In this document: positions 1-62,293 of the stretch, in pieces
How positions within the stretch are numbered: the first letter of the stretch is position 1
Layout: every line of letters begins with the position of its first letter
DNA from: a virus
Strand: one strand, 5' to 3'
Virus record (IMG/VR): IMGVR_UViG_3300042691_046511
Location: 1-62,293 of that record
Length of the DNA: 62,293 nt
Program-made: the position numbers and the translations under genes
The notes under the pieces: model-generated
What the model saw: the letters and a program-made list of their open reading frames with translations, nothing else
Database searches by the model: none
Told to the model about the DNA's origin: nothing

Positions 1-68
1 GCGCCGATGAGCGGCTGCCCCGTCGACGCGACGGCGCCGACCACGTTGGCGTGGCCGATGAAGAGCCC
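1..68. repeat. Left copy of the 68-bp terminal overlap
   Basis: Bases 1-68 are identical to bases 62226-62293. Joining the two copies keeps the SbcD-like frame open, so this looks like the overlap of a circular assembly rather than a real packaged terminal repeat. The non-redundant circle is 62,225 bp. Confidence 0.95.
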
Positions 69-545
69 AGGCACCGGGCCCGGCTGCAGCTCGCTGGCGA
101 ACTGCATGAAGATGGCGTCGAGCGCCGCCGCAGCGACGTCGGGGACGTCTGGCGGCGCCACGCCGAGCGCTGCTAGACCGGCCTCTTCGGGATACGGGAG
201 GCACGCGATCAGCAGCTGCTCGTGCAGCACGACTTGCGGCCGCGTGATGACCTCGACACCGCACTCGGTCTGCAAGTCGCCGAAGATGTCGAGGTCGCCA
301 TGGGCGTCGTGGTTGCCACGCACGATGAGCAGCCGGGCCTCGTCTGCGAGAGCCTTCACGTAGCGCCGCAGCGTGTTGCGGTCCTCGATCGTGCTGCGGG
401 TGTCGAACAGGTCGCCCGGCCAGACGATGAGGTCGGGGCGCAGCTGCTCTACCGCCGCCACGATCTGGTCGAGCGCCGAGAGCCGCGCCGCGTTCCGGCG
501 CGACGTCGAGCGGAGGTGGGTGTCGCCGATGGCCAGGACGCGCAT
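1..545 (-). CDS. sbcD: SbcD-like exonuclease subunit, N-terminal part (continues at the far end of the window)
   Basis: This is the N-terminal portion of a calcineurin-like metallophosphoesterase, the nuclease half of an SbcCD (Mre11-Rad50, T4 gp47-gp46) complex. The ATG at 545 opens MRVLAIGDTH, giving the GDxH metal motif. WPGDLFD supplies the second motif and VRGNHDAHG the third. The frame runs off base 1 and continues in frame at 62225 down to the stop at 61571, for a 399-residue protein. The start overlaps the stop of the 58-residue gene upstream (ATGA). Its partner SbcC lies at 59032-61365. It probably processes DNA ends for recombination-dependent replication. Identification from the motifs is firm; the exact substrate is inferred. 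Confidence 0.92.
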   Translation of the reverse strand, partial: MRVLAIGDTHLRSTSRRNAARLSALDQIVAAVEQLRPDLIVWPGDLFDTRSTIEDRNTLRRYVKALADEARLLIVRGNHDAHGDLDIFGDLQTECGVEVITRPQVVLHEQLLIACLPYPEEAGLAALGVAPPDVPDVAAAALDAIFMQFASELQPGPVPGLFIGHANVVGAVASTGQPLIG

Positions 546-721
546 CACAACGACTCCGGCGTGATTTCGACACGCACCGGCGCGGCAGCCACGGCTTGAG
601 CAGCGCGTCCCGCTCGTTGTCCAGCCATCGCGCAGCCACCGTCCTCGAAGCACCGGTGCGAGCCTGTGGATAGGCGGATGGCGTCGAGCTGGGCGAGCTT
701 CGTCTCGTTGATCGTGGCCAT
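545..721 (-). CDS. Small conserved phage-type protein (58 aa)
   Basis: The ATG at 721 overlaps the stop of the upstream recombination gene, and its TGA overlaps the ATG of sbcD, so it sits tightly in the operon. The sequence centres on LSTGSHRCFEDGGCAM. This resembles short phage and actinobacterial proteins with a G-H-x-(3-5)-G-x-C-x-M core, whose function I do not know. It has two cysteines and an Ala/Arg-rich tail. Translational coupling on both sides is the main evidence that it is real. Confidence 0.75.
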   Translation of the reverse strand: MATINETKLAQLDAIRLSTGSHRCFEDGGCAMAGQRAGRAAQAVAAAPVRVEITPESL

Positions 722-1830
722 CAGTAGCCACCGTCCATCGGCAGCTTCGGGGACTGCCCCGCCGGCGAGATCTCGACCATGTTCTTGAAGCCATTGGCGA
801 CCTCGATGGCGATCTCGACCCACGCCCGGCTATCGCGCGCGGTGACCGCCGCCTCGTAGATGCCCTTGTCGAACGTCGAGTGGGTCTCGCCGCGGCTATC
901 GGTGATCTCGTACTTCGTGTAGGGACGCCCGGTCTTCTTGCTTGTGCCGGGCACCGGCTTTGCTTCGGCGATGCGCACGGCGTCAGGCGTCGGCGGCCCG
1001 TCCGGGTTCGGCGCCGCGGCGCCGGTCGACGTCGCAGCGGAGGGGATAGTGCCCGGCGTCGACGCGGCGGCCGCGGAGGCACCGACGAGACGCGGCTCGG
1101 TGGGCGCGTCGTCCTCGTCCGGGAGGGGGCGGGGAGCGGCCAGCGCGGTGGCCGAGCCGCCGTAGAGCGCCGACGTGGCGCCGAGGGCGTGCTGGGTGAC
1201 CAGGCGCTTGATCGACGGGTCGCTGTAGTCGGGCTGAAACGATACCCGGATCGCGATGAAGGGCTTCCGCAGCTGCTCAACGGAGTACTTCTGGTCGATG
1301 CCGCACCCGCACTCGCGAATCGCCGCGTTGATCGCGCGCGCCTCGCAGTTCCTGAGCCCGTGCTTCCGCGCCTCGAGCACCTGGGCGGGTGTCCATCCGC
1401 GCATCTGCGGCGAGCCGTCACGCAGGTCCCACTCCTTCGTGGCCTCGCGCGCGAGCTGCGCCCCGTCGATGCCACGGTAGGTAGCGATGGCCTTGACCTT
1501 CCAGTGGTAGCGATCGGTGGTCGCGAGCTCGTACGTCTGCGTGCTGATGCCGGCGCCTTCGGCCAGCTTACGCAGGCCTTTCTTCGCGATGGCTCGCTCG
1601 TGGGCCTTCAGGAACGGCAGACCGTCGTAGACGTCGCCGGCGGCCTTGTCGGGGTTGATCGCGACGATGGTGCCGCTGATGCCCCATCCGGGCGCCAGCG
1701 CCGAAAACGTGGTGAAGGGCGTCAGCACGTTGAACTGCTGCTCCCACGTCGAGAGCGCGGCCGTGAAGGCTTCTGGTGTGGTGATCGCGGCGGCGTTACT
1801 GGCCGCGACGGTCATGGCGGTGGTGGTCAT
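721..1830 (-). CDS. Putative ssDNA-annealing or recombination protein (369 aa)
   Basis: The ATG at 1830 follows an AAGGAG ribosome site 10 nt away. The N-terminal ~210 residues include a run like EARKHGLRNCEARAIN, similar in style to the A-x-T/R-A-x-N-R-A-I-R helix of phage Erf/Rad52-like annealing proteins. An Ala/Pro linker (~235-285) follows. The C-terminal ~80 residues look like a compact beta-rich, OB-like domain (KTGRPYTKYEITDSRGE). It lies directly upstream of the SbcD gene, and SbcC follows two genes later. That setting suits an annealing protein paired with an end-resecting nuclease. The family assignment is tentative; the recombination role is inferred from the operon. Confidence 0.6.
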   Translation of the reverse strand: MTTTAMTVAASNAAAITTPEAFTAALSTWEQQFNVLTPFTTFSALAPGWGISGTIVAINPDKAAGDVYDGLPFLKAHERAIAKKGLRKLAEGAGISTQTYELATTDRYHWKVKAIATYRGIDGAQLAREATKEWDLRDGSPQMRGWTPAQVLEARKHGLRNCEARAINAAIRECGCGIDQKYSVEQLRKPFIAIRVSFQPDYSDPSIKRLVTQHALGATSALYGGSATALAAPRPLPDEDDAPTEPRLVGASAAAASTPGTIPSAATSTGAAAPNPDGPPTPDAVRIAEAKPVPGTSKKTGRPYTKYEITDSRGETHSTFDKGIYEAAVTARDSRAWVEIAIEVANGFKNMVEISPAGQSPKLPMDGGY

Positions 1831-1832
1831 GG

Positions 1833-2270
1833 CTACAGCGCTCCTTCGAAGTGGTCGGTGTCTGGCGCGACGGCGACGCGGTCGAGAGCGATGAGCGGCG
1901 CCAGCGACGCCGCGATCCGCGTGTGCTGCCCGCCCAAGGTCTGGACGTAGCGCTCGACGACGTGGCGGACCATCTGCACCAGGCCTCGGCGCTGCACCGG
2001 GCTTTGGCTGCCGAGGTCCACGAGCCCGTGCGCCGCGGCGTAGATCGCCGGCGTCTGTCGGTCGGCGTCGAGCACCGCCAGCGCCACGGCTGCCGCGGTC
2101 TCGTAATCGGTGCGCTGCCCGCGCGGCAGGCGGTCGAGGCTGGCGCGGGCGTCGTCGGTGTGCACCTGCAGCACGCGTTCGGCGAGGACGGCCACCCGGA
2201 GGGCGTGGCTGAGCGCGTCGGTCATCGGCGTCGGATCGGGGAGTCGGGGTACTGCTAGACTTGGGGCCAT
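1833..2270 (-). CDS. Hypothetical protein (145 aa)
   Basis: I chose the ATG at 2270 because it has a strong AGGAGG site 9 nt upstream; an inner ATG at 2225 has none. The protein is mostly helical, with Ala/Leu/Arg-rich stretches and no recognised catalytic motif. The next gene starts 3 nt after its stop, so it is coupled to the recombination operon. I do not recognise the family. Confidence 0.75.
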   Translation of the reverse strand: MAPSLAVPRLPDPTPMTDALSHALRVAVLAERVLQVHTDDARASLDRLPRGQRTDYETAAAVALAVLDADRQTPAIYAAAHGLVDLGSQSPVQRRGLVQMVRHVVERYVQTLGGQHTRIAASLAPLIALDRVAVAPDTDHFEGAL

Positions 2271-2341
2271 GGGTTGCCGCCTCCTGTTGCGGCGATCTGC
2301 GGGCTCAGCGTTCTCGGCGCTGAGCCCGTCGCTTTCCTTCC

Positions 2342-2575
2342 CTACTGACTCGTCGAGGCGCGCTCGATCTGCGGCTGCGCCCGTCGCATCGCCGCCGCGT
2401 GCTCGGCGTCGTCCGCGCGTATCCCCTGCACCGCGAACCAGACGACGACCGCGAAGCACGTCACGATCGCGATCGCGTCCGTGAGCGCCGCCGCTTTGTG
2501 TTGGCACACGTGGCAGGTGATCCGCGGTTCGCCGTGCTCGCAGTCCAAGGGCTCTCCTGAGGTCCAGGGGATCAC
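2342..2575 (-). CDS. Small single-span membrane protein (77 aa)
   Basis: The GTG at 2575 overlaps the stop of the upstream zinc-knuckle gene (GTGA). The N-terminal ~30 residues carry Cys/His pairs (CEHGEPRITCHVCQHK). They are followed by one hydrophobic segment (~residues 33-50, AIVTCFAVVVWFAVQGI) and a charged tail. It could be a membrane-anchored zinc knuckle. Function unknown. Confidence 0.65.
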   Translation of the reverse strand: MIPWTSGEPLDCEHGEPRITCHVCQHKAAALTDAIAIVTCFAVVVWFAVQGIRADDAEHAAAMRRAQPQIERASTSQ

Positions 2576-3057
2576 GCGCGCACCTCATCGATCCGCGCTG
2601 GGCTTCCCTCGCAGTCCAAGCCGACGAACGCGCCCACGGGATAGGCTCCATCGACCACGCGGCTGGCGGTGTCCTGGAGCAACATGTGGCACCGCGTGCA
2701 GGCTTGCCGCGGCTTCTCGCCTGGCACCTCGGTGACCGTGCCGGCGATGTGGGCACGCACGGCGAACTCGATGCCGAGTGGCTCGCGTGCGCTCGCCCAC
2801 CGATCCAGGGCCGCACGCTCGTCGCCGGTGAGGTCGCGGATCTCCGCGGTCTCGAGGTAGAGCCCACGCTCGGCGTAGAGCTGCTGAGCGGCGTCGCGAT
2901 CCGCGCCGTCCGCGACGACGCCGTGATCGGGATGGTCCGCCGGGAAGAGCCCAGAGCCGCCTCGGCAGATCAGGCACGGCCGGCCATGCGTCCGCTCGAA
3001 CGGACACGCCGACGACTTCGTGACGCCCGCCTGAGCAGGCGCGGGCGAGAGGTTCAT
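2572..3057 (-). CDS. Zinc-knuckle protein (161 aa), paralogue of the gene at 54198-55289
   Basis: The ATG at 3057 overlaps the stop of the upstream membrane-peptide gene. The protein has two cysteine modules, CPFERTHGRPCLIC and a later ACTRC. The second is followed by DGAYPVGAFVGLDCEG. Both modules recur in the same order in the 363-residue protein at 54198-55289. The spacing suggests zinc binding. No enzyme motif is seen. The sharing of both modules points to a duplication within the genome or repeated capture from one family. Confidence 0.75.
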   Translation of the reverse strand: MNLSPAPAQAGVTKSSACPFERTHGRPCLICRGGSGLFPADHPDHGVVADGADRDAAQQLYAERGLYLETAEIRDLTGDERAALDRWASAREPLGIEFAVRAHIAGTVTEVPGEKPRQACTRCHMLLQDTASRVVDGAYPVGAFVGLDCEGSPARIDEVRA

Positions 3058-3251
3058 CGCGCCCCCCACGCGGTGACGGCGAGCGCGATCGCCCCAATCA
3101 CCAGCGACAGCGCCATCACCGCCGGGAGCGGCTCGAGACGCTGCCACAGGGGCAGACGCGAGAGCGGCTTGACGTACCGCGCCGCCTCCTGCGCGCGAGT
3201 CCGGTCGAGGCGTGCCGTCACCGACGGGCGATGTTCCCGCTTGAATGTCAT
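3054..3251 (-). CDS. Small membrane protein (65 aa)
   Basis: The ATG at 3251 overlaps the stop of the excisionase-like gene and its own stop overlaps the next ATG. A basic N-terminal half is followed by one C-terminal transmembrane segment (~residues 45-63, VMALSLVIGAIALAVTAWG). This is one of three tiny membrane proteins in the early operon. Function unknown. Confidence 0.65.
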   Translation of the reverse strand: MTFKREHRPSVTARLDRTRAQEAARYVKPLSRLPLWQRLEPLPAVMALSLVIGAIALAVTAWGAR

Positions 3252-3490
3252 GCGAACCTCCGCTTGCGTGGTAGGGGCAACCGCGCGGGCACTGCGGGCG
3301 CCGGCGCGTCGACACGCGCGACACTCTGGGCGCGCGCCCGGTTGATGAAGGCGTCAACGTCTTCGGGCGCGAACTTCCAGGTCTTCCCCACCTTGACGCC
3401 AGGCAACTGCTTCGCTTTCACGAGCCGCAGCACGACACGCGGGGTGACGTGCAGCGCCTCGGCCACCATGGTCTTGTCGACGAGGGTCAT
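3248..3490 (-). CDS. Excisionase/MerR-like DNA-binding protein (80 aa)
   Basis: The sequence has the pattern of HTH_17/excisionase proteins: a helix-turn-helix near VAEALHVTPRVVLRLV, then LPGVKVGKTWKFAPEDVDAFI. The ATG at 3490 overlaps the stop of the upstream regulator. Its place as third or fourth gene of the leftward early operon fits an Xis-like directionality factor for the integrase at 6864-8126. It could equally be a transcriptional regulator. Confidence 0.7.
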   Translation of the reverse strand: MTLVDKTMVAEALHVTPRVVLRLVKAKQLPGVKVGKTWKFAPEDVDAFINRARAQSVARVDAPAPAVPARLPLPRKRRFA

Positions 3491-3831
3491 GCGAGCCTCC
3501 GGTACCGCACGGTGGTCTCGACTTCGCACTCCTCGCATTCGTGCGCGAGCGCGAGGACGAAGGGTCCATAGAGACGCGTGCCGTAGAGGCGCGCGAGCTG
3601 GATGTTCTCGTGTCCACTCAGCCACCGCGAGAGCTGCGACTTGTCCAGGCACAGCACGTCCGCGGCTTCTTTGTCGCTGAGCCCGATGATGCCGATGGCA
3701 CGGCGCAGCGCCTCCCCGACCCTGGCGCGACGGCTCTCAACTTCGATGAGCGCTTTCGCGGGGCGGGGGCGAACGTTCGCAAGTCTGTGGAGTGGCGCGG
3801 CCACCACGTCCGAGGGCATCGTGCTCGCCAT
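3487..3831 (-). CDS. Helix-turn-helix regulator (114 aa)
   Basis: The ATG at 3831 has an AAAGGA site 10 nt upstream. A Cro/C1-type helix-turn-helix is visible at about residues 48-72 (LSDKEAADVLCLDKSQLSRWLSG). The C terminus contains CEECE. It is probably a transcriptional regulator of early genes. It starts one base after the stop of the upstream gene. Confidence 0.7.
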   Translation of the reverse strand: MASTMPSDVVAAPLHRLANVRPRPAKALIEVESRRARVGEALRRAIGIIGLSDKEAADVLCLDKSQLSRWLSGHENIQLARLYGTRLYGPFVLALAHECEECEVETTVRYRRLA

Positions 3832-3832
3832 G

Positions 3833-4075
3833 TCAACTGCGTCCTTTGAGGGGGCACAACGGCGCCTGCTGGTACTCGTCGATCCCGAACCGTCCGTGGA
3901 CGGCGCACATCGCGTGGTACCGGGTCGCGGAGGTGATGCGGCACGCCTCCGAGCCCTGATCGCGCGCGCCCGTCTCCACCGCCGTCTCCATCGACGGCAC
4001 GTGCGACACGCCAAGCTCGCCAGGCTGCGGTGGCAGCGGGCGGCCGAGGAGATACGAGGGGAGCTGCGGAGGCAT
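3833..4075 (-). CDS. Hypothetical protein (80 aa)
   Basis: The frame runs from the ATG at 4075 to a TGA immediately before the next gene's ATG. The N terminus is proline-rich and the C-terminal half has three spaced cysteines (ACRIT, MCAVH, PLCPL). The ribosome site is weak (TAGGT). No family is recognised; operon position is the main support. Confidence 0.5.
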   Translation of the reverse strand: MPPQLPSYLLGRPLPPQPGELGVSHVPSMETAVETGARDQGSEACRITSATRYHAMCAVHGRFGIDEYQQAPLCPLKGRS

Positions 4076-4085
4076 GGCGGCTGAC

Positions 4086-4247
4086 CTACCGTCCGCTCCG
4101 CGCATGGGAGAAGGTCCAGACCATGGCGACCGCCATGAGGAGCGCCCATCCCAGGAGGACCAGCAGCACGAGATCGCCCGGCGCCGAGACCGGCTCCGGG
4201 ACGCCGTGTTCCGTGCCGCGCTGCAGCAGTTGAAGCAGGGACGCCAT
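4086..4247 (-). CDS. Tiny membrane protein (53 aa)
   Basis: A 54-codon frame fills the space between the Cro-like gene and the next one. The ATG at 4247 lies just after the stop of the Cro-like gene. The second half is a strong transmembrane segment (DLVLLVLLGWALLMAVAMVW), followed by a positively charged end. Function unknown. Length and topology would fit an early phage membrane peptide. Confidence 0.6.
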   Translation of the reverse strand: MASLLQLLQRGTEHGVPEPVSAPGDLVLLVLLGWALLMAVAMVWTFSHARSGR

Positions 4248-4249
4248 GG

Positions 4250-4474
4250 CTAGGCCACCGCCTGGGTCGAACGGATGAGGTAACGACGCACGGGCCGGCC
4301 GAGGGCGTCGGCGAACTTCTTCGCCATGCGGGCAGTCCTGTGCTCGCCGCGAAAAAACCGCGTGACAGCCATGTCGGATACGCCGGCCGCGCGCGCCAAG
4401 TCGGTAGGCATCCAGCCCCGCTCGGACATGTCGTCGCGCAACTTGGCGACGTCGAATTCAGGCCGCGTTCTCAT
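4250..4474 (-). CDS. Cro-like Xre-family regulator (74 aa)
   Basis: The Xre-type helix-turn-helix is clear: MPTDLARAAGVSDMAVTRFFRGEHRTA, about residues 22-48. It is the first gene of the leftward early operon and is divergent from the putative repressor at 4571. There is no ribosome site before the ATG at 4474. A TTGACA/TAGGCT promoter pair would place the transcript start about 4 nt from the ATG, so the mRNA may be leaderless. By position and fold it is the Cro counterpart of a lysis-lysogeny switch. Confidence 0.8.
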   Translation of the reverse strand: MRTRPEFDVAKLRDDMSERGWMPTDLARAAGVSDMAVTRFFRGEHRTARMAKKFADALGRPVRRYLIRSTQAVA

Positions 4475-4475
4475 C

Positions 4476-4548
4476 GTGTGAACAAGCCTACGCGTGACGT
4501 ATCCACCGTGTCAACACATTTCTTAACGGGTCATCACGGCGTGAACGG
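4476..4548. promoter_or_regulatory. Divergent operator region with three 9-bp repeats spaced 32 bp
   Basis: Three related 9-mers occur exactly 32 bp apart: GTGTGAACA at 4476-4484, GTGTCAACA at 4508-4516 and GCGTGAACG at 4540-4548. The middle one is part of the imperfect palindrome GTGTCAACAC. They lie between the Cro-like gene (minus) and the repressor-like gene (plus). The first covers the expected leftward transcript start and the second covers its -35 box. The layout is that of operators for a phage switch. The binding protein is inferred. Confidence 0.65.
4485..4514 (-). promoter_or_regulatory. Putative leftward early promoter
   Basis: On the minus strand a perfect TTGACA (-35, bases 4509-4514) is followed after 18 nt by TAGGCT (-10, bases 4485-4490). 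Transcription would begin near 4478, about 4 nt from the ATG of the Cro-like gene at 4474. The -35 box overlaps the middle operator repeat. Confidence 0.55.
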
Positions 4549-4570
4549 CGGGCCGCTAGACTGCTCCAAA

Positions 4571-5077
4571 GTGCCCCCGCAGGACACGCTCCGCACGCCT
4601 ACCCTCGGCCGTGCTATCAAGGCACAGCGCGAAGCGCGAAAGCGCCGGAGCCGCGAGCCTGCCGCTTGGTCCCTTGACGCCGTGGCCAAGCGCGCCGGGA
4701 TCGGATCGCGCTCGACGCTGAAGAACTACGAGGATGGTCGCCAGCCATCGCTTCGCGTGCTCTGGCGTCTCTGCCAAGTCCTGGACGCAGACATCGAAGC
4801 GCTCGTCACCGCGATGCTCGTCGATGCCACCGCCGGCGAGTTTCACCCATCGCGTGCAGCAGCCACAGTCACTCGCGTCGAGTCACCACGAGCGGCCGCC
4901 CTCCTTGATGCGTTCGAGCAGTGGGACGATGAGCGTCAACTCGCGTTCTTGACGGTGGCCGACGTGAGACCACAACAGCATGCAGTTCAAACAGGACCAG
5001 ACCGAACGCCCGACGCTCCTCAAGTGGAAGCTCGCGCAATAGGCGCGCGAGGTAGAAAACGTTCTCGAACGAGCTGA
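4571..5077 (+). CDS. Putative phage repressor with N-terminal helix-turn-helix (168 aa)
   Basis: The frame begins at the GTG at 4571. A GTG at 4541 in the same frame is possible but would add ten residues across an operator repeat. The N-terminal ~80 residues contain a C1/Cro-type helix-turn-helix (SLDAVAKRAGIGSRSTLKNYEDGRQPS). The rest is poorly conserved and I see no LexA-type protease domain. No ribosome site precedes it; TAGACT at 4557-4562 is a possible -10 for a leaderless transcript. Being divergent from the Cro-like gene and upstream of the integrase, it is the best candidate for the lysogeny repressor. Confidence 0.65.
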   Translation: MPPQDTLRTPTLGRAIKAQREARKRRSREPAAWSLDAVAKRAGIGSRSTLKNYEDGRQPSLRVLWRLCQVLDADIEALVTAMLVDATAGEFHPSRAAATVTRVESPRAAALLDAFEQWDDERQLAFLTVADVRPQQHAVQTGPDRTPDAPQVEARAIGARGRKRSRTS

Positions 5078-5105
5078 CAGGAACAGCCATGGGGGAGAGG
5101 TAGGT

Positions 5106-5139
5106 GTTCGTCGTGTGGCTCCGCCAAGGAACGACGAAC
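5106..5139. repeat. Perfect 9-bp inverted repeat
   Basis: GTTCGTCGT (5106-5114) and ACGACGAAC (5131-5139) form a 9-bp stem, with a smaller inner TGG/CCA pairing. It lies 29 bp after the repressor-like gene and is not followed by a T-run. It may be a weak terminator or an operator. The remaining space from 5078 to 5333 shows no convincing gene. Confidence 0.5.
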
Positions 5140-5333
5140 AGACGATCGTGCAGTGGCTTCACGCTTTACAACGAACGTCGGCGCCCTGCGTCCCGTACAC
5201 TTGCGCCGCCTCATGGAATCACTTTCCGATCACGAAAACCAGACTATGCACACGGCCACACACTGACCACCGCCCACGTCGAAATCCTCGTCGATGGGTC
5301 CGTCTAACCTTGCCCCCTCCCAGCAAGGCGACC

Positions 5334-6032
5334 ATGATGATCCGACACCTCTCGCCAGTCATTCTCGCGTGCGCGCTCTTCAGCGGATGCGGTGGGAGCA
5401 GTAGCCCCACCGCGCCGTCCTCCACGCCGGCTACGCCGACGCGCGTCATGCGCTTGGAGGCGAACCTTGAGTTCGGCGATGTCATTGTCGGCAACTCCAG
5501 CGAGCGCACTCTGCGGATCTATAACGAAGGGAACGCGCTGCTGACCGTGACCGGCATGACGGTGCCGAGCGGGACACCTGTCGTCGCCAGTTGGACCAGC
5601 GGCACGATCGCGCCTGGCACCTCGCAAGCCTCGACGATCCGGTTCGCGCCGACCTTGTTCCAGACGTACGGCGGCGTCGTCACCGTCAACGCCGATCAGA
5701 CGAGCGGGGGCACCACCACGCCGATTTCAGGGCGAGGCGTCGCGGCGCCTCGCGCGCCCTTCTCGCGCACGGGTGGCGGCAACTCGGTCTTCGATATGCC
5801 AGGCGATGTCACGCGGCTCCGGATCTTTGGACGATGGTCGGGGCGAAACAACTCGAACTTCATCGTGCAGATCAACGGTCGCACCGTGGTGAACGAGATT
5901 CTTCGCTCGAATGCCAATATGACGTACGAGGGCGTGCACACGGTGCCGCTCGCTCCCCGCGTCGGCACCAGCACCGTCGAGATCGTCAGTTCCGGGGACA
6001 TCGTCGAGTGGCGCTTCACCGAGACGCAGTGA
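5334..6032 (+). CDS. Lipoprotein with ASH/HYDIN-like beta domain (232 aa)
   Basis: The ATG at 5334 follows an AAGG site. Residues 1-19 form a lipoprotein signal with lipobox LFSGC (Cys19), then a Ser/Thr/Pro spacer (GGSSSPTAPSST). Residues ~42-135 look like an ASH/HYDIN-type Ig-like domain (LEFGDVIVGNSSERTLRIYN). The C-terminal ~90 residues form another beta-rich domain (TRLRIFGRWSG to VEWRFTE). The protein should be exported and membrane-anchored. Its place on the lysogeny strand between repressor and integrase makes it a likely cargo (conversion) gene. The N-terminal style is common in Acidobacteriota. Exact function is unknown. Confidence 0.8.
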   Translation: MMIRHLSPVILACALFSGCGGSSSPTAPSSTPATPTRVMRLEANLEFGDVIVGNSSERTLRIYNEGNALLTVTGMTVPSGTPVVASWTSGTIAPGTSQASTIRFAPTLFQTYGGVVTVNADQTSGGTTTPISGRGVAAPRAPFSRTGGGNSVFDMPGDVTRLRIFGRWSGRNNSNFIVQINGRTVVNEILRSNANMTYEGVHTVPLAPRVGTSTVEIVSSGDIVEWRFTETQ

Positions 6033-6048
6033 CAACTGAGCGCCGACG

Positions 6049-6552
6049 ATGAAGACCTCATTGAACGTTGGAATCGCTCCAGGCGGGCTGCTCGTCATCG
6101 CGTCGGTTCTGGCAGCTTCGGCCTGTGGTGCTGGCTTTGATCGATCGAAGTTCGAGGACGCGGTTCGGTCGGCCACGCTGGCGCGACAGGAGATCAACAC
6201 GACGGGAGGTGTTGGCGTCGCGATGGAACGCCTTGTGACCGCCCTGGACGCCGACATTGCTGTCCTTGCAACACGGGTTGAGACAGAGGCTGAACGTCAG
6301 GTCCTCGAGTCTCTGCTCGAAACATCATCGGCACTTGCAGCCTTCGCCAGATTCAGATTCCTCGACGCCGACGCAGTCGACGGTCGCCTGCTGGCACTCG
6401 GCACGAACGTCGCGCTCGTGGAGAAGTACGGACTCTCACCAGTGGAAAAGGTTGATGCCGGCGTCTTGGTCGAAAGCGGGGCGGCGCTGAAGACGACGCT
6501 GGCTGCCGTGGATCGGCATCTGGCCGATGTCATCGGCCGCCTGGCCCGCTGA
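6049..6552 (+). CDS. Small helical lipoprotein (167 aa)
   Basis: The N terminus is a signal peptide ending in the lipobox AASAC (Cys26). The mature part is mainly helical, with Ala/Leu/Glu-rich segments (ETEAERQVLESLLETSSALAAF). It begins 17 nt after the stop of the previous lipoprotein, so both are probably co-transcribed. No family is recognised. Tandem lipoproteins in a prophage-expressed module suggest a role in the envelope, such as superinfection exclusion; this is inference. Confidence 0.7.
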   Translation: MKTSLNVGIAPGGLLVIASVLAASACGAGFDRSKFEDAVRSATLARQEINTTGGVGVAMERLVTALDADIAVLATRVETEAERQVLESLLETSSALAAFARFRFLDADAVDGRLLALGTNVALVEKYGLSPVEKVDAGVLVESGAALKTTLAAVDRHLADVIGRLAR

Positions 6553-6567
6553 CAAGATGATCGAACG

Positions 6568-6867
6568 ATGCCGCTGGTGCCCTTCCCCCTGCCGCCTGCG
6601 CGCGTCGAGTACATCGAGCTCTCGGTCCGCATGACCAAGGGCGATCGGACCCGCTGGTTCATGGTCCGGATCCGCCACTACCAGGACGAGCCGCGTCGTG
6701 AGTTCCGCGGCCTGATCCAGTTCGACGGGTACCACCACCGGAGCCTGACCACGACGGACCTGCTGCAGATCATGACGTTCCGGATCCAGTGCGAAGGCGA
6801 GATCCGCGAGCTGGAGAAGGACGGGTGGGTGCAGGTCGCCGAGCCGACGCCGCGGCGACGATCGTGA
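6568..6867 (+). CDS. Hypothetical protein upstream of the integrase (99 aa)
   Basis: The frame runs from the ATG at 6568 and ends in a TGA that overlaps the integrase GTG (GTGA). The sequence is beta-rich and basic with aromatic residues (TRWFMVRIRHYQDEP). I do not recognise it. Coupling to the integrase suggests expression in the same conditions. Confidence 0.65.
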   Translation: MPLVPFPLPPARVEYIELSVRMTKGDRTRWFMVRIRHYQDEPRREFRGLIQFDGYHHRSLTTTDLLQIMTFRIQCEGEIRELEKDGWVQVAEPTPRRRS

Positions 6868-8126
6868 CCGTCTACCGGGCGAAGGACCGTCACACCCGCG
6901 GCGCCGACGGGGCACAGCTACCGGCCTGGCGCTACGACTTCCAGTTCCGTAGCCAGCGGTACGTCAGCCCGCGACCCTTCCCCACCAAGGGCGAGGCGCG
7001 GGACGCCGAAGGCGCGCACCGGCGGACCCTTCGTCGACTGGCGGCGGGCCTGGAGGTGCCCGCGCGCGAGACTTCTCCCTCGATCGCCGATTGGGCTGAG
7101 GTCTACATGGACCACATCGAACGCCAAGGCCGGCTGCGGGCCCCCTCGTCCGTCGAACACGTCCTGCGCGTCGTGCTTCGGTTCTGGGGCCGGAGGCCCG
7201 CGCGCGTGCTCGCGCCGCACGAGGCCGGGCCCTACCATGACCTGCGCCTGTGCGACCCGATCGACACGCCGGCCTACCTGCTGCAGTTCGAGGCGTGGAT
7301 GCAGACGCGCGGCGTCGCGGGGGCCACCAGGAACCGATACCGGACGGCGATGTCTCGGCTGTACCAGGTCGCGATGCGGCCCCAGCATCGGGCCGCCACG
7401 GGCGTGACGATGAACCCGTTCCGCGCCATCGAACGCGACCGCGAGCAGCGCCGCACGGTGACCTTCACGGTCGAGCAACTGCGGGCCGTGATGGAGGCGG
7501 CCCCAGCCCACCTCCGTCTGGCGATCGCGATCGCGGCCCTCGCCCCGAAGCTTCGGCTCGGCAACATCCTCGCCCTGCGCTGGGACACGCATGTGAGCGC
7601 AGACCTGATGTTCATCACCATCGCCGAGCACAAGACGGCGGGCACCACCGGCGCCCCGATGGTCACGCCAGTGAGCTCACGTCTTCGTGGCATCCTCGCG
7701 CGAGCGAAGGCCGCCCAACCGAAGGGCGTGCCCTGGGTCGTGCACTATCTCGATGATCGCGTGACGACGATCGACACGGGCCTGCAGGCTTCGTGCAAGG
7801 CGGCCGGCGTGCCGTACGGGCTGACGGCGGGCGGCGTGACGTTCCACACGCTGCGCCACACTGCCGCGACGTCCCTGGCGGCGCTGGGCGTCCCGGAGGG
7901 CGTGCGCAAGGACGTCATGGGCCACCTCTCGATCCAGACCACCCAGCGCTACACGCACTTGGCGCCGGTGCACCAGGTCGCACCGCTCGAGCAGTTGGCT
8001 GAGGCCTCGCCGATCACCGAGGATCTGGTCTTCGGATCTGGTGGGACTGGTGGAGGGACGTCCCCACCAAACACAGGCGCTGACGGGCGTCCTCGGGTAC
8101 GGGTTCGACGCACGCATTCCACGTGA
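6864..8126 (+). CDS. int: Tyrosine recombinase integrase (420 aa)
   Basis: This integrase should catalyse recombination between attP and the host tRNA-Leu gene. The GTG at 6864 overlaps the preceding stop. The N-terminal ~70 residues look like an arm-binding domain and ~72-170 like the core-binding SAM-like domain (IADWAEVYMDHIERQG). The catalytic domain follows, with Arg231 (PKLRLGNIL), Lys257 (EHKTAG), His328-x-x-Arg331 (HTLRH), His354 (MGHLS) and the nucleophile Tyr363 (QRYTHL). All expected active-site residues are present. The attP core starts about 65 bp downstream. Confidence 0.95.
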   Translation: MTVYRAKDRHTRGADGAQLPAWRYDFQFRSQRYVSPRPFPTKGEARDAEGAHRRTLRRLAAGLEVPARETSPSIADWAEVYMDHIERQGRLRAPSSVEHVLRVVLRFWGRRPARVLAPHEAGPYHDLRLCDPIDTPAYLLQFEAWMQTRGVAGATRNRYRTAMSRLYQVAMRPQHRAATGVTMNPFRAIERDREQRRTVTFTVEQLRAVMEAAPAHLRLAIAIAALAPKLRLGNILALRWDTHVSADLMFITIAEHKTAGTTGAPMVTPVSSRLRGILARAKAAQPKGVPWVVHYLDDRVTTIDTGLQASCKAAGVPYGLTAGGVTFHTLRHTAATSLAALGVPEGVRKDVMGHLSIQTTQRYTHLAPVHQVAPLEQLAEASPITEDLVFGSGGTGGGTSPPNTGADGRPRVRVRRTHST

Positions 8127-8158
8127 AACACAGGGGATCGTCGTGACGCTGAGCCAAT

Positions 8159-8184
8159 CCGGTGACCACGGCGTTTACCGGTGA
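8159..8184. repeat. Direct repeat CCGGTGA flanking attP on the left
   Basis: CCGGTGA occurs at 8159-8165 and again at 8178-8184, just left of the tRNA-like core. Such short repeats next to an integrase gene could be accessory or arm-type protein sites. This is weak evidence on its own. Confidence 0.3.
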
Positions 8185-8189
8185 TCGCC

Positions 8190-8246
8190 CTCAAAATCCT
8201 GTGCCCCTTACCGGGCGTGTGGGTTCGATTCCCTCCGCCGGCACCA
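8190..8246 (+). other. attP core: 3' half of a tRNA-Leu gene
   Basis: The segment has the end of an anticodon loop that would read CAA (CTCAAAA), a 3' anticodon stem strand, and a long class II variable arm (TGCCCCTTACCGGGCGT). A T-arm (GGGTTCGATTCCC), a 3' acceptor strand CGCCGGC, discriminator A and an encoded CCA at 8244-8246 follow. No matching 5' half (GCCGGCG acceptor, D-arm) exists upstream, so it is not a complete tRNA. This is the usual structure of a phage attachment site that restores a host tRNA on integration. Confidence 0.85.
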
Positions 8247-8250
8247 ACTA

Positions 8251-8357
8251 AATCAGCGATTTACGGGCTCGATTTCTGGTGGTGCCCAGACCCAAAGGCA
8301 TAGTGCCTGGTGGGACATCCGGTGGAACCGGTATCCGATGCACCACTTCTGGTGCTA
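8251..8357. promoter_or_regulatory. attP right arm with repeated CTGGTG-type sites and a small hairpin
   Basis: CTGGTG or CCGGTG occurs at 8276, 8307, 8319 and 8349 in the same orientation. Three of them are spaced 31 and 42 bp apart, near whole helical turns. A perfect 6-bp stem with a 4-nt loop (GCACCA-CTTC-TGGTGC, 8340-8355) overlaps the stop of the repeat protein gene. No coding frame is convincing here. The repeats are candidate integrase arm sites or host-factor sites. Confidence 0.4.
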
Positions 8358-9932
8358 GACCGGTTTTAGGGTCTCGGTAACCGAGCCGGCGGTCCGGAGC
8401 AGATCGGCGCCGACTCCAGCAGCCCGGAGGGCCTCCGTCGACACCCCAGAGACCCGGAGGCTCTCGGACACAATCAGGAGGAGCGAGATCGTCGGCAGGC
8501 CCGTCTGGATGACCGTCGGGGGTGGGCCGACCAACGCTAGGGCACTCTGAGGCGGCGTGGTGGTCGCCTGGAGCGACGGCGCGGCCGTGCCGATCGCGAG
8601 CGCGTGGGCACTCACCGACAGCGTGAGCACAAGACGAGGCGCCAGCCCAGTGAGCCCGAGACTCGCGGTGCCCAACGTCAGCGTTTGCGTCAACGCCCCT
8701 ACTGGGCCAGTCAACGCCAGCGCGCCGACGGCGGGAACCCGCCGCACGTCGTCCACGAGCACGCTCACACCGCCGGCGAGCGCGAGCGTCCCGAGTGGCA
8801 CCTGGAGACCAGCTACCAGGCTCGGCGCCTGACCGGTAACCACGAGCACGCCAGCCGGCGCCGCGAGCGTGTCGCGGAGCGTCGCCGGAGCCCCGACCAT
8901 GGCGAGTGGCGCCGGCCCTGGCGAGAGGCCGGATGTCAGGACCAGACTGGGTGTCAGGCCCGCGATCGCGATCGCGCCGGGTGGGACCGTCAGCGCCTCG
9001 ACGAGACTGTGGGCGTGGCCGACCACCTGGAGCGCGCCAGCGGGCGGCGACACGGTACCCTGCGTCGCGAGAGCAGGAGCCAGTCCCGTGAGGGTCAGCG
9101 TGCCGGCAGGCACGGGGAGCGTCGCCGGTCCGGTCGGCGCGACGCCGTTCAGTGTCAGCGCTGCTGCGGCTGGGATCAGCGCGAGCGATAACGTCGGCGC
9201 GGCGCCTGACACGGCCAGCGCGGCGGACGGGGGCGACACGCTCGTCGCCAGCGCTGGGCTCACCGCGCCGAGCTGGAGCGCCCCGCTGGGCGTCGAAAGC
9301 TGCGCCTGGAGCGCGGCCACCGGGCCCGTCAGGCCCAGCGTCCCAACCGCGGGCGACAGGGTCGTCACGCCGCCCAGGGATGGCGCTGGGCCAGTCAGGG
9401 CGAGCGTACCCGCTGGGACCGGTAGGGTCTGACCCAGGGCGGGCGCTTGGCCCGCCATCGCCACGGTTCCCAGTCCTGGTGTGACGACCTGCAGCAGTGC
9501 GCCCGGAACCCCTGAGAACGTCAGTGCCCCAACCGTCGGCCTGAGGTCGTCGGTCAACCGAGCGGTTGCCCCAGCGATCGTGAGGCTGCCGATACCTGGC
9601 GGCGTCGTGACGATGAGACGCGACGCCTGTCCGGTGGCGACGATCGTGCCGGCCGGGACGACGAGCGCTTCGTCGAGCCGCGAAACGGGACTAGTGATCG
9701 CCAGCGCCGCGGCGGGCGGAACCACCGTGGTCGCGATCTGGATCGTCGGCGCCAGGCCGGTGAGAGTGAGAGCGGCGGCCGCCGGCGTCGTCGCAAGAAT
9801 GAGCGCGGCGGCGGCCCCAACAAAAGTTAGGGCCCCCTGGGTCGGAGACAGGCTGCCACCACTGCTTGGCGGGACAGTGATCCCGCCGATCCCTCCAGGC
9901 CCGCCGATTCCACCGCCGCCACCGACTGGCAT
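8355..9932 (-). CDS. Repeat-rich structural protein with ~22 copies of a ~20-residue motif (525 aa)
   Basis: I chose the ATG at 9932 over a TTG at 9941. After a glycine-rich N terminus, about 22 diverged copies of a ~20-residue unit follow to about residue 480. The unit reads roughly P-A-G-x-L-x-L-T-G-x-A-P-x-L. The C terminus carries a second short repeat built on (S/T)E-x-L-R-x-x-G. Similar LTLTGYAP-type repeats occur in phage structural proteins, so a beta-rich solenoid or tail-associated fibre is likely. It is the last gene of the long leftward transcript, next to attP. Function is inferred from position. Confidence 0.8.
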   Translation of the reverse strand: MPVGGGGGIGGPGGIGGITVPPSSGGSLSPTQGALTFVGAAAALILATTPAAAALTLTGLAPTIQIATTVVPPAAALAITSPVSRLDEALVVPAGTIVATGQASRLIVTTPPGIGSLTIAGATARLTDDLRPTVGALTFSGVPGALLQVVTPGLGTVAMAGQAPALGQTLPVPAGTLALTGPAPSLGGVTTLSPAVGTLGLTGPVAALQAQLSTPSGALQLGAVSPALATSVSPPSAALAVSGAAPTLSLALIPAAAALTLNGVAPTGPATLPVPAGTLTLTGLAPALATQGTVSPPAGALQVVGHAHSLVEALTVPPGAIAIAGLTPSLVLTSGLSPGPAPLAMVGAPATLRDTLAAPAGVLVVTGQAPSLVAGLQVPLGTLALAGGVSVLVDDVRRVPAVGALALTGPVGALTQTLTLGTASLGLTGLAPRLVLTLSVSAHALAIGTAAPSLQATTTPPQSALALVGPPPTVIQTGLPTISLLLIVSESLRVSGVSTEALRAAGVGADLLRTAGSVTETLKPV

Positions 9933-10003
9933 ATGACCCAACCTACCGAATGATTATCGATACTGACAGCGCGAGCCGATAGCCTCGCTGTACTCACCCA
10001 TCA

Positions 10004-13000
10004 TTACGGCGTCCACCGCTGTCCCAGGCGAGCCGTGCGCAGCATCGCCCAATCCAGTTGCACGTTGCGCGCGGCCGCCGTCTGGGTCTCCACGAACACG
10101 CCGAGGGTCGCCATCGCCGTGGTTGGCAGGTTCGCCGAGTGCGTGAAGATCACCGTGTCGTTCGCGACGAATGCCCAATTACCGTTGGTCAATCGGACCG
10201 CTTCCAGGAGATCCCACTCATTGTTCGTGATCGCCACGCTGCTCGTGTTCGTCGTGCTCGTGCTGGCGGCACGCGTGACCGTGCGCCAATTCGCGTTGGT
10301 CGCGGTGTCGAACTCGAAGAAGATACCGTCGCTCCCGAGCGCGGCCACCGTGCCGTCGCCGAGATCCACGCCGAGGCCCACCTTGATCCGGTTCGACGTG
10401 TTGTCGGTCGTGCGCACGAGGAAGCCGAAGTACCGCACGTCCTGGAATGGGTAGATGTCGTCGGTCGCCGCGTTGCCGAGGTGTAGGCGCGTGTCGTTGC
10501 CCGACGTCGATCCCGTCACCAACTGGATGATGCCGGGGTGCGCCGCGACACTCGCCGGGCTCGTCGAGGCCGCCGTGCCGTTGGCCGTTGATCGCCAGCT
10601 CCATGTGCCGACCGTCTCGCCCGCTTCCGTGGCCGTGCCGGTGCCGTTGACGCCCGAGAGAAACTCCTCTTGATACTGCTGATAATCGACGTCGACGACG
10701 GTGCCTGCCTCGTAGGGGCTCGCTAGGAGCCGCCACCGTGACGACGTCGAGTCGTAGAGCAATGTCGCGATGTCGCCCGGCCACAACCAGATCCGTCGCG
10801 CACCGAGAATGAAGCGGTTCCCAGCCGTCGAACCCGTGTTCTGGTCGCGCAGGATGACCGGCCCCTGCGCCGTCTCCAGGACGATGAGTGTGAGGATGCG
10901 CCCATCCGCGCCACCGGCAATGCCCGTGATCTGACGGACATTGTCCGTGTCGATGCGGATGACACTACTGGTCGCCAGCGACGTCGGGGACCAGTCGTTT
11001 TGATCGGCGGTGAGCTGGGACGGGGAGATGTCGCCGGACAGCGCGACGTTCTCGGACGCCGTCAAGCCTGGCACGACGAGGTTCGCGCCCGCGAGCGTCA
11101 CGACGTCGCCCGCTTGCGTCAGCGTCGCATCGCCGTTGTCCCAGTTGATGACGCCGCCTTCGGCCAGAAAAATGTCTGACCACTGCAACGCCGTCGTGCC
11201 GAGTGCGCCGGTGTCGGTCGTCACCGGAGACAGCGCGCCGGTGTCACTGATCGCGATGGTGCTGTTCTGGATGTCAGTGCCGGAGGTGCCGTCGTAGCGG
11301 GCGATCGCGTTGTCGGTCACGGCGCCTGAATCGACGACGGTGCCGCCGCCAGCGGGGCCGGCCCAGGTGCCATCGGCGCGCAGGAAGTTCGTCGTACCGC
11401 CGCCACTCGCCGGCACGATGCCCTGCACCGTGCTGGTGAACGGTGCCGTCAGGTTCGCGGGGTTGCCGGCGCTGTCCATCGCGAGCACTTCACCACCCTC
11501 GCAGTAAACGTCGCCGCCGTTCGTCAGCGTGCCCACTGGCGCCGTGCCGTTGAAACATCGGTACGTGAAGGTGCCCTCAGTCGTGCCACGCGCGGCGGTG
11601 CCCCCCAGCTTGACGATACCCGGGCTCGTCACCAAGAGACGGCCGGAGCTGCCGTACTTCAGATTGAGCAAGTTGACCGTGGATCCCGTCGTCACCGTGT
11701 TGACCGTATCGGCTTCGAGCAGGTTGATGGTCTTGCTGGTGTTGGATCCACCAAAGTTCAGCGTGGCAAGCGCGCTGATGACGTTCCACTCACGAGCGGT
11801 CGTCGTGTTCGTGCGGAAGATATTCTGCACGTCCGCGCCGAGCGTAGCCCCGTCAGGGGCGTCGTCGTTGCTAGCGTCGAAGCCGTAGACGCGCAGACCA
11901 AAGCCGTCATTGCCGGATGGGGACAGCCCGCCGACGATGAGAAGCTGGCGCTCGAACACAGGCAACGACGATCCACTCTGCGTGAAGAAGACCGTTTTGC
12001 CGCCCCCACCAAAGTTGTAGTTCCACAAGGCCATGCGGTTCAGCACGAAGCCGCCGGCATTCGTCCAGTTGCCCTCGTTCAGCCAGGAGTACGATCCGGC
12101 GAGATTGCCACTGGCGTCGCTCGCGTGGTAGTCGAGGAGGCCGTTGAAGTAGTTCGAGGGCGTGCCGCTGGTGTCGATCTGGGACACGATCCCGATGTAT
12201 GTCTGATTCCGCTCCGTGCCACCCCAGAAGTTGCCGTATCCATCGGGACCGCCCGCGACGACGTTCCCGAGGTTGAACTGTATGCGCGCTTGTGGTCTGG
12301 ACGGCTGCTCCGGGAAGAAGAAAAAGTCGTCCGTGCCATACGCCTGGAAGTTGGCCGCCACGTCGAGGCGTGTCGCCGTACCAAGGGTGAGGTGGGGGCC
12401 ACCTTGAATCGTGACGGCTGCGGCGTCGATGGCGAGGTAGTTGATGCCCGTCGATGTGCCGCCAATCGGCGTGGTCTGGAACTCGATGCGCGAGCCTCGG
12501 CCGGTCGAGGTGAAGTTTTCGAGCGCCGACACACGGATGACGGCAGACGTACTACCACCAAACGTCGCGTCGGTCGAGTCATCTGCCGCCTGCGCGCCCC
12601 AGAATTGCAGGTTGCCGAGAATGTCGTTGGTCTGCACACGACGAGGCGCGGAGAGCGTGTTTCTTGCGCGGCGGTAGCGATAGATGGATTGCGTGGCACC
12701 ATACGACGTGGCATAAGTCGTGTAACCAGATCCGTCCGCTAGGAGGTCAAGCTGCACAGCAGGTGAGGCCGTGCCCATCCCGAGGCGGTTGTTGGTGTCG
12801 TCCCACGTGAGCAGCCCGCCATCGACGGACAACGCAAGGAACTTGCCGAGGTTGATGTCGGTGATCGTCTTGGCCGTGAACGTCGAGACCCAGTACACCT
12901 TGCCGCCGGTATTGTGTGCGACATCCGACGTACCCTCCTGCGCACGAGTCACGGTCAGTGAGTCAGTGCCGAACCCCGCGGTCGCCCTCATGACCTCGTA

Positions 13001-13252
13001 ATTCGGGTCGCGTGCGCCGGTCGCGTCTCGACAAGCTATTGGGTAGTCCGTTGTGTTGCAGACCGTCAGGTTGAACGCCGTGCTAGGCAGCGTGGCCCCG
13101 CAGCCCGTGTTGACCGTGATCGTCGTGGCACCAGCGGCAAAGCCTGTGACGACGCACGATCCGACATTGGTCAGGGCGTCCAGTTGGGCGGACGCTGACC
13201 GGGGCCACGCCAGGAGGCCGGCCACACACAGGAAGAGACAGGCTCGTCGCAT
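10004..13252 (-). CDS. Large tail-fibre-like protein with an N-terminal Sec signal peptide (1082 aa)
   Basis: The ATG at 13252 has a GAGG site; a GTG two codons earlier is possible. Residues 1-~24 (MRRACLFLCVAGLLA...SASAQ) form a textbook secretion signal. A phage-type N-terminal domain follows (~25-140, with YEVMRATAGFGTDSLTVTRAQEGT), as in many tail appendages. A long Gly/Thr/Asn-rich fibre-like middle comes next. The last ~200 residues resemble a concanavalin-type jelly roll (FFEFDTATNANWRTVTRA). It is likely a receptor-binding fibre or an exported adhesin. A signal peptide is not expected on a virion protein assembled in the cytoplasm. Confidence 0.8.
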   Translation of the reverse strand: MRRACLFLCVAGLLAWPRSASAQLDALTNVGSCVVTGFAAGATTITVNTGCGATLPSTAFNLTVCNTTDYPIACRDATGARDPNYEVMRATAGFGTDSLTVTRAQEGTSDVAHNTGGKVYWVSTFTAKTITDINLGKFLALSVDGGLLTWDDTNNRLGMGTASPAVQLDLLADGSGYTTYATSYGATQSIYRYRRARNTLSAPRRVQTNDILGNLQFWGAQAADDSTDATFGGSTSAVIRVSALENFTSTGRGSRIEFQTTPIGGTSTGINYLAIDAAAVTIQGGPHLTLGTATRLDVAANFQAYGTDDFFFFPEQPSRPQARIQFNLGNVVAGGPDGYGNFWGGTERNQTYIGIVSQIDTSGTPSNYFNGLLDYHASDASGNLAGSYSWLNEGNWTNAGGFVLNRMALWNYNFGGGGKTVFFTQSGSSLPVFERQLLIVGGLSPSGNDGFGLRVYGFDASNDDAPDGATLGADVQNIFRTNTTTAREWNVISALATLNFGGSNTSKTINLLEADTVNTVTTGSTVNLLNLKYGSSGRLLVTSPGIVKLGGTAARGTTEGTFTYRCFNGTAPVGTLTNGGDVYCEGGEVLAMDSAGNPANLTAPFTSTVQGIVPASGGGTTNFLRADGTWAGPAGGGTVVDSGAVTDNAIARYDGTSGTDIQNSTIAISDTGALSPVTTDTGALGTTALQWSDIFLAEGGVINWDNGDATLTQAGDVVTLAGANLVVPGLTASENVALSGDISPSQLTADQNDWSPTSLATSSVIRIDTDNVRQITGIAGGADGRILTLIVLETAQGPVILRDQNTGSTAGNRFILGARRIWLWPGDIATLLYDSTSSRWRLLASPYEAGTVVDVDYQQYQEEFLSGVNGTGTATEAGETVGTWSWRSTANGTAASTSPASVAAHPGIIQLVTGSTSGNDTRLHLGNAATDDIYPFQDVRYFGFLVRTTDNTSNRIKVGLGVDLGDGTVAALGSDGIFFEFDTATNANWRTVTRAASTSTTNTSSVAITNNEWDLLEAVRLTNGNWAFVANDTVIFTHSANLPTTAMATLGVFVETQTAAARNVQLDWAMLRTARLGQRWTP

Positions 13253-13266
13253 ACCCACAACCTCTA

Positions 13267-13283
13267 GCGCCGAGGAACGGCGC
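13267..13283. repeat. Hairpin GCGCCG-AGGAA-CGGCGC upstream of the fibre gene
   Basis: A perfect 6-bp inverted repeat with loop AGGAA lies 15 bp upstream of the ATG of the signal-bearing fibre gene. A near copy (GCGCCGAGGAAGCGC, 18660-18674) lies upstream of the other large signal-bearing gene, at 18585. The rest of the 13253-13363 gap shows no gene. Confidence 0.4.
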
Positions 13284-13363
13284 CGAAGCTCCGGGCGGCT
13301 CTGCGAGCGGAGTCCGTCATAACGGAGCGCACCCGCGCGTGCCGGAGTCGTGCTGACTGACGT

Positions 13364-13480
13364 CTACTCCCCGTGGCCCGTCGCGCCACTTTGCGCGTTC
13401 AGCCACCTCTCCCATGCCGCCAACGCCTCACGGATCGCTCGGATGAGACCACGGTGAAACGCAATGGTGGACGTCGACAC
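13364..13480 (-). CDS. Very small protein (38 aa)
   Basis: A GTG at 13480 has an excellent GAGGAGG site 6 nt upstream. It opens a 38-codon frame (STSTIAFHRGLIRAIREALA...). The product is predicted to be one amphipathic helix with a Trp pair (AAWERWL). It fills most of the gap between two tail genes in the same direction. Function unknown. Confidence 0.6.
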   Translation of the reverse strand: MSTSTIAFHRGLIRAIREALAAWERWLNAQSGATGHGE

Positions 13481-13504
13481 CGCGGCCCTCCTCACGTCTC
13501 GCGT

Positions 13505-13882
13505 CTAGCCGGCGACTGTCGCCAGCGTGCCCGTCGGCACGCCAAGGGTCGTGTGCTGATGCACCGTCACTGGCGGCAGTGGTACGTTCTGCATGCCTGG
13601 CACCAGCCATACCGGCTCGATCCAGCAGAAGTTGACCACCTGGCCCACTTCGAGGCGCTGTGGACTCAACGCCGTCATCCTGGCGAGATCAGGATCGCAC
13701 CAGTGGATCGTGAGCCATGCCGCGTCGCCGGCCTCCGTGACGGTGAACTGCGTCGGGCCGGTGGGCCAGAATTGGCATGACCGCCCGCCGCCACGTGGAG
13801 TCACCGCGGCCCAGACGGTCGTCCAGGCGAGCAGGTGATGCTCGGCGTCGAGTAGGCGCACGACGAACTTCTCGATCGTCAT
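13505..13882 (-). CDS. Hypothetical phage structural protein (125 aa)
   Basis: The ATG at 13882 lies a few bases after the stop of the upstream gene. The sequence is beta-rich with many tryptophans (TTVWAAVTP, WLTIHWCDPD) and ends in a Val/Thr/Pro-rich segment. This suits a small virion or fibre-accessory protein. No family is recognised. Confidence 0.7.
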   Translation of the reverse strand: MTIEKFVVRLLDAEHHLLAWTTVWAAVTPRGGGRSCQFWPTGPTQFTVTEAGDAAWLTIHWCDPDLARMTALSPQRLEVGQVVNFCWIEPVWLVPGMQNVPLPPVTVHQHTTLGVPTGTLATVAG

Positions 13883-13886
13883 CGCC

Positions 13887-14336
13887 TCACGCCAGAGTGA
13901 GGACGCCCGCGGCGTTCATCTGGAGCGTCAGGCGGTTGCCTGACGAAATCGAGAACTGCGAGGTCGAGAGCTGCGATCGGCAGAGCAGTTTCCGGCCCGC
14001 GGTGGCGGCCGCAGAGAGCCACAGGACCGCGAACTTGATGTTGGAGATGGTGCCACCGTTGGCTGACCAGAACACGTCGTCCATGTCGAACTTGTACTGA
14101 CCGGCCGAAGCGCCGACGGTCCAGACCTCGCCGGTCATGGCCTTGCCCGACGACGAGTAGCCGTTCGCCTCGGTGACTTCGTTGGTCACCTGCGCGTAGG
14201 TCGACAGCGTCGCCGTGTTGGCGTTCGAGGCCGACGTGTGCAGCGTCATGCGGTACACCGTCGCGGCCAGACTGATCGTGCCGTTCCCGATGTATTGCTT
14301 CGCCTTGTTGTAAACCGCCCAAGCGCCGACTGCCAT
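13887..14336 (-). CDS. Putative phage structural protein (149 aa)
   Basis: The frame runs from the ATG at 14336. The sequence (AVGAWAVYNKAKQYIGNGTISL... ending TLQMNAAGVLTLA) is typical in style of small phage virion or decoration proteins, with beta strands and Ser/Thr/Asn-rich loops. It is coupled closely with both neighbours. The exact role is unknown. Confidence 0.75.
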   Translation of the reverse strand: MAVGAWAVYNKAKQYIGNGTISLAATVYRMTLHTSASNANTATLSTYAQVTNEVTEANGYSSSGKAMTGEVWTVGASAGQYKFDMDDVFWSANGGTISNIKFAVLWLSAAATAGRKLLCRSQLSTSQFSISSGNRLTLQMNAAGVLTLA

Positions 14337-14342
14337 AGTGGG

Positions 14343-15194
14343 TTACTCCTTCTCGATGGTGTAATGCACGTTCGCGTGAGCCGTGAGGGCGTAGGCCAGC
14401 AGCCCGTCCCCATGGAAGTTGAGCAGGACCTGCTCGCCGTGCGTCCGGATGAAGAGCACGAGGTCCTCGAGCTGCTTCACGTGCCACGGCGCGACCCAGA
14501 AGTCACGCGGCGGCACGGTGCTGTCCTTGGCCTCGATCGTAAGCCGGTAGTGCCCGTCGCGATCGTTCTGCGCCTGCGGATAGGCGTGATGCGCGTCGCC
14601 CATCCAGCACGAGTCGAGGCCGAAACACTCAAAGCGTAGGAACCCGAGCGTGCGCAGCAGGGCGATCGCGCGGGTGCCGACCGTCGTGCCGCCCGGCACG
14701 CCGACCCACTGCCCGAGGTAGTAGGCGTTCAGCTCGGCTTCGAGCGCGTCGTCGCCACCGGCGTGCCAAATCGCGACGAACGGTCGATCGCCGAGCGCGT
14801 CCCAGGTCTCCGGCGCGCACTGCGACGCTACGTAGTAGCGGCAGTCCGGCACCGGTGGCCCGACCAGCGCCGCCGATGCCGGCCGCGCGTCCAGCAGCAC
14901 GTGCGCTTTCGGCTGCAGGTTGTGCTCGAGGCACCACCGATACGCGCCGTTCAGCGCCACGAGCTTCGCCCCGGCGAAGACCAGGTCGCGCAGCTCCGGT
15001 AACGTCGCGGTGAGCGACGGGCCTCCGCCGACCAGGACCACGCGGTGTGGGTTCTCGGCCGTCGGCCAGATCTGCGGATAGCCGCGGCGGATGGCGCGGC
15101 GGACGTTGGCCAGCAGCATCGCGTCGGACGTGTTCACGTCGCCCGCCAGCGTCAGGCCGTCGAAGACCGGCGATGTCTCGGTCGTGGGCGTCAT
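14343..15194 (-). CDS. MptE-like (DUF115) protein (283 aa)
   Basis: The ATG at 15194 overlaps the methyltransferase stop (ATGA). The motif VVLVGGGPSLTATLPEL followed by LVALNGAYRWCLEHNLQPKAHVLLDARP is that of the 6-hydroxymethylpterin pyrophosphokinase MptE-like/DUF115 family. That family includes motility-associated (Maf) glycosylation proteins. In phages such genes usually sit with tail or surface-modification genes. Together with the coupled methyltransferase it may modify glycans of the phage fibre or of the host surface. The substrate is unknown. Confidence 0.75.
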   Translation of the reverse strand: MTPTTETSPVFDGLTLAGDVNTSDAMLLANVRRAIRRGYPQIWPTAENPHRVVLVGGGPSLTATLPELRDLVFAGAKLVALNGAYRWCLEHNLQPKAHVLLDARPASAALVGPPVPDCRYYVASQCAPETWDALGDRPFVAIWHAGGDDALEAELNAYYLGQWVGVPGGTTVGTRAIALLRTLGFLRFECFGLDSCWMGDAHHAYPQAQNDRDGHYRLTIEAKDSTVPPRDFWVAPWHVKQLEDLVLFIRTHGEQVLLNFHGDGLLAYALTAHANVHYTIEKE

Positions 15195-15820
15195 CCGCGC
15201 GGCTCCAGCAGGAACGTGGCCGCGGCCCCGAGGTCGCGCGCGTCGCTCACCCGCGCCAGCTCGCGCAGGTCCCCAAGCCATTCGTCGTAGCGCCGCACCG
15301 AGAGGTGGAGTGGATGACCGACCCAGACGCCCATGGCGTCCGGCACGAGGCTGATCGATAGGAACACCCGCTCCGCGGCCGCGAGCAGCTGCGCGACCAC
15401 GAGCATCGTGAAGGTTGGCGGGATATGCTCGAGGACGTCCGTGCAGTAGGCGTAGTCGAAGCGCGCGGGCGCGTCGATCCGGTCGCGGAACGCGCGCAGA
15501 AGCGTCGCCGCGGCGCCGGAGACCGACGGGCCCGGCAACGGCCGCCAGAGCGATACGGGATGATACATGGGCAGCCCGATCTGCCGCACCTCTGGCACCA
15601 GGCCGACATCCGTGAGGTCGCACCCTGCGACACGGAAGCCGCGCGCGTGCAGGGCCAGCATCCCCTTGCCCGTGCCGCAGCCCGCGTCAAGCACCCGGGC
15701 GCCCGAGTGTGCCAGAGACGCGAAGAGGTCGGCATAGCGCTCCCCTGGGCTGTAGGTCCCGTATTGCGGCAACGCGAACGCGTCTTCGTAGGTGGCGGTC
15801 TCTCTGGCGGTGAGGTGCAT
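15191..15820 (-). CDS. SAM-dependent methyltransferase (209 aa)
   Basis: A class I methyltransferase fold is supported by motif I (VLDAGCGTGKGMLAL, ~residues 42-56), the acidic end of strand 2 (VAGCDLTD) and motif IV (YAYCTDVLEHIPP). The ATG at 15820 has only a weak ribosome site. The gene is coupled to the MptE-like gene downstream. There is no DNA-methylase (DPPY/NPPY) motif, so a small-molecule or glycan target is more likely than DNA. Confidence 0.8.
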   Translation of the reverse strand: MHLTARETATYEDAFALPQYGTYSPGERYADLFASLAHSGARVLDAGCGTGKGMLALHARGFRVAGCDLTDVGLVPEVRQIGLPMYHPVSLWRPLPGPSVSGAAATLLRAFRDRIDAPARFDYAYCTDVLEHIPPTFTMLVVAQLLAAAERVFLSISLVPDAMGVWVGHPLHLSVRRYDEWLGDLRELARVSDARDLGAAATFLLEPRG

Positions 15821-15843
15821 CGCTGATCTCGCGTGAGGTGACC

Positions 15844-18585
15844 CTACTGTCCGCTCGGAACTGGCTCGCAGTACCACGCGACAATCACTGGTACAGGGAC
15901 CGGTATGGCACCGACCCGCGACCATGTCGCCCGCAGCTCCCACTGTCCAAGGGGCACCACCCGTGACACCTTGTAGGGCGTCGTGATGGCGCGGGCGCCG
16001 TGGTTGGTCCACGTCTCCTCGCTCGCTTCCTTGCGTTGGTACTGAATACCCCAGCCAGGCGACCCGTCAGGCGGGCCGCTCGCTGAACCGACGAGATTGC
16101 AGCTCCGCGTCGAGCCGGTCGCCGTGATGCTGAGCGTTGGTCCTGTGCTACACGCGCGCGTCTGTGTCTCGATCGCCGTGGTGCCGACCGGATAGCGGCC
16201 GGTGAACGTGCAGGCGCGCCCGTTGGTGCCGGACGCCGCGACCGTCGTGGTCCAGGTGCGGCGGCGCCTCTGCGCGCCCTCGACGCACGCGCCCCACCCG
16301 TCCGGCGGTGCCCCAGGCCCCCAGGCGCCGGCCGTCTCGACGCAATCGACGTCAGTCGGTGGCGTCACGTCGCCTACCGCGGCACGAATCTCCTTGAGCT
16401 TGACCGCGCTGAGCCACGTCCGGAGCAGATAGCCGGAATGGCGAGCGGCTTCGCCGGTCGTGCCGGTCGCCGGGTCGCCACCGGGCAGATACGGATCGCT
16501 CGTCGGCGTGTAGCCGCCACCACTGCCGGACAAGTGGACGCCGTCAGACGAGATCAGCGTCCCCGCCCAGGTGCCATTCGGCCTCCGCGCGTCGATCTCC
16601 GCATAGAGGTCGACGAGCGGCACGCTGAGCCGCTGTGCCAGCGCCCGAAGCGCCGCGTTGTACGGCTTGGTGATGGTGTCGTCGTAGCCAGCACCCACGC
16701 GCGGCGGCACGGTCGTCAGGATCGAGTTGATGCCGGCCGCGCGGTACTGGAGGATGCGCCGCTCCACTTCGGCCACGTCGCCGGGGTTCGGATCGGGCGT
16801 ATGAAGCTGCCACACGACGTACTGGGCGTCCTGCGTGCGCGCGTCGGTGAGCAGGCTATCGATGACGGGCGACTGCCAGCCCATGCCGCCGTTCGCCGTC
16901 ACCGCCTGCCACGAGAGGTTCCAGCCGTTCGAGGCGTCATTGGCGGTCGTGTGCAGCCACTGGAAGGTCGCCAGGTCACTCGTCGTCGCGCCAGCTGGCG
17001 CTGCCTCACGCGCCCACGTGCCATAGGCCGCCGAGTAGGTCATGCTGTCGCCGACGTGCAGCACCTTGCCGGCTACCTTCGGCCCGCCCGCCTTCAATGT
17101 CGCCTGCGCCATCGCGACCCACGCGCTCTGCCATCCGTCGTCGTAGCTGTTCGCCCTCGTCTCCGTGTCGGGGTTCGTCGGTGGCGGTTGCTGGCTTCCC
17201 TCGCGCGGGAAGCCGGAGAAGACGTCGATGCCGCGGCCAGGATATAGCTCGCGCACGAGGTAGTGCATGCCCGTCAGCGAATTGAAGACGGCGCTTCCCG
17301 TCCAGCCCACGCCGAACGCGTCGTTGCTCGTCGGCATCGTCTCGACCGCATACGGGTCGATCTCCCACGCCTTCTTGCGGCCGGCCTTTACCTCGACCAG
17401 CTCGGCGAGGTCGTAGAGCAGCCGCACGAAGATGTACGGATAGCCCTTCGGTCCTTTGTAGGCTGGGTGATCGCTCAAGCTCCAGCACCACGGCACGTTC
17501 TCAGGGCTCGGGTTGATCGCGTCCGGGTACGGCGTCCCGTGCTTGCTCTTGTCGGTCGTCGCGTAGCCGTAGCAGGTCGGTCCGAGCGATTCGCGCGTGA
17601 GTACGACCAGCGTGCGCGTGCCCGGCGCGATGAAGGTGCCGCCGGACTCCTCGCTGCCGTTGTAGTAGTACGGATGCGTCGGGCTTCCGTAGCGGCCCGC
17701 ACAGACGGGGATGTCCGCGCCCGTCGCCGGGTCTCGAAACGGACAGCCGAGCAAGAAGTGCATCGGGAATCCCGGCGTGCCGACGTCCTTCGACCAGAAC
17801 GTCGTGAAGGACGACCCGGCACTCGACCGCGAGATGATCGACGAATAGCCGGCGCTCACGCCGAGGTCGCCGCCGAGCATGGCCTGCCATTCAATCGGGA
17901 TGCGTGACTGATCCCGCATCACCAGCCCGTTGCGGATCTGCCCTTCGACCGGGCCGGTCAGTTGCGACAAACTCGGGCCGACCCACCAGGTACGCCGCTG
18001 CGTCCCCAACCCCGCCGCGTCGTACGTCACGTACCCGTTGACGATGTACCGGCCGCCCTTGTGCGACACGCCCCCGAGCAGCGGGAAGTACGCGCCCGGT
18101 CCGGCAATCCCGTCCATCGCCGCCAGCGTCAGGCCCGTGCACGGCGCGATCTCTTTCGACATGCCACCAATGGGGGGCACCGTGCCACGCCAGATCATGC
18201 CGCGCCCATCCTGGTTCACGGACTTCATCCGGCAGCCAATGAGGATCTCGCTTCCGTCCTCTGAGAATCCCGCAGCCCCGGCGCCGTATTCGATCTGCGC
18301 ACCGAGGCTGTCCATCGCCGGGATGTAGATCCGCCCGGCAAACGCGATCTGGCTTGTGTCCAGCCGCGGGAACGCACACGGGCCGTCGGTGCGACCTGCG
18401 CACGGATCCACCGTCGCGAGGCGCCGCGGCGCAGGGCGGACGACCGGCTCCAGGGGGACCGCGTTCCGCCGATCCCCGAGGGGATAGGCCGTCAGGGGGA
18501 TGGCGGAAGGCGGCGGCTGCTGGGCGGTGCCGGGCGCGACGGCCAGGCCGATCAGCGTGAGCAGTGCGAGAATCTTGCGTGTCAT
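15844..18585 (-). CDS. Secreted or tail-associated SGNH/GDSL hydrolase (913 aa)
   Basis: The ATG at 18585 has an AGGAG site 10 nt upstream. Residues 1-~22 form a Sec signal (MTRKILALLTLIGLAVAPGTA). Residues ~75-470 are beta-rich with repeated G/D turns, possibly a propeller. An SGNH hydrolase domain spans ~505-735, with the nucleophile in HVGDSMT (Ser514) and the catalytic pair in DGVHLS (Asp681, His684). A Cys-containing beta C terminus follows. The domain probably removes acyl groups from a surface polysaccharide. The export signal is unusual for a tail protein. Confidence 0.8.
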   Translation of the reverse strand: MTRKILALLTLIGLAVAPGTAQQPPPSAIPLTAYPLGDRRNAVPLEPVVRPAPRRLATVDPCAGRTDGPCAFPRLDTSQIAFAGRIYIPAMDSLGAQIEYGAGAAGFSEDGSEILIGCRMKSVNQDGRGMIWRGTVPPIGGMSKEIAPCTGLTLAAMDGIAGPGAYFPLLGGVSHKGGRYIVNGYVTYDAAGLGTQRRTWWVGPSLSQLTGPVEGQIRNGLVMRDQSRIPIEWQAMLGGDLGVSAGYSSIISRSSAGSSFTTFWSKDVGTPGFPMHFLLGCPFRDPATGADIPVCAGRYGSPTHPYYYNGSEESGGTFIAPGTRTLVVLTRESLGPTCYGYATTDKSKHGTPYPDAINPSPENVPWCWSLSDHPAYKGPKGYPYIFVRLLYDLAELVEVKAGRKKAWEIDPYAVETMPTSNDAFGVGWTGSAVFNSLTGMHYLVRELYPGRGIDVFSGFPREGSQQPPPTNPDTETRANSYDDGWQSAWVAMAQATLKAGGPKVAGKVLHVGDSMTYSAAYGTWAREAAPAGATTSDLATFQWLHTTANDASNGWNLSWQAVTANGGMGWQSPVIDSLLTDARTQDAQYVVWQLHTPDPNPGDVAEVERRILQYRAAGINSILTTVPPRVGAGYDDTITKPYNAALRALAQRLSVPLVDLYAEIDARRPNGTWAGTLISSDGVHLSGSGGGYTPTSDPYLPGGDPATGTTGEAARHSGYLLRTWLSAVKLKEIRAAVGDVTPPTDVDCVETAGAWGPGAPPDGWGACVEGAQRRRRTWTTTVAASGTNGRACTFTGRYPVGTTAIETQTRACSTGPTLSITATGSTRSCNLVGSASGPPDGSPGWGIQYQRKEASEETWTNHGARAITTPYKVSRVVPLGQWELRATWSRVGAIPVPVPVIVAWYCEPVPSGQ

Positions 18586-18659
18586 GTTCGTGGCGCTCCT
18601 TGTGCACGTCCGAAGTCGTTCGAGAGGCCGGGCCGCGCCATCCCTACACACACTCCGCA

Positions 18660-18674
18660 GCGCCGAGGAAGCGC
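18660..18674. repeat. Near copy of the AGGAA-loop hairpin
   Basis: GCGCCGAGGAAGCGC repeats most of the hairpin at 13267-13283 and lies in the 136-bp gap upstream of the SGNH hydrolase gene. Nothing else in the gap looks like a gene. Confidence 0.35.
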
Positions 18675-18721
18675 CAGCGGTTCCCAGCGTGCGCGCTGGC
18701 GGGCCCGGCTCCCAGACATGG

Positions 18722-19132
18722 CTAGGGGATCACCTCGAGGTTGACCACGCGGTAGAGCACCTTGTGCGTCAGCGCGCCGTCGGCGAGCGCGCCGCCACGA
18801 GTCCATGTCGCCTTCAGCGTCAGTCGGTGTTGCTCGTCTTCGAGCGATCGATTGACGATGCGCGCATCGACCGGATCGAGCGTCAGCGTGAATACCGCCC
18901 GTCCGCCTGTGCCCGCGCTGAGCACGCCGCCATTGGCGTCTTTCACGTTCTGGGCTTGCCGGTTGATGACTGTCTTGGTTTCCCTGTCGTGCAGCCACGC
19001 GGTCATCGACAGGATCGCGGACAGCGCGATCGGGGCGCCGGACTGATCCTCGAACTCGCACGAGTACTCGTGGGTGCTCCCCTCGGGCACCTTCGTGTTG
19101 TCGGCAGTGAAGATCTTGATCGGCTCAGGCAT
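18722..19132 (-). CDS. Hypothetical phage protein (136 aa)
   Basis: The ATG at 19132 overlaps the stop of the upstream gene. The protein starts MPEPIKIFTADNTKVPEG and looks like a beta-sandwich (STHEYSCEFEDQSGAPI, then RLTLKATWTRGG). This is a common layout of small proteins placed before phage fibres. No family name can be given. Confidence 0.7.
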   Translation of the reverse strand: MPEPIKIFTADNTKVPEGSTHEYSCEFEDQSGAPIALSAILSMTAWLHDRETKTVINRQAQNVKDANGGVLSAGTGGRAVFTLTLDPVDARIVNRSLEDEQHRLTLKATWTRGGALADGALTHKVLYRVVNLEVIP

Positions 19133-19368
19133 TAGGACTGGCCCCACGACATCGTGGCCATGCCACGCACGGACACCCCGCGCTTGACGGCCTTTCGGAC
19201 CTCGAACCCTGCCGCGAAGTCGTCGCCGTGCTTCACGGCCACACCGAGACGAACGCCCTCGTCATCGACGATCGTCGCCAGCACGCCCGACTTCCCGGCC
19301 GGGATGAGCCCCGTCACGAGCGTCTCGAGCTCGCGGATCGCGCTATCGACGAGGGGCGTATCACTCAT
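19132..19368 (-). CDS. Hypothetical protein (78 aa)
   Basis: The frame starts at 19368, overlapping the upstream stop, and its TAA overlaps the next ATG. The middle (GKSGVLATIVDDEGVRLGVAVKHGDDFAAGFEV) reads like a small alpha/beta protein. No family is recognised. Confidence 0.65.
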   Translation of the reverse strand: MSDTPLVDSAIRELETLVTGLIPAGKSGVLATIVDDEGVRLGVAVKHGDDFAAGFEVRKAVKRGVSVRGMATMSWGQS

Positions 19369-19565
19369 TGCCCTGAACCCTTCTCAGGAGTCGAAGGCGC
19401 AACGAACGACCAGTTCACGGCCGCGAGCACGGCTGACGAGAAGCTGAGCACCAACTCGCGCTGCTGCTCGTCCAATACGACCCAGCCGAGCGCGATCGCC
19501 AGAAAGACACCTTGGCGAATCACCTCAGTCCAGATCGTCGGTTGAAAGCGGAAGGTCCATCGCAT
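19365..19565 (-). CDS. Small membrane protein (66 aa)
   Basis: The ATG at 19565 has an AGGAG site 11 nt upstream. One or two hydrophobic segments are visible (VFLAIALGWVVLD and SSAVLAAVNWSFVA). It lies between a hydrolase gene and virion genes and could be holin-like, but the lysis cassette at 22666-23456 already has a candidate. Function unknown. Confidence 0.6.
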   Translation of the reverse strand: MRWTFRFQPTIWTEVIRQGVFLAIALGWVVLDEQQRELVLSFSSAVLAAVNWSFVAPSTPEKGSGQ

Positions 19566-19584
19566 GATGCGTGCGGCTCCTCGT

Positions 19585-20424
19585 CTAGGCCCGGCGAAAG
19601 GCGTCGGCAACCGGCTTCCATGTGCCGTTCACGCGGCGAATGCCGAAGCGCGCTTCTCCGGTATCCTCCACGCCGTCGTTGATCTGGAAGAGCACGGCAC
19701 CCACGGCGCCGTGCCCCTCCCAGAACCGCCACTCGAAGGCCACGTGCTGGGCGACCTGCGCGTCGGTCCACCGGCGCTGGATGCCGAAGAGGCGTTCCCA
19801 CCGCGTGGCTCGATTCGCCGTGTGGTAGCCGAACTCGCTCACGATGAATGGGCGCTGGCCGATGATGCGTTTGAAGACCTCGACCTCGTGGTCGCGCGAG
19901 CGGAAGCCCGGATGCGGAGTGGTAGGGCCATTCCCGTGCGGATACCAGTGCATCGTGATGGCAATATCCGTCGGCCAGGTCGACGGGTCGGCGGCCGCCA
20001 ACCATTCGAGCCCACGCTGGTTCAGGTTGCTGATCCCCGGCGCCCAGACTTGTAGCCCCCGCCCCGCCACGGCGGCGTGAAACTCGAAAAGCAGCCGGCG
20101 ATACTCGGCCGGGGGAATGGGATCCCTGTCGGCGTAGTGGCTCGGGTGTCCGATGTCCGGTTCGCCCCGGAACTCGACGTGGTCGCCCGCCTGCAGCAAG
20201 GCACACTGGTCGGCGGTGTAGACCGTGGTCAGGCAGTGCAGGCCGGCGCCGCGGACCTCACGAGTGATCAGCGACGTCTGCTCCGGTGTGATGAGCGTGC
20301 GTCCGTCGTTGCGCTTCTGGCAGTCGGCACGAAGCCCCTCAACACCACGCGCCTTCAACATGGCCATGGTCGTGGTGCCGATGGAATCGCCGTGAAAGAC
20401 CGCTTGCAAGCCGCGGATCAACAC
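19585..20424 (-). CDS. Putative glycoside hydrolase, TIM-barrel type (279 aa)
   Basis: The GTG at 20424 overlaps the stop of the DUF6527 gene. Strand-like segments with acidic ends fit a clan-A (beta/alpha)8 glycosidase: an early GLRADCQKRN, IAITMHWYPHGNG, then FIVSEFGYHT, whose Glu would be the nucleophile. It follows a second glycosidase-like gene at 20849. It probably degrades host capsule or exopolysaccharide. The family number cannot be fixed from the sequence alone. Confidence 0.6.
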   Translation of the reverse strand: MLIRGLQAVFHGDSIGTTTMAMLKARGVEGLRADCQKRNDGRTLITPEQTSLITREVRGAGLHCLTTVYTADQCALLQAGDHVEFRGEPDIGHPSHYADRDPIPPAEYRRLLFEFHAAVAGRGLQVWAPGISNLNQRGLEWLAAADPSTWPTDIAITMHWYPHGNGPTTPHPGFRSRDHEVEVFKRIIGQRPFIVSEFGYHTANRATRWERLFGIQRRWTDAQVAQHVAFEWRFWEGHGAVGAVLFQINDGVEDTGEARFGIRRVNGTWKPVADAFRRA

Positions 20425-20849
20425 GACGTCACCTCGCCATCAGTCACGAAACCGTGCCAGCCGCAGCCTCTCGGTGGTGTCCGGAGAATGCTCGGTCTGA
20501 GCGTCAGTGTCTCGAACGTGTCGCCGATGCGCTCCCATTGCGCGCCCGGCCGAGGGTCGTGCGGCGGCCCACCGTCGAGCGGGTTACGGAAACCGACGAA
20601 GACGCGGAGGTAGAAGTCTTCATCCTTTTTCCCAGTGCGTTTCGTGGTGCATGGCGCGCACGGACACAGGAACGACAGGCCGACACCGGTTCGCTCTGGG
20701 GCTGGGGCGTACTCGAATCCTTCGCCATGGCACCGCTGACACTCGCCTGCGTTTTCCCCGTTGCAGGCCGCGCAGAGTCGATCGGTACGCGAGTAGACAC
20801 CCTCGCCACCGGCACCGACGAATTGTGGGTCGAGGTCCGTCAAGCGCAT
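20418..20849 (-). CDS. DUF6527-like protein (143 aa)
   Basis: The N terminus MRLTDLDPQF and the C terminus (FETLTLRPSI... CGWHGFVTDGEV) match the DUF6527 pattern often seen in phage genomes. Inserted between them is a Cys-rich segment (CAACNGENAGECQRCHGEG), like a DnaJ zinc repeat, and a further CPCAPC. The ATG at 20849 has a GGAGG site and overlaps the preceding stop. Function unknown; a metal-binding role is likely. Confidence 0.75.
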   Translation of the reverse strand: MRLTDLDPQFVGAGGEGVYSRTDRLCAACNGENAGECQRCHGEGFEYAPAPERTGVGLSFLCPCAPCTTKRTGKKDEDFYLRVFVGFRNPLDGGPPHDPRPGAQWERIGDTFETLTLRPSILRTPPRGCGWHGFVTDGEVTSC

Positions 20850-22471
20850 CAGACCCTCCGGTAGACGCCAGCCGCGAACGCGCCCGCCGAGACGTGGGCC
20901 ACGCGCTCGACGCGCACTTCGGCCTGCCGCTGATAGTCCCAGCCCTCGGGCTCAGGGAAGAGCACCGAGTACTCCCGACACCCGAACGCACGCCACGGCC
21001 CTCGGCCGTCGTCGATGTGCCGCTCGACGTCGCGGACGTTGTCCGTCGGCGCCCAGGCATCGCGCCAGTAGTCGCCACCCGCGAGACCGTGATGGCCCCG
21101 CCACTTCGCCCCGGTCAACATCGGGAAGGCGTCCAGGGCGGCCATGAACGCGGTGATACACGCGACGGTCTCCGGCTTTGGGAGGGTGCCATAGAGACCG
21201 CCGTCGAAGTGGAAGCATGCGTTGTACTGACGCGACCGCGAGACGGCCCCGTACGCGAACGCCACCGACGGCGAAGGTTCCTCCGCGACGCCGGTATCTC
21301 GCCGCGCTTCCCCGAAGTTGATCGGCTCCCCGCTCACGAACGGCATCCGCTTGGCGACCTCGTGTTGGTCGATGAGGGCGTACTCGCCGGTGCGCTTGAC
21401 CCACTCGAACCCCCGCACGCCGGTCAACCGATCAATATGGGCATCGCAGAAGTCGAACGGCTCACGGGCGAATGTGGTGTCCTGGTCGTTCGGCCCATCG
21501 ACGGCCCCGGCGCAGAGCAGTGTGTCGGGCGCCACGGCCTTGACCTGGTGGCCGAGGCTGATGATCTCGGCGAAGCTCTCGCGCATCCCGATCTGGCCAG
21601 GCTCGTTCGCCAGCTCAAGGACGACGTGCGGCTGCGAGGCGAGGCGCTGCGCGCACTCGACGGCGAAGGCTTCGCCGCCCGCCCTGACGCTGCCGCTCCA
21701 CACGTCCCGTCGGTCCGGATACCAGACCCCGCCCCAAGGCTCGGTCATGTTGATGAGTGAGGCTCGACAGTAGAGCCCCACCTCGGCACACAGTGCCATC
21801 GCGAGGTCGAGCGCCGCCCAGAAGCCCTCACGGTCCGGACGCGCGATGTACGGCGGGATCGGGTTCGTGACGAACACCCGCACGATCGTGAAGCCGGCGG
21901 CCTTGTGCCAGCGCAGGAGGTCGCGCGCCGGCTCGATCTGCCCAGCCGCCACCATGCCAACCAGCGCAAAACAGGACACCTCGCGCCAGTCGAAACGGCC
22001 GGCCTCGTGCGCGAACCACCGCCGGTTGCTCTCGACGCGGAGACGCGTGAGGGCGACCGGTGACGGCGTCGTGGCGCTGAGCAGCAGCTGGGACGGCACG
22101 AACGTCTCCCACGGCCCAGGACTGGAGTACAGCCGGTCCGCCGCGACCCCTCCGCCGCCCCCGTTCTCGGCTGCGACGAATCGGCCGTGCGCACTCTGGA
22201 GCCCGATACCGGCCGCGTCCGTGAAGAGCCGGAACCGCTCCCACGGACCGACGACAGTGCGGTTGGCAACGAGCTCGCCGTCGATTTCCGCGCAGAGGTA
22301 CCGGCCGTGGGCGCTCTTTAGGGCTACGTCCCCGCCCGGATAGTGTTCAACGGTCCACTCTTCCCACGGTCCCACGGCCGTGCGGTTCGCGATGACCAAT
22401 CCCTCGGGCTCGGCACACAGGTAGTGCACGCCGTCCCAGGTTCTGAAGCTGACGTTCGTCTGCGTCCCCAT
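20849..22471 (-). CDS. Putative depolymerase: beta-trefoil repeats plus glycoside hydrolase (540 aa)
   Basis: The ATG at 22471 has an AGAGG site. Residues ~1-127 hold three repeats of H-G-R/H-Y-(L/V)-x-A-E...VGPWE, typical of a fascin/ricin-like beta-trefoil that binds sugars or proteins. From ~140 on, the sequence fits a GH5-like barrel, with the acid/base Glu290 in VLELANEP and a likely nucleophile Glu382 in FVSGEP. It probably cleaves the host surface glycan. A strong terminator hairpin lies just upstream, at 22509-22555. Confidence 0.7.
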   Translation of the reverse strand: MGTQTNVSFRTWDGVHYLCAEPEGLVIANRTAVGPWEEWTVEHYPGGDVALKSAHGRYLCAEIDGELVANRTVVGPWERFRLFTDAAGIGLQSAHGRFVAAENGGGGGVAADRLYSSPGPWETFVPSQLLLSATTPSPVALTRLRVESNRRWFAHEAGRFDWREVSCFALVGMVAAGQIEPARDLLRWHKAAGFTIVRVFVTNPIPPYIARPDREGFWAALDLAMALCAEVGLYCRASLINMTEPWGGVWYPDRRDVWSGSVRAGGEAFAVECAQRLASQPHVVLELANEPGQIGMRESFAEIISLGHQVKAVAPDTLLCAGAVDGPNDQDTTFAREPFDFCDAHIDRLTGVRGFEWVKRTGEYALIDQHEVAKRMPFVSGEPINFGEARRDTGVAEEPSPSVAFAYGAVSRSRQYNACFHFDGGLYGTLPKPETVACITAFMAALDAFPMLTGAKWRGHHGLAGGDYWRDAWAPTDNVRDVERHIDDGRGPWRAFGCREYSVLFPEPEGWDYQRQAEVRVERVAHVSAGAFAAGVYRRV

Positions 22472-22508
22472 CGGCCCCTCTGAACAGTCCCGAGGCGAGC
22501 AAACGAAA

Positions 22509-22555
22509 AGGCGGCCTGACCACCCGGTTATCGCGCCGGGAGCATCAGGCCGCCT
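22509..22555 (-). terminator. Rho-independent terminator after the lysis cassette
   Basis: AGGCGGCCTGA (22509-22519) pairs with TCAGGCCGCCT (22545-22555), an 11-bp stem with an inner CCCGG/CCGGG stem. On the minus strand it is followed by TTTTCGTTTG. It lies between the lytic-enzyme gene (ends 22666) and the depolymerase start at 22471, only about 30 nt before that ATG. The 22556-22665 stretch shows no gene. Confidence 0.8.
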
Positions 22556-22665
22556 CTCGCCTGTCGCCTCGTGTGTCGTGTAGGCGCGGTGAGGCTCACC
22601 GCTCGTCGCACGCGCCAGGGTGGCCACCCCAGCGAGCACCCAGCCCGCACGTCAACCTCGTTACC

Positions 22666-23157
22666 TCATGCCTGGACCGTCCCCGGCCACCCGCCGCCCC
22701 ACCCCGCCGCAAAGCAGTCCGGCCACGTGGCTGGATGCGGTCGGCCTGGCCGCCACGTCTCCGCGTAGACCCGCCAGCCGAGATTGGCCTCGGTCTTTCC
22801 TGGTAACCGCTCGGGATGCGTCCACAGCAGCAGCCGAGCGAAGCAGCACGCCAAAATGTCGTTGTGCTCGATGGCGTCGTAGACGGTCATCGAGTCCGGT
22901 CGGTAGCCCATCGTCACGAGCACGTCGGACGCCGCGCGGCGGCTGGCATCGTGCCGCAGCACCCCTGACACGCCCGCCCGTTCGAACTGGAAATACGATC
23001 GCGCGGGGCCATTCACCTGCCGCCGATGTTGGAACCGAGACTCCTGCAGGCCCACCGCGATCACCATCGCGCGCGCCGAAGGCGAGTCCATCTGGGGCGG
23101 GAGCAGCGCAAACGCCAACGGGAGGACCATTCCCACGATGTAGTGCGCGGGCGTCAC
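22666..23157 (-). CDS. Putative peptidoglycan lytic enzyme (163 aa)
   Basis: The GTG at 23157 overlaps the stop of the upstream gene. A hydrophobic start (IVGMVLPLAFALLPP) is followed by AVGLQESRFQHRRQVNGPARSYFQFE. This resembles the Glu-containing catalytic region of phage transglycosylase-like endolysins. The N-terminal hydrophobic stretch may act as a signal-anchor. Clustering with the XhlA-like protein and the following terminator supports a lysis role. Confidence 0.65.
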   Translation of the reverse strand: MTPAHYIVGMVLPLAFALLPPQMDSPSARAMVIAVGLQESRFQHRRQVNGPARSYFQFERAGVSGVLRHDASRRAASDVLVTMGYRPDSMTVYDAIEHNDILACCFARLLLWTHPERLPGKTEANLGWRVYAETWRPGRPHPATWPDCFAAGWGGGWPGTVQA

Positions 23158-23456
23158 GGGGCGCCTCCGCCAATCGTCACCAGGACCGGCAGCCACCGGA
23201 TGGCCCCGAAGACGATCCCGAGGACCACGCCAATCTGCCATAGGTCCCGCTTCGTCACCGGCTCTGGGCGGTCTTCCAGCGCCTTGATCTTGGAATCGAT
23301 GATGGCCCTGGCGACCTCGAGGGTGTTCACGCGGCCATTGGTCTTCTTGGCCTCGGTGAGCGTCTCGCGCGAAATCGCCTTGACGTCCGCCATTTGCGCC
23401 GTCAAGGCATCGATCGCGCGAACGAACTCCCCCTCTTGCACGTGGCCGTCGCTCAC
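23154..23456 (-). CDS. XhlA-like lysis accessory protein (100 aa)
   Basis: A coiled-coil-prone N-terminal half (ALTAQMADVKAISRETLTEAKK) is followed by one transmembrane segment near the C terminus (LWQIGVVLGIVFGAI). That topology matches the XhlA family and other phage membrane lysis factors. It is coupled to the lytic enzyme gene. It may be a holin or a holin partner. The 23457-23570 gap shows no gene. Confidence 0.6.
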   Translation of the reverse strand: MSDGHVQEGEFVRAIDALTAQMADVKAISRETLTEAKKTNGRVNTLEVARAIIDSKIKALEDRPEPVTKRDLWQIGVVLGIVFGAIRWLPVLVTIGGGAP

Positions 23457-23570
23457 TGTGGGCTCCTCGGTCTGGGGGCACGCCGACGGGGCGGTGGCGG
23501 ACCAATCCCAGGTGCCCGCGGGTCCTGCTGGATTAGACGGGGGCCTTTGACGGCCTGTCCCCCAGGCGCC

Positions 23571-25784
23571 CTACGCCTGGAGGAGGCCGCTCAGGGTCAC
23601 CGTGAGACCATCCAGGTCGACATCTACCTGGTCGACGATGACCTTGGCGCCGACGTAGCCTGTGGCGCCGAGGCCCTCGACGTGGTCCAGCCCAATCACG
23701 GTGCCGATGTCGATCTGCGTACTGCCCTGCTGGAGGCCCTGGAGGCCCGTTGAGATGCGGACGCCGACGGGCCCCTCGAGGACCGACGACGGGCCCACCG
23801 CCCGTGCCAACACGCGCGCGGCGAGCACATCCGCCGTGGCTTGGTCCCGCACCCCATACAGGTCGAGGTCGAGGTACTCTTCGCGGCCGTTGTTCTGGGT
23901 GATCGCCGTCGTGTTCTTGACGGTCTGAAGACCTGACACCCAGTCGGCGTGCTCGTGTACGGACTTCGCCGGCATCGGCTGCCCCTGCTCCCCCTCGAGC
24001 TGCGTCGCCACCGGCGGCACGTAGCGGTAGCCGTAGCGGTAGCGGACCACGTTGGCATACCCAGACCGCTGGAGCGTGCTCGTGATACTCAACGCGTCGT
24101 GTTGGTCCGTGAGGGTCACCGCCGCGGCCGCGGCGGGGTTGTCGATCGTGAGGATGATCTGCCCGTGGCGGTTCTCCGCGAGTTTCAGGTCCCACGACGA
24201 CGCCATCTGCTTGACCGCTTCGAAGAGTGTCATCTGCTGGCCATTCTGACCAATCAGGTGCGCGGCCTTGACCGCCCCCCCGGAGACCAGCGTATCCGTG
24301 TAGGTTTTCACCGCCTCGATCGTGGTCGTGTCGAAGAGCGAGTACGCTCCAAAGGTCGGCACACCAAACCAGGCGCCGGTCTTGTAGGTGTTCTCGACGA
24401 AGTTCGTCCAGAAGTGCTGCACGATCCGCGAGGGCGCGTCGATCAGGGCACCCGTGGCGTTCCCGACATCCTCGATCCCCCGGAAGTTCCCGGACATCGT
24501 CATACGCCCCTCTCGAAGCGCCTTGGCGAAGCGGTGGCTATTCAGCACGGCGACGGCGTGGTAGCGGTAGCCGTTGTAGTCGACGTACTTCGCGGTCGTC
24601 CCCGTTGCGGTCGACCAGCCCGGCTTGTGCGGGTCGATCAGGATCTGGCCAAACGCACTCGACGGGACGACGTAACGCAGCGTGGGGTCGTCCACGCCGA
24701 TGTTCTTCCAGGTGACCGAGCCGTCCCCGAAGGTGGCCCCGATGGTGGTCGAGAACGTGGGCGCGCTCCCCCCGGATGTCCCGGCGGTCACACACTGGTA
24801 GAGGTAGCCGTTGCTCGCCAGGTTCGGCCGGATCCGATCGCCCACCAGGTACGCCGTGCTCGAGGTCCACGCCGCCGGGGTGACGTAGAGGTTGAGCGTG
24901 TCCTGGACCGCATGACCGAAGAAGATGAACCAGTCGACGACGACGTTGAACGCGCCGCCGCCAAAGATGTCCTGCAGGTTCGTGGTCCCGACGAAGATCC
25001 CGGGCACGACGCCCTGTGGAGCCGTCGCGCTTTCGTCCTCGAGGAGTCCATAGCCGATCGGTGGCGACCAGCCGTCTCGATACCGCGCGTCCATGAACGG
25101 CAGTTCTGTGGCCGTGAGTCGGTTGGGCGGCACTTTTACTTCTGATTGCAGACGGCTGATGTGCCGACTCAACATGCCCTCGACCGTCAGCCCGTACTGA
25201 AAGTCGCCCAAGGGCGCGTAGTCGGTCACCAAGCCGGCACCCACGCGGTACGGTTGGACCGCATTCAGGCGGTCGACGTGGTCGACCAGATAGTCGGACC
25301 ACTTCCGCCCTCGGCGCTGCGTGGTGCCCCACGAGGCGCGGAAGTAGCGGTCGGTGTCGTCGAAGACGACCTGCCGCGACGCGCCCTGAATCCCCCCGCC
25401 GGGCGTCGTGGCCTTGCGCGTGATCGCGCCGAACGAGAGGATACGGCGCTCCTTGAACCCGCCGAAGTACGTGGACGGATCCGCGAACGGGCCGCCCTCG
25501 ACTTCGCCGAACGCCTCGACGATCGTGCCGTCGTCGACTTCGTCGAGTACGCCGAACGCCTGTGGGGTCGTCGTGACCAGGGATGCCGCGGTCGGGTTGG
25601 TGCCGCTCGTGCCTCCACCGCCCGTCTGGTAGTTCGGGACGAGGACTTCGATCGCTGACTGCGACACACGCATCGGCGTGACTGGGCCGGCGAGCACCTC
25701 AATGACGCTCTGCGAGACGCGGACTTTGGACGAGGCGTCGGCGAGGACCTCGATCGCGGTCTGTGAGACGCGCGGATTCGCCAT
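23571..25784 (-). CDS. Tail tip/baseplate hub-like protein (737 aa)
   Basis: The N terminus carries three tandem copies of RVSQ(S/T)xIEVL, frequent in phage tail-tip genes. The body is long and beta-rich, as in siphovirus tail hub proteins. Around residues 305-365 sits a WTSSTAYLVGDRI... GYLYQCVTAGTSGG... WKNIG segment of the carbohydrate-binding (CBM5/12-like) type common on tail tips. It follows the tape measure and two distal tail genes. It probably contacts the cell surface. Confidence 0.75.
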   Translation of the reverse strand: MANPRVSQTAIEVLADASSKVRVSQSVIEVLAGPVTPMRVSQSAIEVLVPNYQTGGGGTSGTNPTAASLVTTTPQAFGVLDEVDDGTIVEAFGEVEGGPFADPSTYFGGFKERRILSFGAITRKATTPGGGIQGASRQVVFDDTDRYFRASWGTTQRRGRKWSDYLVDHVDRLNAVQPYRVGAGLVTDYAPLGDFQYGLTVEGMLSRHISRLQSEVKVPPNRLTATELPFMDARYRDGWSPPIGYGLLEDESATAPQGVVPGIFVGTTNLQDIFGGGAFNVVVDWFIFFGHAVQDTLNLYVTPAAWTSSTAYLVGDRIRPNLASNGYLYQCVTAGTSGGSAPTFSTTIGATFGDGSVTWKNIGVDDPTLRYVVPSSAFGQILIDPHKPGWSTATGTTAKYVDYNGYRYHAVAVLNSHRFAKALREGRMTMSGNFRGIEDVGNATGALIDAPSRIVQHFWTNFVENTYKTGAWFGVPTFGAYSLFDTTTIEAVKTYTDTLVSGGAVKAAHLIGQNGQQMTLFEAVKQMASSWDLKLAENRHGQIILTIDNPAAAAAVTLTDQHDALSITSTLQRSGYANVVRYRYGYRYVPPVATQLEGEQGQPMPAKSVHEHADWVSGLQTVKNTTAITQNNGREEYLDLDLYGVRDQATADVLAARVLARAVGPSSVLEGPVGVRISTGLQGLQQGSTQIDIGTVIGLDHVEGLGATGYVGAKVIVDQVDVDLDGLTVTLSGLLQA

Positions 25785-25787
25785 CGG

Positions 25788-26864
25788 CTAGGCCGCGTGC
25801 TTTACGCCGAATTCAGCGCCGTCGACCTCTGAGGGTACCCAGGCTGCCGACGTGGCTGGAGACAGTTCCATGAGGTCGGTGATGTACCCGTAGCTGGTGC
25901 CGAGTGCCCGCTGCGTCCCCAGATAGTTGGTCGACCCGATGCGCACGACACCCGTGGCGTCGCATCCCGTCGCGTCGGTCTTCTTGACGTAATTGTGGAG
26001 ATTCAGTCCATAGATCGTCCCCACCGACCCCAGCGCCGCGAAGGCGTAGGTGTCGATGTTCCCGACCGAGGTGGACTCGTTATAGTCCGTGTCGCCGTTG
26101 GGCGTGGCGTCATCGACCATCGCGCCGTTGTCCGTGCCCGTGGACGGGGTGAACTGGCCCAGCGCGCCATCCCCGGATGAGGCCACGACGGCCACCGCTT
26201 TGACATCGCCGAGCCGCGTCGTCACGGTGCCGCCAGACCCGCTCACGCAGTAGAGGTCGTCGAAGACGTCGGTGTTCGTGCCCGTCGTCATCCCGCCGAA
26301 TCCGAACGCATTGGAATAGGCGTTCGCGCCGCCCTGGGTGTCCTGCCCGGTGAGGTCGATCCAGTTCGTCTTTGACCCGTTGACGTAGACTTCGACGGTG
26401 CCGGTGGAGTTGTGGACTGTGACGACGATCTCGATGAAGTACCACGTGTTCGAGCTCAGCGTGTTCGTCGACGAGCTCCCGAGCTTCGTGCCACCGCTGT
26501 TACTGTTCAGCGCGCGCCCGTTGTAGACCTCCAGTTTCGCGGACGAGTCAATGGCGAGGCCGATGTTGACGTTGCCCGCCGTCGAGGGATCGCCGTCCGA
26601 CAGGGCCGCGATGATCCGACCCGCCGACCCCAGTACGTTCGTCGACCGAAACCCGAACCCGAGGATACGCGTTGCTGCGTTGCTGAGCCCAGTTTTCTTG
26701 ACGTAGGATGTCGCCCCCACATCGAGCGAGAGGCCCCGGCTTCCATTGCGGAACACACTGGTCTGAATCGTGGCGTTCTGCACTGTGGTGAATCGCGAGG
26801 TGATCCCGGTCGTGAGATCCGCGGTCGCGTAGTGGTCGAACCCAGTGAAGAAGTCGAGAGCCAT
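25788..26864 (-). CDS. Tail-associated lectin-like protein (358 aa)
   Basis: The ATG at 26864 has an AGGAG site 9 nt upstream. The first ~200 residues fit a concanavalin/LamG-type jelly roll (LSSNTWYFIEIVVTVHNSTGTVEVYVNGS). It ends 4 nt before the hub gene starts. Proteins of this shape are common at phage tail ends and may bind sugars. Confidence 0.7.
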   Translation of the reverse strand: MALDFFTGFDHYATADLTTGITSRFTTVQNATIQTSVFRNGSRGLSLDVGATSYVKKTGLSNAATRILGFGFRSTNVLGSAGRIIAALSDGDPSTAGNVNIGLAIDSSAKLEVYNGRALNSNSGGTKLGSSSTNTLSSNTWYFIEIVVTVHNSTGTVEVYVNGSKTNWIDLTGQDTQGGANAYSNAFGFGGMTTGTNTDVFDDLYCVSGSGGTVTTRLGDVKAVAVVASSGDGALGQFTPSTGTDNGAMVDDATPNGDTDYNESTSVGNIDTYAFAALGSVGTIYGLNLHNYVKKTDATGCDATGVVRIGSTNYLGTQRALGTSYGYITDLMELSPATSAAWVPSEVDGAEFGVKHAA

Positions 26865-26875
26865 GCGGCGCGCTC

Positions 26876-27658
26876 CTACGGGAAGAGTGGAGGACCAGAA
26901 CTCAGTTCTTCGGCCTCGATCGGGATCTGGGTGAATCCGAGTGACTGGGGCGACCACGAGAAGGACCCCGGCACGAACTGCACGTACATGGCGTCGTTCA
27001 CGGCGACGTCGTACCAGAGCAGCCAGGGGAACGTCTCGCCCTGCGCCTCCTCGAAATGGATGCGTTGACCGGCCTCCTCTGTTTGGGCGTCGATGACGGC
27101 TGAGACGCGACGGATGCGGATGCGCTTCGGGTACTTGAGGGGGGAGGCACCGAAGGTCTTGCCCGCCGTCTTCACGAGATACTCGGGCTTCACCGTGAGG
27201 CCCCATAGCCAGTTGAGGTCACGGATCGCCGTCAGGAGGAGCACTTCGCCGATCGCCACGTTGCCGAGCGCGCCGCCGCTGACCACGATGTCGAAGGTGG
27301 TCGAGGTGCGCTGGCCACTCGACGCCGCCGAGAAGTCGAGGATCGCATCCGTGCGCTGTCCGCCAGAGTTCGCGGCGATGGGAATGGTCTGGCTGAGCCC
27401 GCTGCCGCTCGTGATCGACACGCTCGTGGCCCCAGCGAGGTTGTGGTTGATGATCGCGACACCAACCAGGACTTGACTCGCGCCGAAGGTGGCGCGAATC
27501 GTGGCGGACGTGCCGGTCGCCTTGAACGGCTTCGCGGGGTTGCGATTCCCCACATTCGACGCGGGGTAGCCGGTCGCCGCCGCGCCGGACGTCACCGTCC
27601 AGGTCGCGTTCGGCGCGACGTCGTCTCCCGCTCGTGCGTACGCGGAGGGGCTAGCCAC
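26876..27658 (-). CDS. Distal tail protein candidate (260 aa)
   Basis: The GTG at 27658 overlaps the tape measure stop and has an AGGAG site 10 nt upstream. The N-terminal half looks like a galactose-binding/discoidin-type beta domain (ATIRATFGASQVLVGVAIINHNLAG). The C-terminal half is beta-rich and ends in a Pro-rich tail. Its position directly after the tape measure is that of the distal tail protein in siphoviruses. Confidence 0.65.
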   Translation of the reverse strand: MASPSAYARAGDDVAPNATWTVTSGAAATGYPASNVGNRNPAKPFKATGTSATIRATFGASQVLVGVAIINHNLAGATSVSITSGSGLSQTIPIAANSGGQRTDAILDFSAASSGQRTSTTFDIVVSGGALGNVAIGEVLLLTAIRDLNWLWGLTVKPEYLVKTAGKTFGASPLKYPKRIRIRRVSAVIDAQTEEAGQRIHFEEAQGETFPWLLWYDVAVNDAMYVQFVPGSFSWSPQSLGFTQIPIEAEELSSGPPLFP

Positions 27659-30600
27659 GCTTGGTCATCTCCTGCCGGAACACGTTGCGCGCGAGGCCTT
27701 CGATGAGCTCCCGCAACCCGAACGCGTTGCCGCTGATGCCGGCCGACGACGCGAGGTGCTGATTGATGGCGCCGTAGTCGAACCCGCCGGCCCCTTGGGC
27801 GAAGAGCACGACCGGGACGACCGTCACACCGCCCCCGCCTGGTCCGCTGGCGCCCGTGCCGACGCCCAGGCTCGCCAGGACATCCTTGAAGAAGCTCTTC
27901 GGCCCGCCGACCTCGGCCTCCCCGGCTTCGCCGAAGAGCACCAAGCCCGGTCGGTTGGCGTAGACGCCCTCCGCGGCGCCGCCTTCCACAATCGGGATCT
28001 CGCTATTACGCGTGCCGGTCGGCACGCCTGGGAGATCGCGGAGCGCCTCGCGCAGATCATCCACGGCGTCACGCGCGCGTTCGACATCGCCCCGCAAGTT
28101 GTAGAAGCCGCGCGACAGCGTGGCGACGCCGTCGCTTTCATCCGCCGTCCCCTCCACCCCCTTCGCGAGGTCGGCGGCGGAGTCCGCCGCGTCTGACAGT
28201 CCCTCATCGCTGGCGTCTGCGAGCGCTTCGGTTGCGAACTTCGCCTTTTCCAGGCCGGCGACCACGGCGGCGATCGCCGCTTCGAGGTCCTTCAGGGTCT
28301 TTGCGCTGACGAGGTCCTTGAAGAGTTGGCCGCCGCCGAACCCGCCGCCTTCGGCGCCGGAGAGCTTCGCGAGCTGGGCCGCGACGGTCAGGAACCCGCT
28401 GCCCTCGCCCGTGCCGCCGCTGCCAAACAAGGAGAAGAACTGATCGCGAACGTCGTTGGTCTTCTGCCCCTGCGACTTCCCGAAAAGCCCCCCGAAGAGC
28501 CCAGAGGCGCCGCCAATCAACGCGCCGATCCCCGTCCCCAGACCCGGCACGATGCTGCCGATCAGGGCGCCCGTGGCCGCCCCGCTGCCCGCCCCGAAGA
28601 GCCCGGACTTTAGGCCCGCGCCACCAAAGAGGTTCTGGAAGAGCAACCCGAGGCCGAGCCCGCCGGCGCCGGCGCCCACGCCCCCCAACAGCCCCGCGAG
28701 CCCGGCGCTGATGCCGGCGCCACCCGCCGGCAGGCCAAGGCCCGCCTGGGCAATGGCGGGGCTATTGAGCGGCGCCCCTCCGCCCAAGAAGCCGCCGAAG
28801 AGCCCGGCGCCTCCCGCGAAGCCAGGCGTCCGTGCGCCGCCGCCCAAAAAGCCGGAAAAGGCCGACGAGAACGCCCCTTGCTGACCACTGAGGGCACCGA
28901 CGACGCCCTTGAGGAACGAGTTGACGAACGTGCCGAGCAGGTCCGCGAGGATCTTCGTGACGCTCGCCTTGATCGAGTCCCAGATGTCGACAAAGCCGTC
29001 CTTGAATCCTTTCGCGCCAAGGAGCATCTGCGCGAAGGTGCCCTGCACGGCGGTGTTGAGCTGCTCCACCGTGCGCGTGATCGCCGGGAAGACCTCGGTC
29101 TGCCAGACGCTCGGGAGGCGACCGGTCGCCGCGCGTTGATCCTCGATCATCTGCGCGTACGCGGTCTTCAATTGGGCCGTCGTCGCCGTCCCGGAGCCGC
29201 GGAGGATCTCGTAGTTGCGCGCCGACTCCGCGGCGACATCGCGGAGCTGCTGCGGGGTCTTCAGTCCGAACTCAGCGTACGCCTTCTGCAGGTCCTCTTG
29301 TGCCTTGATGGCCTTCCGCACTTCATCGGTGTTGACGCGGTTGGCCTCGGTCACCGCCGCCTGCGCGGGGATGAACTGCTGGAAGTGGCGCACACCGTCC
29401 GTGATCAACCCGGCGCTTTTCGCCGCGGAGTCGAAGGACAGCTTGATCCCGTCGATGGCGAGGCCGCTCGCCTTGGCGCGCTGCTCGAGCTGCTGGAACT
29501 GCTCGTACAGGGCCTTCACCGCGGTGGCCAGGGCGGGTGTCGAAATACCCGCCGCCGTCTGCAACGTCTTTTCAAGCTTCCGGAGTTCCTCGTTGACCAG
29601 GGCGTTGGTGGTGATGCCCGCCTTCTCGAGCTCCTCGGCGTACTTCTTGTGCGCCTCGGCGGCCTCCCGCGCGGCCTTGTCCTGGTCCTTCAGCGCTTTC
29701 GTCTGGTCCTTGAGCCCGGACTTCAGCCGATCCACCGTCGTCTCGGAGAGGCCCACCTGCTTGGCCCAGGCATCGAACGCGTCGCCGTTCTGCTTGATGG
29801 CCTGCTGCAACTGCCCGACGGTGAGGCCCGTGTTCTTGATCTCGTCGCGGTACTTCTTCTCCGCGCCCGACAGCGCCTCGCGGAGGCCGGCCGTGTTGCG
29901 GATGGCCGCCTGGTGGCGCTCCTCGACTTCGACAGCCTTGATCTGCTCGTTGAACTGATCCCGGGTGATTTGCCCGACGGCAAGCTGCGCCTCGAGCTTC
30001 CGGCGCAGCGCCCCGGTGCTGTCGTTTGTGACGGCCGTGTTGGCGACCAGGACGCGGTTGTTGAACTCGATCGCGCCCGCATACGAGAGCACCTTCGGCG
30101 CGCCCGACGCGAACGCCCGGTTCAGCACATCTTGCTTCGCAAGCGCGGTTTGCTCGGACAGATCGGCGTAGAGCCCCAGGGACACCGTCAACTTGCGGAT
30201 CTGCTCGTCGAGGGCGAACGCCTCGGAGATCGCCCGGCCCAGGCTCCAGCCAGCGGCCGCCGCGCTCACGACGGCAAACGCGCTACCCAGCTTGCCCAGC
30301 TTCCCGAACGTCAGCCCGGCTTGCTCCCCGACGAGCTGAATGCCGGCCCTCGCATCCGCCAGCGTCGAGACGCCTTTGAAAATGGCGAGGGTCGACGCCA
30401 TCGACGATCCGAGCCCACCGATCGACGGAATGCCGAGCGCGGCGGCGGCGCGCATCGCCACCAGCGGCGTGACCACGGCGCCGACCGCGGCCGCGAGGGG
30501 CACCAGGACGTTGGCCGATTCGCCGGCGGCTGCGATGAAGGGCGTGAGCGTCCCGAGCGTCGCGGCCAGGGCCGGCTGTAGCGCCTTCCCGATCTTCTGT

Positions 30601-31373
30601 TGGGCGATCTCGACCTGCGCGGAGAACTGCGCCTGCTTGCCGGCCGCGGTCTCGAGGAAGCGCGCCGCGTCGCCGAGCTGCGGGTTCGTCTCCTTCACGA
30701 TCCCGTTGAACAGGGCCATCCGGATGTTGGCGTCAGACGACGCCTTCGAGAGATCCGACGCCGCGAACCCCGCCTCGACGAGAATCTGGCTCAGATTCTT
30801 CGTCACGCCCGCGTTGTCGACCAGGATGCTATTCCCGTTCTTGATGCCTTCCGTGGCACTGCTCACCGCTTGGCCGAAGCCGAGCGCGGCCTGACGGCCA
30901 AACGCGGCCGAGTCCTTGAACCGCTCGACCAGCTTCACGGCCTCGGGGAGCCCGAAGCCCGCCGCGAGGAGGTTCTTCAGCGACGTCGCGGCTTCGCCCA
31001 CGGAGAGCAGGCCATCCGAGGCGAGACGCTTGGCGGCCTGCTCGGCAGCGCCGGCGTCCTGCTGGAACGCCGTCGCGACGGACCGGAGCCCGATCAGGCC
31101 CGCGTCGAGTTGGTTTGCCGCTTGGATGGTGCTCTGGAACGCGCTCACGAGCCCGCGGCCGAGGCGATCGGCGAGCTGGCCGAAGGCGACACCGGTCGCA
31201 ATCGCCGCGGTCCCGGTGATGCGCGTCTTTCCGCCCAGGGACTCCATCCCCTGGCTCGCGGTCCCAGCGTCGCCGGTGACCTGCTTGATCTGGCCGGATA
31301 GCTTCTGAAAGGCTCCGTCCGCCTCGCTGCGGGCCTTGATGAGCAGCTCGATCTCGGCGCGGGTCAGCGCCAT
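27651..31373 (-). CDS. Tail tape measure protein (1240 aa)
   Basis: This is the longest gene and lies just after the frameshifted tail chaperone. It has the expected layout: helical, Ala/Gln/Lys-rich N-terminal and middle regions (AELLIKARSEADG-type start, long coiled segments with KALKDQDKAAREAAEAHKKY) and a Gly/Ala-rich hydrophobic region near residues 880-1030. At about 0.15 nm per residue it predicts a tail near 185 nm long, an inference from known tape measures. Confidence 0.92.
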   Translation of the reverse strand: MALTRAEIELLIKARSEADGAFQKLSGQIKQVTGDAGTASQGMESLGGKTRITGTAAIATGVAFGQLADRLGRGLVSAFQSTIQAANQLDAGLIGLRSVATAFQQDAGAAEQAAKRLASDGLLSVGEAATSLKNLLAAGFGLPEAVKLVERFKDSAAFGRQAALGFGQAVSSATEGIKNGNSILVDNAGVTKNLSQILVEAGFAASDLSKASSDANIRMALFNGIVKETNPQLGDAARFLETAAGKQAQFSAQVEIAQQKIGKALQPALAATLGTLTPFIAAAGESANVLVPLAAAVGAVVTPLVAMRAAAALGIPSIGGLGSSMASTLAIFKGVSTLADARAGIQLVGEQAGLTFGKLGKLGSAFAVVSAAAAGWSLGRAISEAFALDEQIRKLTVSLGLYADLSEQTALAKQDVLNRAFASGAPKVLSYAGAIEFNNRVLVANTAVTNDSTGALRRKLEAQLAVGQITRDQFNEQIKAVEVEERHQAAIRNTAGLREALSGAEKKYRDEIKNTGLTVGQLQQAIKQNGDAFDAWAKQVGLSETTVDRLKSGLKDQTKALKDQDKAAREAAEAHKKYAEELEKAGITTNALVNEELRKLEKTLQTAAGISTPALATAVKALYEQFQQLEQRAKASGLAIDGIKLSFDSAAKSAGLITDGVRHFQQFIPAQAAVTEANRVNTDEVRKAIKAQEDLQKAYAEFGLKTPQQLRDVAAESARNYEILRGSGTATTAQLKTAYAQMIEDQRAATGRLPSVWQTEVFPAITRTVEQLNTAVQGTFAQMLLGAKGFKDGFVDIWDSIKASVTKILADLLGTFVNSFLKGVVGALSGQQGAFSSAFSGFLGGGARTPGFAGGAGLFGGFLGGGAPLNSPAIAQAGLGLPAGGAGISAGLAGLLGGVGAGAGGLGLGLLFQNLFGGAGLKSGLFGAGSGAATGALIGSIVPGLGTGIGALIGGASGLFGGLFGKSQGQKTNDVRDQFFSLFGSGGTGEGSGFLTVAAQLAKLSGAEGGGFGGGQLFKDLVSAKTLKDLEAAIAAVVAGLEKAKFATEALADASDEGLSDAADSAADLAKGVEGTADESDGVATLSRGFYNLRGDVERARDAVDDLREALRDLPGVPTGTRNSEIPIVEGGAAEGVYANRPGLVLFGEAGEAEVGGPKSFFKDVLASLGVGTGASGPGGGGVTVVPVVLFAQGAGGFDYGAINQHLASSAGISGNAFGLRELIEGLARNVFRQEMTKRG

Positions 31374-31377
31374 CGGA

Positions 31378-31914
31378 TCACCGCCGTCCTGCCGTCAGGC
31401 CCTTCAGCGCCAGCGCCATCCCGGCGGCCGATCCCTCGGCCCCTTGCCGGCGCTCCCACGCGCGCATCTCGTCCTCGAAGACCGGGAACGCGCGGCGCAC
31501 GAGCAGCGGCTGGTCCACCCAGCCCCCAGCGACCGGGAGACATCCCATCAGGCGGCATTGGCGCCAACTCTCGAGGAGGTCCCACGCCACATCCGGGATC
31601 GCCGACACGGGGCACTGGAAGAGCACGTCCTGCGCGGTCGCCCACGGTGGGCCATACGCGTACGCCGGCTTCTGCCCCGCGCCAGGCACGGGCGCGAAGA
31701 CGCCACCGAGGGGCTCCTCGGTTGTGACGACGCGGCCGCCCGCGGCGACGCGCTTCAGTGCGATCGGCTGCGGCGGGATGTGCCACGGCGGGAGCGATCC
31801 GTCGTCGGTGTGCTGCCCGCAGTTGCGGGCGCGTCGGGTACTGGTGGGGCAGGTGGCGCACCGCCAGGCGTCGTGCCGGGAGTCTCCTGACCACCAGAAC
31901 CAGAAGGCGGCTCG
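31378..31914 (-). CDS. Tail assembly chaperone, frameshift extension (T part)
   Basis: This frame is reached by a -1 shift at TTTTTTC (31914-31920) from the upstream chaperone frame. The fusion reads FFRAAFWFWWSGD after the slip and would be about 342 residues in total (164 before and 178 after). The extension is Trp/Cys/Pro-rich with two close cysteines (RCATC). The G/GT arrangement directly before the tape measure is the classic siphovirus layout. Confidence 0.8.
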   Translation of the reverse strand, partial: RAAFWFWWSGDSRHDAWRCATCPTSTRRARNCGQHTDDGSLPPWHIPPQPIALKRVAAGGRVVTTEEPLGGVFAPVPGAGQKPAYAYGPPWATAQDVLFQCPVSAIPDVAWDLLESWRQCRLMGCLPVAGGWVDQPLLVRRAFPVFEDEMRAWERRQGAEGSAAGMALALKGLTAGRR

Positions 31915-32405
31915 AAAAAACGGAGGTCGATCCCCGATCGGGTGGTGAGCTTGAGGATCTCGTTGGCGATGTGCATCGCGAGCAACGGCACGAAGCCGCA
32001 GATCGCGGCGAAGGCGCGGCCGCTGGGGATGGGTACCGGGGCCTCGGGGTTCGGCACCGGCGCGGAAGCGCCCGCCGGGACGTGCACCGGCAGCTCGGCG
32101 AGCAGCCCCACGCGGACGGCCATCGCCGCCGGCACGGTCAAGCCGCGCACCGCCGTCACGGTCTGGACGAAGGCGGGCGCCCCATGATGGAACGCGGCGA
32201 CGACCAGGTCCTGGACCTCCTTGGTCCAGACGACGTCGCCCACGAGGCCGCCGGTGGACACGATGATGGACTTCAGGCGCGCGAGGTCGGGGCCCTCGGC
32301 GGGTGCCAGATCGAACTCGACAGGCGTACTCGCCGTGTCGTTGTTCGGCACCACGGCTGACGGCGGTCGATAGGTGTCGCGCGCGTAACTGAGATGCAAG
32401 GCCAT
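31755..32405 (-). CDS. Tail assembly chaperone, short form (G part, 216 aa)
   Basis: The ATG at 32405 has a GGAGGGGG site. The product is a mixed helical protein (LARLKSIIVSTGGLVGDVVW, then AAICGFVPLLAMHIANEILKL) ending in a Gly/Pro-rich tail in its own frame. It lies between the tail tube gene and the tape measure gene. The overlapping T frame starts before its stop, as expected. Confidence 0.8.
   Translation of the reverse strand: MALHLSYARDTYRPPSAVVPNNDTASTPVEFDLAPAEGPDLARLKSIIVSTGGLVGDVVWTKEVQDLVVAAFHHGAPAFVQTVTAVRGLTVPAAMAVRVGLLAELPVHVPAGASAPVPNPEAPVPIPSGRAFAAICGFVPLLAMHIANEILKLTTRSGIDLRFFEPPSGSGGQETPGTTPGGAPPAPPVPDAPATAGSTPTTDRSRRGTSRRSRSH
31914..31920 (-). promoter_or_regulatory. Programmed -1 ribosomal slippery heptamer
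   Basis: On the minus strand the heptamer is T TTT TTC, positioned in the zero frame as CGT TTT TTC. It fits X XXY YYZ exactly. The -1 frame opened here is the only one that gives a sensible, stop-free extension up to the tape measure start. Confidence 0.8.
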
Positions 32406-32492
32406 TCCGGGGTTCCCCCTCCATGGGCCGGGGTGAATTGAGACGGAGCCCGCGGACGTCACCCGGCGCGACGTCCGCGGACCGTGAGGGGA

Positions 32493-33650
32493 TCAGGCCT
32501 CGCAGGCGAACAGCTGGTCGTTGCCGTTGGTGGCGTACGCCATGCCGTCGACGGTGATGAGCTTCGGGCCGTACTCGTTCGACACCTCGGGAATCTCGAA
32601 CTCGACGCTCGGTGCCACGAGTCCGACCATGCTGCCGTTGGTGTCGCCGACGAGGCAGCGGACCGCCGCCTTGACGACGCTGTTGGCCTTGCCGAGTAGC
32701 AACAGGTCCTCGAGGTAGGCGGTGATGCTCAACTTGATGTCGCGCCGCGCCGACCGACCGGCGATGCCCGTCGCCCACGGCTGGAACGCTTCCTTGTTCC
32801 GCAGTTCGGTCGCGTTGCCGACCGAGGCCGTCAGCGAGATGATCTGGAACGCGGATCCGTCGACGTAGATGCTCCCGGCCAGGCCGCTGGCTGGCGACCC
32901 GACCGTCGTGTGGGCCCCAGGTTTGGCCTGCACGGTGCCGCCGCCAGGGCTGCTGTCCGCATAGCGTCCGGCCGGTCCCTGGAACTGCAGGACCACTTCC
33001 TTGTCATCGATCTGGAACTGAAACTGGTCGACGGTTGCGCCGAACACGGCTTGCTTGAAGCCGCCTGCGAGGTAGTACTTGTACCCACTCAGCGACTCGG
33101 TCAGGCTGCTGGCCAGTTTGAAGTTCACTCCTGAGACAACCGCCGCGCTCACGCTGGGCGTGCCCGAGAGCGTGTCCCAGGTGACGGCGGCGCCAGCCAC
33201 CGTCTTGAGGCGCGTGATCTCACGTACGGTGCCGACCGTGACGATCACCAGATCGCCGACAGCCAACCCGGTCCCGCTGGTGAGCGTGGCGCCCGTGGCC
33301 GAGGCACCGGACGCGATCGTCGTCACGAGGTTCGGCGAGGTCTGCGCGCCGAAGCCGGCCTTCAGGAACTTCGCTTGGTTGCCTGGTGTGCCGATCGTGC
33401 CGCTCGGCTCCCAGAGGATGCGCGACAGATTCCAGCTCGACGTCTGCTTGCGTGGCAGCGAGTTGACGACGTCCGGCGTCCCGCTCTTCTGGTTGGAGGG
33501 CTCGCGATTCTTCTTGCTGGAGAGCGAGAGCTCCTCGTGGCGAATTGCGTCGGTCGCCGAGAGCGCTTCTCCGCCGGTCGCGGCGCTCGCGGCATACGCG
33601 CTTTCCACCTTCCAGTAGGACTGTTCGAGTGCGCCAACCTCTATCGTCAT
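32493..33650 (-). CDS. Major tail (tube) protein (385 aa)
   Basis: The ATG at 33650 has a GAGGA site. The sequence (MTIEVGALEQSYWKVESAYAA... WNLSRILWEPSGTIGTPG... and later QFQIDDKEVVLQFQGPAG) is typical of larger phage tail tube proteins. It lies between head-tail connector genes and the tail chaperone. Length is somewhat above the usual 200-300 residues and may include an extra Ig-like segment. Confidence 0.8.
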   Translation of the reverse strand: MTIEVGALEQSYWKVESAYAASAATGGEALSATDAIRHEELSLSSKKNREPSNQKSGTPDVVNSLPRKQTSSWNLSRILWEPSGTIGTPGNQAKFLKAGFGAQTSPNLVTTIASGASATGATLTSGTGLAVGDLVIVTVGTVREITRLKTVAGAAVTWDTLSGTPSVSAAVVSGVNFKLASSLTESLSGYKYYLAGGFKQAVFGATVDQFQFQIDDKEVVLQFQGPAGRYADSSPGGGTVQAKPGAHTTVGSPASGLAGSIYVDGSAFQIISLTASVGNATELRNKEAFQPWATGIAGRSARRDIKLSITAYLEDLLLLGKANSVVKAAVRCLVGDTNGSMVGLVAPSVEFEIPEVSNEYGPKLITVDGMAYATNGNDQLFACEA

Positions 33651-33691
33651 GATGTCCTCGCGTTCTCAGTGGTCACGAATCGTGCCGCCGC

Positions 33692-34054
33692 TCAGGCGGC
33701 GGGGTCCGCCGGTGGCGCGGGCGTTCTGCGTCTCATTGAGGCAGGCTCGGTCGCAGGCGCGACGGGCGTGGGGTCCGCCGGCGGCGCGGGCGTGAGCGGC
33801 GGCAGCGGCGGGTCGCATGTGAAGTGCGTCGCCAAGCCCGGGTCGCTCATGATGGCCCGCGCGGCGAACTCCGACATCCCGGCTTGGTGGTCGCCGTCGC
33901 TGCGGTCGGGCGCGAGAGGCACACCAGGCGTCGGCGCCGGCTGGAAGTAGAACGAGCCGCCGCTGTTGAGACCGGCGTCCTCATCGGTGGGCTGCGCGAC
34001 GATGCAGCGCATGGGGCTGGCGGGCGTGGTCGAGATGCGGCTGAGTGTGAACAT
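33692..34054 (-). CDS. Hypothetical protein in the connector region (120 aa)
   Basis: The ATG at 34054 has an AGAGGA site. The first ~85 residues are ordered-looking (SMRCIVAQPTDEDAG, SGGSFYFQPAPTPG). The C terminus is rich in Pro/Ala (PPLPPLTPAPPADPTP). No family is recognised. Confidence 0.65.
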   Translation of the reverse strand: MFTLSRISTTPASPMRCIVAQPTDEDAGLNSGGSFYFQPAPTPGVPLAPDRSDGDHQAGMSEFAARAIMSDPGLATHFTCDPPLPPLTPAPPADPTPVAPATEPASMRRRTPAPPADPAA

Positions 34055-34080
34055 GGTCGTCGGTCCTCTGTTCGTCGTGA

Positions 34081-34587
34081 TTACGGCGCCGGACGCGTCC
34101 GGCCCTGGAAGCCCACCGAAAGGCGGGCGTAGTGCAACAGCGGCGATCCCGCGAAGGCGATGTAGCCGAACTGCTCGATGTCACACGGGAGCTGATGCAC
34201 GATCCCCACGATGTCGAGTTGTCCGTAGGCGTTGAACTCGTCCGCCACGGCCCAAGCGAGATCGCGCCAGGTCGACTCGCTGAGCTTCGCGTCATCCAAC
34301 CCGAACATCCCCTCGATTTGGAACTGGAACGTCGTCATCACGTTCCCGCCGCCCTTGACACCCTTGCCGTAGTGCCCGGGGTTGCGATCGGTCACCGTGG
34401 TGGTCGAGGGCGACGGGCTGATCATCCAGGCGCAGATCCGCTGTTCGGCCTCATCCCAGAGATGAGTCTTCAGGGAGACTTCGTCGCGCACGATGCGGCG
34501 TTGCGTGTGCACGCGGCCGGACTTCGGCACCGTGGCAATGAGGGCCGCGATCGCCGTGACACACGCCGCGGGGGTCAGGACCGCCAT
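34081..34587 (-). CDS. Tail terminator/completion-like protein (168 aa)
   Basis: The ATG at 34587 lies 3 nt after the upstream stop. Alpha/beta pattern, size and location between the HK97-gp10-like gene and the tail tube gene fit a tail terminator. Assignment is by gene order. Confidence 0.6.
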   Translation of the reverse strand: MAVLTPAACVTAIAALIATVPKSGRVHTQRRIVRDEVSLKTHLWDEAEQRICAWMISPSPSTTTVTDRNPGHYGKGVKGGGNVMTTFQFQIEGMFGLDDAKLSESTWRDLAWAVADEFNAYGQLDIVGIVHQLPCDIEQFGYIAFAGSPLLHYARLSVGFQGRTRPAP

Positions 34588-34589
34588 GG

Positions 34590-35198
34590 TCAGCTGTCCG
34601 CCCGCGTCGAGGTGAGTTGCTGCGCGATCTCGGTACTGAGCGCCGCGAAGAGCGCGTCGACCGTGGGCTGCGCCCGCTTGACGCCGATCCCGAAGTAGTC
34701 GGTACCGGGGAGACCCTGCGCGACGATATGGGTGGCGATCGCCCATTTGGCCGACGCGGCCTCATCGGACGACAGGCCCAGCTTGCGCTGTGCCCACAGG
34801 CCAATCGCGTCGATCCCCTCGCGACTGATACGCGCGCCGGGACGCCGGCCCTCCGCCATCACCAGGGCGTAGGGCAGACTCGAAAACACGCGCCCGGTGA
34901 CCCCGGCCGCCATGTCGGCGCCGAGCAGTTCGAGGCCCCCGGTGGTCGACGCGGGATCCGCGCCAAACGACTGCCCGAGCGCGCCGCTGTCCACGGGCGC
35001 TTCGCCGCTGATGTAGCCCGCCACAGTCTGCAGGGCCAGCCGCATCGTGTTGACGGCGAGCTCGTTGATGGCGCGCCGCGCCTCGAGCGGCACCATCAAG
35101 GGGATGGCGGGCAGGAGGACCGCGATGCCGTACTCGCTGGCGCGGCTCGCGCCCGCCACGCCGATGCCGCCACCTCCGCGTTCGACGAGGTTCGCCAC
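34590..35198 (-). CDS. HK97 gp10-like head-tail protein (202 aa)
   Basis: The GTG at 35198 overlaps the upstream stop. The pattern APVDSGALGQSF, followed by a segment with a conserved G around RVFSSLPYALVMAEGRRPGA, is that of minor head/tail-completion proteins of the HK97-gp10 type. Position fits. Confidence 0.7.
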   Translation of the reverse strand: MANLVERGGGGIGVAGASRASEYGIAVLLPAIPLMVPLEARRAINELAVNTMRLALQTVAGYISGEAPVDSGALGQSFGADPASTTGGLELLGADMAAGVTGRVFSSLPYALVMAEGRRPGARISREGIDAIGLWAQRKLGLSSDEAASAKWAIATHIVAQGLPGTDYFGIGVKRAQPTVDALFAALSTEIAQQLTSTRADS

Positions 35199-36346
35199 TA
35201 CCGCACCCCCGCGGAATGCCAGAGGCGTCCGTAGCCGTAGCGGTCGGGCAGGTCGAGGTCCCGGAACGCACTGGCGGGAGGGACGTTGTCCGACGATCCC
35301 AACCCGACGATGCCGTTGTAGAACTCGCGGAGTTCCTTCGATCGCGATCGATAGATGTCGGACTGCGTCCGGCGATCGACGATGTCGGTTGGGAGCCCTG
35401 AGTTTCCGGTGTTCTGCGCGGCCTTCACCGCCGCCACCTCGAGGATGAGGCTGGCCGCGAGGAGGGAGAGCGCTTCCTCGTCGGCGTCATAGACGGTGTT
35501 CTGCCCGCCCGCGGTGTTCGTGCTGGGAGCATCCCCCCCGAGGCCGCCGTCGCCGACGTTATCGGTGAGCGCGATCCCGTAGGCGGCCGGCGCGCCGACC
35601 TCCTGTTCGAGCACTCGCTTGTGGGCACCGGTGTTCCCCGCCACCGTGCGGTACAGGCGGACATGCGTCACGCCGGGGTCACCGCTGGCCTGGACGGTCA
35701 CGGTGACCTGCCCCTGCGTGCCTGGCGCCGTCACGTCGACGACGTTCGAGGCGGGGGCGGGGGGCGTCTCGCCCTGCGCGGTGACCCACGTGTAGACCCA
35801 GCTATGTGTCCCGGCCGTGACGTTCCCGGCGCCGTTGGCCGCGATCGCTGATGTGGCTGCCACCGACGGGGCGACGACGGTGTTCGGTGCCTCGGTCAGT
35901 TGATGCGGCGTGGAGAAGATGAGGCGCAGGATCTGGCTGACAGAGGCCGAGCGATCCAGGAGCTCGAGCACCGCCGTCTGCCCGGGGTCGAGCACCACTC
36001 GCCAGACGTTCTCATCGAGGGGGCGCTGGTCTTGGCTCGTGACGTCCCAGGGCAAGTAGACGGCCTGTAACTGACTCGCCCCGAGGACGAAGGCATCGAG
36101 CCCCGCGAGACTCGAGAGTGCCCCACTCCCGGCCAGGGCGAACCGAAAGCCCGCGACCGTGATCGCGTGGTCCACGATCCGGAGGTGCGGCTTGTCGCGG
36201 GTGAAGATCTTCAGCGCCTGGAGCAGGCAGAGGTTGTAGTCGCCCGGATCGCGCAGGAGCAGCTGGACTCCCGTCGCGCTCGTGCCGGGCCCGGCATCTT
36301 GTGCGAGGGCCTTGGCGGCCGTTCGGACGCTGCTGCGGCTGATCAT
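35198..36346 (-). CDS. Connector-region protein with inserted Ig-like domain (382 aa)
   Basis: The N- and C-terminal parts are helical. A beta domain at ~165-280 (AGTHSWVYTWVTAQGETPPAP... VTVTVQASGDPGVTHVRLYRT) looks like a fibronectin/Ig-type insertion. Such domains are often added to phage head and tail proteins. Between capsid and tail-completion genes, it is probably a connector or a neck protein. Confidence 0.65.
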   Translation of the reverse strand: MISRSSVRTAAKALAQDAGPGTSATGVQLLLRDPGDYNLCLLQALKIFTRDKPHLRIVDHAITVAGFRFALAGSGALSSLAGLDAFVLGASQLQAVYLPWDVTSQDQRPLDENVWRVVLDPGQTAVLELLDRSASVSQILRLIFSTPHQLTEAPNTVVAPSVAATSAIAANGAGNVTAGTHSWVYTWVTAQGETPPAPASNVVDVTAPGTQGQVTVTVQASGDPGVTHVRLYRTVAGNTGAHKRVLEQEVGAPAAYGIALTDNVGDGGLGGDAPSTNTAGGQNTVYDADEEALSLLAASLILEVAAVKAAQNTGNSGLPTDIVDRRTQSDIYRSRSKELREFYNGIVGLGSSDNVPPASAFRDLDLPDRYGYGRLWHSAGVR

Positions 36347-36365
36347 GGCGACGTGGGCGCCGCCC

Positions 36366-36641
36366 CTACGTGAGCAGGGTGAGCTGGGCGCCGGCTCCGG
36401 CGATGGTCACGTGCACGTTGCCGGCGTAGGCCACAGGGCAGGCCGGCATGAACTCGTCGGCGGTGTTCGCGGCCGCGGCGAGCGAGGCCAGGATGCGCCC
36501 CGAGCCGTTAGTCTCGCGGATGACGGCTGTCGCATTCGCCGCCGCCGCGGCGAGGCGCGCGCCGGCCAGCCCCTTGACGAGGCCAGCCGGGCCGCCCGAG
36601 AGATACGCGCCCGTCGTCGACGCGTCGATCGCCTGCCACAT
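36366..36641 (-). CDS. Hypothetical small head-region protein (91 aa)
   Basis: The ATG at 36641 has only a weak ribosome site. It encodes an Ala/Gly-rich product (GLVKGLAGARLAAAAANATAV) that ends in a beta-like AGNVHVTIAGAGAQLTLL. The tight fit between neighbours in the same direction supports it. Function unknown. Confidence 0.6.
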   Translation of the reverse strand: MWQAIDASTTGAYLSGGPAGLVKGLAGARLAAAAANATAVIRETNGSGRILASLAAAANTADEFMPACPVAYAGNVHVTIAGAGAQLTLLT

Positions 36642-36655
36642 CGCCGCGGTCCGTC

Positions 36656-37075
36656 CTAGTCGCCCAGCGGGACGTAGTCGATCTGCACCGTGACGTCGGC
36701 CCAGGTCGGCGAGGTGCCACCCGTGACCGCGACGATCACGCGGAGTTCGGCATCCTTCGCCACGCTGTCGGCGGCGGCCGCGAGGGCGACATCTTCCTTG
36801 TCGACCGGCGTACCGGGCGTGAGCGCGGCCACGTCGAAGGCCGCGGCGAGCAGCGACGTGGCGCCGTTCTGCACCTGTACCGTGCTCGTCGCGTGCGTGC
36901 CGCCGCGCTGGCCCACGTTCAACGTGATGCCGACGATCTTGCCGCGCTCGGGCATGCGCAGCTTGTTGGTCGACGCGGTGAAGGCGGCCAGCGCCGCCCC
37001 GCACAGCATGCTGACGTTGAGCGTCTTGACCGTCGCGCCGCCCTTGACGCCCGTCGAGTAGCTTGGTCTCGCCAT
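36656..37075 (-). CDS. Putative head decoration protein (139 aa)
   Basis: The frame runs from the ATG at 37075. The product is beta-rich (GKIVGITLNVGQRGGTHATSTVQVQNG... TWADVTVQIDYVP). It lies immediately downstream of the capsid gene, where decoration or head-stabilising proteins are often found. This is a positional inference. Confidence 0.65.
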   Translation of the reverse strand: MARPSYSTGVKGGATVKTLNVSMLCGAALAAFTASTNKLRMPERGKIVGITLNVGQRGGTHATSTVQVQNGATSLLAAAFDVAALTPGTPVDKEDVALAAAADSVAKDAELRVIVAVTGGTSPTWADVTVQIDYVPLGD

Positions 37076-37169
37076 CGTGTCCCTCGTGAGATGCGCGCTG
37101 CGGAACTGTGGGGGCCGGGAGCCGTCGCGCGCGGCTCCCGTTCAGCCCAATGACCTCGGCGCTCGGTCC

Positions 37170-39764
37170 TTACGGGACGATGCCGCCGGCGAAGCCGCGG
37201 TAGTCGAGCACCGCGCCGCCGTAGACGTGCCGGAGCTTGTAGGTGATCTGGTCGTTCGAGAAGAGCGAGCCGACGTTCGGCTGGTCCTGCACGAAGAGCT
37301 CGGGCTCTTCCTTGCCGCCCCAGAACCCGATTTCGATCATCGGTGTCTGGCTGATGTCGGTCGTCAGCCAGTAGTTGTTCGTGTCGGTCCAGTAGTCGAC
37401 AACGCGGGCCTCGATGCCGACCTTCTGGACGAAGTTCCCGGCGGCGGGCTCGGCCGTCGTGCGGACGTTGCTGTCCGGCAGCGCCTTGGCCGACATCGTG
37501 AGCTGGAAGGCCAGCTCTTCGAGTTCGGTCGGCACCCAGAGGTACTTCGCCGACAAGCCGAGGCGTTTGCCGTTCGACATGTCGGTCTGCGTCTTGATGC
37601 GGGTGCGCAGGGTGATGAGCTCCGCCGACGACAGCGCGGTCGTCGAGATGTTGTTGCCGTGCCCGGCGGCCGCCAGCGCCACTGCGTCGTAGACCACGGC
37701 GTTCGTGCGCATGAAGTCGAACACGAACTCGTAGAGCGTCTGGCTGGCGGCGCGGGCGAGGCGCTGCGGGATCCGACGGATGGCGCCGACGTCGTCGTTG
37801 GCGATCATCTCGATCGTGACCTGCTCGGTGCCGCCGCGCTTGGCCGGCGCGTAGGTGGCTTCCTCGTCCGACGGGCTGGCCATCGAGGGGTACGGCGCCC
37901 CCTGGCCCACGGTCGCCAGATTGGGATAGCCGCCGAACCGCATGCGGCGCTGAGTCCGGAAGTCGCTGACCGGGACGACGTCGGCGATGGTGCCGCGCCA
38001 CTGCGCCTGGCTGGCCAGCTGATACTCGGCCACCATCCGGCGCGTGATGCTGTCGCCCAGGATCTGGTCGAACGACGTCGAGTCGAGCGCTTCGGTGAGC
38101 CGCGTGGCCTCGCGGAGCTGCCCGGTGACTTGGCTGTCCCCGGTGAAGTCGACGTAGAGCCCGCGGAACGAGGTGAGCTTCGGATTCGGGAGCAGCTTGA
38201 CGCCGCCGCCGTCCTGCTTCACGCCGAAGAAGGCGTCGAAGGCCTCGACCAACTGGTCGCGCCGCGTCTTCGTGATCTCGATGCGTGAGAGGCCTGGCGC
38301 GGGCAGCATGACCTTCGACTCGACGAGGGCGCCGACGACCTCGACCTGTTCGGCGATCGCCGCGGTGATGTCGTCCTTCGAGGGGAGGCCGGTCCGCGCT
38401 TTGGCCTCGTGCAGCGTCTTGCTGAACCGCTTGCGGAGATGGCCCTTGACGGCGTCCGGCAGGCTGCAGCCCGCCAACGCCGCCTCGAGGAAGTGGGTCA
38501 GGCCGTCGCGGCGCATCTCCAGCAGCTCGGCCTCCTCGAGGGTGACCGTCGGCCCGACCTGCGTCGCCCCGGCGGGCGGCTGAGGCGCGGGTGCGGCGGC
38601 GACTGGCGGGGCCTTGATCGCCTCGGCGTGGATCGCGATCACGGCCTCGGCCGTGGGCGTGGCGCCGAGCGCCTGGAGTTTGGCAATCAGGTCGGCGCGG
38701 CCGCTGGCCGTGATGGCTTCGATCAACGACTGGAGCATGGTCAGGTCCTCGTGCAGGGGGGAGTCACTGGCCACCAACCGAAGCACCCGCCCTCCCGCAG
38801 CGGGGTTCGTGACGAAATCCACGGAGGTCACCTTCGTGATGCGCGTGACGTCATGAAATGGGCCGGACGGGCCCATGACGGCCGTCGCCTCGCCTTCGGC
38901 GACGTGCGACAGCCCGAACAGATCGACCTGGCCTTCCTGCCAGGCATCGAGCAGCGCTTCGCGCACTTCGGGCTTTGTCACGACGGCCGTGCCCGCGATC
39001 CCGAAGCGCATCCCGGCGCCGGTCGCATCCTCGGCCTCGTGTGCGGTGGAGAGCAGCACGGGCTTTGGGTCGGTGATGAAGCCGGCGATGTCCTTGACGG
39101 AGCGCCCAAAACGCCGCGCGCTTTCCTCGTGGTCGAGATACATGCGCGCGCCGCGGTAGAGATCGACCGCTTCCCGGAGCGCCTTCCGCCCGTAGTTCTT
39201 CCGGTTGGAGGACATGCCCTCCTGGATGAGAAGAACGTTCCAGCGCTTCCCGGTGGGCGTCGTCGCGCCAGCCTCTTCGATCGGGCCGAACACCTGGCCG
39301 TGGGCGTCCTCGCCTTCCTTCAGCGGCACATAGGCGACCTTGACCTGCGTGGATGTGTCGCCCAGGCTGACCGTGCCGTCGTCGCCGGCGGTGTAGGTGA
39401 CTTTCCAGAGGCTGTCGCGCTTGCCGGAGGCGCCGCTCTTCCGGACGATGACGTAGTCGTCGAAGACGACCTCGACGTAGCAGTACTCCCCGGGCCCGGC
39501 GCTGTACGCCTTCTGCACCGCGTTGCGGACGGCGCTCATGCGATCGTCGAGGCTCGTCTCGGCCCCTTCGACCATGGAGCGATTGCGTGGGCGCGCGGGT
39601 AGTGGTTCGGCCGGTGTCGTCGCAGCGGCGACCGCCTCGGCGAGCTGCACGAACGACACGGCCGACTCCCCGGTGTCCTGGCGAACGGTCGCCGATTGGG
39701 CGGCCTCGTCGAGGGCGACGATGGTGCCGAGCGTCGGGATGACCTGGCCGAGCGTGAAGCGCAT
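37170..39764 (-). CDS. Prohead protease-major capsid fusion (864 aa)
   Basis: The ATG at 39764 has an AGGGG site. Residues ~170-335 carry protease features: RMYLDHEESARRFGRS (His212), VDLFGLSHVA (Ser286) and VTSVDFVTNPAAGG. They fit a serine-type prohead protease. A helical region (~335-480) could be a scaffold-like delta domain. Residues ~480-864 look like an HK97-fold major capsid protein (RRIPQRLARAASQTLYEFVFDF, EELAFQL, LRHVYGGAVLDYRGFAGG). Separate protease and capsid genes are absent, so one polyprotein probably matures itself. Confidence 0.8.
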   Translation of the reverse strand: MRFTLGQVIPTLGTIVALDEAAQSATVRQDTGESAVSFVQLAEAVAAATTPAEPLPARPRNRSMVEGAETSLDDRMSAVRNAVQKAYSAGPGEYCYVEVVFDDYVIVRKSGASGKRDSLWKVTYTAGDDGTVSLGDTSTQVKVAYVPLKEGEDAHGQVFGPIEEAGATTPTGKRWNVLLIQEGMSSNRKNYGRKALREAVDLYRGARMYLDHEESARRFGRSVKDIAGFITDPKPVLLSTAHEAEDATGAGMRFGIAGTAVVTKPEVREALLDAWQEGQVDLFGLSHVAEGEATAVMGPSGPFHDVTRITKVTSVDFVTNPAAGGRVLRLVASDSPLHEDLTMLQSLIEAITASGRADLIAKLQALGATPTAEAVIAIHAEAIKAPPVAAAPAPQPPAGATQVGPTVTLEEAELLEMRRDGLTHFLEAALAGCSLPDAVKGHLRKRFSKTLHEAKARTGLPSKDDITAAIAEQVEVVGALVESKVMLPAPGLSRIEITKTRRDQLVEAFDAFFGVKQDGGGVKLLPNPKLTSFRGLYVDFTGDSQVTGQLREATRLTEALDSTSFDQILGDSITRRMVAEYQLASQAQWRGTIADVVPVSDFRTQRRMRFGGYPNLATVGQGAPYPSMASPSDEEATYAPAKRGGTEQVTIEMIANDDVGAIRRIPQRLARAASQTLYEFVFDFMRTNAVVYDAVALAAAGHGNNISTTALSSAELITLRTRIKTQTDMSNGKRLGLSAKYLWVPTELEELAFQLTMSAKALPDSNVRTTAEPAAGNFVQKVGIEARVVDYWTDTNNYWLTTDISQTPMIEIGFWGGKEEPELFVQDQPNVGSLFSNDQITYKLRHVYGGAVLDYRGFAGGIVP

Positions 39765-39783
39765 GCGCCCCTGACAAGCAAAT

Positions 39784-39821
39784 GGGCCGGGCACTCCCCG
39801 CTCTGGGAAGTGCGCCGGCCC
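39784..39821. terminator. Strong hairpin upstream of the capsid gene
   Basis: GGGCCGG (39784-39790) pairs with CCGGCCC (39815-39821), with inner CACT/AGTG and CCC/GGG pairings. The following bases on the minus strand (ATTTGCTTG) are only weakly U-rich. It may be a partial terminator, an mRNA processing site or a stabiliser of the capsid message. Confidence 0.45.
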
Positions 39822-39864
39822 GGTTTCTCCGTCGCCGTCGCCGCGCGATTGTGCGCGTCGTGCG

Positions 39865-40062
39865 TTAGGTTGTGCCCGCGGTCACCGCGGGATCGATCAC
39901 TGGCAGTTGGTCTGGACGATACGAGCGGTCGACGTGCACCATCTCGATGCGCCCTCGCTGCACCGAGACCGTCAGCTTGGCGAACGTGTCATCACGCGCG
40001 AGGAGCGTGTCGAGGAACGCCAGGAACCGATCGCGGTCGACCCGTACCACCGTTGTCGGCAT
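39865..40062 (-). CDS. Hypothetical protein (65 aa)
   Basis: The ATG at 40062 lies ten bases after the sigma-like gene. The product is compact and charged (TTVVRVDRDRFLAFLDTLL... KLTVSVQRGRIEMVHVD). It could be a small partner of the sigma-like protein, but there is no direct evidence. Confidence 0.6.
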   Translation of the reverse strand: MPTTVVRVDRDRFLAFLDTLLARDDTFAKLTVSVQRGRIEMVHVDRSYRPDQLPVIDPAVTAGTT

Positions 40063-40072
40063 CGTGGCCTGA

Positions 40073-40645
40073 TCACGCGAAGGTGGGGTCACTCGTCACC
40101 AGATCGCGCAACCGTTGCCGGGCGCGGGTCTGGGTGTTCTTCCTTGTTCGTTGGACGGGCGTCCCGTCAAGGGTGTCCCTCATGACGGCGGCCTGGGCCG
40201 GACGGAGGCGCTCCACCAGCCCGCGCAACGCCACGGCGCGCTCCTGGCGCACGACCTCCTCGTGTTGCGTCGCGAGCGCCGCCTGGTCGGGAGCTTCCAC
40301 GAGGACATCCGTGGGGAATTCCCCCGCGTCCGGGTAGGGCCCGCTGCGCCGAATCCCGCCTGGGCGGCGCTCCAGAAGCACGCGGTGCACATGCTCTTGT
40401 CGGCGTTCCGCGCGCCAGTGATCCCGGGCGGCGTTCACCGTCATCCGGTACAGCCACGTGGTGATCCCGGAGGTGCCCCGGAATCCCCGGAGGCTCCGGC
40501 ACACGTGCACGCCGACCGTTTGGACGATGTCGGGGACCGCGTCAGGCGCGCTGCTATGGCGACGGGCCACGGTCGCGACGAAGTCCGCATGGGCGGCAAA
40601 CACGTCGCCCACATGCTCGGCTTCGGCTTCGGTCAATGGCGTCAT
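40073..40645 (-). CDS. ECF-like sigma factor (190 aa)
   Basis: Region 2 is clear at ~residues 20-80: PDIVQTVGVHV, then LRGFRGTSGITTWLYRMTVNAARDHWR, the -10 recognition signature of ECF sigma factors. Region 4 (~147-185, LRPAQAAVMRDTLDG... KNTQTRARQRLRDL) is present but lacks the usual E-I-A-x-x-L helix, as if about eight residues were lost. A Pro/Arg-rich linker connects them. It lies inside the head operon and may direct late transcription. Target promoters are unknown. Confidence 0.75.
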   Translation of the reverse strand: MTPLTEAEAEHVGDVFAAHADFVATVARRHSSAPDAVPDIVQTVGVHVCRSLRGFRGTSGITTWLYRMTVNAARDHWRAERRQEHVHRVLLERRPGGIRRSGPYPDAGEFPTDVLVEAPDQAALATQHEEVVRQERAVALRGLVERLRPAQAAVMRDTLDGTPVQRTRKNTQTRARQRLRDLVTSDPTFA

Positions 40646-40677
40646 CCGGCTCCAGCGCTCCTGTGCGAGGTGGGACC

Positions 40678-41199
40678 CTAGGCCGTGTCGCGCGCTCGGC
40701 GCAGGTACCCACCGGCGTGACGATGGCTGGTGGCCGTGATGGCGCCGATGACGGCAGCCTCAGGCAAGCCCTGATCCTCGGGGAGGGGCGTGGATTCGAT
40801 CTGCTTCGTGACCGGGTTCGTGCGGAAGGCCCGGAAGAGGGCGCGCAGGCGTTCCTCGGTGTCGGCATCGAGTGACCCGTCCGAGAACATCGTGAGCTTC
40901 AGGCCCCCGGCCGTGACCAGGGAGACCGCGTCGAGGCGCCCGTCCTTGCGGCTGCCTGGGTAGAACCGCCACGCGTCGAGCTCTCGGGGCCGTGTGTCCA
41001 TGCGCGGATCGACGTTGAAGCGCTTGCAGGCGTCGAGCAGCAAGTTGAGACTGGTGTCCGACCGCAGCCCCAGCGCTTCCGGCATCAGGTCCTCGACCGG
41101 TGCGTCGTCGGTCATATCCCCGGGGTCGATCGGTGGGGCCTCAGGTGCGTCAGGGTCGACGCGAGGCGGCTTCTCGCTCTCGGCGGGCTTCTTGGCCAT
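40678..41199 (-). CDS. Hypothetical head-region protein (173 aa)
   Basis: The ATG at 41199 has a GAGGAG site 11 nt upstream. An acidic, Pro-rich N terminus (PDAPEAPPIDPGD) is followed by an ordered alpha/beta part (DAWRFYPGSRKDGRLDAVSLVTAGGLKLTMFSDG). No family is recognised. Confidence 0.65.
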   Translation of the reverse strand: MAKKPAESEKPPRVDPDAPEAPPIDPGDMTDDAPVEDLMPEALGLRSDTSLNLLLDACKRFNVDPRMDTRPRELDAWRFYPGSRKDGRLDAVSLVTAGGLKLTMFSDGSLDADTEERLRALFRAFRTNPVTKQIESTPLPEDQGLPEAAVIGAITATSHRHAGGYLRRARDTA

Positions 41200-41298
41200 G
41201 TGGGTCTGGGCTCCTCGAACCAACGTCGCGGTGTGTCAGTGCACACCAGTCGATTGGTTGGACGGCCGGTGCGTGGGGGGTGTCCCTACACGGGGACC

Positions 41299-41466
41299 TC
41301 ACGCCACGGCCGAGGGCGTGGCTGGCGGCGTGAGAAGGTCGCCTTCGTAGCTCAGCTCAAGACGCACGACCTGCTCGGCGCGCTCGCGCGTGACCCCGCG
41401 GGCGACGAGCGCCTCGACACGGCGGACGTACTCCCGCTGCTCGGCGGCACGATCAGCCGGCGTCAT
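41299..41466 (-). CDS. Small helical protein (55 aa)
   Basis: A 55-codon frame opens with the ATG at 41466. The product is mostly one charged helix (ADRAAEQREYVRRVEALVA, TRERAEQVVRLELSYEG). It sits in an otherwise empty gap after the MuF gene. A TATACT box 7 nt before the ATG suggests its own promoter. Nothing else is seen in 41200-41298. Confidence 0.6.
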   Translation of the reverse strand: MTPADRAAEQREYVRRVEALVARGVTRERAEQVVRLELSYEGDLLTPPATPSAVA

Positions 41467-41472
41467 GGCCGC

Positions 41473-41501
41473 AGTATACGCCTATCGCCAGCCCTTGCCG
41501 A
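41473..41501 (-). promoter_or_regulatory. Putative promoter inside the end of the MuF gene
   Basis: On the minus strand TCGGCA (41496-41501) and TATACT (41473-41478) are separated by 17 nt. The start site would fall at or beside the ATG at 41466, giving a leaderless message for the small downstream gene. Confidence 0.4.
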
Positions 41502-43245
41502 CGAAGAGTGCGTCGAGGGCGTTGGCAATGGCGGTGAAGTCGTCGGCCGCCCACTGCCGCGGGTACGGGTCCCAGCCGTTGTCGATGTCGCGGAGCTTCT
41601 TGGCGAGCTCGACCACCCCGATTGGATGCTGCGATCGCAGCGCGATGTACTGCGCGTAGGACCGAGCGAACAACTCTTCCACCTCGAGCAGATAGTCGAT
41701 GTGGTCGATCCCAACCTCCACGGGGCGCGCCGTCGGTTGGTCGTGCCAGCGCCGGAGGGTCTGGACGGCCTGGCTCGCCTCGATGGCATCACGCCACGTG
41801 GCGAGTGCTGGGTCGCGGCCCGACGTGGCCATGACGCCATTGCGGCCGAGGCCCAGGTGGTCGAGCCAATGTCCCGTCTCGTGCCAGAAGGTGAGGTGCG
41901 GATGCGTCCGGAGCCCGGGCGGCGTCAGGACCATCATCGTGCCGTCCTTGGCATACCCGCCCAGATGCCGTGGGCCTAGATTGACGAAGCGCAGCGGGAG
42001 CGGTCGCAGGGGGCCGTCGCCATGCACGGCGTCCACCGCGTTCATCGCCGACCTCGCGGTGTTCCAGCGCCTGCCCGCCGGGATCGTCAGCTTCTGGGCC
42101 ACGGAACTGTCGGCATCGCGCACCGGCACGATGCGGCTCTGTGGATACCGTCGACGCGACGGTCTGGCGGAGGCGATGGGCGGGGCCGGCACGGCGGGGG
42201 CCGCTGGCGCCGGAGGGAGCACGGGCGGAGGCGACGGCGGGACGGGCTTCCCCAGCGCGAAGGCGACCTGCGCCCGTGAGAACTCCGCGAACCGAGCGAC
42301 GTCCACGTCGACCACGGCGTGACAGCGACAGAGGATGGTCGAGGCGGCGGCCAGTCGACCTTCGGGGGTCGTGAGCGGGTCGATCGGGTAGCGGAGCGCC
42401 GCCACGCCGATCCGCTTGGGCCCAGCCGTCCCCCGCTCGTCGTAGACGGAGACCTGAAACCGGTCGGCGATCGGGATGCCCTTCCCGCGCGCGTACGTCT
42501 GGCTCGCCTCGCGGTGCCCGAGCCGTGTGCGGCGATCGTTGGTGGACTTCCACGCCTTCTTCAAGAACGGGAAGTCCTTGGCCAGTCCGACCATGCGTTC
42601 GAACGTGGCGGCCGAGAACACGCGCCCGAGCTCGGTGCGCACGATCCGCTCCGCGCGGTACGCCGCCTGGTCGAACCCCTGCTCGGCGATCTGCCGCTGC
42701 AGTCGCTGCAGCTCCGCCATCTTGGACTCGCCGGCGGTGGCCACGCGCCGGATGCCCTGACGAATGTCGGTGGCGAACTGCCGCATGGGCGGCGAGAGCA
42801 GGTCCTCGGTGTTGCCTTCGGCCGCTCGCACGAGCACATCGTCCGTCCCCCGGAATTGCGAGGGCAACGTGAGTTGGAGCGCGCGCACCGGTTGCTCGGC
42901 CGCCTGCGCACCCAATCGGGCGGCCGCGGCATAGGGCCGTCCGGTGCTGGCGAAAATCTCGACCGTGGCCTCGGCGATACGCTGGTCGACCTCGCGAAGG
43001 AGCCGATCGGCCGTGCCAGGCGTCGCGTTCAGGAGGTCCGGGAGGAGTGCCAGCAGATCCCGCTTGAGGCGCTGCAAGCGGAGCAAGACGGCCGCGGCGG
43101 TCTCGCCCTCGAGTCGCCGGAAATCACGCACGAGCGCCGTGGCGGCAGACACGGCCCGGCGCACGCGACGTGCCGGACCGTCGTCTTCGGTGAGGTCGAT
43201 GAGCGCCGGCCAGCGGACGGCGATCGGCGCCAGATCGAGCGCCAT
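41482..43245 (-). CDS. MuF-type minor head protein with C-terminal zinc metallopeptidase domain (587 aa)
   Basis: The N-terminal ~310 residues match Mu gpF-like minor head proteins (RAERIVRTELGRVFSAATFERM, KKAWKSTNDRRTRLGHREA, STILCRCHAVVDV). A Pro/Ala linker follows (~320-365). The C-terminal ~200 residues contain FWHETGHWLDHLG, a HExxH zinc site starting at His455, and a likely third ligand in EVEELFARSYAQYIA near Glu523. MuF proteins with C-terminal toxin-like enzymes are known. The peptidase may be delivered into the host or act in head maturation. Confidence 0.85.
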   Translation of the reverse strand: MALDLAPIAVRWPALIDLTEDDGPARRVRRAVSAATALVRDFRRLEGETAAAVLLRLQRLKRDLLALLPDLLNATPGTADRLLREVDQRIAEATVEIFASTGRPYAAAARLGAQAAEQPVRALQLTLPSQFRGTDDVLVRAAEGNTEDLLSPPMRQFATDIRQGIRRVATAGESKMAELQRLQRQIAEQGFDQAAYRAERIVRTELGRVFSAATFERMVGLAKDFPFLKKAWKSTNDRRTRLGHREASQTYARGKGIPIADRFQVSVYDERGTAGPKRIGVAALRYPIDPLTTPEGRLAAASTILCRCHAVVDVDVARFAEFSRAQVAFALGKPVPPSPPPVLPPAPAAPAVPAPPIASARPSRRRYPQSRIVPVRDADSSVAQKLTIPAGRRWNTARSAMNAVDAVHGDGPLRPLPLRFVNLGPRHLGGYAKDGTMMVLTPPGLRTHPHLTFWHETGHWLDHLGLGRNGVMATSGRDPALATWRDAIEASQAVQTLRRWHDQPTARPVEVGIDHIDYLLEVEELFARSYAQYIALRSQHPIGVVELAKKLRDIDNGWDPYPRQWAADDFTAIANALDALFVGKGWR

Positions 43246-43251
43246 CGTCCG

Positions 43252-44799
43252 TCACGCGGCCGCGCGCGCGTCGTCGTCGATCCCGTCCGGGTCGTCCTCA
43301 GGATCAGGCACCGGCGGATTCGTGGGGCCACGCTTGGCGCGGAGCGCCGCCACGCCTGCCGCGATGTCGTCGGCCTTCTCTTGGCGGGACTCGGCGTCCT
43401 TCTCGGCGTCCGCTAGGATGGTGGAGGCGTTCGTCTCGACGCCCAGGTGCTTCAGGAGCGCCACGATGGTGGTGGCAGCCACTTGCTTGCTGGCGGTGCC
43501 GTTGGCCATCGCCGTGTCGAACGCCGAAACCACCTGCGCGAAGACCTGGCCGACGCGCGACACGTCCTTCGCCTGAATCTCGGGCATGCGGACCTTGAAC
43601 CCGAGATTGGCCTCGCGAAAGAGCGCGGGATTGCGCGTGGTCGCCTGCTCCACGGCGTAGCGCACGATGGTCTCGAGGAAGGCGCGATACTCGATCTGTC
43701 GCGACTGCGGGGTGCGCAGCATCACGTCGTTCTGGCCTTCGATCGTCGCCTGGTTCGAATCGGTGAAGCCGAAGTAACTCAGCGGGAAGCCGAACGAGCC
43801 GATGATGTGCGTCAGGATCATCCGGGCCGCCGCGGAGCGATCGGTCGCCTTCAGATCCGGCGTGCGCGGCTCCAACGTCTCTTTCTCGTTGTGCCCAAAG
43901 ACGGTCCCAGGGCGCGGGGTTGGCAGCGCTTTTACTTTCGAGGCGATGTCCTGGGCGGACGCCCCGTCGATCTTGTAGTCCCACACGAACGACGACTGCA
44001 GCCCGATGCGCTCGACCTCCGCGATCATGAACGAGTCGTACATGTCGAGCCAGTCGGCAAACGCCAAGAGATCGGGCCGGCCGCGCAGGCTGTTCGGGAG
44101 CTTGTTGATCCCGAGGTAGAAGCATTCCCCTTCCAGCCGGCCGGTGGCCGGGTTCTCGTGGATGATGGCGAGGTCCTGGCGCTGCCCGTTCGCATGAGTG
44201 GGCTTCAGCCGCACGAACTCAGGCACCAGGATATTGCCGGGCGACGGCACGATCGCTTCGACCTGGACGGGGTCGAGGTAGCCGAGTTGGAGCCCGCCGG
44301 TGATCGGGTTCGTCGCGACGGGGAGAATCAGCTCCCCGGTGAGCCCGAGGGCGGTGTAGAACTCGCGGCCGCGGGTCTGCAACTGGTTCACACGGCTGGT
44401 CCACGCCTTGTCGATCACGGCCTGAATCCGGGGGTCTTCGGCCTCGACGGTGATGCCCTGGCCGACAACGAGGTCGACGAGCAGCCCGATCAAGCGTTTG
44501 GCGAGCGGGTTTTGTTCGTAGAGGAACCACGCGATCTCTATCGCGCGCTCCTGCGCCAGGGGCGTCAGGTCCCGGTGGTGCATCTTGACGCCGGTGGTCA
44601 GGCGTCGATACAACCCGTCGTCGGGGTCGCCGCCGAAGGTGCCGGTGAGCTGGTAGCCCTCCTCCAGCCGGCGCGTGGCGGCGGCCTCGGTCGCGACCTC
44701 GCGTCGGAGCGGAAGGTCGAACAGGGGTTCTGCTGGCTGGAAGGCGGCCCCGGCGCGCGGCGTGCGCCAGGGTGCCAGAAAGCGATCGAGGAGGCCCAC
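43252..44799 (-). CDS. Portal protein (515 aa)
   Basis: I favour the GTG at 44799 (VGLLDRFLAPWRT). A GTG at 44859 would add 20 residues. The pattern of a lambda/SPP1-type portal is visible: ARAIEIAWFLYEQNPLAKRLIGLLVDLVVGQG-like helices, then DWLDMYDSFMIAEVERIGLQ and SFGFPLSYFGFTDSNQATIEGQ. It forms the dodecameric DNA channel at one capsid vertex. It lies between terminase and MuF, the usual order. Confidence 0.9.
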   Translation of the reverse strand: MGLLDRFLAPWRTPRAGAAFQPAEPLFDLPLRREVATEAAATRRLEEGYQLTGTFGGDPDDGLYRRLTTGVKMHHRDLTPLAQERAIEIAWFLYEQNPLAKRLIGLLVDLVVGQGITVEAEDPRIQAVIDKAWTSRVNQLQTRGREFYTALGLTGELILPVATNPITGGLQLGYLDPVQVEAIVPSPGNILVPEFVRLKPTHANGQRQDLAIIHENPATGRLEGECFYLGINKLPNSLRGRPDLLAFADWLDMYDSFMIAEVERIGLQSSFVWDYKIDGASAQDIASKVKALPTPRPGTVFGHNEKETLEPRTPDLKATDRSAAARMILTHIIGSFGFPLSYFGFTDSNQATIEGQNDVMLRTPQSRQIEYRAFLETIVRYAVEQATTRNPALFREANLGFKVRMPEIQAKDVSRVGQVFAQVVSAFDTAMANGTASKQVAATTIVALLKHLGVETNASTILADAEKDAESRQEKADDIAAGVAALRAKRGPTNPPVPDPEDDPDGIDDDARAAA

Positions 44800-44843
44800 G
44801 CTGTGGTGTTGGACGGGGGGGCTCGCGGGGCTGTCCCTTTGGC

Positions 44844-46421
44844 CTACGACGTGAACCACTTCCGACGCGTCAGGCCCTGGACCCGTGTTGGCGCCGGCGC
44901 TGGTGCCGTCGCCGGTTCAGGCTCAGGGCTGTCGGGCTGTCCGCGCAGGCGCCGGCGCATCGTCTGCAGGCGCTGCAGGTGGGTCGAGGCGCCCGCCTCT
45001 GGAGCGCGGACCGCGCTGGCCGCCAGACTCTGACTCGCCGCGCGCCAGGCGAGCGCACCGGCGGAGATCGTGTCTGGGAGGTGCGCGGTACTACTCCCGT
45101 CCTTCGACCCCCGGTACACGTCCTCGCGCGTGGCGTAGATGTGCTCGCTCCGCGCGGCCGCCAGCGCCGGGTTGCTGTCGTCTTCGGGCCAGACCAGCTC
45201 GCCCTTTTCGATCGCCGCGATGTACTCGGACAGCAGGTCGGCGCGGTCGCGCCCGACCATGTTGAACGGCTCCGAGTCGTGGCGCAGCATGTCGTGCACG
45301 ACCTGGCCGAGGCCCGTGTTGTCGTGCGTGCTCGTCCCGCCATACTCCGCAATGCGCGCGTCGAGGTAGCCCGCCATCGCCGGCCACGGCTCGCGCTGCG
45401 TGCGCTTCACCGCCACGACGCGCATCGGTCGGACGTCCTTCCGGATCGTGACGATGACGGTGTGGTTCACCTTCTTCGCCCAGTCGGTCCCTGTGCCGTA
45501 GACCGCGCCGTCGACCGGCGCCTCGAGCGCGACGTCCGACCGGAACGCCCCCTTCACCGCGTCGGTGTCCATGGCGCGCCCCTCGCTGCTGGGCTCCTGC
45601 AGCTCGATCTCGGTCTCCCACATGGCTGCGGTCAGGATGGCGCGCTTGCGCTCGACCTCGGCCAGCGAGAGCCAGCCGTGCGGCTCGAGATTTTCTCTGT
45701 AGCACCACTCATACACGGGATAGTTCTTCGCCGCGGCGCGCTTCAGGATCTCGGTCATCGTGCCGTCGGGATACTGGTGCGTGCTCGACAACACGACCTG
45801 GGACAGGATCCAGCCCTTCGACATCGGCTGACCGAGCGCCGAGTCGAGGATCGAGAGCTTCATCTCATCGGTTTCATCCAAACGTAAGCGCTGCGGGTGA
45901 GGCCCTCTGACGCTGGCCTGGCTGGCCATCAGCGCCACGATGCGGTTGCCCCACACGAGGCGCTGCTTCTGGCTGCCGGGCTCGTTCATCAGGGCGGACC
46001 GCGGCGCAGACGGCGCCTCCCACAGTTTGCCGATGGACTCGAGCACGCGCTTCGACTGCTCACCCGACCCGCCGAGGATGTTGACGTCGGCGCGCAACGT
46101 CAGCGCCTCGGTGACCGCCAGCGCGGAGAGCGTGAAGGACTTGCCGCCCATGCCGCGCGACGCCTTCCACACGCTGATCGGGTGGCGGGCGAAGTAGGCG
46201 TCGTGGAACGCGTCCCACGGGGTGCTGTGGTTCGTGCAGCACTGCCGGTGCGGCAGGGCGACGTTGAAGTAGTCGCGGAGGAACTTGTCGAGGGCGTCGT
46301 CGTCGGTGATGGCCGGCAGCTGGGGGCCTTCGTCGCCCTGGCGCGCGACCTCGGACGGCGGCACGAGACTCCACAGTAACTCGCGTACGCCCCGCTCGTG
46401 GGCCGTCAGGCCGTGTCTCAT
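44844..46421 (-). CDS. terL: Terminase large subunit (525 aa)
   Basis: The ATP-driven packaging motor carries a Walker A-like motif KASRGMGGKS (residues 86-95), a Walker B with LRLDETDE (Asp182-Glu183) and a C-terminal RNase H-like nuclease that begins near GTGTDWAKKVNHTV (~residue 310). The C terminus ends in a Pro-rich tail. The ATG at 46421 overlaps the small subunit stop. Confidence 0.92.
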   Translation of the reverse strand: MRHGLTAHERGVRELLWSLVPPSEVARQGDEGPQLPAITDDDALDKFLRDYFNVALPHRQCCTNHSTPWDAFHDAYFARHPISVWKASRGMGGKSFTLSALAVTEALTLRADVNILGGSGEQSKRVLESIGKLWEAPSAPRSALMNEPGSQKQRLVWGNRIVALMASQASVRGPHPQRLRLDETDEMKLSILDSALGQPMSKGWILSQVVLSSTHQYPDGTMTEILKRAAAKNYPVYEWCYRENLEPHGWLSLAEVERKRAILTAAMWETEIELQEPSSEGRAMDTDAVKGAFRSDVALEAPVDGAVYGTGTDWAKKVNHTVIVTIRKDVRPMRVVAVKRTQREPWPAMAGYLDARIAEYGGTSTHDNTGLGQVVHDMLRHDSEPFNMVGRDRADLLSEYIAAIEKGELVWPEDDSNPALAAARSEHIYATREDVYRGSKDGSSTAHLPDTISAGALAWRAASQSLAASAVRAPEAGASTHLQRLQTMRRRLRGQPDSPEPEPATAPAPAPTRVQGLTRRKWFTS

Positions 46422-47008
46422 GCGGCGCCGGGCTCCGCGACCTCGGCCTCAAGGGTGTCCCCGATGTGTCCCTGCGCCAGCAGCAGTTGTTCGAGCCGTT
46501 GCTGCACCTGGCGTCGCTGGGTGTCGTCCTCGACAAACTCGCGGATGATCTCCGCGACCACTCGCATGGTGGCCAAGAACTGCGCGAGCGTGACGGATTG
46601 CTGAAGGGCGTCAAGCCGCCGCGTCTCGGCTTCGATGAGCCGTCGGCGGTGGTCCACTAGGTTGGCGATGCGCCTCTCCATCTGTTCGCTCGGCACGCCC
46701 TGGTTCTTCAGCGTGCCCGTCAGACCCGTCAGGAGCGCTTCGATGAGGGCGACGTCCTGGCGCAGTTGCATGAGTTGCTTGTCGCGCATGCCCTCGAGGA
46801 ACCGGTCGGCCAGCGCCTTCGGCATGAACTTCGATCGCCGGCCGTCTTTCCACTGGCCGTTGGCCGGGCCGCTTGGGCTTCGGCCGCCGTGAAAGCGACA
46901 GCGGCCGCCAGCGCCGTTCCCGGCGTTCTCGCAGCGCTTGGGGCTGCCGTCTGGGTTCAGGTGGCGGGTTTTCGCCCCGCACGCCTTCACTGGGGCAGAT
47001 CGCTTCAT
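46418..47008 (-). CDS. terS: Putative terminase small subunit (196 aa)
   Basis: The N terminus holds a Cys/His cluster (ACGAKTR...KRCENAGNGAGGRCRFHGGRS) followed by GPANGQWKDGRRSKFMPKAL. This is a well-known pattern in proteins encoded just before the large terminase. The rest is long helices suited to a ring oligomer. Coupling with terL (4-bp overlap) supports DNA recognition for packaging. Confidence 0.75.
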   Translation of the reverse strand: MKRSAPVKACGAKTRHLNPDGSPKRCENAGNGAGGRCRFHGGRSPSGPANGQWKDGRRSKFMPKALADRFLEGMRDKQLMQLRQDVALIEALLTGLTGTLKNQGVPSEQMERRIANLVDHRRRLIEAETRRLDALQQSVTLAQFLATMRVVAEIIREFVEDDTQRRQVQQRLEQLLLAQGHIGDTLEAEVAEPGAA

Positions 47009-47127
47009 GGGGTGGCGGGATGCTCTGCCCTGTCGCCACAGTCAGGTCTGCGGCAGCGCGTGACGACCACGTCGGCGACGCACGCGCGGATGGCACACGC
47101 ACTGCGCGGGCGCGGCTGTCGTGCCAT
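47005..47127 (-). CDS. Cys-rich mini-protein (40 aa)
   Basis: A 40-codon frame starts at the ATG at 47127, with AGGA 7 nt upstream, and its TGA overlaps the terminase small subunit ATG. The sequence has four cysteines (SACAIRACV, TRCRRPDCGD), enough for one zinc site, and many arginines. It may bind nucleic acid. It is supported by translational coupling and spacing only. Confidence 0.5.
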   Translation of the reverse strand: MARQPRPRSACAIRACVADVVVTRCRRPDCGDRAEHPATP

Positions 47128-47136
47128 GGGCTTATC

Positions 47137-47538
47137 CTACGCTCCTGCCAGTGGAGTCGGCTTCAGCCGACAGACTTCCTTGAAGACGCGGACCTCCACG
47201 GCGCCGCCAGCGCGCATGTGCTCGGCACGGGCCAGTGCCTCGGCGCGGGTGCCATGCTGCGAGTCGAACGCGTGCTCCTCGGCCTCTCTCGTCGCCACCG
47301 TCACCACGAACGGTCTGATGACGGGCCGAGTCGCTGGGCCAGCGGTCGCCTGGCGGTAGCGATCGTGGCCCACGTGCCAGCCGTCCAGCACCGGGCAGCG
47401 GTAGACCGACAGGTGTCCTGGCCTGGGGCCCTCCTTCCGCTCCGACCGCTGGAAACGTCGCAACTCGGCCTTCGCGCCAGACCGCTTGACGTGCAGGACT
47501 TTGCGACAGGTGTCGCACATCCGCGAGAGGTGGGTCAC
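47137..47538 (-). CDS. Hypothetical protein with Cys-x2-Cys N terminus (133 aa)
   Basis: The GTG at 47538 has a GGAG site 10 nt upstream; an ATG six codons later has none. The N terminus has MCDTCRKVLHV and later YRCPVLDGWHVGHDRY, suggesting a zinc-binding fold often found near HNH or terminase genes. The C terminus contains EALARAEHMRAG. Function unknown. Confidence 0.65.
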   Translation of the reverse strand: MTHLSRMCDTCRKVLHVKRSGAKAELRRFQRSERKEGPRPGHLSVYRCPVLDGWHVGHDRYRQATAGPATRPVIRPFVVTVATREAEEHAFDSQHGTRAEALARAEHMRAGGAVEVRVFKEVCRLKPTPLAGA

Positions 47539-47556
47539 GCGCTACACTCCGGCGCG

Positions 47557-47814
47557 ATGCCCTGGGAACCGCCGGGCCGTGATGTCGTCTTGCCGACGTA
47601 TCCCGAGCGCTCGCTGTGGACGCTCGTGAAGGACGCGCGAACGGCCCGGGCGATGGTGCGGGTCCATCCCTTGGGCGACGAACTCCGAGTCCTCGTGGCC
47701 AGTGAACTGCTCTGGTCCCAGGTGTTCCGCCAGGGCGACGTGCCCAGCCTGGAGGTCGTGGCCGAGACACATCGCCTGGGGTTCTTGGAGCGTGGATGGG
47801 CCGAAGCGACATAG
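47557..47814 (+). CDS. Lone plus-strand gene (85 aa), possible moron
   Basis: This is the only convincing plus-strand gene outside the lysogeny module, wedged between two minus-strand genes. The product (MPWEPPGRDVVLPTYPERSLWTLV..., then RVHPLGDELRVLV, SELLWSQVFR, RGWAEA) has the look of a small family I associate with Acidobacteriota chromosomes. TACACT at 47543-47548 could be a -10 for a leaderless transcript. Independent orientation and promoter suggest a moron expressed in the lysogen. Confidence 0.65.
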   Translation: MPWEPPGRDVVLPTYPERSLWTLVKDARTARAMVRVHPLGDELRVLVASELLWSQVFRQGDVPSLEVVAETHRLGFLERGWAEAT

Positions 47815-47824
47815 GGCATGGCTT

Positions 47825-49768
47825 CTATGCCTCCAGGAACAGGACCGGCTTCGCGACGACGTGCCCAGGCTGGGGATACTCCACCAATCCCAGACTCCGC
47901 AGCCGTCCCCGAGGGTTATTGAACGCGCCGGCGCCAGCCGTGTAGCCAGCGGCCTGCGCCAGCGCCTCGTTTGTCATCGGTTCTGGGTAGGCGGCGAGCA
48001 GCGGCGCCAGCAACCGCTGTTCCGGGCCGGGCAGCCGCTCCAGCACGCGGCGCTGCAACTCATTGCTGGTCAACGGCACGTCCGGTGCGGCAGCGAGCGC
48101 CCGGCCGCTGTCGGTCAACCGGATCCGGCCGCCGGCGAGATACTCAACGTGCCCGGCGCTCCGGAGCTTCCCGCGCGGGTTGTTGAAGGCGCCGCCGTCG
48201 ACCGTATAGCCGGCCAGAAACGCCACAGCAGCCAACTCTGGCTCGGGGTTTCCGACCGCGGACAACCAGCCGAGGGCGTCGAGGATGCGCTGCTCGGGTC
48301 CGGTCAGGGCGACGTGGTGGCCGTTGAGTCCAGACGGTGGACGATCCGCATTTTTCGGCGCAATTCGTGAAGTCACGACCATCGTTGTCGCGCGGGTCGT
48401 CGGGTGGAACACTAGGGGCCGGCCGACAGTAAGCGGCGGCGCGCTCACCCGCTCCAGCTTCTCTAGGATGCGCGTTAGGCCCTTCTTCTCGATGAGGCCA
48501 GCGAACTCGGCCCGCGCCCGGTCGGTCACCGCCGCTTGCTTCTCCACGGCCCGCTTCATGGCCTTGTCAATCGCTGCGGCCAGGCCGTCGGCGACGCTGA
48601 GCGCGAAGTGGGTGTGGTAGACCTGCAGCTCCTCTGGAATGGCGGTGAGGCGCGCTGCGACGGCGCGTAGTAGCTCGCGGTCGGCGTCGGTCAGAACCTC
48701 GCGTATTTCCGGCGCCGAATCTCTACCACCACGTGAAAATTTTACCGCCTCATTCTGAATGGAAAAACCGGAAGTGGCCTTCTCTAACTCCTTGATGCGC
48801 TTGTCTTTCTCGGCGATGGCCTTCCTGAGCTCGCGCGGGTCGTCGGCCTTCGCCTTCTCGATGGTCGCCGCCATCTGGCCCTTGAGCGCCCGCAGGTCGA
48901 CATCGGCTAGATGCTTCGGTTCCACTGGCCTGACGCCAGGCTTCGGTGAGGCGCCCGAGTCGAACGTCTCAATCGGGAGCACGTGGGCTCGGGTGAAGAT
49001 GCCCTCGGCCGTCGGCCATCCTGGCGACCAGAACCACGCGTCCCCGATCGGCAGCGCCGGCAGCGACGCCATCAGCGTCCGCCCTTGGGCGGCGTCGCCG
49101 TGCACCTCGACCCACGCCTCCATCGCCTTCAGGTCCTGCGGCGCGATGGTGCGCAGCACCACCAGCATCTGGGCCTGAGTGAGGACGTTCTTGTTCAGCA
49201 CCGCCGAGCGCTGGGTCACCAGCACGCAGCCGATACCGCGCTGGCCGCCACGGCGCACGATGTCTTCGGCGGCGCCGAGCATCCGCTCGTGACCCTTGGG
49301 CGCCTTCTGCGGCGCCACCGCGTCCGCCTCATCGATGACCAGCATGACCGGCGTCCGATACTGCTCGCGCGCCTTCAGGCGGTAGAGGTTCTCAAGGAAT
49401 GCCGTCATGAAGGTCGCGAGCTCGTGCTTCCGGAACTGGGACAGGTCGAGCAGTGCGCTCACCCGCTCTTCGACCACCAGCTTGGCGACGACCTCCCCCG
49501 AGCCGACCTCGAGCGGCACGTCGCCGCGCTCCCCGCCGAGGATCACGATCGGTAGGCCCGGTCCCTTCCCGTCGGCCGCCGAACGGATGCCCCATTGGTC
49601 GCCCTTCGGGTCGACCAGCACCACCTGCTGCCCGGCCTTGAACAGCTGCTCGACGAGCCGTCGCATGGTATAGCTCTTCCCCGCCCGACGCTTCGCGAGG
49701 ATGGCGATCGTCTGGGTGACGACGTCGAGAGGTAGCGCAAGTTCGTCGGCGATCTTTAGAGTCTTCAT
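47825..49768 (-). CDS. HerA/FtsK-like ATPase with two C-terminal winged-helix repeats (647 aa)
   Basis: A P-loop appears at residues 25-33 (AKRRAGKSYT) and a Walker B at ~141-149 (VMLVIDEAD). The TQRSAVLNK segment and the overall order fit HerA-type (DUF87) translocases. A coiled region (~300-330) follows. The C terminus has two similar ~65-residue domains, each with LAGYT..GGAFNNPRGKLRS and AAGYT..GAFNNPRGRLRS, likely tandem winged helices. It could pump or remodel DNA in replication or packaging. It overlaps the upstream gene by 4 bp. Confidence 0.8.
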   Translation of the reverse strand: MKTLKIADELALPLDVVTQTIAILAKRRAGKSYTMRRLVEQLFKAGQQVVLVDPKGDQWGIRSAADGKGPGLPIVILGGERGDVPLEVGSGEVVAKLVVEERVSALLDLSQFRKHELATFMTAFLENLYRLKAREQYRTPVMLVIDEADAVAPQKAPKGHERMLGAAEDIVRRGGQRGIGCVLVTQRSAVLNKNVLTQAQMLVVLRTIAPQDLKAMEAWVEVHGDAAQGRTLMASLPALPIGDAWFWSPGWPTAEGIFTRAHVLPIETFDSGASPKPGVRPVEPKHLADVDLRALKGQMAATIEKAKADDPRELRKAIAEKDKRIKELEKATSGFSIQNEAVKFSRGGRDSAPEIREVLTDADRELLRAVAARLTAIPEELQVYHTHFALSVADGLAAAIDKAMKRAVEKQAAVTDRARAEFAGLIEKKGLTRILEKLERVSAPPLTVGRPLVFHPTTRATTMVVTSRIAPKNADRPPSGLNGHHVALTGPEQRILDALGWLSAVGNPEPELAAVAFLAGYTVDGGAFNNPRGKLRSAGHVEYLAGGRIRLTDSGRALAAAPDVPLTSNELQRRVLERLPGPEQRLLAPLLAAYPEPMTNEALAQAAGYTAGAGAFNNPRGRLRSLGLVEYPQPGHVVAKPVLFLEA

Positions 49769-50217
49769 GACGGCTGGACCACCCCACGCGTACCCTGGCG
49801 CAGCTCGCGGAAGTCCAACAGCGCCGCCGACGCCGCCTCTAGGGACAGCCCGACGCGGCTCGTCAGGAAGGCGTGCAGCATCTGATCCGTGATCGCCGCT
49901 TCGATGGCCTGCTGGAGCATGCCGACGACCTCGCGCGCTTTGTCGAGGTCCATTTGTGTGAGGGCACCGTCGACGGCGAGCTCGATGCGGCCTTCCTTCG
50001 ACCGCGCGCTGAGCAGCGACCCGACGACGACGTTCGTGCCAGTCGCACGCCCAGCCGCCCGCAGGGCGATCCCGTGCATGTCGATGACCTCGCCGTCCGG
50101 ATTGGCGTGGAACGCGTGCTGGTAGTCGGCCTGCGCCAGTAGCGCGCGGACCGCCGCGTAGACGGTGCGCGGCACGTCGAGGACGGCATAGGTGTGGGTG
50201 GTCCTCATTGGCTTCAT
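49765..50217 (-). CDS. Hypothetical protein coupled to the ATPase (150 aa)
   Basis: The ATG at 50217 has a strong AAGGAG site. The product is alpha/beta (THTYAVLDVPRTVYAAVRALLAQADY, DMHGIALRA) with a helical C terminus. It ends over the ATPase start, so it may be its partner. No family is recognised. Confidence 0.7.
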   Translation of the reverse strand: MKPMRTTHTYAVLDVPRTVYAAVRALLAQADYQHAFHANPDGEVIDMHGIALRAAGRATGTNVVVGSLLSARSKEGRIELAVDGALTQMDLDKAREVVGMLQQAIEAAITDQMLHAFLTSRVGLSLEAASAALLDFRELRQGTRGVVQPS

Positions 50218-50231
50218 GTCAACTCCTTCCG

Positions 50232-50501
50232 TCAGAACGGTTCACTATTCACGAGCGCTGTCGGCAGATAGAGCCGCGCGACGCGCATGCGTTGCTGAGC
50301 CTCGTAAGTGCCTCTGATGTCGACGACAGGGCCGATGCCGGCGGCCTCGACTGCCGTCAGCCGCCGTCGCAGGTGCAGCACGGGGCGGTCGCGCTCGATC
50401 CACTCGCCCAAGGCGGCATCGCCGACGCCGTCGAGCACGTCCCTCGCGAGCTGTTCGCGCGCCTCCACCGTGGCAAGGCGTCCGATGCTGGCGTGCCACA
50501 C
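50232..50501 (-). CDS. Hypothetical protein (89 aa)
   Basis: The frame opens with the GTG at 50501, the only available start. The product is alpha/beta with a helical first half. It follows the 57-residue gene by 24 bp. No family is recognised. Confidence 0.55.
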   Translation of the reverse strand: MWHASIGRLATVEAREQLARDVLDGVGDAALGEWIERDRPVLHLRRRLTAVEAAGIGPVVDIRGTYEAQQRMRVARLYLPTALVNSEPF

Positions 50502-50525
50502 GGGCCCGCCGAATCCCGCCTCCAG

Positions 50526-50699
50526 TCACTCGTAGCCCGAGTTCACGGTCAACCCGATCGACGCGCCGCCGTGGACGAACCAGAACCGCGGGTGCATGGT
50601 CTCGGCCGCCAGCCGGCAGTGATGACGCAGGGCGGTGGCTTGTTGCGCAGCCAACCTGGCGGCCGGCCCCTTGAACGAGAAGAAGGCGCCGCCCTTCAC
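50526..50699 (-). CDS. Small hypothetical protein (57 aa)
   Basis: The GTG at 50699 overlaps the stop of the upstream gene (GTGA). The sequence begins KGGAFFSFKGPAARLAAQQA and contains RFWFVHGGASIGL. Translational coupling is the main support. Function unknown. Confidence 0.6.
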   Translation of the reverse strand: MKGGAFFSFKGPAARLAAQQATALRHHCRLAAETMHPRFWFVHGGASIGLTVNSGYE

Positions 50700-50956
50700 G
50701 CGCGACCACCCGCCGCTCGCAGCGCCGGCCGAGCTGCAGCGCCCGGCAGCGCCTTCTGGTCACGGTCCGGGATGAAACCCGTCCCGGCACTGCCCGTCGC
50801 CTCGAGCATCGCCACTTCGACCTTCGCGGTGTCGACGATCACGCTGGCGACATCGACGACGGCGCGGGCCCGGGCGACGTCGAGGGGAGCGTTCGGGTCG
50901 CGCAGCCCCTTCAGGGTCGCGAACAGTTCGGCGCGCAGATCATCGATCGTGTGCAT
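50696..50956 (-). CDS. Conserved phage-type protein (86 aa)
   Basis: The N terminus MHTIDDLRAELFATLKGLRD, followed by DVARARAVVDVASVIVDTAKVEV, is a pattern I have seen in small phage regulators and accessory proteins of unknown role. It is predicted to be helical. It is coupled to both neighbours. Confidence 0.7.
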   Translation of the reverse strand: MHTIDDLRAELFATLKGLRDPNAPLDVARARAVVDVASVIVDTAKVEVAMLEATGSAGTGFIPDRDQKALPGAAARPALRAAGGRA

Positions 50957-51671
50957 GGCTCTCTCGTCTCCGAATCTGGCGCTTGACCGCGCCGAGCAGC
51001 TGGATGGTCTTCTTCAGGGTCGGCGGCAACCCGTGCACCGAGTTGCGGCGCATCAGCTCCTGCCGGGTCACGAGCTCGAGGTTCTCAACGCGCGTGTCGC
51101 TCTTGTCGCCGTTGCGGAACAGCAGCGCGTGGCCGGCCGGCAAGGGGCCGTGTGCGGCCTCCCAGGCGCGGACGTGCACCAGCTTCCAGTTCCTCGTCCA
51201 CGGGCCCGGCTCGGCGCTGACCTTCACATAGAGGTAGCCCCCGACCCAGCGCGTGGCGCCGATCGGCTGGAATCGCTGGCGTGCGACGCCGTTCAACACG
51301 CCGGGCTGGAACTGCGTCGCCTTCATGCGGCCCGGGCCCCAGCCCGGCCGGCGGAGCCCCTTGTTCGCGGGCACCTGGCCCGGCTGGAAACGTGTCGCCG
51401 TGCCGACCTGGTCGCCACGGCGCAGCCGGCACGCCGCCGGACTCGCCAAGTAGGCGGCGCTCTTCTCCACGCCGAGCAGCCGCGCACGACCATACGTCGC
51501 AGCCAGCGACCGGCCGAGCTCTGTGGCCACATCGTCGGTGGGCTGGTCCGGATAGAGCTGGCGGAGATGGGCGTCGTCCTCCGCGGTCCAGAGTCGCTTC
51601 CCGGCCCGATACGCCACACCGTTGCGCGCGTAGATGCCGGGCACGAGGGCGTGGCTGACTCTGTCACTCAT
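50940..51671 (-). CDS. HNH homing-type endonuclease (243 aa)
   Basis: The ATG at 51671 has a GGAGG site. The N-terminal half has a SANT/Myb-like segment (LWTAEDDAHLRQLYPDQPTDDVATELGRS). The C-terminal half has the HNH_3 signature: VHVRAWEAAHGPLPAGHALLFRNGDKSDTRVENLELVTRQELMRRN without a break. It is probably a mobile endonuclease lodged between replication genes. Confidence 0.8.
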   Translation of the reverse strand: MSDRVSHALVPGIYARNGVAYRAGKRLWTAEDDAHLRQLYPDQPTDDVATELGRSLAATYGRARLLGVEKSAAYLASPAACRLRRGDQVGTATRFQPGQVPANKGLRRPGWGPGRMKATQFQPGVLNGVARQRFQPIGATRWVGGYLYVKVSAEPGPWTRNWKLVHVRAWEAAHGPLPAGHALLFRNGDKSDTRVENLELVTRQELMRRNSVHGLPPTLKKTIQLLGAVKRQIRRRESHAHDR

Positions 51672-51743
51672 CGGGGGCCTCCACTTCCGCCCGATTGAGC
51701 GCGAGCGCGGGGTGCTCATTCGTCACCTTGTCCTGTCAGCAAC

Positions 51744-52077
51744 TCACGCGATCCCATAGGTGGTCGCCCGGCTCTTCCCCTGGACCTCCACGTCTCCGCT
51801 CTCGACCAACTGCGCCAGGTGCTGGCCCGTGGAGGCCGCCGACACCCGGATCGCGGCGCTGATCTCCTTGGCCTTCATCCGGTCGCCCTGCGCCAGCACG
51901 TCGAGGATCAACGCCTTCGTCCCCGTCGCTTCAGCGCCGCCGCGTCGCTTGGAGGACACGGCTGGAGGTCGCCCCCCCCCCCGTGGTCGATCCGAACTCA
52001 CGCACGAGCACGGCGCGCGTCGTCTGGAGCTCGGCAATCCGCGCGTCGATCGTTGTCACCAGCGTTCTCAGGTCCAT
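51744..52077 (-). pseudogene. Winged-helix regulator interrupted at a poly-G tract
   Basis: The ATG at 52077 has a GAGG site 6 nt upstream and opens a coiled N terminus (MDLRTLVTTIDARIAELQTT). A run of 11 G on the minus strand shifts the frame, and translation then stops at 51931 (48 residues). With 10 G the frame would continue into SSKRRGGAEATGTKALILDV and a winged-helix domain ending at 51744, giving 110 residues. The tract may be phase-variable or a sequencing error. The domain suggests a transcriptional regulator. Confidence 0.7.
51972..51982. repeat. Homopolymer C11/G11
   Basis: Eleven consecutive C on the plus strand lie inside the winged-helix gene. Losing one base restores the full reading frame. 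Confidence 0.9.
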
Positions 52078-52279
52078 CACACACCTCGTCGAGCGCATAC
52101 CGCGCGCTCGAAAGCTCCACCACCTCGCCGCGCTGCAGCATCCCGCGCAGCGCCACCAACACCGCCCGGAGGCTCAGCCCGGTCTGCCGGACCAGGTCGT
52201 GCGTCGTCGCGCCCCGTGTGTCCGCCAGAACCTCGACGACCGCCTGCTCCTCGAACGAGCGCCCGTCGCACGGGTCCAT
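51998..52279 (-). CDS. Small winged-helix DNA-binding protein (93 aa)
   Basis: The ATG at 52279 follows the stop of the upstream gene. A winged-helix pattern is visible at ~residues 9-62 (QAVVEVLADTRGATTHDLVRQTGLSLRAV...GMLQRGEVVEL). It overlaps the start of the next gene by 80 bp, and its C-terminal ~25 residues look unstructured. It and its neighbour may form a pair of related regulators. Confidence 0.6.
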   Translation of the reverse strand: MDPCDGRSFEEQAVVEVLADTRGATTHDLVRQTGLSLRAVLVALRGMLQRGEVVELSSARYALDEVCDGPENAGDNDRRADCRAPDDARRARA

Positions 52280-52504
52280 CTACGCCGCCTCGGGCCGGCG
52301 ACTCCGTCGCCTCGATCGCCAGCCCGCCTGATAGGCGCGCCAGCGGATGTCTCGAATCAGGTCGACCGCCGACCGAGTCGTCAGCCCGCTCACCCGGGCG
52401 AGCCGGGCGGCGTCACGACGGAGACGGGCCTCGCCAGATCGGTGGCCCCCGATTCGTCCGGCCGCGCGCGCCCGTGGATCGCCGGGGATGAAACCCTTCC
52501 TCAT
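52280..52504 (-). CDS. Small basic protein (74 aa)
   Basis: The ATG at 52504 overlaps the ParB-like stop. The product is very rich in Arg, with a helical core (RLARVSGLTTRSAVDLIRDIRWRAY). It probably binds DNA. No family is recognised. Confidence 0.65.
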   Translation of the reverse strand: MRKGFIPGDPRARAAGRIGGHRSGEARLRRDAARLARVSGLTTRSAVDLIRDIRWRAYQAGWRSRRRSRRPEAA

Positions 52505-54147
52505 CGCCGCTTCGCCGCCTTCTTGGTCGTCGCGCGCACGTTCGACTTCTTGGTGGCCTTCCTCTCGGCGTCCACCACCGCCTGGCGCGCGGCCTTCTCA
52601 AGCGCTTTCCCGTCCACGCCGAAGGTGGCCGCCAGCGTGACGGCCCTGCTCACCGCGCCTTCTGCGCCCCACATGCTCTTCCGCGGCGCCTCGACGCTCT
52701 CGAGGACAAGCGCCGAGAGGAACTTCGCCGCCGGCACCTTGGGCGCCTGCCCGTGATGCACGCGCGCCCAGATCCACCCGCAGATCGCCGGCGTCAACGT
52801 GGACGGCACCGCCTGCTTGAGAGCCGCGACCAGCGCCGGATGCATCGCGGAGTAGATGGCGGTGAATCGTCGCCGTTCAGCCTCCTCTCTCGCCTGTTGC
52901 GCTTCGTAGCTCTCGCGCTCCTTGGCTTCGTTGCGCGCGGCGGTCTTGCTCTTGCCGGACGCGCGCAAGGCGGCGTTCTTCTCGCGCGCCCGGATCTCCG
53001 TGGCGAAGTGGGTCTGACACCGGTCGCGGGCGATGCACACCTGCAGGGCCGTCCCATAGCCGGGCCCGGCGGTGAAGACGCCCAACACCGAGTGCTCGCA
53101 CGTCGGCGAGTCCGCCGGCTTGCCGCGCTCCGTGGTGCTCGTGCCGGCTGTCCCGTCCGCGCGGCGCCAGGCCTGCTTCCCGTAGACGCGCTCGTCGCCC
53201 TTGACATCGTCCTCGATGCGATAGTCCGCCGTGATGGCGATGACCTTCTTGCCGCGCCCGGGTTTCGCCTGGGCGAGCTCCACCGCCGCCGCCGTGTCCC
53301 CGAACTCCAGGGGCGCCGTCGTCGCGAAGTGCTGGACGTTGAAGCGCACGTGGCGGGCGATCCAGGCCTCCAGCTCCTTGATCGTCCGTGGCTTCAGCCC
53401 GGCGTACGGGTCCTTGGCCAGCGCGGCGCCCTCCTCGGCCTCGTCGTCCGTGTCGAAGTCGAGCGTGGCGTCCGTCCGCTGCCACAGCCCGCCCGGATCG
53501 CCGGAGCGTCCGTAGGTGTCCGCATCGCCGGGGTGGGAGACACGGACCTGGTCCTCCGGCGTCAGCTTCGCGATCAGCTCGGCATGGGCCACGCCGATGC
53601 GGTCCTGTTCGAGCAACCGCTGCAGGGCGGGTGTGAGATCCAGCAGCCGCATGCGGTCGACGACGTAGCGCTCGCTCCGCGAGATGCGGTCGGCGATGTA
53701 GGCGGCCGAGTACTTCGCCGGCGCCGAGGCGATGAGGGCCTGGTAGCCCCGTGCCTCCTCGAGCGGCGTCAGGTCGGCCCGCTGAATCGCGGAGACGAGT
53801 TGCAACTCCAGGACCTCCGCATCGCTCAACTCGTCGCGGCGGATCACGGGCACGAACTGGACGCCGGCATGCTGGCCCGCACGGTACCGGCGTTCGCCGT
53901 CGACGATCTCAAGATAGGGCGCGCGCGACCCGCCCTTCGCTGTGGGCTGTCGCTCCCGGACGATCAGCGGCACGATGATGCCGCGCGCGGCGATGTTGGC
54001 CGCGAGCTCGTCGAGGTCACCGAAATGCTTCCTCGGATTCAGGGGCGACGGCTGCAGGTCGCTGAGGGGCGCGGCGTAGACCAGGGAGGTATGGAGCGCC
54101 GGTGTGGTGACAGGGGCATCGAGTGGGGCGGTGGCTGCTGAGCTCAT
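52501..54147 (-). CDS. ParB-like nuclease/partition protein (548 aa)
   Basis: The ATG at 54147 is preceded by AAGGAG 12 nt upstream. The ParB N-terminal fold is seen in LSDLQPSPLNPRKHF and the box DGERRYRAG (residues ~83-91). A KorB-like helix-turn-helix follows (KYSAAYIADRISRSERYVVDRMRLL). The C-terminal ~280 residues are long for ParB and contain spaced Cys (PTCEHSV, CIARDRC). There is no ParA, so plasmid-style partition is less likely than a regulatory or DNA-organising role. Confidence 0.8.
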   Translation of the reverse strand: MSSAATAPLDAPVTTPALHTSLVYAAPLSDLQPSPLNPRKHFGDLDELAANIAARGIIVPLIVRERQPTAKGGSRAPYLEIVDGERRYRAGQHAGVQFVPVIRRDELSDAEVLELQLVSAIQRADLTPLEEARGYQALIASAPAKYSAAYIADRISRSERYVVDRMRLLDLTPALQRLLEQDRIGVAHAELIAKLTPEDQVRVSHPGDADTYGRSGDPGGLWQRTDATLDFDTDDEAEEGAALAKDPYAGLKPRTIKELEAWIARHVRFNVQHFATTAPLEFGDTAAAVELAQAKPGRGKKVIAITADYRIEDDVKGDERVYGKQAWRRADGTAGTSTTERGKPADSPTCEHSVLGVFTAGPGYGTALQVCIARDRCQTHFATEIRAREKNAALRASGKSKTAARNEAKERESYEAQQAREEAERRRFTAIYSAMHPALVAALKQAVPSTLTPAICGWIWARVHHGQAPKVPAAKFLSALVLESVEAPRKSMWGAEGAVSRAVTLAATFGVDGKALEKAARQAVVDAERKATKKSNVRATTKKAAKRR

Positions 54148-54197
54148 GGGGTCAGGGTTCTCCTTGTCAAGCAATCAGTTCAGATTCACGCGTGGCG

Positions 54198-55289
54198 CTA
54201 ATGCGCTAACTCGCCGTCGTCCACTTGGTCGGCGGCTGCGGCGATCTGCTCGGCCCGCTCCGCTTCAGGCGCCGGCCGGTTCTTCTTTGCGCGGCCGCGC
54301 TTCTTCGGTGGCCGCGCGATCTCGTGGGCGCCCTCGCAGTCGAGTCCGACATGCGCTCCGACCGGATAGGTCCCGTCGTCCACGATGTCGACGTCGTCGA
54401 GCAGCTGGCGCCCGCACCTGGTGCACGCTTGGCCGTTGCCGGCCGCGGTGTCCGGCTCGCCGGCGATGTGGGCCTTGCGCGCGAAGACCTCCGGGAACGG
54501 CAGGTGCTGCACCTCGGCGTCCTCGGCCTGCGCGGCGGCGATCACGGCGCGTTCGTTCAGCCACTGCTCGAGCGTGGCCTTCGCGCTCAGATCCAGCCCG
54601 GCGACTTCGCTCACGTCGAGGAAGACCTCGGCCTCTTCGAGCCGCTCGCCGAAGGCCCGAGCCTCCACCTCGGCGACGGCGGCCACGTGGTCGGCGTGCG
54701 CGGGGTGCTGGGGGTTGTCGAGCGCAGGCACGCGCGACGGGTCGGCCAGCATCGGCCTACAGACCGGGCACAGCCGCCCGTTCGTCCGCTCCCACTGGCA
54801 GCCCTTCGGCGTGGCGCTGAGGTCCTCCGCCCCCTGAAGGGGCCACGCGGGCTTTCGACGCTCGGCGCTGAGCGCGTCGATACGCTTGCGCAGCGTCTCG
54901 ACTTCGAGGTCGTAGTCCTTCTTGGCCTCGGCGGCCTCGGCTTTCGCACTATCCCACGCGCGCTTCTTGACGTCGACGCGCTCGGCGATGCCTTCGATCT
55001 CGCGCCACGCGCGCTCCAAGTCGAACCCGTAACTGAGCGTGCCCTCTTCGGCCCTGGCCAAATCCTCCGCGAACGATTGGCGCGTCATCTCGATCGCCAA
55101 CCCGGTGCCGCCACCCGCAGCGTAGGCGCCGACTGCGGCGGACTCCTCCGTGATCGGCGGCAGCGCCTCGCCGGTGTCATCACCGGCCGTCTCGTCTGGG
55201 GTCGCGTTCGTCTCGTCGAGCACTTCGACGACGTCTAGGGGTGGCGCGATCGTCTCGGTCTCGGCCATGGTCGTCTCATCGGTCTGCAT
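54198..55289 (-). CDS. Coiled-coil and zinc-knuckle protein (363 aa)
   Basis: The ATG at 55289 has an AGGAG site. An acidic N terminus precedes a coiled coil (~75-140, KRAWDSAKAEAAEAKKDYDLEVETLRKR). The zinc module GCQWERTNGRLCPVC and, later, HIAG...QACTRCGRQLLDD with VGAHVGLDCEG match the 161-residue protein at 2572-3057. A basic C terminus follows. It may bind nucleic acid during replication; this is inference. Confidence 0.7.
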   Translation of the reverse strand: MQTDETTMAETETIAPPLDVVEVLDETNATPDETAGDDTGEALPPITEESAAVGAYAAGGGTGLAIEMTRQSFAEDLARAEEGTLSYGFDLERAWREIEGIAERVDVKKRAWDSAKAEAAEAKKDYDLEVETLRKRIDALSAERRKPAWPLQGAEDLSATPKGCQWERTNGRLCPVCRPMLADPSRVPALDNPQHPAHADHVAAVAEVEARAFGERLEEAEVFLDVSEVAGLDLSAKATLEQWLNERAVIAAAQAEDAEVQHLPFPEVFARKAHIAGEPDTAAGNGQACTRCGRQLLDDVDIVDDGTYPVGAHVGLDCEGAHEIARPPKKRGRAKKNRPAPEAERAEQIAAAADQVDDGELAH

Positions 55290-55863
55290 GGGGTACTCCT
55301 GGCGCCGCTGGGATCGGCGCGATCGTGATGACGGTGAGGTCCAGCCCGTCTGCGCTGGGGACCTGCACGACCTGCAGGTCAATCTCTTTCCTGGTGTCGT
55401 CGCGGAGGAATCCCGCTTGCACGAGGCAATCGGCCAGGCCTTTAGCTGAAAACAGCAGGTTGTCGTCGTCCGGAATGCCTGGGCCGCGCGTGACATGCCG
55501 GACGATCTCAACGCGCAGGCGTCCCGCCGGCGGCACCCAGCCGATCGCGTCGGCTGGCCGCCGATAGTCCGCGATCGAGGGCCTCCCCACGAAGTCGCAG
55601 ACCGTGGTCGCGATCAGGCGAGCCCAGGCGTCCTTGGCGGCTTTCTTCGTGCGCCAGTGCGCCCACAGCCATGCGTTCGGCCGTTCCAGCCGCTTCGGAA
55701 GACCGAGCACGAGTCGAGGCCACGCGATTTCGATCCTTCCGCGGCGCACGCGTCCCGTCTTCGGATCTCGCGTCACCGATCCCGTGAGGCGTTGATGCAC
55801 CACGGCGCGCTGCAGGCGCCGTCGGACCCGGACATCGATGTCCGGACGCGCGCGCAGGCTCAT
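55276..55863 (-). CDS. RusA-like Holliday junction resolvase (195 aa)
   Basis: The ATG at 55863 overlaps the upstream stop. The signature GPGIPDDDNLLFSAKGLADCL... LRDDTRKEI is the acidic motif of RusA-type nucleases: D-x-D-N, then K-x-x-x-D and a terminal DD. It would resolve four-way junctions created by SbcCD-type recombination. Confidence 0.8.
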   Translation of the reverse strand: MSLRARPDIDVRVRRRLQRAVVHQRLTGSVTRDPKTGRVRRGRIEIAWPRLVLGLPKRLERPNAWLWAHWRTKKAAKDAWARLIATTVCDFVGRPSIADYRRPADAIGWVPPAGRLRVEIVRHVTRGPGIPDDDNLLFSAKGLADCLVQAGFLRDDTRKEIDLQVVQVPSADGLDLTVITIAPIPAAPGVPHADR

Positions 55864-56060
55864 CCGATCCTCCGAATGTTCGTGACTGCCGATGCTGGCT
55901 TCGTGCGCTTGACGCGCGTGGCCCTGACGAGCACCCGCGCGGGCGCCCACGGGCCGACCGTCTGCTGGCCAGATCGTTGTCGCGCCTGCAACTCGGCGCG
56001 CTGCGCCAAGATGGCGTCTCGCAAGGCCGCGGGATACGACGCGAGCTTCGGATCCGTCAC
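55860..56060 (-). CDS. Small hypothetical protein (66 aa)
   Basis: The GTG at 56060 has GGAG 8 nt upstream and overlaps the previous stop (GTGA). The product is basic (RDAILAQRAELQARQRSGQQ, RATRVKRTKPASA). It is coupled to the RusA-like gene. Function unknown. Confidence 0.6.
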   Translation of the reverse strand: MTDPKLASYPAALRDAILAQRAELQARQRSGQQTVGPWAPARVLVRATRVKRTKPASAVTNIRRIG

Positions 56061-56410
56061 GATCCAGTCTCCATTTCTGCCGCCGTTCTGCGACGCCAAC
56101 ACACCATCGGGCGATTGCTCACGCTCTTTGCCCGGCGCGCCGCCGGCATCAGGAAGCGCCGCAGGTCGTAGCGCCTGAGGCAGATGGTCTGCCTCGGCCA
56201 GCCCGTCGCGTCCTGGATCTCCTGATCGCTCATCCCCGCCTCGCCAGCCGCCGTCAGGAGCGCGAGCAGGCGCGTGTTGTCCGAGGCGCGCTCCTTGGCG
56301 TTGCCAACCGCAGCCAGCGCGGAGGTCTCTCGCGCTTGTGGGTAGACGCTCGGCGACACCACGAGCGCGGAGGGCTCCACCGCGGACCAATCGAGTGGGA
56401 GCTGCGTCAC
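56057..56410 (-). CDS. Winged-helix DNA-binding protein (117 aa)
   Basis: The GTG at 56410 overlaps the upstream stop. Residues ~45-95 carry a helix-turn-helix with an Arg-rich recognition part (LLALLTAAGEAGMSDQEIQDATGWPRQTICLRRYDLRRF). It resembles replication-module regulators that read a bottom-strand operator. Target unknown. Confidence 0.65.
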   Translation of the reverse strand: MTQLPLDWSAVEPSALVVSPSVYPQARETSALAAVGNAKERASDNTRLLALLTAAGEAGMSDQEIQDATGWPRQTICLRRYDLRRFLMPAARRAKSVSNRPMVCWRRRTAAEMETGS

Positions 56411-56658
56411 TGCACCGCTCCCGCCGTGAACTCCAAACATTCAACGGGCAGCCACCGTGAGCTCGTCACTTCGCGCACCATCTCCTTCGTGTGACTGCGA
56501 CGCTGTTCCACGTTGTAGAAGCCCATGGTGCGTCGGGTCGCCGGACTCACGCGGTAGGTGCACCCGACCTGCACCCGCGCGGAATCGAAGACCATGAGCC
56601 CGTCGGCGGTCTCCAGCTTCACCAACACGGCGACCACCGATCGCGGCGTGCGTGCCAT
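56407..56658 (-). CDS. Hypothetical protein (83 aa)
   Basis: The ATG at 56658 follows the collagen-like gene by 9 bp. The product is beta-rich and basic (VVAVLVKLETADGLMVFDSARVQVG), perhaps a small SH3-like fold. Function unknown. Confidence 0.6.
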   Translation of the reverse strand: MARTPRSVVAVLVKLETADGLMVFDSARVQVGCTYRVSPATRRTMGFYNVEQRRSHTKEMVREVTSSRWLPVECLEFTAGAVQ

Positions 56659-56667
56659 TGACTGGCG

Positions 56668-57240
56668 CTACGGCAGCGGCGTCCACGGCAGCGCGTTGAT
56701 CGGCCACCGAGAGTTCGCCGTCAACCAGATGCCACGCTCATTCACGAGGCCGAGCAAATACGGATCGACGCGGCTCGTCCGGATCGCCGTGAAGTCGTGC
56801 GGGTCCGGCGTTCCGTGCGCGTCCTCTTGCATGTAGCCCGCGATCGCCTGATACATCCCGGTCCGGAAGTCGATCAGCGCCGCGAGTTTCAAATGACGGT
56901 CGTAGAAGACGAGCCTGGCTTCACATCCGTCCTCGATCCACGCGCTCACCGTCATGTCGATGCCGACGTTCAGGTCGCGCGGTGGGACCGGCGGGCAGGG
57001 CGGCAGTCCCTCCCCCGGGGGGCCTTGTATGCCCTGTGGACCGATGGGCCCACGCGCCCCCTGTGGTCCTGCCGGACCGGCCGGACCGGCGGGCCCCGGT
57101 ACCGGCGGCAGCACCTTCACACACTCGAGGAGATTGCGTGCGCTGCACGGCTGGGCATACTGCGCCTCCTGCGCCACTGCATCGGTCGCGAGCCACAGCA
57201 CGGCGACCACACTCCATATCACGCTCATTCTCGTCGTCAC
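56668..57240 (-). CDS. Secreted collagen-like protein (190 aa)
   Basis: The GTG at 57240 has GGAG 8 nt upstream. Residues 1-~24 form a Sec signal ([20 protein letters not shown]). Residues ~49-78 contain ten Gly-x-y triplets ([19 protein letters not shown]...), a short collagen-like rod, then a Pro-rich hinge. A C-terminal domain of ~100 residues follows. A secreted protein in the middle of a replication operon is unexpected. It may form trimers at the cell surface and alter adsorption or adhesion. Confidence 0.75.
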
Positions 57241-57273
57241 GGTCGGTTCTCCAATTCGGTATCGATCGCCGCG

Positions 57274-57747
57274 TCAGGCGGCGTCGTGGTCTTCGTCTGG
57301 CGCCTTCGGCGCCGCCAGCGCTTTCGGGGCCTTGGCTTCGATCGCCATCGCCTCGTCATGGCAGCCACAGCGCGTCACGTGCGCGTGGCCCTCGAGTTCG
57401 ACCTCCGTCCAGGTGGAGCCATGGCAGCGCTCGCACGCCGCCATGGCGGCGGCCGCGCGCTGCAGAAAGTCGCGCCGCCGCTCGTTGACGATCGCGACGC
57501 AGTGCCGCTTCACGTCGCCGGGCTTCGGCATCCACGTGATGCCCTCCGCCAGTACCCGCGACCGCGCCTCCTCGAGCACATCTGCTGGCACGTCGCGCAG
57601 CGTCAGGATCCATGCCTGCACGGTTTCGAGCGCGACGTCGGTGTCGTCAAACAGCCGGGATCCCGCGGCCCGCTGGAACGGCTTCAGGTAGGCCGCGAAG
57701 TGCTGCACGTGCGCCTTCGTGCGGGCGCTCCACAGGGCATCAGCCAT
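57274..57747 (-). CDS. Possible helicase loader-like zinc protein (157 aa)
   Basis: The ATG at 57747 overlaps the upstream stop. The helical N-terminal part ([46 protein letters not shown], in parts) resembles small phage helicase-loader or inhibitor proteins of the G39P type. The C-terminal part has a zinc-type cluster (CERCHGS...[10 protein letters not shown]). The role is inferred from location next to the replication initiator. Confidence 0.5.
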
Positions 57748-58612
57748 GGCGTCCTCCCGTGATCAGGGCATCGAGCCCCGCGCCGGGCTTCGGCGCAGAC
57801 GATGGTCGATTCGAGCCGTGCGTCTTGGCCCACTCGTGCCGCCAGAACGCGAAGATGTCATCCCCTGGTACGCGGCCGGACCACTGCGCCCGCACGTCGA
57901 GCGCCCATGTCCGAATGTCTCGCGTCGCGTCCTCAGGGGTCGCCCCAGCTGCCACGAGTCGCCGCAGCCACTCGTCGTGGACGGACGCCGGTAGGCACAC
58001 CCAGTCGCACAGGTCAGCCCGGAGGGCGTGCGTGCCGTGCTGGCGCTCCCACACGCCGGGCGGGACGATGCCGAGCGCCGCAGCTCTGGCCACGACGCCG
58101 ACGCGGCTAGGCGGCACCGGAGCGGCTTCCCCCGCACCCCCTTCACGAACATCTGCAGCAGCACCTGCAGTAGCAGGGGCATCGCAGGCGCGCGCGTGAG
58201 GCGAAAACTTTCCCGAAGCTCTCCCGTGGTGTTCGCGAAACAGTTCCTGAGTGTTCCTGGAACATTCCCGCAAATATTCAGAAGGAATGGCCGGAAGAGA
58301 CGTCGCGACCGGATACCGGATACGCTGCCAGTCTTGCCAGTCTGGCTGGTAGAGATACCGGCGCTTGCCGTCGGTGAAGACCCGACAGAGGTCCACACGA
58401 AGCAGCGTCTCAATCTCCGCTTGGATGCGCCTCGTGGACTCGTCAAGAAGTGCGGTGTTGTCGCCCTGCAGTTTGGCCGCCAAGGCTGGGCAGACGCCAA
58501 AGTCGTCCGCGGAGAGCTGGTACTGGATCCACACGCGGAACCCAAGGTGTGAGAGTCCAGAGGTCCGTTCTCCGGTCGCCGCGTTCCGAAAGATCAGGCG
58601 ATAGTCGGCCAT
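57740..58612 (-). CDS. Replication initiator-like protein (290 aa)
   Basis: The N-terminal ~110 residues resemble the winged-helix domain of phage O/DnaD-type initiators (RVWIQYQLSADDFGVCPALAAKLQGDNTALL, in parts, and RYLYQPDWQDWQRIRYP). A variable linker precedes a helical C-terminal domain (GVWERQHGTHALRADLCDWVCLP, in parts). It starts right after the upstream stop. It probably binds the phage origin. Confidence 0.65.
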   Translation of the reverse strand: MADYRLIFRNAATGERTSGLSHLGFRVWIQYQLSADDFGVCPALAAKLQGDNTALLDESTRRIQAEIETLLRVDLCRVFTDGKRRYLYQPDWQDWQRIRYPVATSLPAIPSEYLRECSRNTQELFREHHGRASGKFSPHARACDAPATAGAAADVREGGAGEAAPVPPSRVGVVARAAALGIVPPGVWERQHGTHALRADLCDWVCLPASVHDEWLRRLVAAGATPEDATRDIRTWALDVRAQWSGRVPGDDIFAFWRHEWAKTHGSNRPSSAPKPGAGLDALITGGRHG

Positions 58613-59035
58613 CTACGCCTCGCTCCCCGTGAGCCCGTAGACGTGCTCGTAGCGCCGTCCAAACGACCGCTCAGCCACGATGGGACGTCGCGCCACCACG
58701 ACGACCTTGCCGCGCTCCCGCAGTGTTGAGAGGCCGGTCGTGACCTGAACAGTCTGCCGATGCAGGCCCTGCGCGATGGCTCTGGCCGTCTGCGGTCCGT
58801 GTATCGAGAGGTAGTCTTCAATGCGGTCGTGCATCGGAACGATCGCGACCGCGCGGGCAGGAGTCACGCGAGTGGCTTCTTCCTTCGCGGCCAGGTAGGC
58901 GGTGCCGGACGCACTCTTCCGCGTGCCGTCCCACACGACGACGTGATCGAACTCGTCGTCTCGGTGCGGGGAGCCCGCGGGTGTGGACGCCCACGAGCCG
59001 CGCGCCGGCCCCGTGTGCTGGCGAGACGCGTTCAC
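58613..59035 (-). CDS. Winged-helix protein (140 aa)
   Basis: The GTG at 59035 overlaps the SbcC stop. The C-terminal ~75 residues fit a winged helix (RIEDYLSIHGPQTARAIAQGLHRQTVQVTTGLSTLRERGKV, in parts). The N-terminal half is less ordered. It may regulate the replication or recombination genes. Confidence 0.65.
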   Translation of the reverse strand: MNASRQHTGPARGSWASTPAGSPHRDDEFDHVVVWDGTRKSASGTAYLAAKEEATRVTPARAVAIVPMHDRIEDYLSIHGPQTARAIAQGLHRQTVQVTTGLSTLRERGKVVVVARRPIVAERSFGRRYEHVYGLTGSEA

Positions 59036-61365
59036 GCGGCCTCCGAAAACGGCGGGTAGACCACCGTGACGTGGCCGTCGGCGAGTTGCAGCTGTACATC
59101 GGCCATCGCCGCGGCCACGGGGTTGTGGCTCACAAACAGCACATGCCGCACGTGTCCGATGGTGCGCACGCGACGCAACATCTCGACGTAGCGCAGCGCG
59201 TTCTGCGGGTCGAGCGGCCCCGTGGTTTCGTCGCGTACCATCGTCTCGACGGCGCCGGCGTGCCGGGCGTTGATGAAAAGACTGAGCGCGTTCTTCAGCG
59301 CCTCATCGACAAGGATCTGTTCCCCACCGCTGAGGTCGGCGAGGTCCCGTGGTGCGCCGCCGCGCAGATTGTCGAGGACCTGCAGTTCGAAGACCTCCTT
59401 GGTCCCCTTGCCGTCGGCCTTCGCGGCCTGCGTGATGAGCTCCACGGTGAACCGAGGGCCGAAGCAGACGGCCAGTAGATCGTTCGTGTAGGCGCTGACG
59501 GTCGGGCCCGCCGCGTCGATCTCGAGCACGGGCAGCCCGTCACGACCGAGGGCGCGCGCCAGCAGCTGCCAGTCCCGCCACTCGGCGTAGATCTCCGCCA
59601 GCTGGCGCTCGACCTCCGCCTGCTGTGTGGCCTTGACCCGCCATGTGGCCATGCGTGACTCGCAGGCCTCGGCGTGCGCCTGCAGGCGCGCCTGGTCGGC
59701 GGTCAGGGTCTGCCACTGCTGGTCGAGGTACGCCAGCCGGCGGTCCGCGTCGGCGACGCCTTCGGCCGCCGTCGCCGTGCGGTCCGCCTCGGCCTGCGCC
59801 GCCGCCACCTCCGCGGCATGGCCGTCGATCGTCGCCTGGGCCTCGCGATACTGCGCCTCGAGGTCCGCCACCGTGGTCGTGAGCCGTGCGGCCACGCCGC
59901 GGCGCAGTGCCTCGGCCTGGTCGACCACGACCGCGCGGTCCCGCTGCAGGTCGGTGATGCGTCCCTCGGCCTCTTCGAGCCGCGACAGCAGTTGCGCGTC
60001 GGGCTCGAGCGCCGCGATGCGGACGCGCGCATCGTCGACGAGCGTCACCAGCGCCAGGCGCCGGCCCTCGGCCTCGCGGTATTGCGTGCGCAGTGCCTCG
60101 ACCCGCGCGACGCAGGCCGCCTTGGTGGCCACCGCCGCTTCGAGTGTCGGGATGGACGCCTGCGCCTGCCTGGCGTCGGCGACGAAGGTGCACACGTCGC
60201 ACACGCCGGCGAGCCGGCTGGCGGCGCGACGGGCCTGCGCGAGCTGCGCCTCGGCTGTCTCGACCGCGCTGAGGGCCGCCTTGGCTTCCGCGCCTTCCGT
60301 CAGCAGGCGCTGCGGCTCGGCGGCCAGCACGAGCTGCTCGGCTTCGCGCGCGGCCAGCGTCTCGCGGGCGGCGCGCAGCTCCGCCGCGGCACTGCGCACG
60401 ACCTCGGCCCGCTCGAGCAGCGCGCGGTTCTTCTGGATGCGACCGGTCAGCTCCAGCAGCTGCCGATTCAGGTTTTCGACGAGGAGGCCGTCTTCGCTCG
60501 CCGCGGCCGCGCGCGCGGCGTCCTGCTGCCGGCGCAGGCCCTGGCAGCGGATCAGCAGCGCCGCGGTCTCGCTGCCGAGCGAGGCCAGGCGCGTCTTCGC
60601 GGCGTCGTGGGCGCTGGCATCGTCGCGTAGACGATCACGGTCGGCCAGCAGGCCCGACCGGTCACTCTCGACCTGGGCGCGCTCGGCGGCGGTGCTGGCC
60701 GCCCCGGCCACGGCGCGCTGCGCCTCGCCCTCGATCGTTTGGCGCACCCCGTCTGCGGCCTCGGGCGCCAGTAGCCGCTGCTTCACGCCGAGCGTGCCGA
60801 TCATCGCCTCGCACCGCGCGGCCGCGGCCTTGGCGGTAGTGCTCATCGCCTCGAATCGGTCGAGCCCGAGCAGGCGGCCGAAGAGCTCCTTGCGGCCGCG
60901 CTTGTCGAGCGTGACGAACGAGCCGGCCCGGTTCTGGGCGGCGACCGCCGAGGCCAGCAGTAGGTCGCGCGGTGGAAACACCCGGGCGATCGCCTCGTCG
61001 TAGGTCGAGAGCTTGCCGTCGTTGAGCAGCGTCACCATGCCATCCGCCGCGGTGTGCTCGAGCACGGCATCGGCGGCGCGCCGCTGGCCGTCGAGGTTCA
61101 CCCGGGCCCGGTAGCGGCCCGCGTCGACCGTGAACACCGCCTCAAGGAACGCGTCGCGCGTGGTGGCGTAGTCGACGAGCGGCCGGCCGTCACGGGACGG
61201 GAACGACCGGAAGAGCGCCGCGATCGGGGCCTCGACGAGGGTCGTTTTTCCGGAACCGTTTTCACCGACCACGGCGACCAAGCCCGCCGGGAGGCTGGCC
61301 AGGTCGACCGTGACCGGATCGGTGAAGCGCAGGACGCCCCCGATGCTGATGCGTTCGAGTCTCAT
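59032..61365 (-). CDS. sbcC: SbcC-like ATPase (777 aa)
   Basis: The ATG at 61365 has GAGG 7 nt upstream. The Walker A (GENGSGKT, residues 34-41) is at the N terminus. Long coiled-coil arms (~170-600) flank a zinc hook (CDVC, around residue 395). At the C terminus lie the ABC signature (DLSGGEQILVDEAL) and a Walker B/D-loop segment (RDETTGPLD). It is the Rad50/gp46-like partner of the SbcD nuclease, tethering and opening DNA ends. Confidence 0.92.
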   Translation of the reverse strand: MRLERISIGGVLRFTDPVTVDLASLPAGLVAVVGENGSGKTTLVEAPIAALFRSFPSRDGRPLVDYATTRDAFLEAVFTVDAGRYRARVNLDGQRRAADAVLEHTAADGMVTLLNDGKLSTYDEAIARVFPPRDLLLASAVAAQNRAGSFVTLDKRGRKELFGRLLGLDRFEAMSTTAKAAAARCEAMIGTLGVKQRLLAPEAADGVRQTIEGEAQRAVAGAASTAAERAQVESDRSGLLADRDRLRDDASAHDAAKTRLASLGSETAALLIRCQGLRRQQDAARAAAASEDGLLVENLNRQLLELTGRIQKNRALLERAEVVRSAAAELRAARETLAAREAEQLVLAAEPQRLLTEGAEAKAALSAVETAEAQLAQARRAASRLAGVCDVCTFVADARQAQASIPTLEAAVATKAACVARVEALRTQYREAEGRRLALVTLVDDARVRIAALEPDAQLLSRLEEAEGRITDLQRDRAVVVDQAEALRRGVAARLTTTVADLEAQYREAQATIDGHAAEVAAAQAEADRTATAAEGVADADRRLAYLDQQWQTLTADQARLQAHAEACESRMATWRVKATQQAEVERQLAEIYAEWRDWQLLARALGRDGLPVLEIDAAGPTVSAYTNDLLAVCFGPRFTVELITQAAKADGKGTKEVFELQVLDNLRGGAPRDLADLSGGEQILVDEALKNALSLFINARHAGAVETMVRDETTGPLDPQNALRYVEMLRRVRTIGHVRHVLFVSHNPVAAAMADVQLQLADGHVTVVYPPFSEAA

Positions 61366-61574
61366 GGCAGCACCTCGGCGCGTTTGAAGGCCCACTCATC
61401 GGTCGAGGGCTGGGCGATGCGCTCCCAGATCTCAGCGAGCGTCGGATCTTCAGCGCTACCACAGGCGTCGCAGAGGTCGACTTCCGGGCCGACGTCCATG
61501 CCGTCGCGGTGGACGGCGTAGTGGCCTTCGGCGGCGCCGCCGCAGTAGGCGCAGGTCAGGCTCGACGCGGTCAT
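61362..61574 (-). CDS. Small zinc-ribbon protein (70 aa)
   Basis: Both ends overlap the neighbouring genes (ATGA). Two CxxC pairs (CAYCGG and CDACGS) form a probable zinc ribbon. It lies between sbcD and sbcC, so it may be a fitting or regulatory subunit of the complex. This role is an inference. Confidence 0.65.
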   Translation of the reverse strand: MTASSLTCAYCGGAAEGHYAVHRDGMDVGPEVDLCDACGSAEDPTLAEIWERIAQPSTDEWAFKRAEVLP

Positions 61575-62293
61575 GCTGCCACCACCCGTTCCACGGCAGC
61601 GATCGCTTGCAGCCGCTGCTCGAGCTGCGCCAGCAGCTCGGCCGCTTCGCGCGTCTCGAGCGCGGCCAGCTTGGCCACCACGCTGTCGCTCACGTCGACC
61701 CCAGAGAGCGCGCAGTACGCCTGCAGCTTGGCGGCCGTCGTCTTCGCGGCGGCCACCTCCGGCGCGCGCACCGCGCGGTCGGGCACGGCGACGGGTTCCA
61801 TCTCGAGATGCGAGGCCTCCGCGAACTCGGCCATGAGCTGTGCCCTGGCCAGGTCGAGGCGCCCGGCATCGCTGGCGCTGAAGCGGAATCTGGCCCTGAC
61901 TTCGTCGCCCCTGAACGACGCCGGCGTGACCTCGACCGCGCCCTCCGGCCCGCGGCGCACCACCCACGCGACCTGGTGGCCATCGAAGACGCCCTCGACA
62001 TGCCAGAGTCGCGGCAACACGATCGGGTGCGACGTCATCGACCAGCGGGTGCCGTCGTGGTCGAGCACGAGGAACCGCTTCTGCTCGACCTCGGCCCAGT
62101 CGGACGGCGCGATCGAGCCCACGTAGGTCGCGCCGTGCACGTCCTGCGCCGCGTGGATGTGGTTCAAGATCTTCGGCACGTCGGGCCCGAGCCGGTCGAG
62201 ATGCTCGGGCCGCAGGGCGATCTCGGCGCCGATGAGCGGCTGCCCCGTCGACGCGACGGCGCCGACCACGTTGGCGTGGCCGATGAAGAGCCC
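61571..62293 (-). CDS. sbcD: SbcD-like exonuclease subunit, C-terminal part (begins at 545 across the junction)
   Basis: This is the downstream portion of the metallophosphoesterase that starts at base 545. PKILNHIHAAQDVHGATYVGSIAPSDWAEVEQKRF, in parts, gives the final metal motif (NHIH in place of the usual GHIH) and the typical Y-x-G-S turn. A capping domain follows, with a helical C terminus. The last 68 bases duplicate 1-68. The protein ends at 61571, overlapping the zinc-ribbon gene. Confidence 0.92.
   Translation of the reverse strand, partial: GLFIGHANVVGAVASTGQPLIGAEIALRPEHLDRLGPDVPKILNHIHAAQDVHGATYVGSIAPSDWAEVEQKRFLVLDHDGTRWSMTSHPIVLPRLWHVEGVFDGHQVAWVVRRGPEGAVEVTPASFRGDEVRARFRFSASDAGRLDLARAQLMAEFAEASHLEMEPVAVPDRAVRAPEVAAAKTTAAKLQAYCALSGVDVSDSVVAKLAALETREAAELLAQLEQRLQAIAAVERVVAA
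62226..62293. repeat. Right copy of the 68-bp terminal overlap
   Basis: Identical to bases 1-68; see the left copy. Confidence 0.95.

Follow-up and report, generated by a model that had tools for sequence, protein, structure and literature searches.

Tailed phages are taken to complete their assembly in the cytoplasm. Fibres and tailspikes of T4 and P22 attach to finished particles in vitro, so a late docking step is physically reasonable. To our knowledge, no tailed phage docks an exported fibre after lysis. Within the consulted portions of the openly accessible literature, preprints excluded, no tailed-phage fibre with a Sec signal was found described; the signals described there are those of Lom and of lysis proteins.

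The protein of main interest here, P1, appears to be related to the tail fibres of Burkholderia Lessievirus phages (DC1, BcepIL02, BcepMigl and CSP3) and to the fibre of PDB entry 8jov, which carry an N-terminal docking domain of about 100 residues, as P1 does; the Lessievirus fibre genes, like that of P1, are located in the tail cluster in the phage records. There, the domain starts with the initiator methionine and no signal is present, whereas P1 carries a signal in front of the domain and four cysteines within it. Signal-bearing proteins of other kinds have also been described in phages. Lom of phage lambda, whose gene lies between those for the tail spike and the tail fibre, is an outer-membrane protein with a signal and is made in lysogens (PMC12309495). 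It resembles P1 in bearing a signal and in lying among the tail genes of a temperate phage; however, Lom is a beta-barrel outer-membrane protein, and P1 a predicted fibre with a docking domain. Similarly, the SAR or secreted endolysins Lys44 and JG068 gp47 are described as Sec-exported phage proteins (PMC6116005, PMC3765740), as is proposed for P1 and its companion P2, but these are lysis enzymes. An assignment of P1 or P2 as endolysin or spanin was rejected, as the PHROG and Pfam searches found no such domain in either.

Two signal-bearing genes at the end of a tail cluster

The window, that is, the whole stretch of DNA analysed, is a virus record of 62,293 bases, classed as linear and devoid of tRNA genes. 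Judged by its gene content, it is that of a temperate tailed phage, because PHROG matches identify the genes for integrase (6789-8126), portal (43252-44859) and capsid/protease (37170-39794), besides two that are terminase-like (44844-46421) and tape-measure-like. P1 and P2 are encoded where the tail cluster ends downstream, in the same orientation as the tail genes (Table 1). A search for relatives of the other genes of the window yielded five capsid loci in viral contigs and none in genome contigs, and no relatives of the 737-aa tail gene.

Table 1. Features of the P1-P2 region and the adjoining tail genes
Feature	Position	Strand	Basis
P1, signal-bearing fibre-like protein, 1082 aa	10004..13252	-	
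P1 Sec-type signal, residues 1-22	13187..13252	-	rule-based score, start-codon check
P1 mature N-terminal virion-docking domain (predicted), residues 23-136, Cys 33/51/65/74	12845..13186	-	homology to fibre N-domains and PDB 8jov; AlphaFold model
Shine-Dalgarno-like AGAGG before P1	13261..13265	-	sequence read directly
phrog_644 protein, putative	13887..14336	-	E = 4e-17
MptE-like (PF01973) protein between P2 and P1	14343..15194	-	E = 3.9e-11
Methyltransferase between P2 and P1, start ATG (MHLTARET)	15191..15820	-	Pfam Methyltransf_23, E = 1.8e-9
P2, signal-bearing, 913 aa, SGNH-like domain, 14 Cys	15844..18585	-	
P2 SGNH/GDSL-like region, residues 508-689	16519..17064	-	Pfam match below cut-off; motifs
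P2 Sec-type signal, residues 1-21	18523..18585	-	rule-based score, start-codon check
Shine-Dalgarno-like AAGGAG before P2	18596..18601	-	sequence read directly
FRG1/fascin-like and cellulase-like protein, unsigned, same tail-end module	20849..22471	-	
Upstream tail genes, same direction: tape-measure-like gene 27651-31373, phrog_2448 gene, 737-aa gene	23571..31373	-	

Several further genes of the window deserve mention. The methyltransferase and the MptE-like (PF01973) gene (14343-15820, minus strand) possibly encode fibre-modifying enzymes. P1 is followed by a gene (8355-9941, minus strand) for a 528-aa protein that lacks cysteine and is built of repeats such as GTLALTGPAPSL. Adjoining the integrase are two exported-looking genes on the plus strand, 5334-6032 and 6049-6552, whose products start with the lipoprotein-like MMIRHLSPVILACALFSGCGGSSSPTAPS and with MKTSLNVGIAPGGLLVIASVLAASACGA, respectively; they may encode surface proteins that lysogens express. 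Another signal-like start, outside the tail cluster, is found at 56668-57240 (minus strand), in a protein with four cysteines.

With regard to the signals, the N-termini read MRRACLFLCVAGLLAWPRSASA/QLD in P1 and MTRKILALLTLIGLAVAPGTA/QQP in P2, the slash marking the predicted cleavage, and each combines a basic n-region, a hydrophobic h-region and a small-x-small cleavage site. Signals were rated with a home-made, rule-based score that considers charge, hydrophobic core and cleavage site and is distinct from SignalP; P1 scored 11.55 and P2 11.62. A score of at least 11 was reached at 5 of the 1854 start codons of the open reading frames in the window, namely the two alternative starts of P1, that of P2, that of the 6049-6552 gene and that of one reading frame antisense inside P1, and at none of 9443 internal windows taken from 18 genes. 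As a check, the score was applied to 42 proteins of E. coli K-12 with lengths of 80 aa or more: yaaX, yaaI and NhaA reached 10.5, and LspA and CarB were added when the cut-off was lowered to 9. Of these, yaaX and yaaI are presumably small exported-type proteins, NhaA and LspA membrane proteins, and CarB cytosolic. Single calls near 9-10 are unsafe, since membrane and cytosolic proteins are picked at the cut-off of 9.

Both genes start with ATG preceded by a Shine-Dalgarno-like motif, AGAGG for P1 and AAGGAG for P2. No in-frame ATG, GTG or TTG occurs between codons 10 and 88 of P1 or between codons 1 and 59 of P2, and the signals are therefore not explained away by a wrongly chosen start. As the docking domain of P1 begins at codon 23, translation of the whole domain from any ATG, GTG or TTG must include at least part of the signal. 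The claim in the preliminary description that both giants begin with textbook export signals is thus confirmed by the scores, the Shine-Dalgarno-like sites, the ATG codons and the forced starts, and it is very probable that P1 and P2 are both exported.

The docking domain of P1 and signals on related fibres

In tblastn searches, residues 23-136 of P1 resembled the N-terminal tail-fibre domain of Burkholderia phages that have been cultured (10 records, E from 2e-4 to 1e-2, with 2e-4 for BcepMigl and 6e-4 for DC1), and they also match a viral contig, L034. When P1 was aligned with ten related domains, all ten of the others started at the initiator methionine and lacked a signal, the 22-residue signal of P1 standing where the related fibres have that methionine. 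The contrast drawn earlier with ordinary tail proteins is supported, in that ordinary relatives lack the export signal. A profile of this alignment (11 sequences, P1 included) matched residues 3-97 of PDB 8jov, an entry of 18 chains named "Putative tail fiber protein", with E = 1.8e-31; we take this fibre to come from a podophage virion. An AlphaFold model of the docking domain was confident, with a pLDDT of 88.7. Foldseek returned no match to the model at E <= 0.001, the best being phage VP1 (3.3e-3) and the LKA1 tailspike gp49 (7.1e-3), so the docking-domain claim is carried by the sequence match to 8jov. Further along the protein, the stretch 742-843 aligns with annotated tail fibres from five phage records (H1-H5), and that around residues 670-740 with 32 viral loci. 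Taken on its homologies, P1 is a tail fibre with a virion-docking domain of the 8jov type, and its presence in virions is predicted.

Among the 32 loci that match residues ~670-740, 31 have an open reading frame and 27 a readable 5' end, and a signal was found in one (L028). A broader collection of docking-domain loci was assembled from three pattern scans together with L034, giving at least 224 loci (76, 76 and 72) that represent 193 distinct genes; in the first scan, 5 of 80 were removed because they lacked a convincing match to the domain, and the later scans left out loci that had been collected before. A clear signal fused at the start of the domain occurs in two of the 224 loci listed, L092 (junction MRKSMQRWLIVSLLSLVFCVPAHA/TID) and L129 (MGERMFKRLILGVLFVTLVSVSVSA/ALL). 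A third, L158, is a possible fusion only, its hydrophobic stretch coming after a long polar N-terminus. Other high-scoring candidates were rejected: in L103 the high score falls within the docking domain itself, the L110 protein is acyltransferase-like and membrane-bound, and L034 3047-5614 and L092 23-2692 are tape-measure-like with a hydrophobic stretch.

The two clear fusions, both from IMG/VR, resemble P1 in that the signal is directly joined to a fibre docking domain and other signal-bearing genes adjoin, but neither shares the whole P1 body. The L092 body is like a pectin-lyase-type helix, with some tblastn matches to annotated pectin lyases, and its locus has a run of signal-bearing genes after the tail genes, the second and third of which were judged partly by eye. 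The L129 fibre consists of signal, docking domain and a C-terminus that we name S74-like. At L129:4908-8829 there are three consecutive signal-bearing genes, one of them the fused fibre; this run adjoins a capsid-like gene (named by eye) and does not follow the tail genes. In a tree of 119 rows and 115 columns, P1, L092, L129 and L158 fall in separate places, and the fused signal requires four changes, or three without L158. Given this and the clustering of P1 with the unsigned L034 and L050 (support 96/87), repeated gain of a fused signal appears likely, although the strongest branches of the tree are compatible with a single origin.

A more common arrangement than fusion is a short docking-domain gene followed by a separate signal-bearing neighbour. 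Already in the first set, a docking-domain protein of fewer than 330 aa was often encoded directly 5' of a signal-bearing gene. Counting distinct genes across all three sets, a signal-bearing gene comes directly next (gap below 60 bases) after 21 of the 91 docking-domain genes that are short and after 2 of the 66 that are long, with a p-value (4e-4) that is generous given the kinship among many of the phages. Several neighbours of this kind encode giant proteins of 769-1536 aa. In a domain scan of ten proteins, the L060 neighbour matched polysaccharide deacetylase and a giant next but one in L084 matched GH18; the other eight gave no match. In nine loci (L056, L058, L060, L064, L068, L077, L079, L080 and L081), from phages whose style we take to be Patescibacteria-like, the short gene is coupled to signal-bearing neighbours rich in Thr and Ser; the cysteine counts of these mostly giant proteins are 10-30 (2 in L058) and even throughout. 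Another signal-bearing giant, L059:1335-2900, has an S74-like end followed by a hydrophobic C-terminus that, by eye, is membrane-anchor-like.

Cysteine parity and the SGNH-like region of P2

Proteins of oxidising compartments tend to have paired, hence even-numbered, cysteines. Parity was compared in complete open reading frames of the docking-domain loci from the first two scans, with a mature length of at least 180 aa and no further strongly hydrophobic stretch, which left 35 signed proteins (28 clusters) and 571 unsigned ones (326 clusters); P1 and P2 are outside this set, and the clusters may share domains and are not fully independent. With four or more cysteines, the number was even in 19/19 signed proteins (15/15 clusters) as opposed to 88/159 unsigned ones (59/105 clusters; p = 4e-4). 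The corresponding figures were 24/26 (20/22 clusters) and 174/343 (106/204; p = 2.4e-4) with at least two cysteines, and 24/29 (20/24) and 174/450 (106/262) with at least one. The fused L129 fibre, with three mature cysteines, goes against the pattern. Mature P1 has six cysteines, four of them in the docking domain, and mature P2 fourteen; of 76 related docking domains, none exceeds two cysteines: two are present in three of them, including that of L092, and at most one in the other 73. Even counts are expected of disulphide-paired exported proteins, and those of P1 and P2 are compatible with predicted disulphides. Such an even-cysteine footprint offers a cheap way to search other phage genomes for proteins of this kind.

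P2 had previously been called an SGNH protein. In favour of this, it shares with SGNH/GDSL esterases the motifs G-D-S (residues 512-514) and D-G-V-H (681-684), corresponding to the catalytic serine and to the aspartate and histidine near the end of the domain. However, support for the earlier name is weak, as the match of residues 573-689 to Pfam Lipase_GDSL_2 (E = 7e-5, 23.8 bits) lies below the cut-off of 32.9. No GxND block was recognised by eye, and the large regions outside the SGNH-like part found no match in the PHROG, Pfam and relative searches. The best reading of P2 is a putative exported SGNH-like esterase. No docking domain was recognised in it, and an AlphaFold model built without an alignment was unusable (pLDDT 34). 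As no relatives with which to compare its signal were detectable in viral contigs, phages or genome contigs, the case for P2 is built from its own sequence and cysteine content.

Possible roles of the two proteins

We tentatively favour, at somewhat short of an even chance, a reading in which P1 is an exported tail fibre that is docked on virions after lysis and P2 an exported SGNH-type protein. Both would be Sec-exported products of the tail end of the late gene cluster, expressed late, the docking N-domain of P1 having gained a cleavable signal in place of the initiator methionine. P1 would be made in the cytosol and then exported with cleavage of its signal, its cysteines would be paired in the oxidising envelope, and it would meet and dock onto virions at cell lysis. 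The acyl-esterase-like domain of P2 would act on envelope or capsule glycans, or P2 would ride with the fibre. The preliminary description had suggested that both proteins may be secreted by infected or lysogenic cells, for instance to strip or mask glycans, or may be added to virions outside the membrane. The export part of this suggestion gains from the forced start, from the even cysteines and from the signals that other phages carry in a like gene context. With regard to roles, the retained docking domain favours addition of P1 to virions, and the enzyme-like domain favours a glycan-directed function of P2. Since the docking domain is kept behind the signal, docking after lysis is tentatively preferred to a non-virion role for P1.

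It is also possible, although we consider it doubtful, that P1 and P2 are exported and never become virion parts, forming a moron-like pair that would bind or edit glycans in the envelope or capsule of an infected cell or lysogen, for example in a superinfection block, with the docking domain of P1 as a leftover. The lambda protein Lom offers a precedent for a signal-bearing, lysogen-expressed product of a tail-region gene (PMC12309495). The same reading is favoured by the exported-looking genes 5334-6032 and 6049-6552 near the integrase, by the deacetylase (L060) and GH18 (L084) matches of signal-bearing giants elsewhere, and by the combination in P2 of an SGNH-like domain with no recognised docking domain. 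It sits less well, however, with the docking domain kept in P1, L092 and L129, with the position of P1 and P2 in the tail cluster, and with the search for a promoter and terminator of their own, as expected of a moron: a weak scan of 8000-20500, limited to sigma-70-like promoters, found none, and terminator-like sites numbered 3 where 3.9 were expected. The earlier suggestion of expression in lysogens found no support in this promoter scan, within that promoter type.

The remaining readings are less probable. That the N-termini are signal-like but unused, P1 and P2 being ordinary cytosolic virion proteins, would agree with the established cytosolic assembly of tailed phages and with the ten signal-free fibres of the alignment; it is unlikely, given that a single module holds both textbook signals, that the cysteines are even in number and that signals recur in other lineages. 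Anchoring of P1 in the membrane through its N-terminus, as a surface adhesin of the lysogen, appears more improbable still in view of its good cleavage site, even if the by-eye assignment of an S74-like end and a hydrophobic C-terminus to the L059 giant hints that anchored fibre-like relatives may exist. Finally, a linear virus contig is often a fragment, and the signal could in principle derive from another frame or from a joined host gene; such a wrong start or misassembly is very improbable, as no start yields the whole docking domain without signal, the Shine-Dalgarno-like sites are clear and the same kind of junction is found in L092 and L129.

Beyond this phage, it is conceivable, if doubtful, that some tailed phages export by Sec either the whole fibre or the portion lying distal to a short docking protein, with disulphide bonding within or outside the envelope and docking only at or after lysis. 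Alternatively, fibre-like proteins may be deployed on or around infected cells, for example as decoys or glycan editors. A signal placed before a docking domain makes the view of an entirely cytoplasmic assembly testable. If the proposal of export and late docking is true, there would be an extracytoplasmic last step in tailed-phage assembly, gained several times, and the completion of virion parts outside would allow disulphide-rich, host-processed domains to enter receptor binding.

Follow-up and report, generated by a model that had tools for sequence, protein, structure and literature searches.

In ECF sigma factors, region 2 binds the β' clamp helices of RNA polymerase and the melted -10 element, and region 4 binds the β flap and the -35 element. 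The contacts of the two regions are described in the same way for sigma-70 (PMC7892883). Among phages, the published promoters of phage ECF sigma factors have an extended -10 element and no recognizable -35 element (PMC5333181), and the resemblance of T4 gp55 to sigma is limited to domain 2, gp33 serving as a mimic of sigma region 4 (PMC2988020). Here we describe a phage-encoded ECF sigma-like protein in a 62,293-base viral record from IMG/VR, the whole of which we refer to as the window. An exact direct repeat of 68 bases at the two ends (1-68 and 62226-62293) suggests that the record is probably a complete genome of the circular type, and it carries an integrase gene and a ParB-like gene.

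An ECF sigma-like gene in the head operon

The open reading frame at 40073..40645 (minus strand) begins with ATG and encodes an ECF sigma-like protein of 190 amino acids that is kept across a group of related phages. Its GC content by codon position (0.75/0.52/0.83) is coding-like. An earlier note on this DNA, made from the sequence alone, had called the product an ECF-like sigma factor with a well-preserved region 2, and both statements were borne out. Region 2 (residues 16-82; 40400..40600, minus strand) scored 46-48 bits against the cut-off of 24 of the Pfam model Sigma70_r2 (PF04542), which the window protein passed with 46.1 bits (E 4e-12), and TTWLYRMTVNAARDHW was found in the frame within this genuine domain. 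All eight family members scanned match the region 2 model. The window protein also passed TIGR02937, the curated model of the ECF superfamily, by a narrow margin (43.9 bits, cut-off 42.9, model positions 5-136 of 165), and the homologue in L126 did so with 57.9 bits over positions 7-162. When we searched PDB sequences with the window protein, the top matches belonged to the sigma-E family, and the family profile aligned to full-length ECF structures, namely SigL (profile positions 7-165) and M. tuberculosis SigE. An AlphaFold2 model built from an alignment of eight family sequences (mean pLDDT 80) gave sigma-E, sigma-H and sigma-L type structures as the leading Foldseek matches, and its region 2 can be overlaid, at about 2 Å, on the complex of sigma-E with its -10 element. 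The idea of an unrelated helical virion protein, which the earlier note had set against its own assignment, fails, as the leading matches in both sequence and fold are sigma factors. Judged by these matches, the product is an ECF sigma-70 protein by descent with one defining part deleted.

We found no relatives of the sigma protein when viral contigs were scanned with the single sequence, and relatives were reached in IMG/VR via the capsid gene of the locus. This gave nine distinct sigma-like proteins on 12 contigs, the window included, and the homologues share 30-48% alignment identity with the window protein. Every capsid relative with at least 48% identity and with the upstream side on its contig has a sigma-like gene in the same slot; the L126 member was found by a profile scan, and its contig stops short of the capsid gene. 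A domain search of 50 viral records matched eight, all within this phage group, and the group member L050 fell below the threshold of this search, yet aligns clearly. The sigma-like domain was absent from the distant capsid relatives (39% identity or less) among the 50 records, some of which are fragments. Hence, the sigma-like gene is not needed for this type of capsid.

Within region 2, the core-binding motif DxxQ has its aspartate in every member and its glutamine in seven of the nine, the other two, L003 and L055, having alanine instead. Most members retain region 2.3/2.4 and the WLYR segment. In sigma-E, the flipped-out -10 base is met by an asparagine of region 2.4. Family members have N, S, H or R at this position, which may point to phage-specific -10 elements or to a weakened reading of the -10 element.

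The gene lies where the earlier note had placed it, in a head operon that runs in the window from terminase through portal, MuF-like, small acidic, sigma and small genes to a protease-capsid fusion, all on the minus strand. The gene for the terminase large subunit (44844..46421) overlaps that of the portal protein (43252..44859; phrog_10963). The upstream anchor is a MuF-like minor head protein (41482..43245), whose C-terminal part contains an HExxH motif and which scored 25.9 bits with PF04233, under the cut-off of 29.6. It is followed by the small acidic protein (40678..41199), whose gene precedes the sigma gene in relatives, and, between the sigma and capsid genes, by a small protein of 65 amino acids (39865..40062) with a homologue in L002 and similar small proteins elsewhere. 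The protease-major capsid fusion (37170..39794; phrog_29592, phrog_133; PF25209) forms the downstream anchor. The order common to the group is MuF-like protein, small acidic protein, sigma, in some members a CxC protein, small protein and protease-capsid fusion; the fusion is downstream in the homologues, and the MuF-like and small acidic genes are upstream where visible.

Some neighbours differ between members. In many relatives a small protein ending in a CxCxRVHF-like sequence is encoded just past the sigma gene (L048:4108-4458, L003:8669-9091, L126:4458-4751); neither the window nor L002 was found to have this type, and the copies that we scanned had no family match. No anti-sigma gene was recognised beside the window sigma gene. 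At L051:367-3090, the MuF-like head protein and an ADP-ribosyltransferase domain (PF03496, 58.7 bits) form one fusion protein, and the terminase large subunit at L129:475-2748 contains an insertion that resembles an intein (PF14890, 31.7 bits, just short of the cut-off).

A region 4 without helix 3

The earlier note had also stated that region 4 lacks its usual helix, and domain models, structure prediction and alignment agreed with this. Region 4 of the window protein was over the cut-off of neither PF08281 nor PF04545, and no complete helix-turn-helix was found. According to the AlphaFold2 model and the alignment, the remnant spans residues 139-183 (40097..40231, minus strand) and has 45 amino acids instead of 56. 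The predicted helices in this part of the protein are at 121-145, 149-159 and 166-185 (block pLDDT 71-91), so that helices 1, 2 and 4 are present and helix 3, the first of the -35-reading helix-turn-helix, is deleted. A six-residue loop takes its place (residues 160-165; 40151..40168, minus strand) and marks the deletion site in both the model and the alignment with bacterial ECF sigma factors. A second fold model, for the L126 protein, had the same helix layout at lower confidence (mean pLDDT 73.8).

We compared the length of region 4 between fixed points of one alignment, which included 15 bacterial ECF sigma factors from a genome scan. It was 56 amino acids in all 15 of them versus 45, 48, 48, 48, 48, 49, 50 and 52 in eight phage proteins, the window protein being the shortest. 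Even in L126, which has the best-preserved region 4, both Pfam models aligned in two pieces with the centre absent (positions 4-26 and 37-54 of PF08281; 1-14 and 31-49 of PF04545). Eight of the nine family proteins thus have a shortened region 4 of 45-52 amino acids, and the ninth, from L002, consists of region 2 alone, its stop codon being overlapped by the next gene. A frameshift as the cause of the loss in L002 was rejected, as the other frames do not encode a region 4 and the next gene follows immediately. The shortened region 4 of the window protein does not stem from chance or a sequencing error, because the eight homologues in the same slot are shortened as well or, in L002, lack the region. 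Simple counting estimates of dN/dS between close pairs were 0.15-0.28 in region 2 and 0.40-0.54 in the part that corresponds to region 4; in L051 this 3' end overlaps the next gene. By these estimates, purifying selection on the family is clear and strongest on region 2. The C-terminal helix of the RARQRLR type is conserved and under selection.

Two relatives, L003 and L055, have small orthologous proteins (48% identical) that correspond to a stand-alone region 4 and are encoded between terminase and portal; the L003 protein scored 35.5 bits with PF04545 (cut-off 24.1). The stand-alone sigma-70 region 4 genes of this terminase-portal gap are at L003:4594-4872 and at L131:10101-10349 (minus strand). 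Based on gene content, a split sigma factor is possible in L003 and L055 and would hold for no more than some members of the group. In the window, no second region 4 gene was found anywhere with PF04545, PF08281 or a custom profile, and the overlap of terminase and portal genes leaves no room for one there. The gap in L050 is just 111 bases, so there is no region 4 gene there either. A second, complete sigma factor with regions 2 and 4 over the Pfam cut-offs is encoded upstream of the portal at L053:2390-3070, on the same contig as a shortened one. Our search for a sigma-54 DNA-binding domain gave no match.

Promoter search and possible functions

Sigma-70-like promoters were sought between 36 and 52 kb of the window. 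The sole match (41473..41501, minus strand), upstream of the gene group of the acidic protein and sigma, is not convincing, as one match compares with 0.8 expected and is no better than chance. The word GGAAC, which resembles an ECF -35 element, is frequent on either strand (52 and 68 copies), and there is a single copy of the pre-hairpin motif CGGAGAAACC; we therefore accepted neither as a sign of promoters. A GC-rich hairpin (39784..39821, minus strand) lies just before the capsid gene, and its T tract is weak. Terminator-like hairpins ahead of the capsid gene are also present in L002 (around 2581-2625), L003 (around 9359-9412) and L048 (around 4805-4865), and a CGGAgaACC-like stretch precedes these pre-capsid hairpins. 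In these four members they could end or attenuate the upstream transcript. Most members have a GC-rich hairpin 3' of the capsid gene as well. Searches for tRNAs and Rfam elements were negative.

Since region 2 is kept and the helix-turn-helix is broken, the simplest reading is a sigma factor that is blind to the -35 element, and the precedents of phage ECF promoters (PMC5333181) and T4 gp55 (PMC2988020) make this plausible. We consider it somewhat better than an even chance that the protein is a working ECF-class phage sigma factor that is driven by domain 2, independent of the -35 element and used for phage, probably late, promoters. Region 2 would dock on the clamp helices of the host RNA polymerase and open promoters at a -10 element, perhaps an extended one. 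The -35 element would not be read because helix 3 of the helix-turn-helix is gone, and the remaining helices of region 4 may still contact the β flap. Host polymerase would thus be redirected to phage promoters, probably late in infection. The location in the structural operon suggests late synthesis, such that the protein could reinforce late transcription or act on the last genes, and in two relatives the missing half may come from the region 4 protein of the separate gene. From the domain content and gene position we infer polymerase binding, -35 independence, late phage targets and the timing of expression. The core idea of the earlier note is reasonable, with the switch to late phage promoters or host stress genes as a putative function. 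The new promoter code that it suggested is better expressed as a loss of -35 reading, the missing helix being part of the helix-turn-helix. Several points speak against a working sigma factor: no promoter motif was identified, the -10-contact residue is variable, the core-binding glutamine is replaced in L003 and L055, the L126 fold model is of lower confidence, and a sigma factor made only with the structural genes would come too late to be what turns these genes on.

The protein might instead have an anti-sigma or decoy role. It could, without initiating transcription, appropriate core polymerase or bind a host anti-sigma factor in the manner of PhyR with its sigma-like domain, and would thereby shut down host sigma use or release host ECF sigma factors. 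Retention of region 2 despite the loss of the DNA-reading helix of region 4 and the different -10-contact residues among members are consistent with such a role. We regard it as unlikely, as region 2.3/2.4 and WLYR are kept in most members and a protein that only bound core polymerase or an anti-sigma factor would not need them. Alternatively, a former sigma factor could have been repurposed to reside in the capsid or aid its assembly, perhaps being delivered with the DNA to act at once on the polymerase of the next host. The constant slot between the MuF-like and capsid genes would fit this, as would the effector-like domains of MuF-like proteins in this group (the ADP-ribosyltransferase of L051 and HExxH in the window), MuF toxins being a known phage theme (PMC5576092). 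Moreover, a proteomic study of phage SU10 detected one peptide of its ECF sigma factor (PMC4281155). However, one peptide is weak evidence, sigma factors and not structural proteins lead the matches by sequence and by fold, and the capsid relatives at 39% identity or less do without the gene; we found no literature on virion-packaged phage sigma factors with the terms tried. Cargo or assembly functions hence appear quite unlikely to us.

It is improbable that the protein is an ordinary ECF sigma factor whose altered, two-helix region 4 still reads the -35 element: the RARQRLR-type helix, conserved and under selection, speaks for it, but no member with a region 4 has kept helix 3, and L002 has no region 4. 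A decaying relic without function is highly improbable, as the shortening throughout the family and the loss in L002 are opposed by an open frame with a coding signature, a dN/dS well below 1 and retention of the gene in all close capsid relatives in which the slot is visible.

Comparison with known sigma factors

The window protein resembles group IV (ECF) sigma-70 proteins such as E. coli sigma-E and M. tuberculosis SigL and SigH in region 2, in length and in the two-domain layout without region 3. It differs from them in that the phage family lacks helix 3 of the helix-turn-helix, or in L002 the whole of region 4, and is encoded in a phage head operon. The ECF sigma factors gp36 of phiEco32 and that of phage 7-11 are likewise phage-encoded, and the promoters without a recognizable -35 element were published for them (PMC5333181). 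In contrast to the window protein, phiEco32 gp36 has by eye a full-length, helix-turn-helix-like region 4 and passes no Pfam cut-off, whereas the window protein passes Sigma70_r2. The phiEco32 map shows the gp36 gene among middle genes for DNA metabolism, and the window sigma gene is in the head operon instead. In T4 gp55, sigma similarity is restricted to domain 2 and region 4 function is lost; the L002 protein likewise consists of region 2 alone, whereas the window protein retains a remnant of region 4. T4 gp55 acts with gp33 and the gp45 clamp, and no such partner was identified here at the sequence level. It has a C-terminal clamp-binding motif, and several members of the phage family end in a DPR[FLV]-like sequence. 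The arrangement of B. subtilis SigO-RsoA, with regions 2 and 4 on separate proteins, may hold for L003 and L055, but in the window genome a second region 4 protein was not detected.

In a bolder and less likely reading, an ECF sigma factor became in this phage lineage a -35-blind domain-2 sigma factor inside the capsid operon, with region 4 encoded by a separate gene between terminase and portal in some members or lost in others to give a series of one-piece, split and single-domain forms, and the protein might even be carried in the head. The earlier proposal of phage ECF sigma factors that ignore the -35 element came from phages of the phiEco32 type, in which region 4 still appears to have its full length. 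In the present group, the helix needed for -35 reading is physically deleted throughout and one member has no region 4 at all, which makes -35 independence a prediction from structure that is open to direct testing. The group is also a compact, ready-made set of variants in which to study the minimum sigma factor and the origin of split ones.
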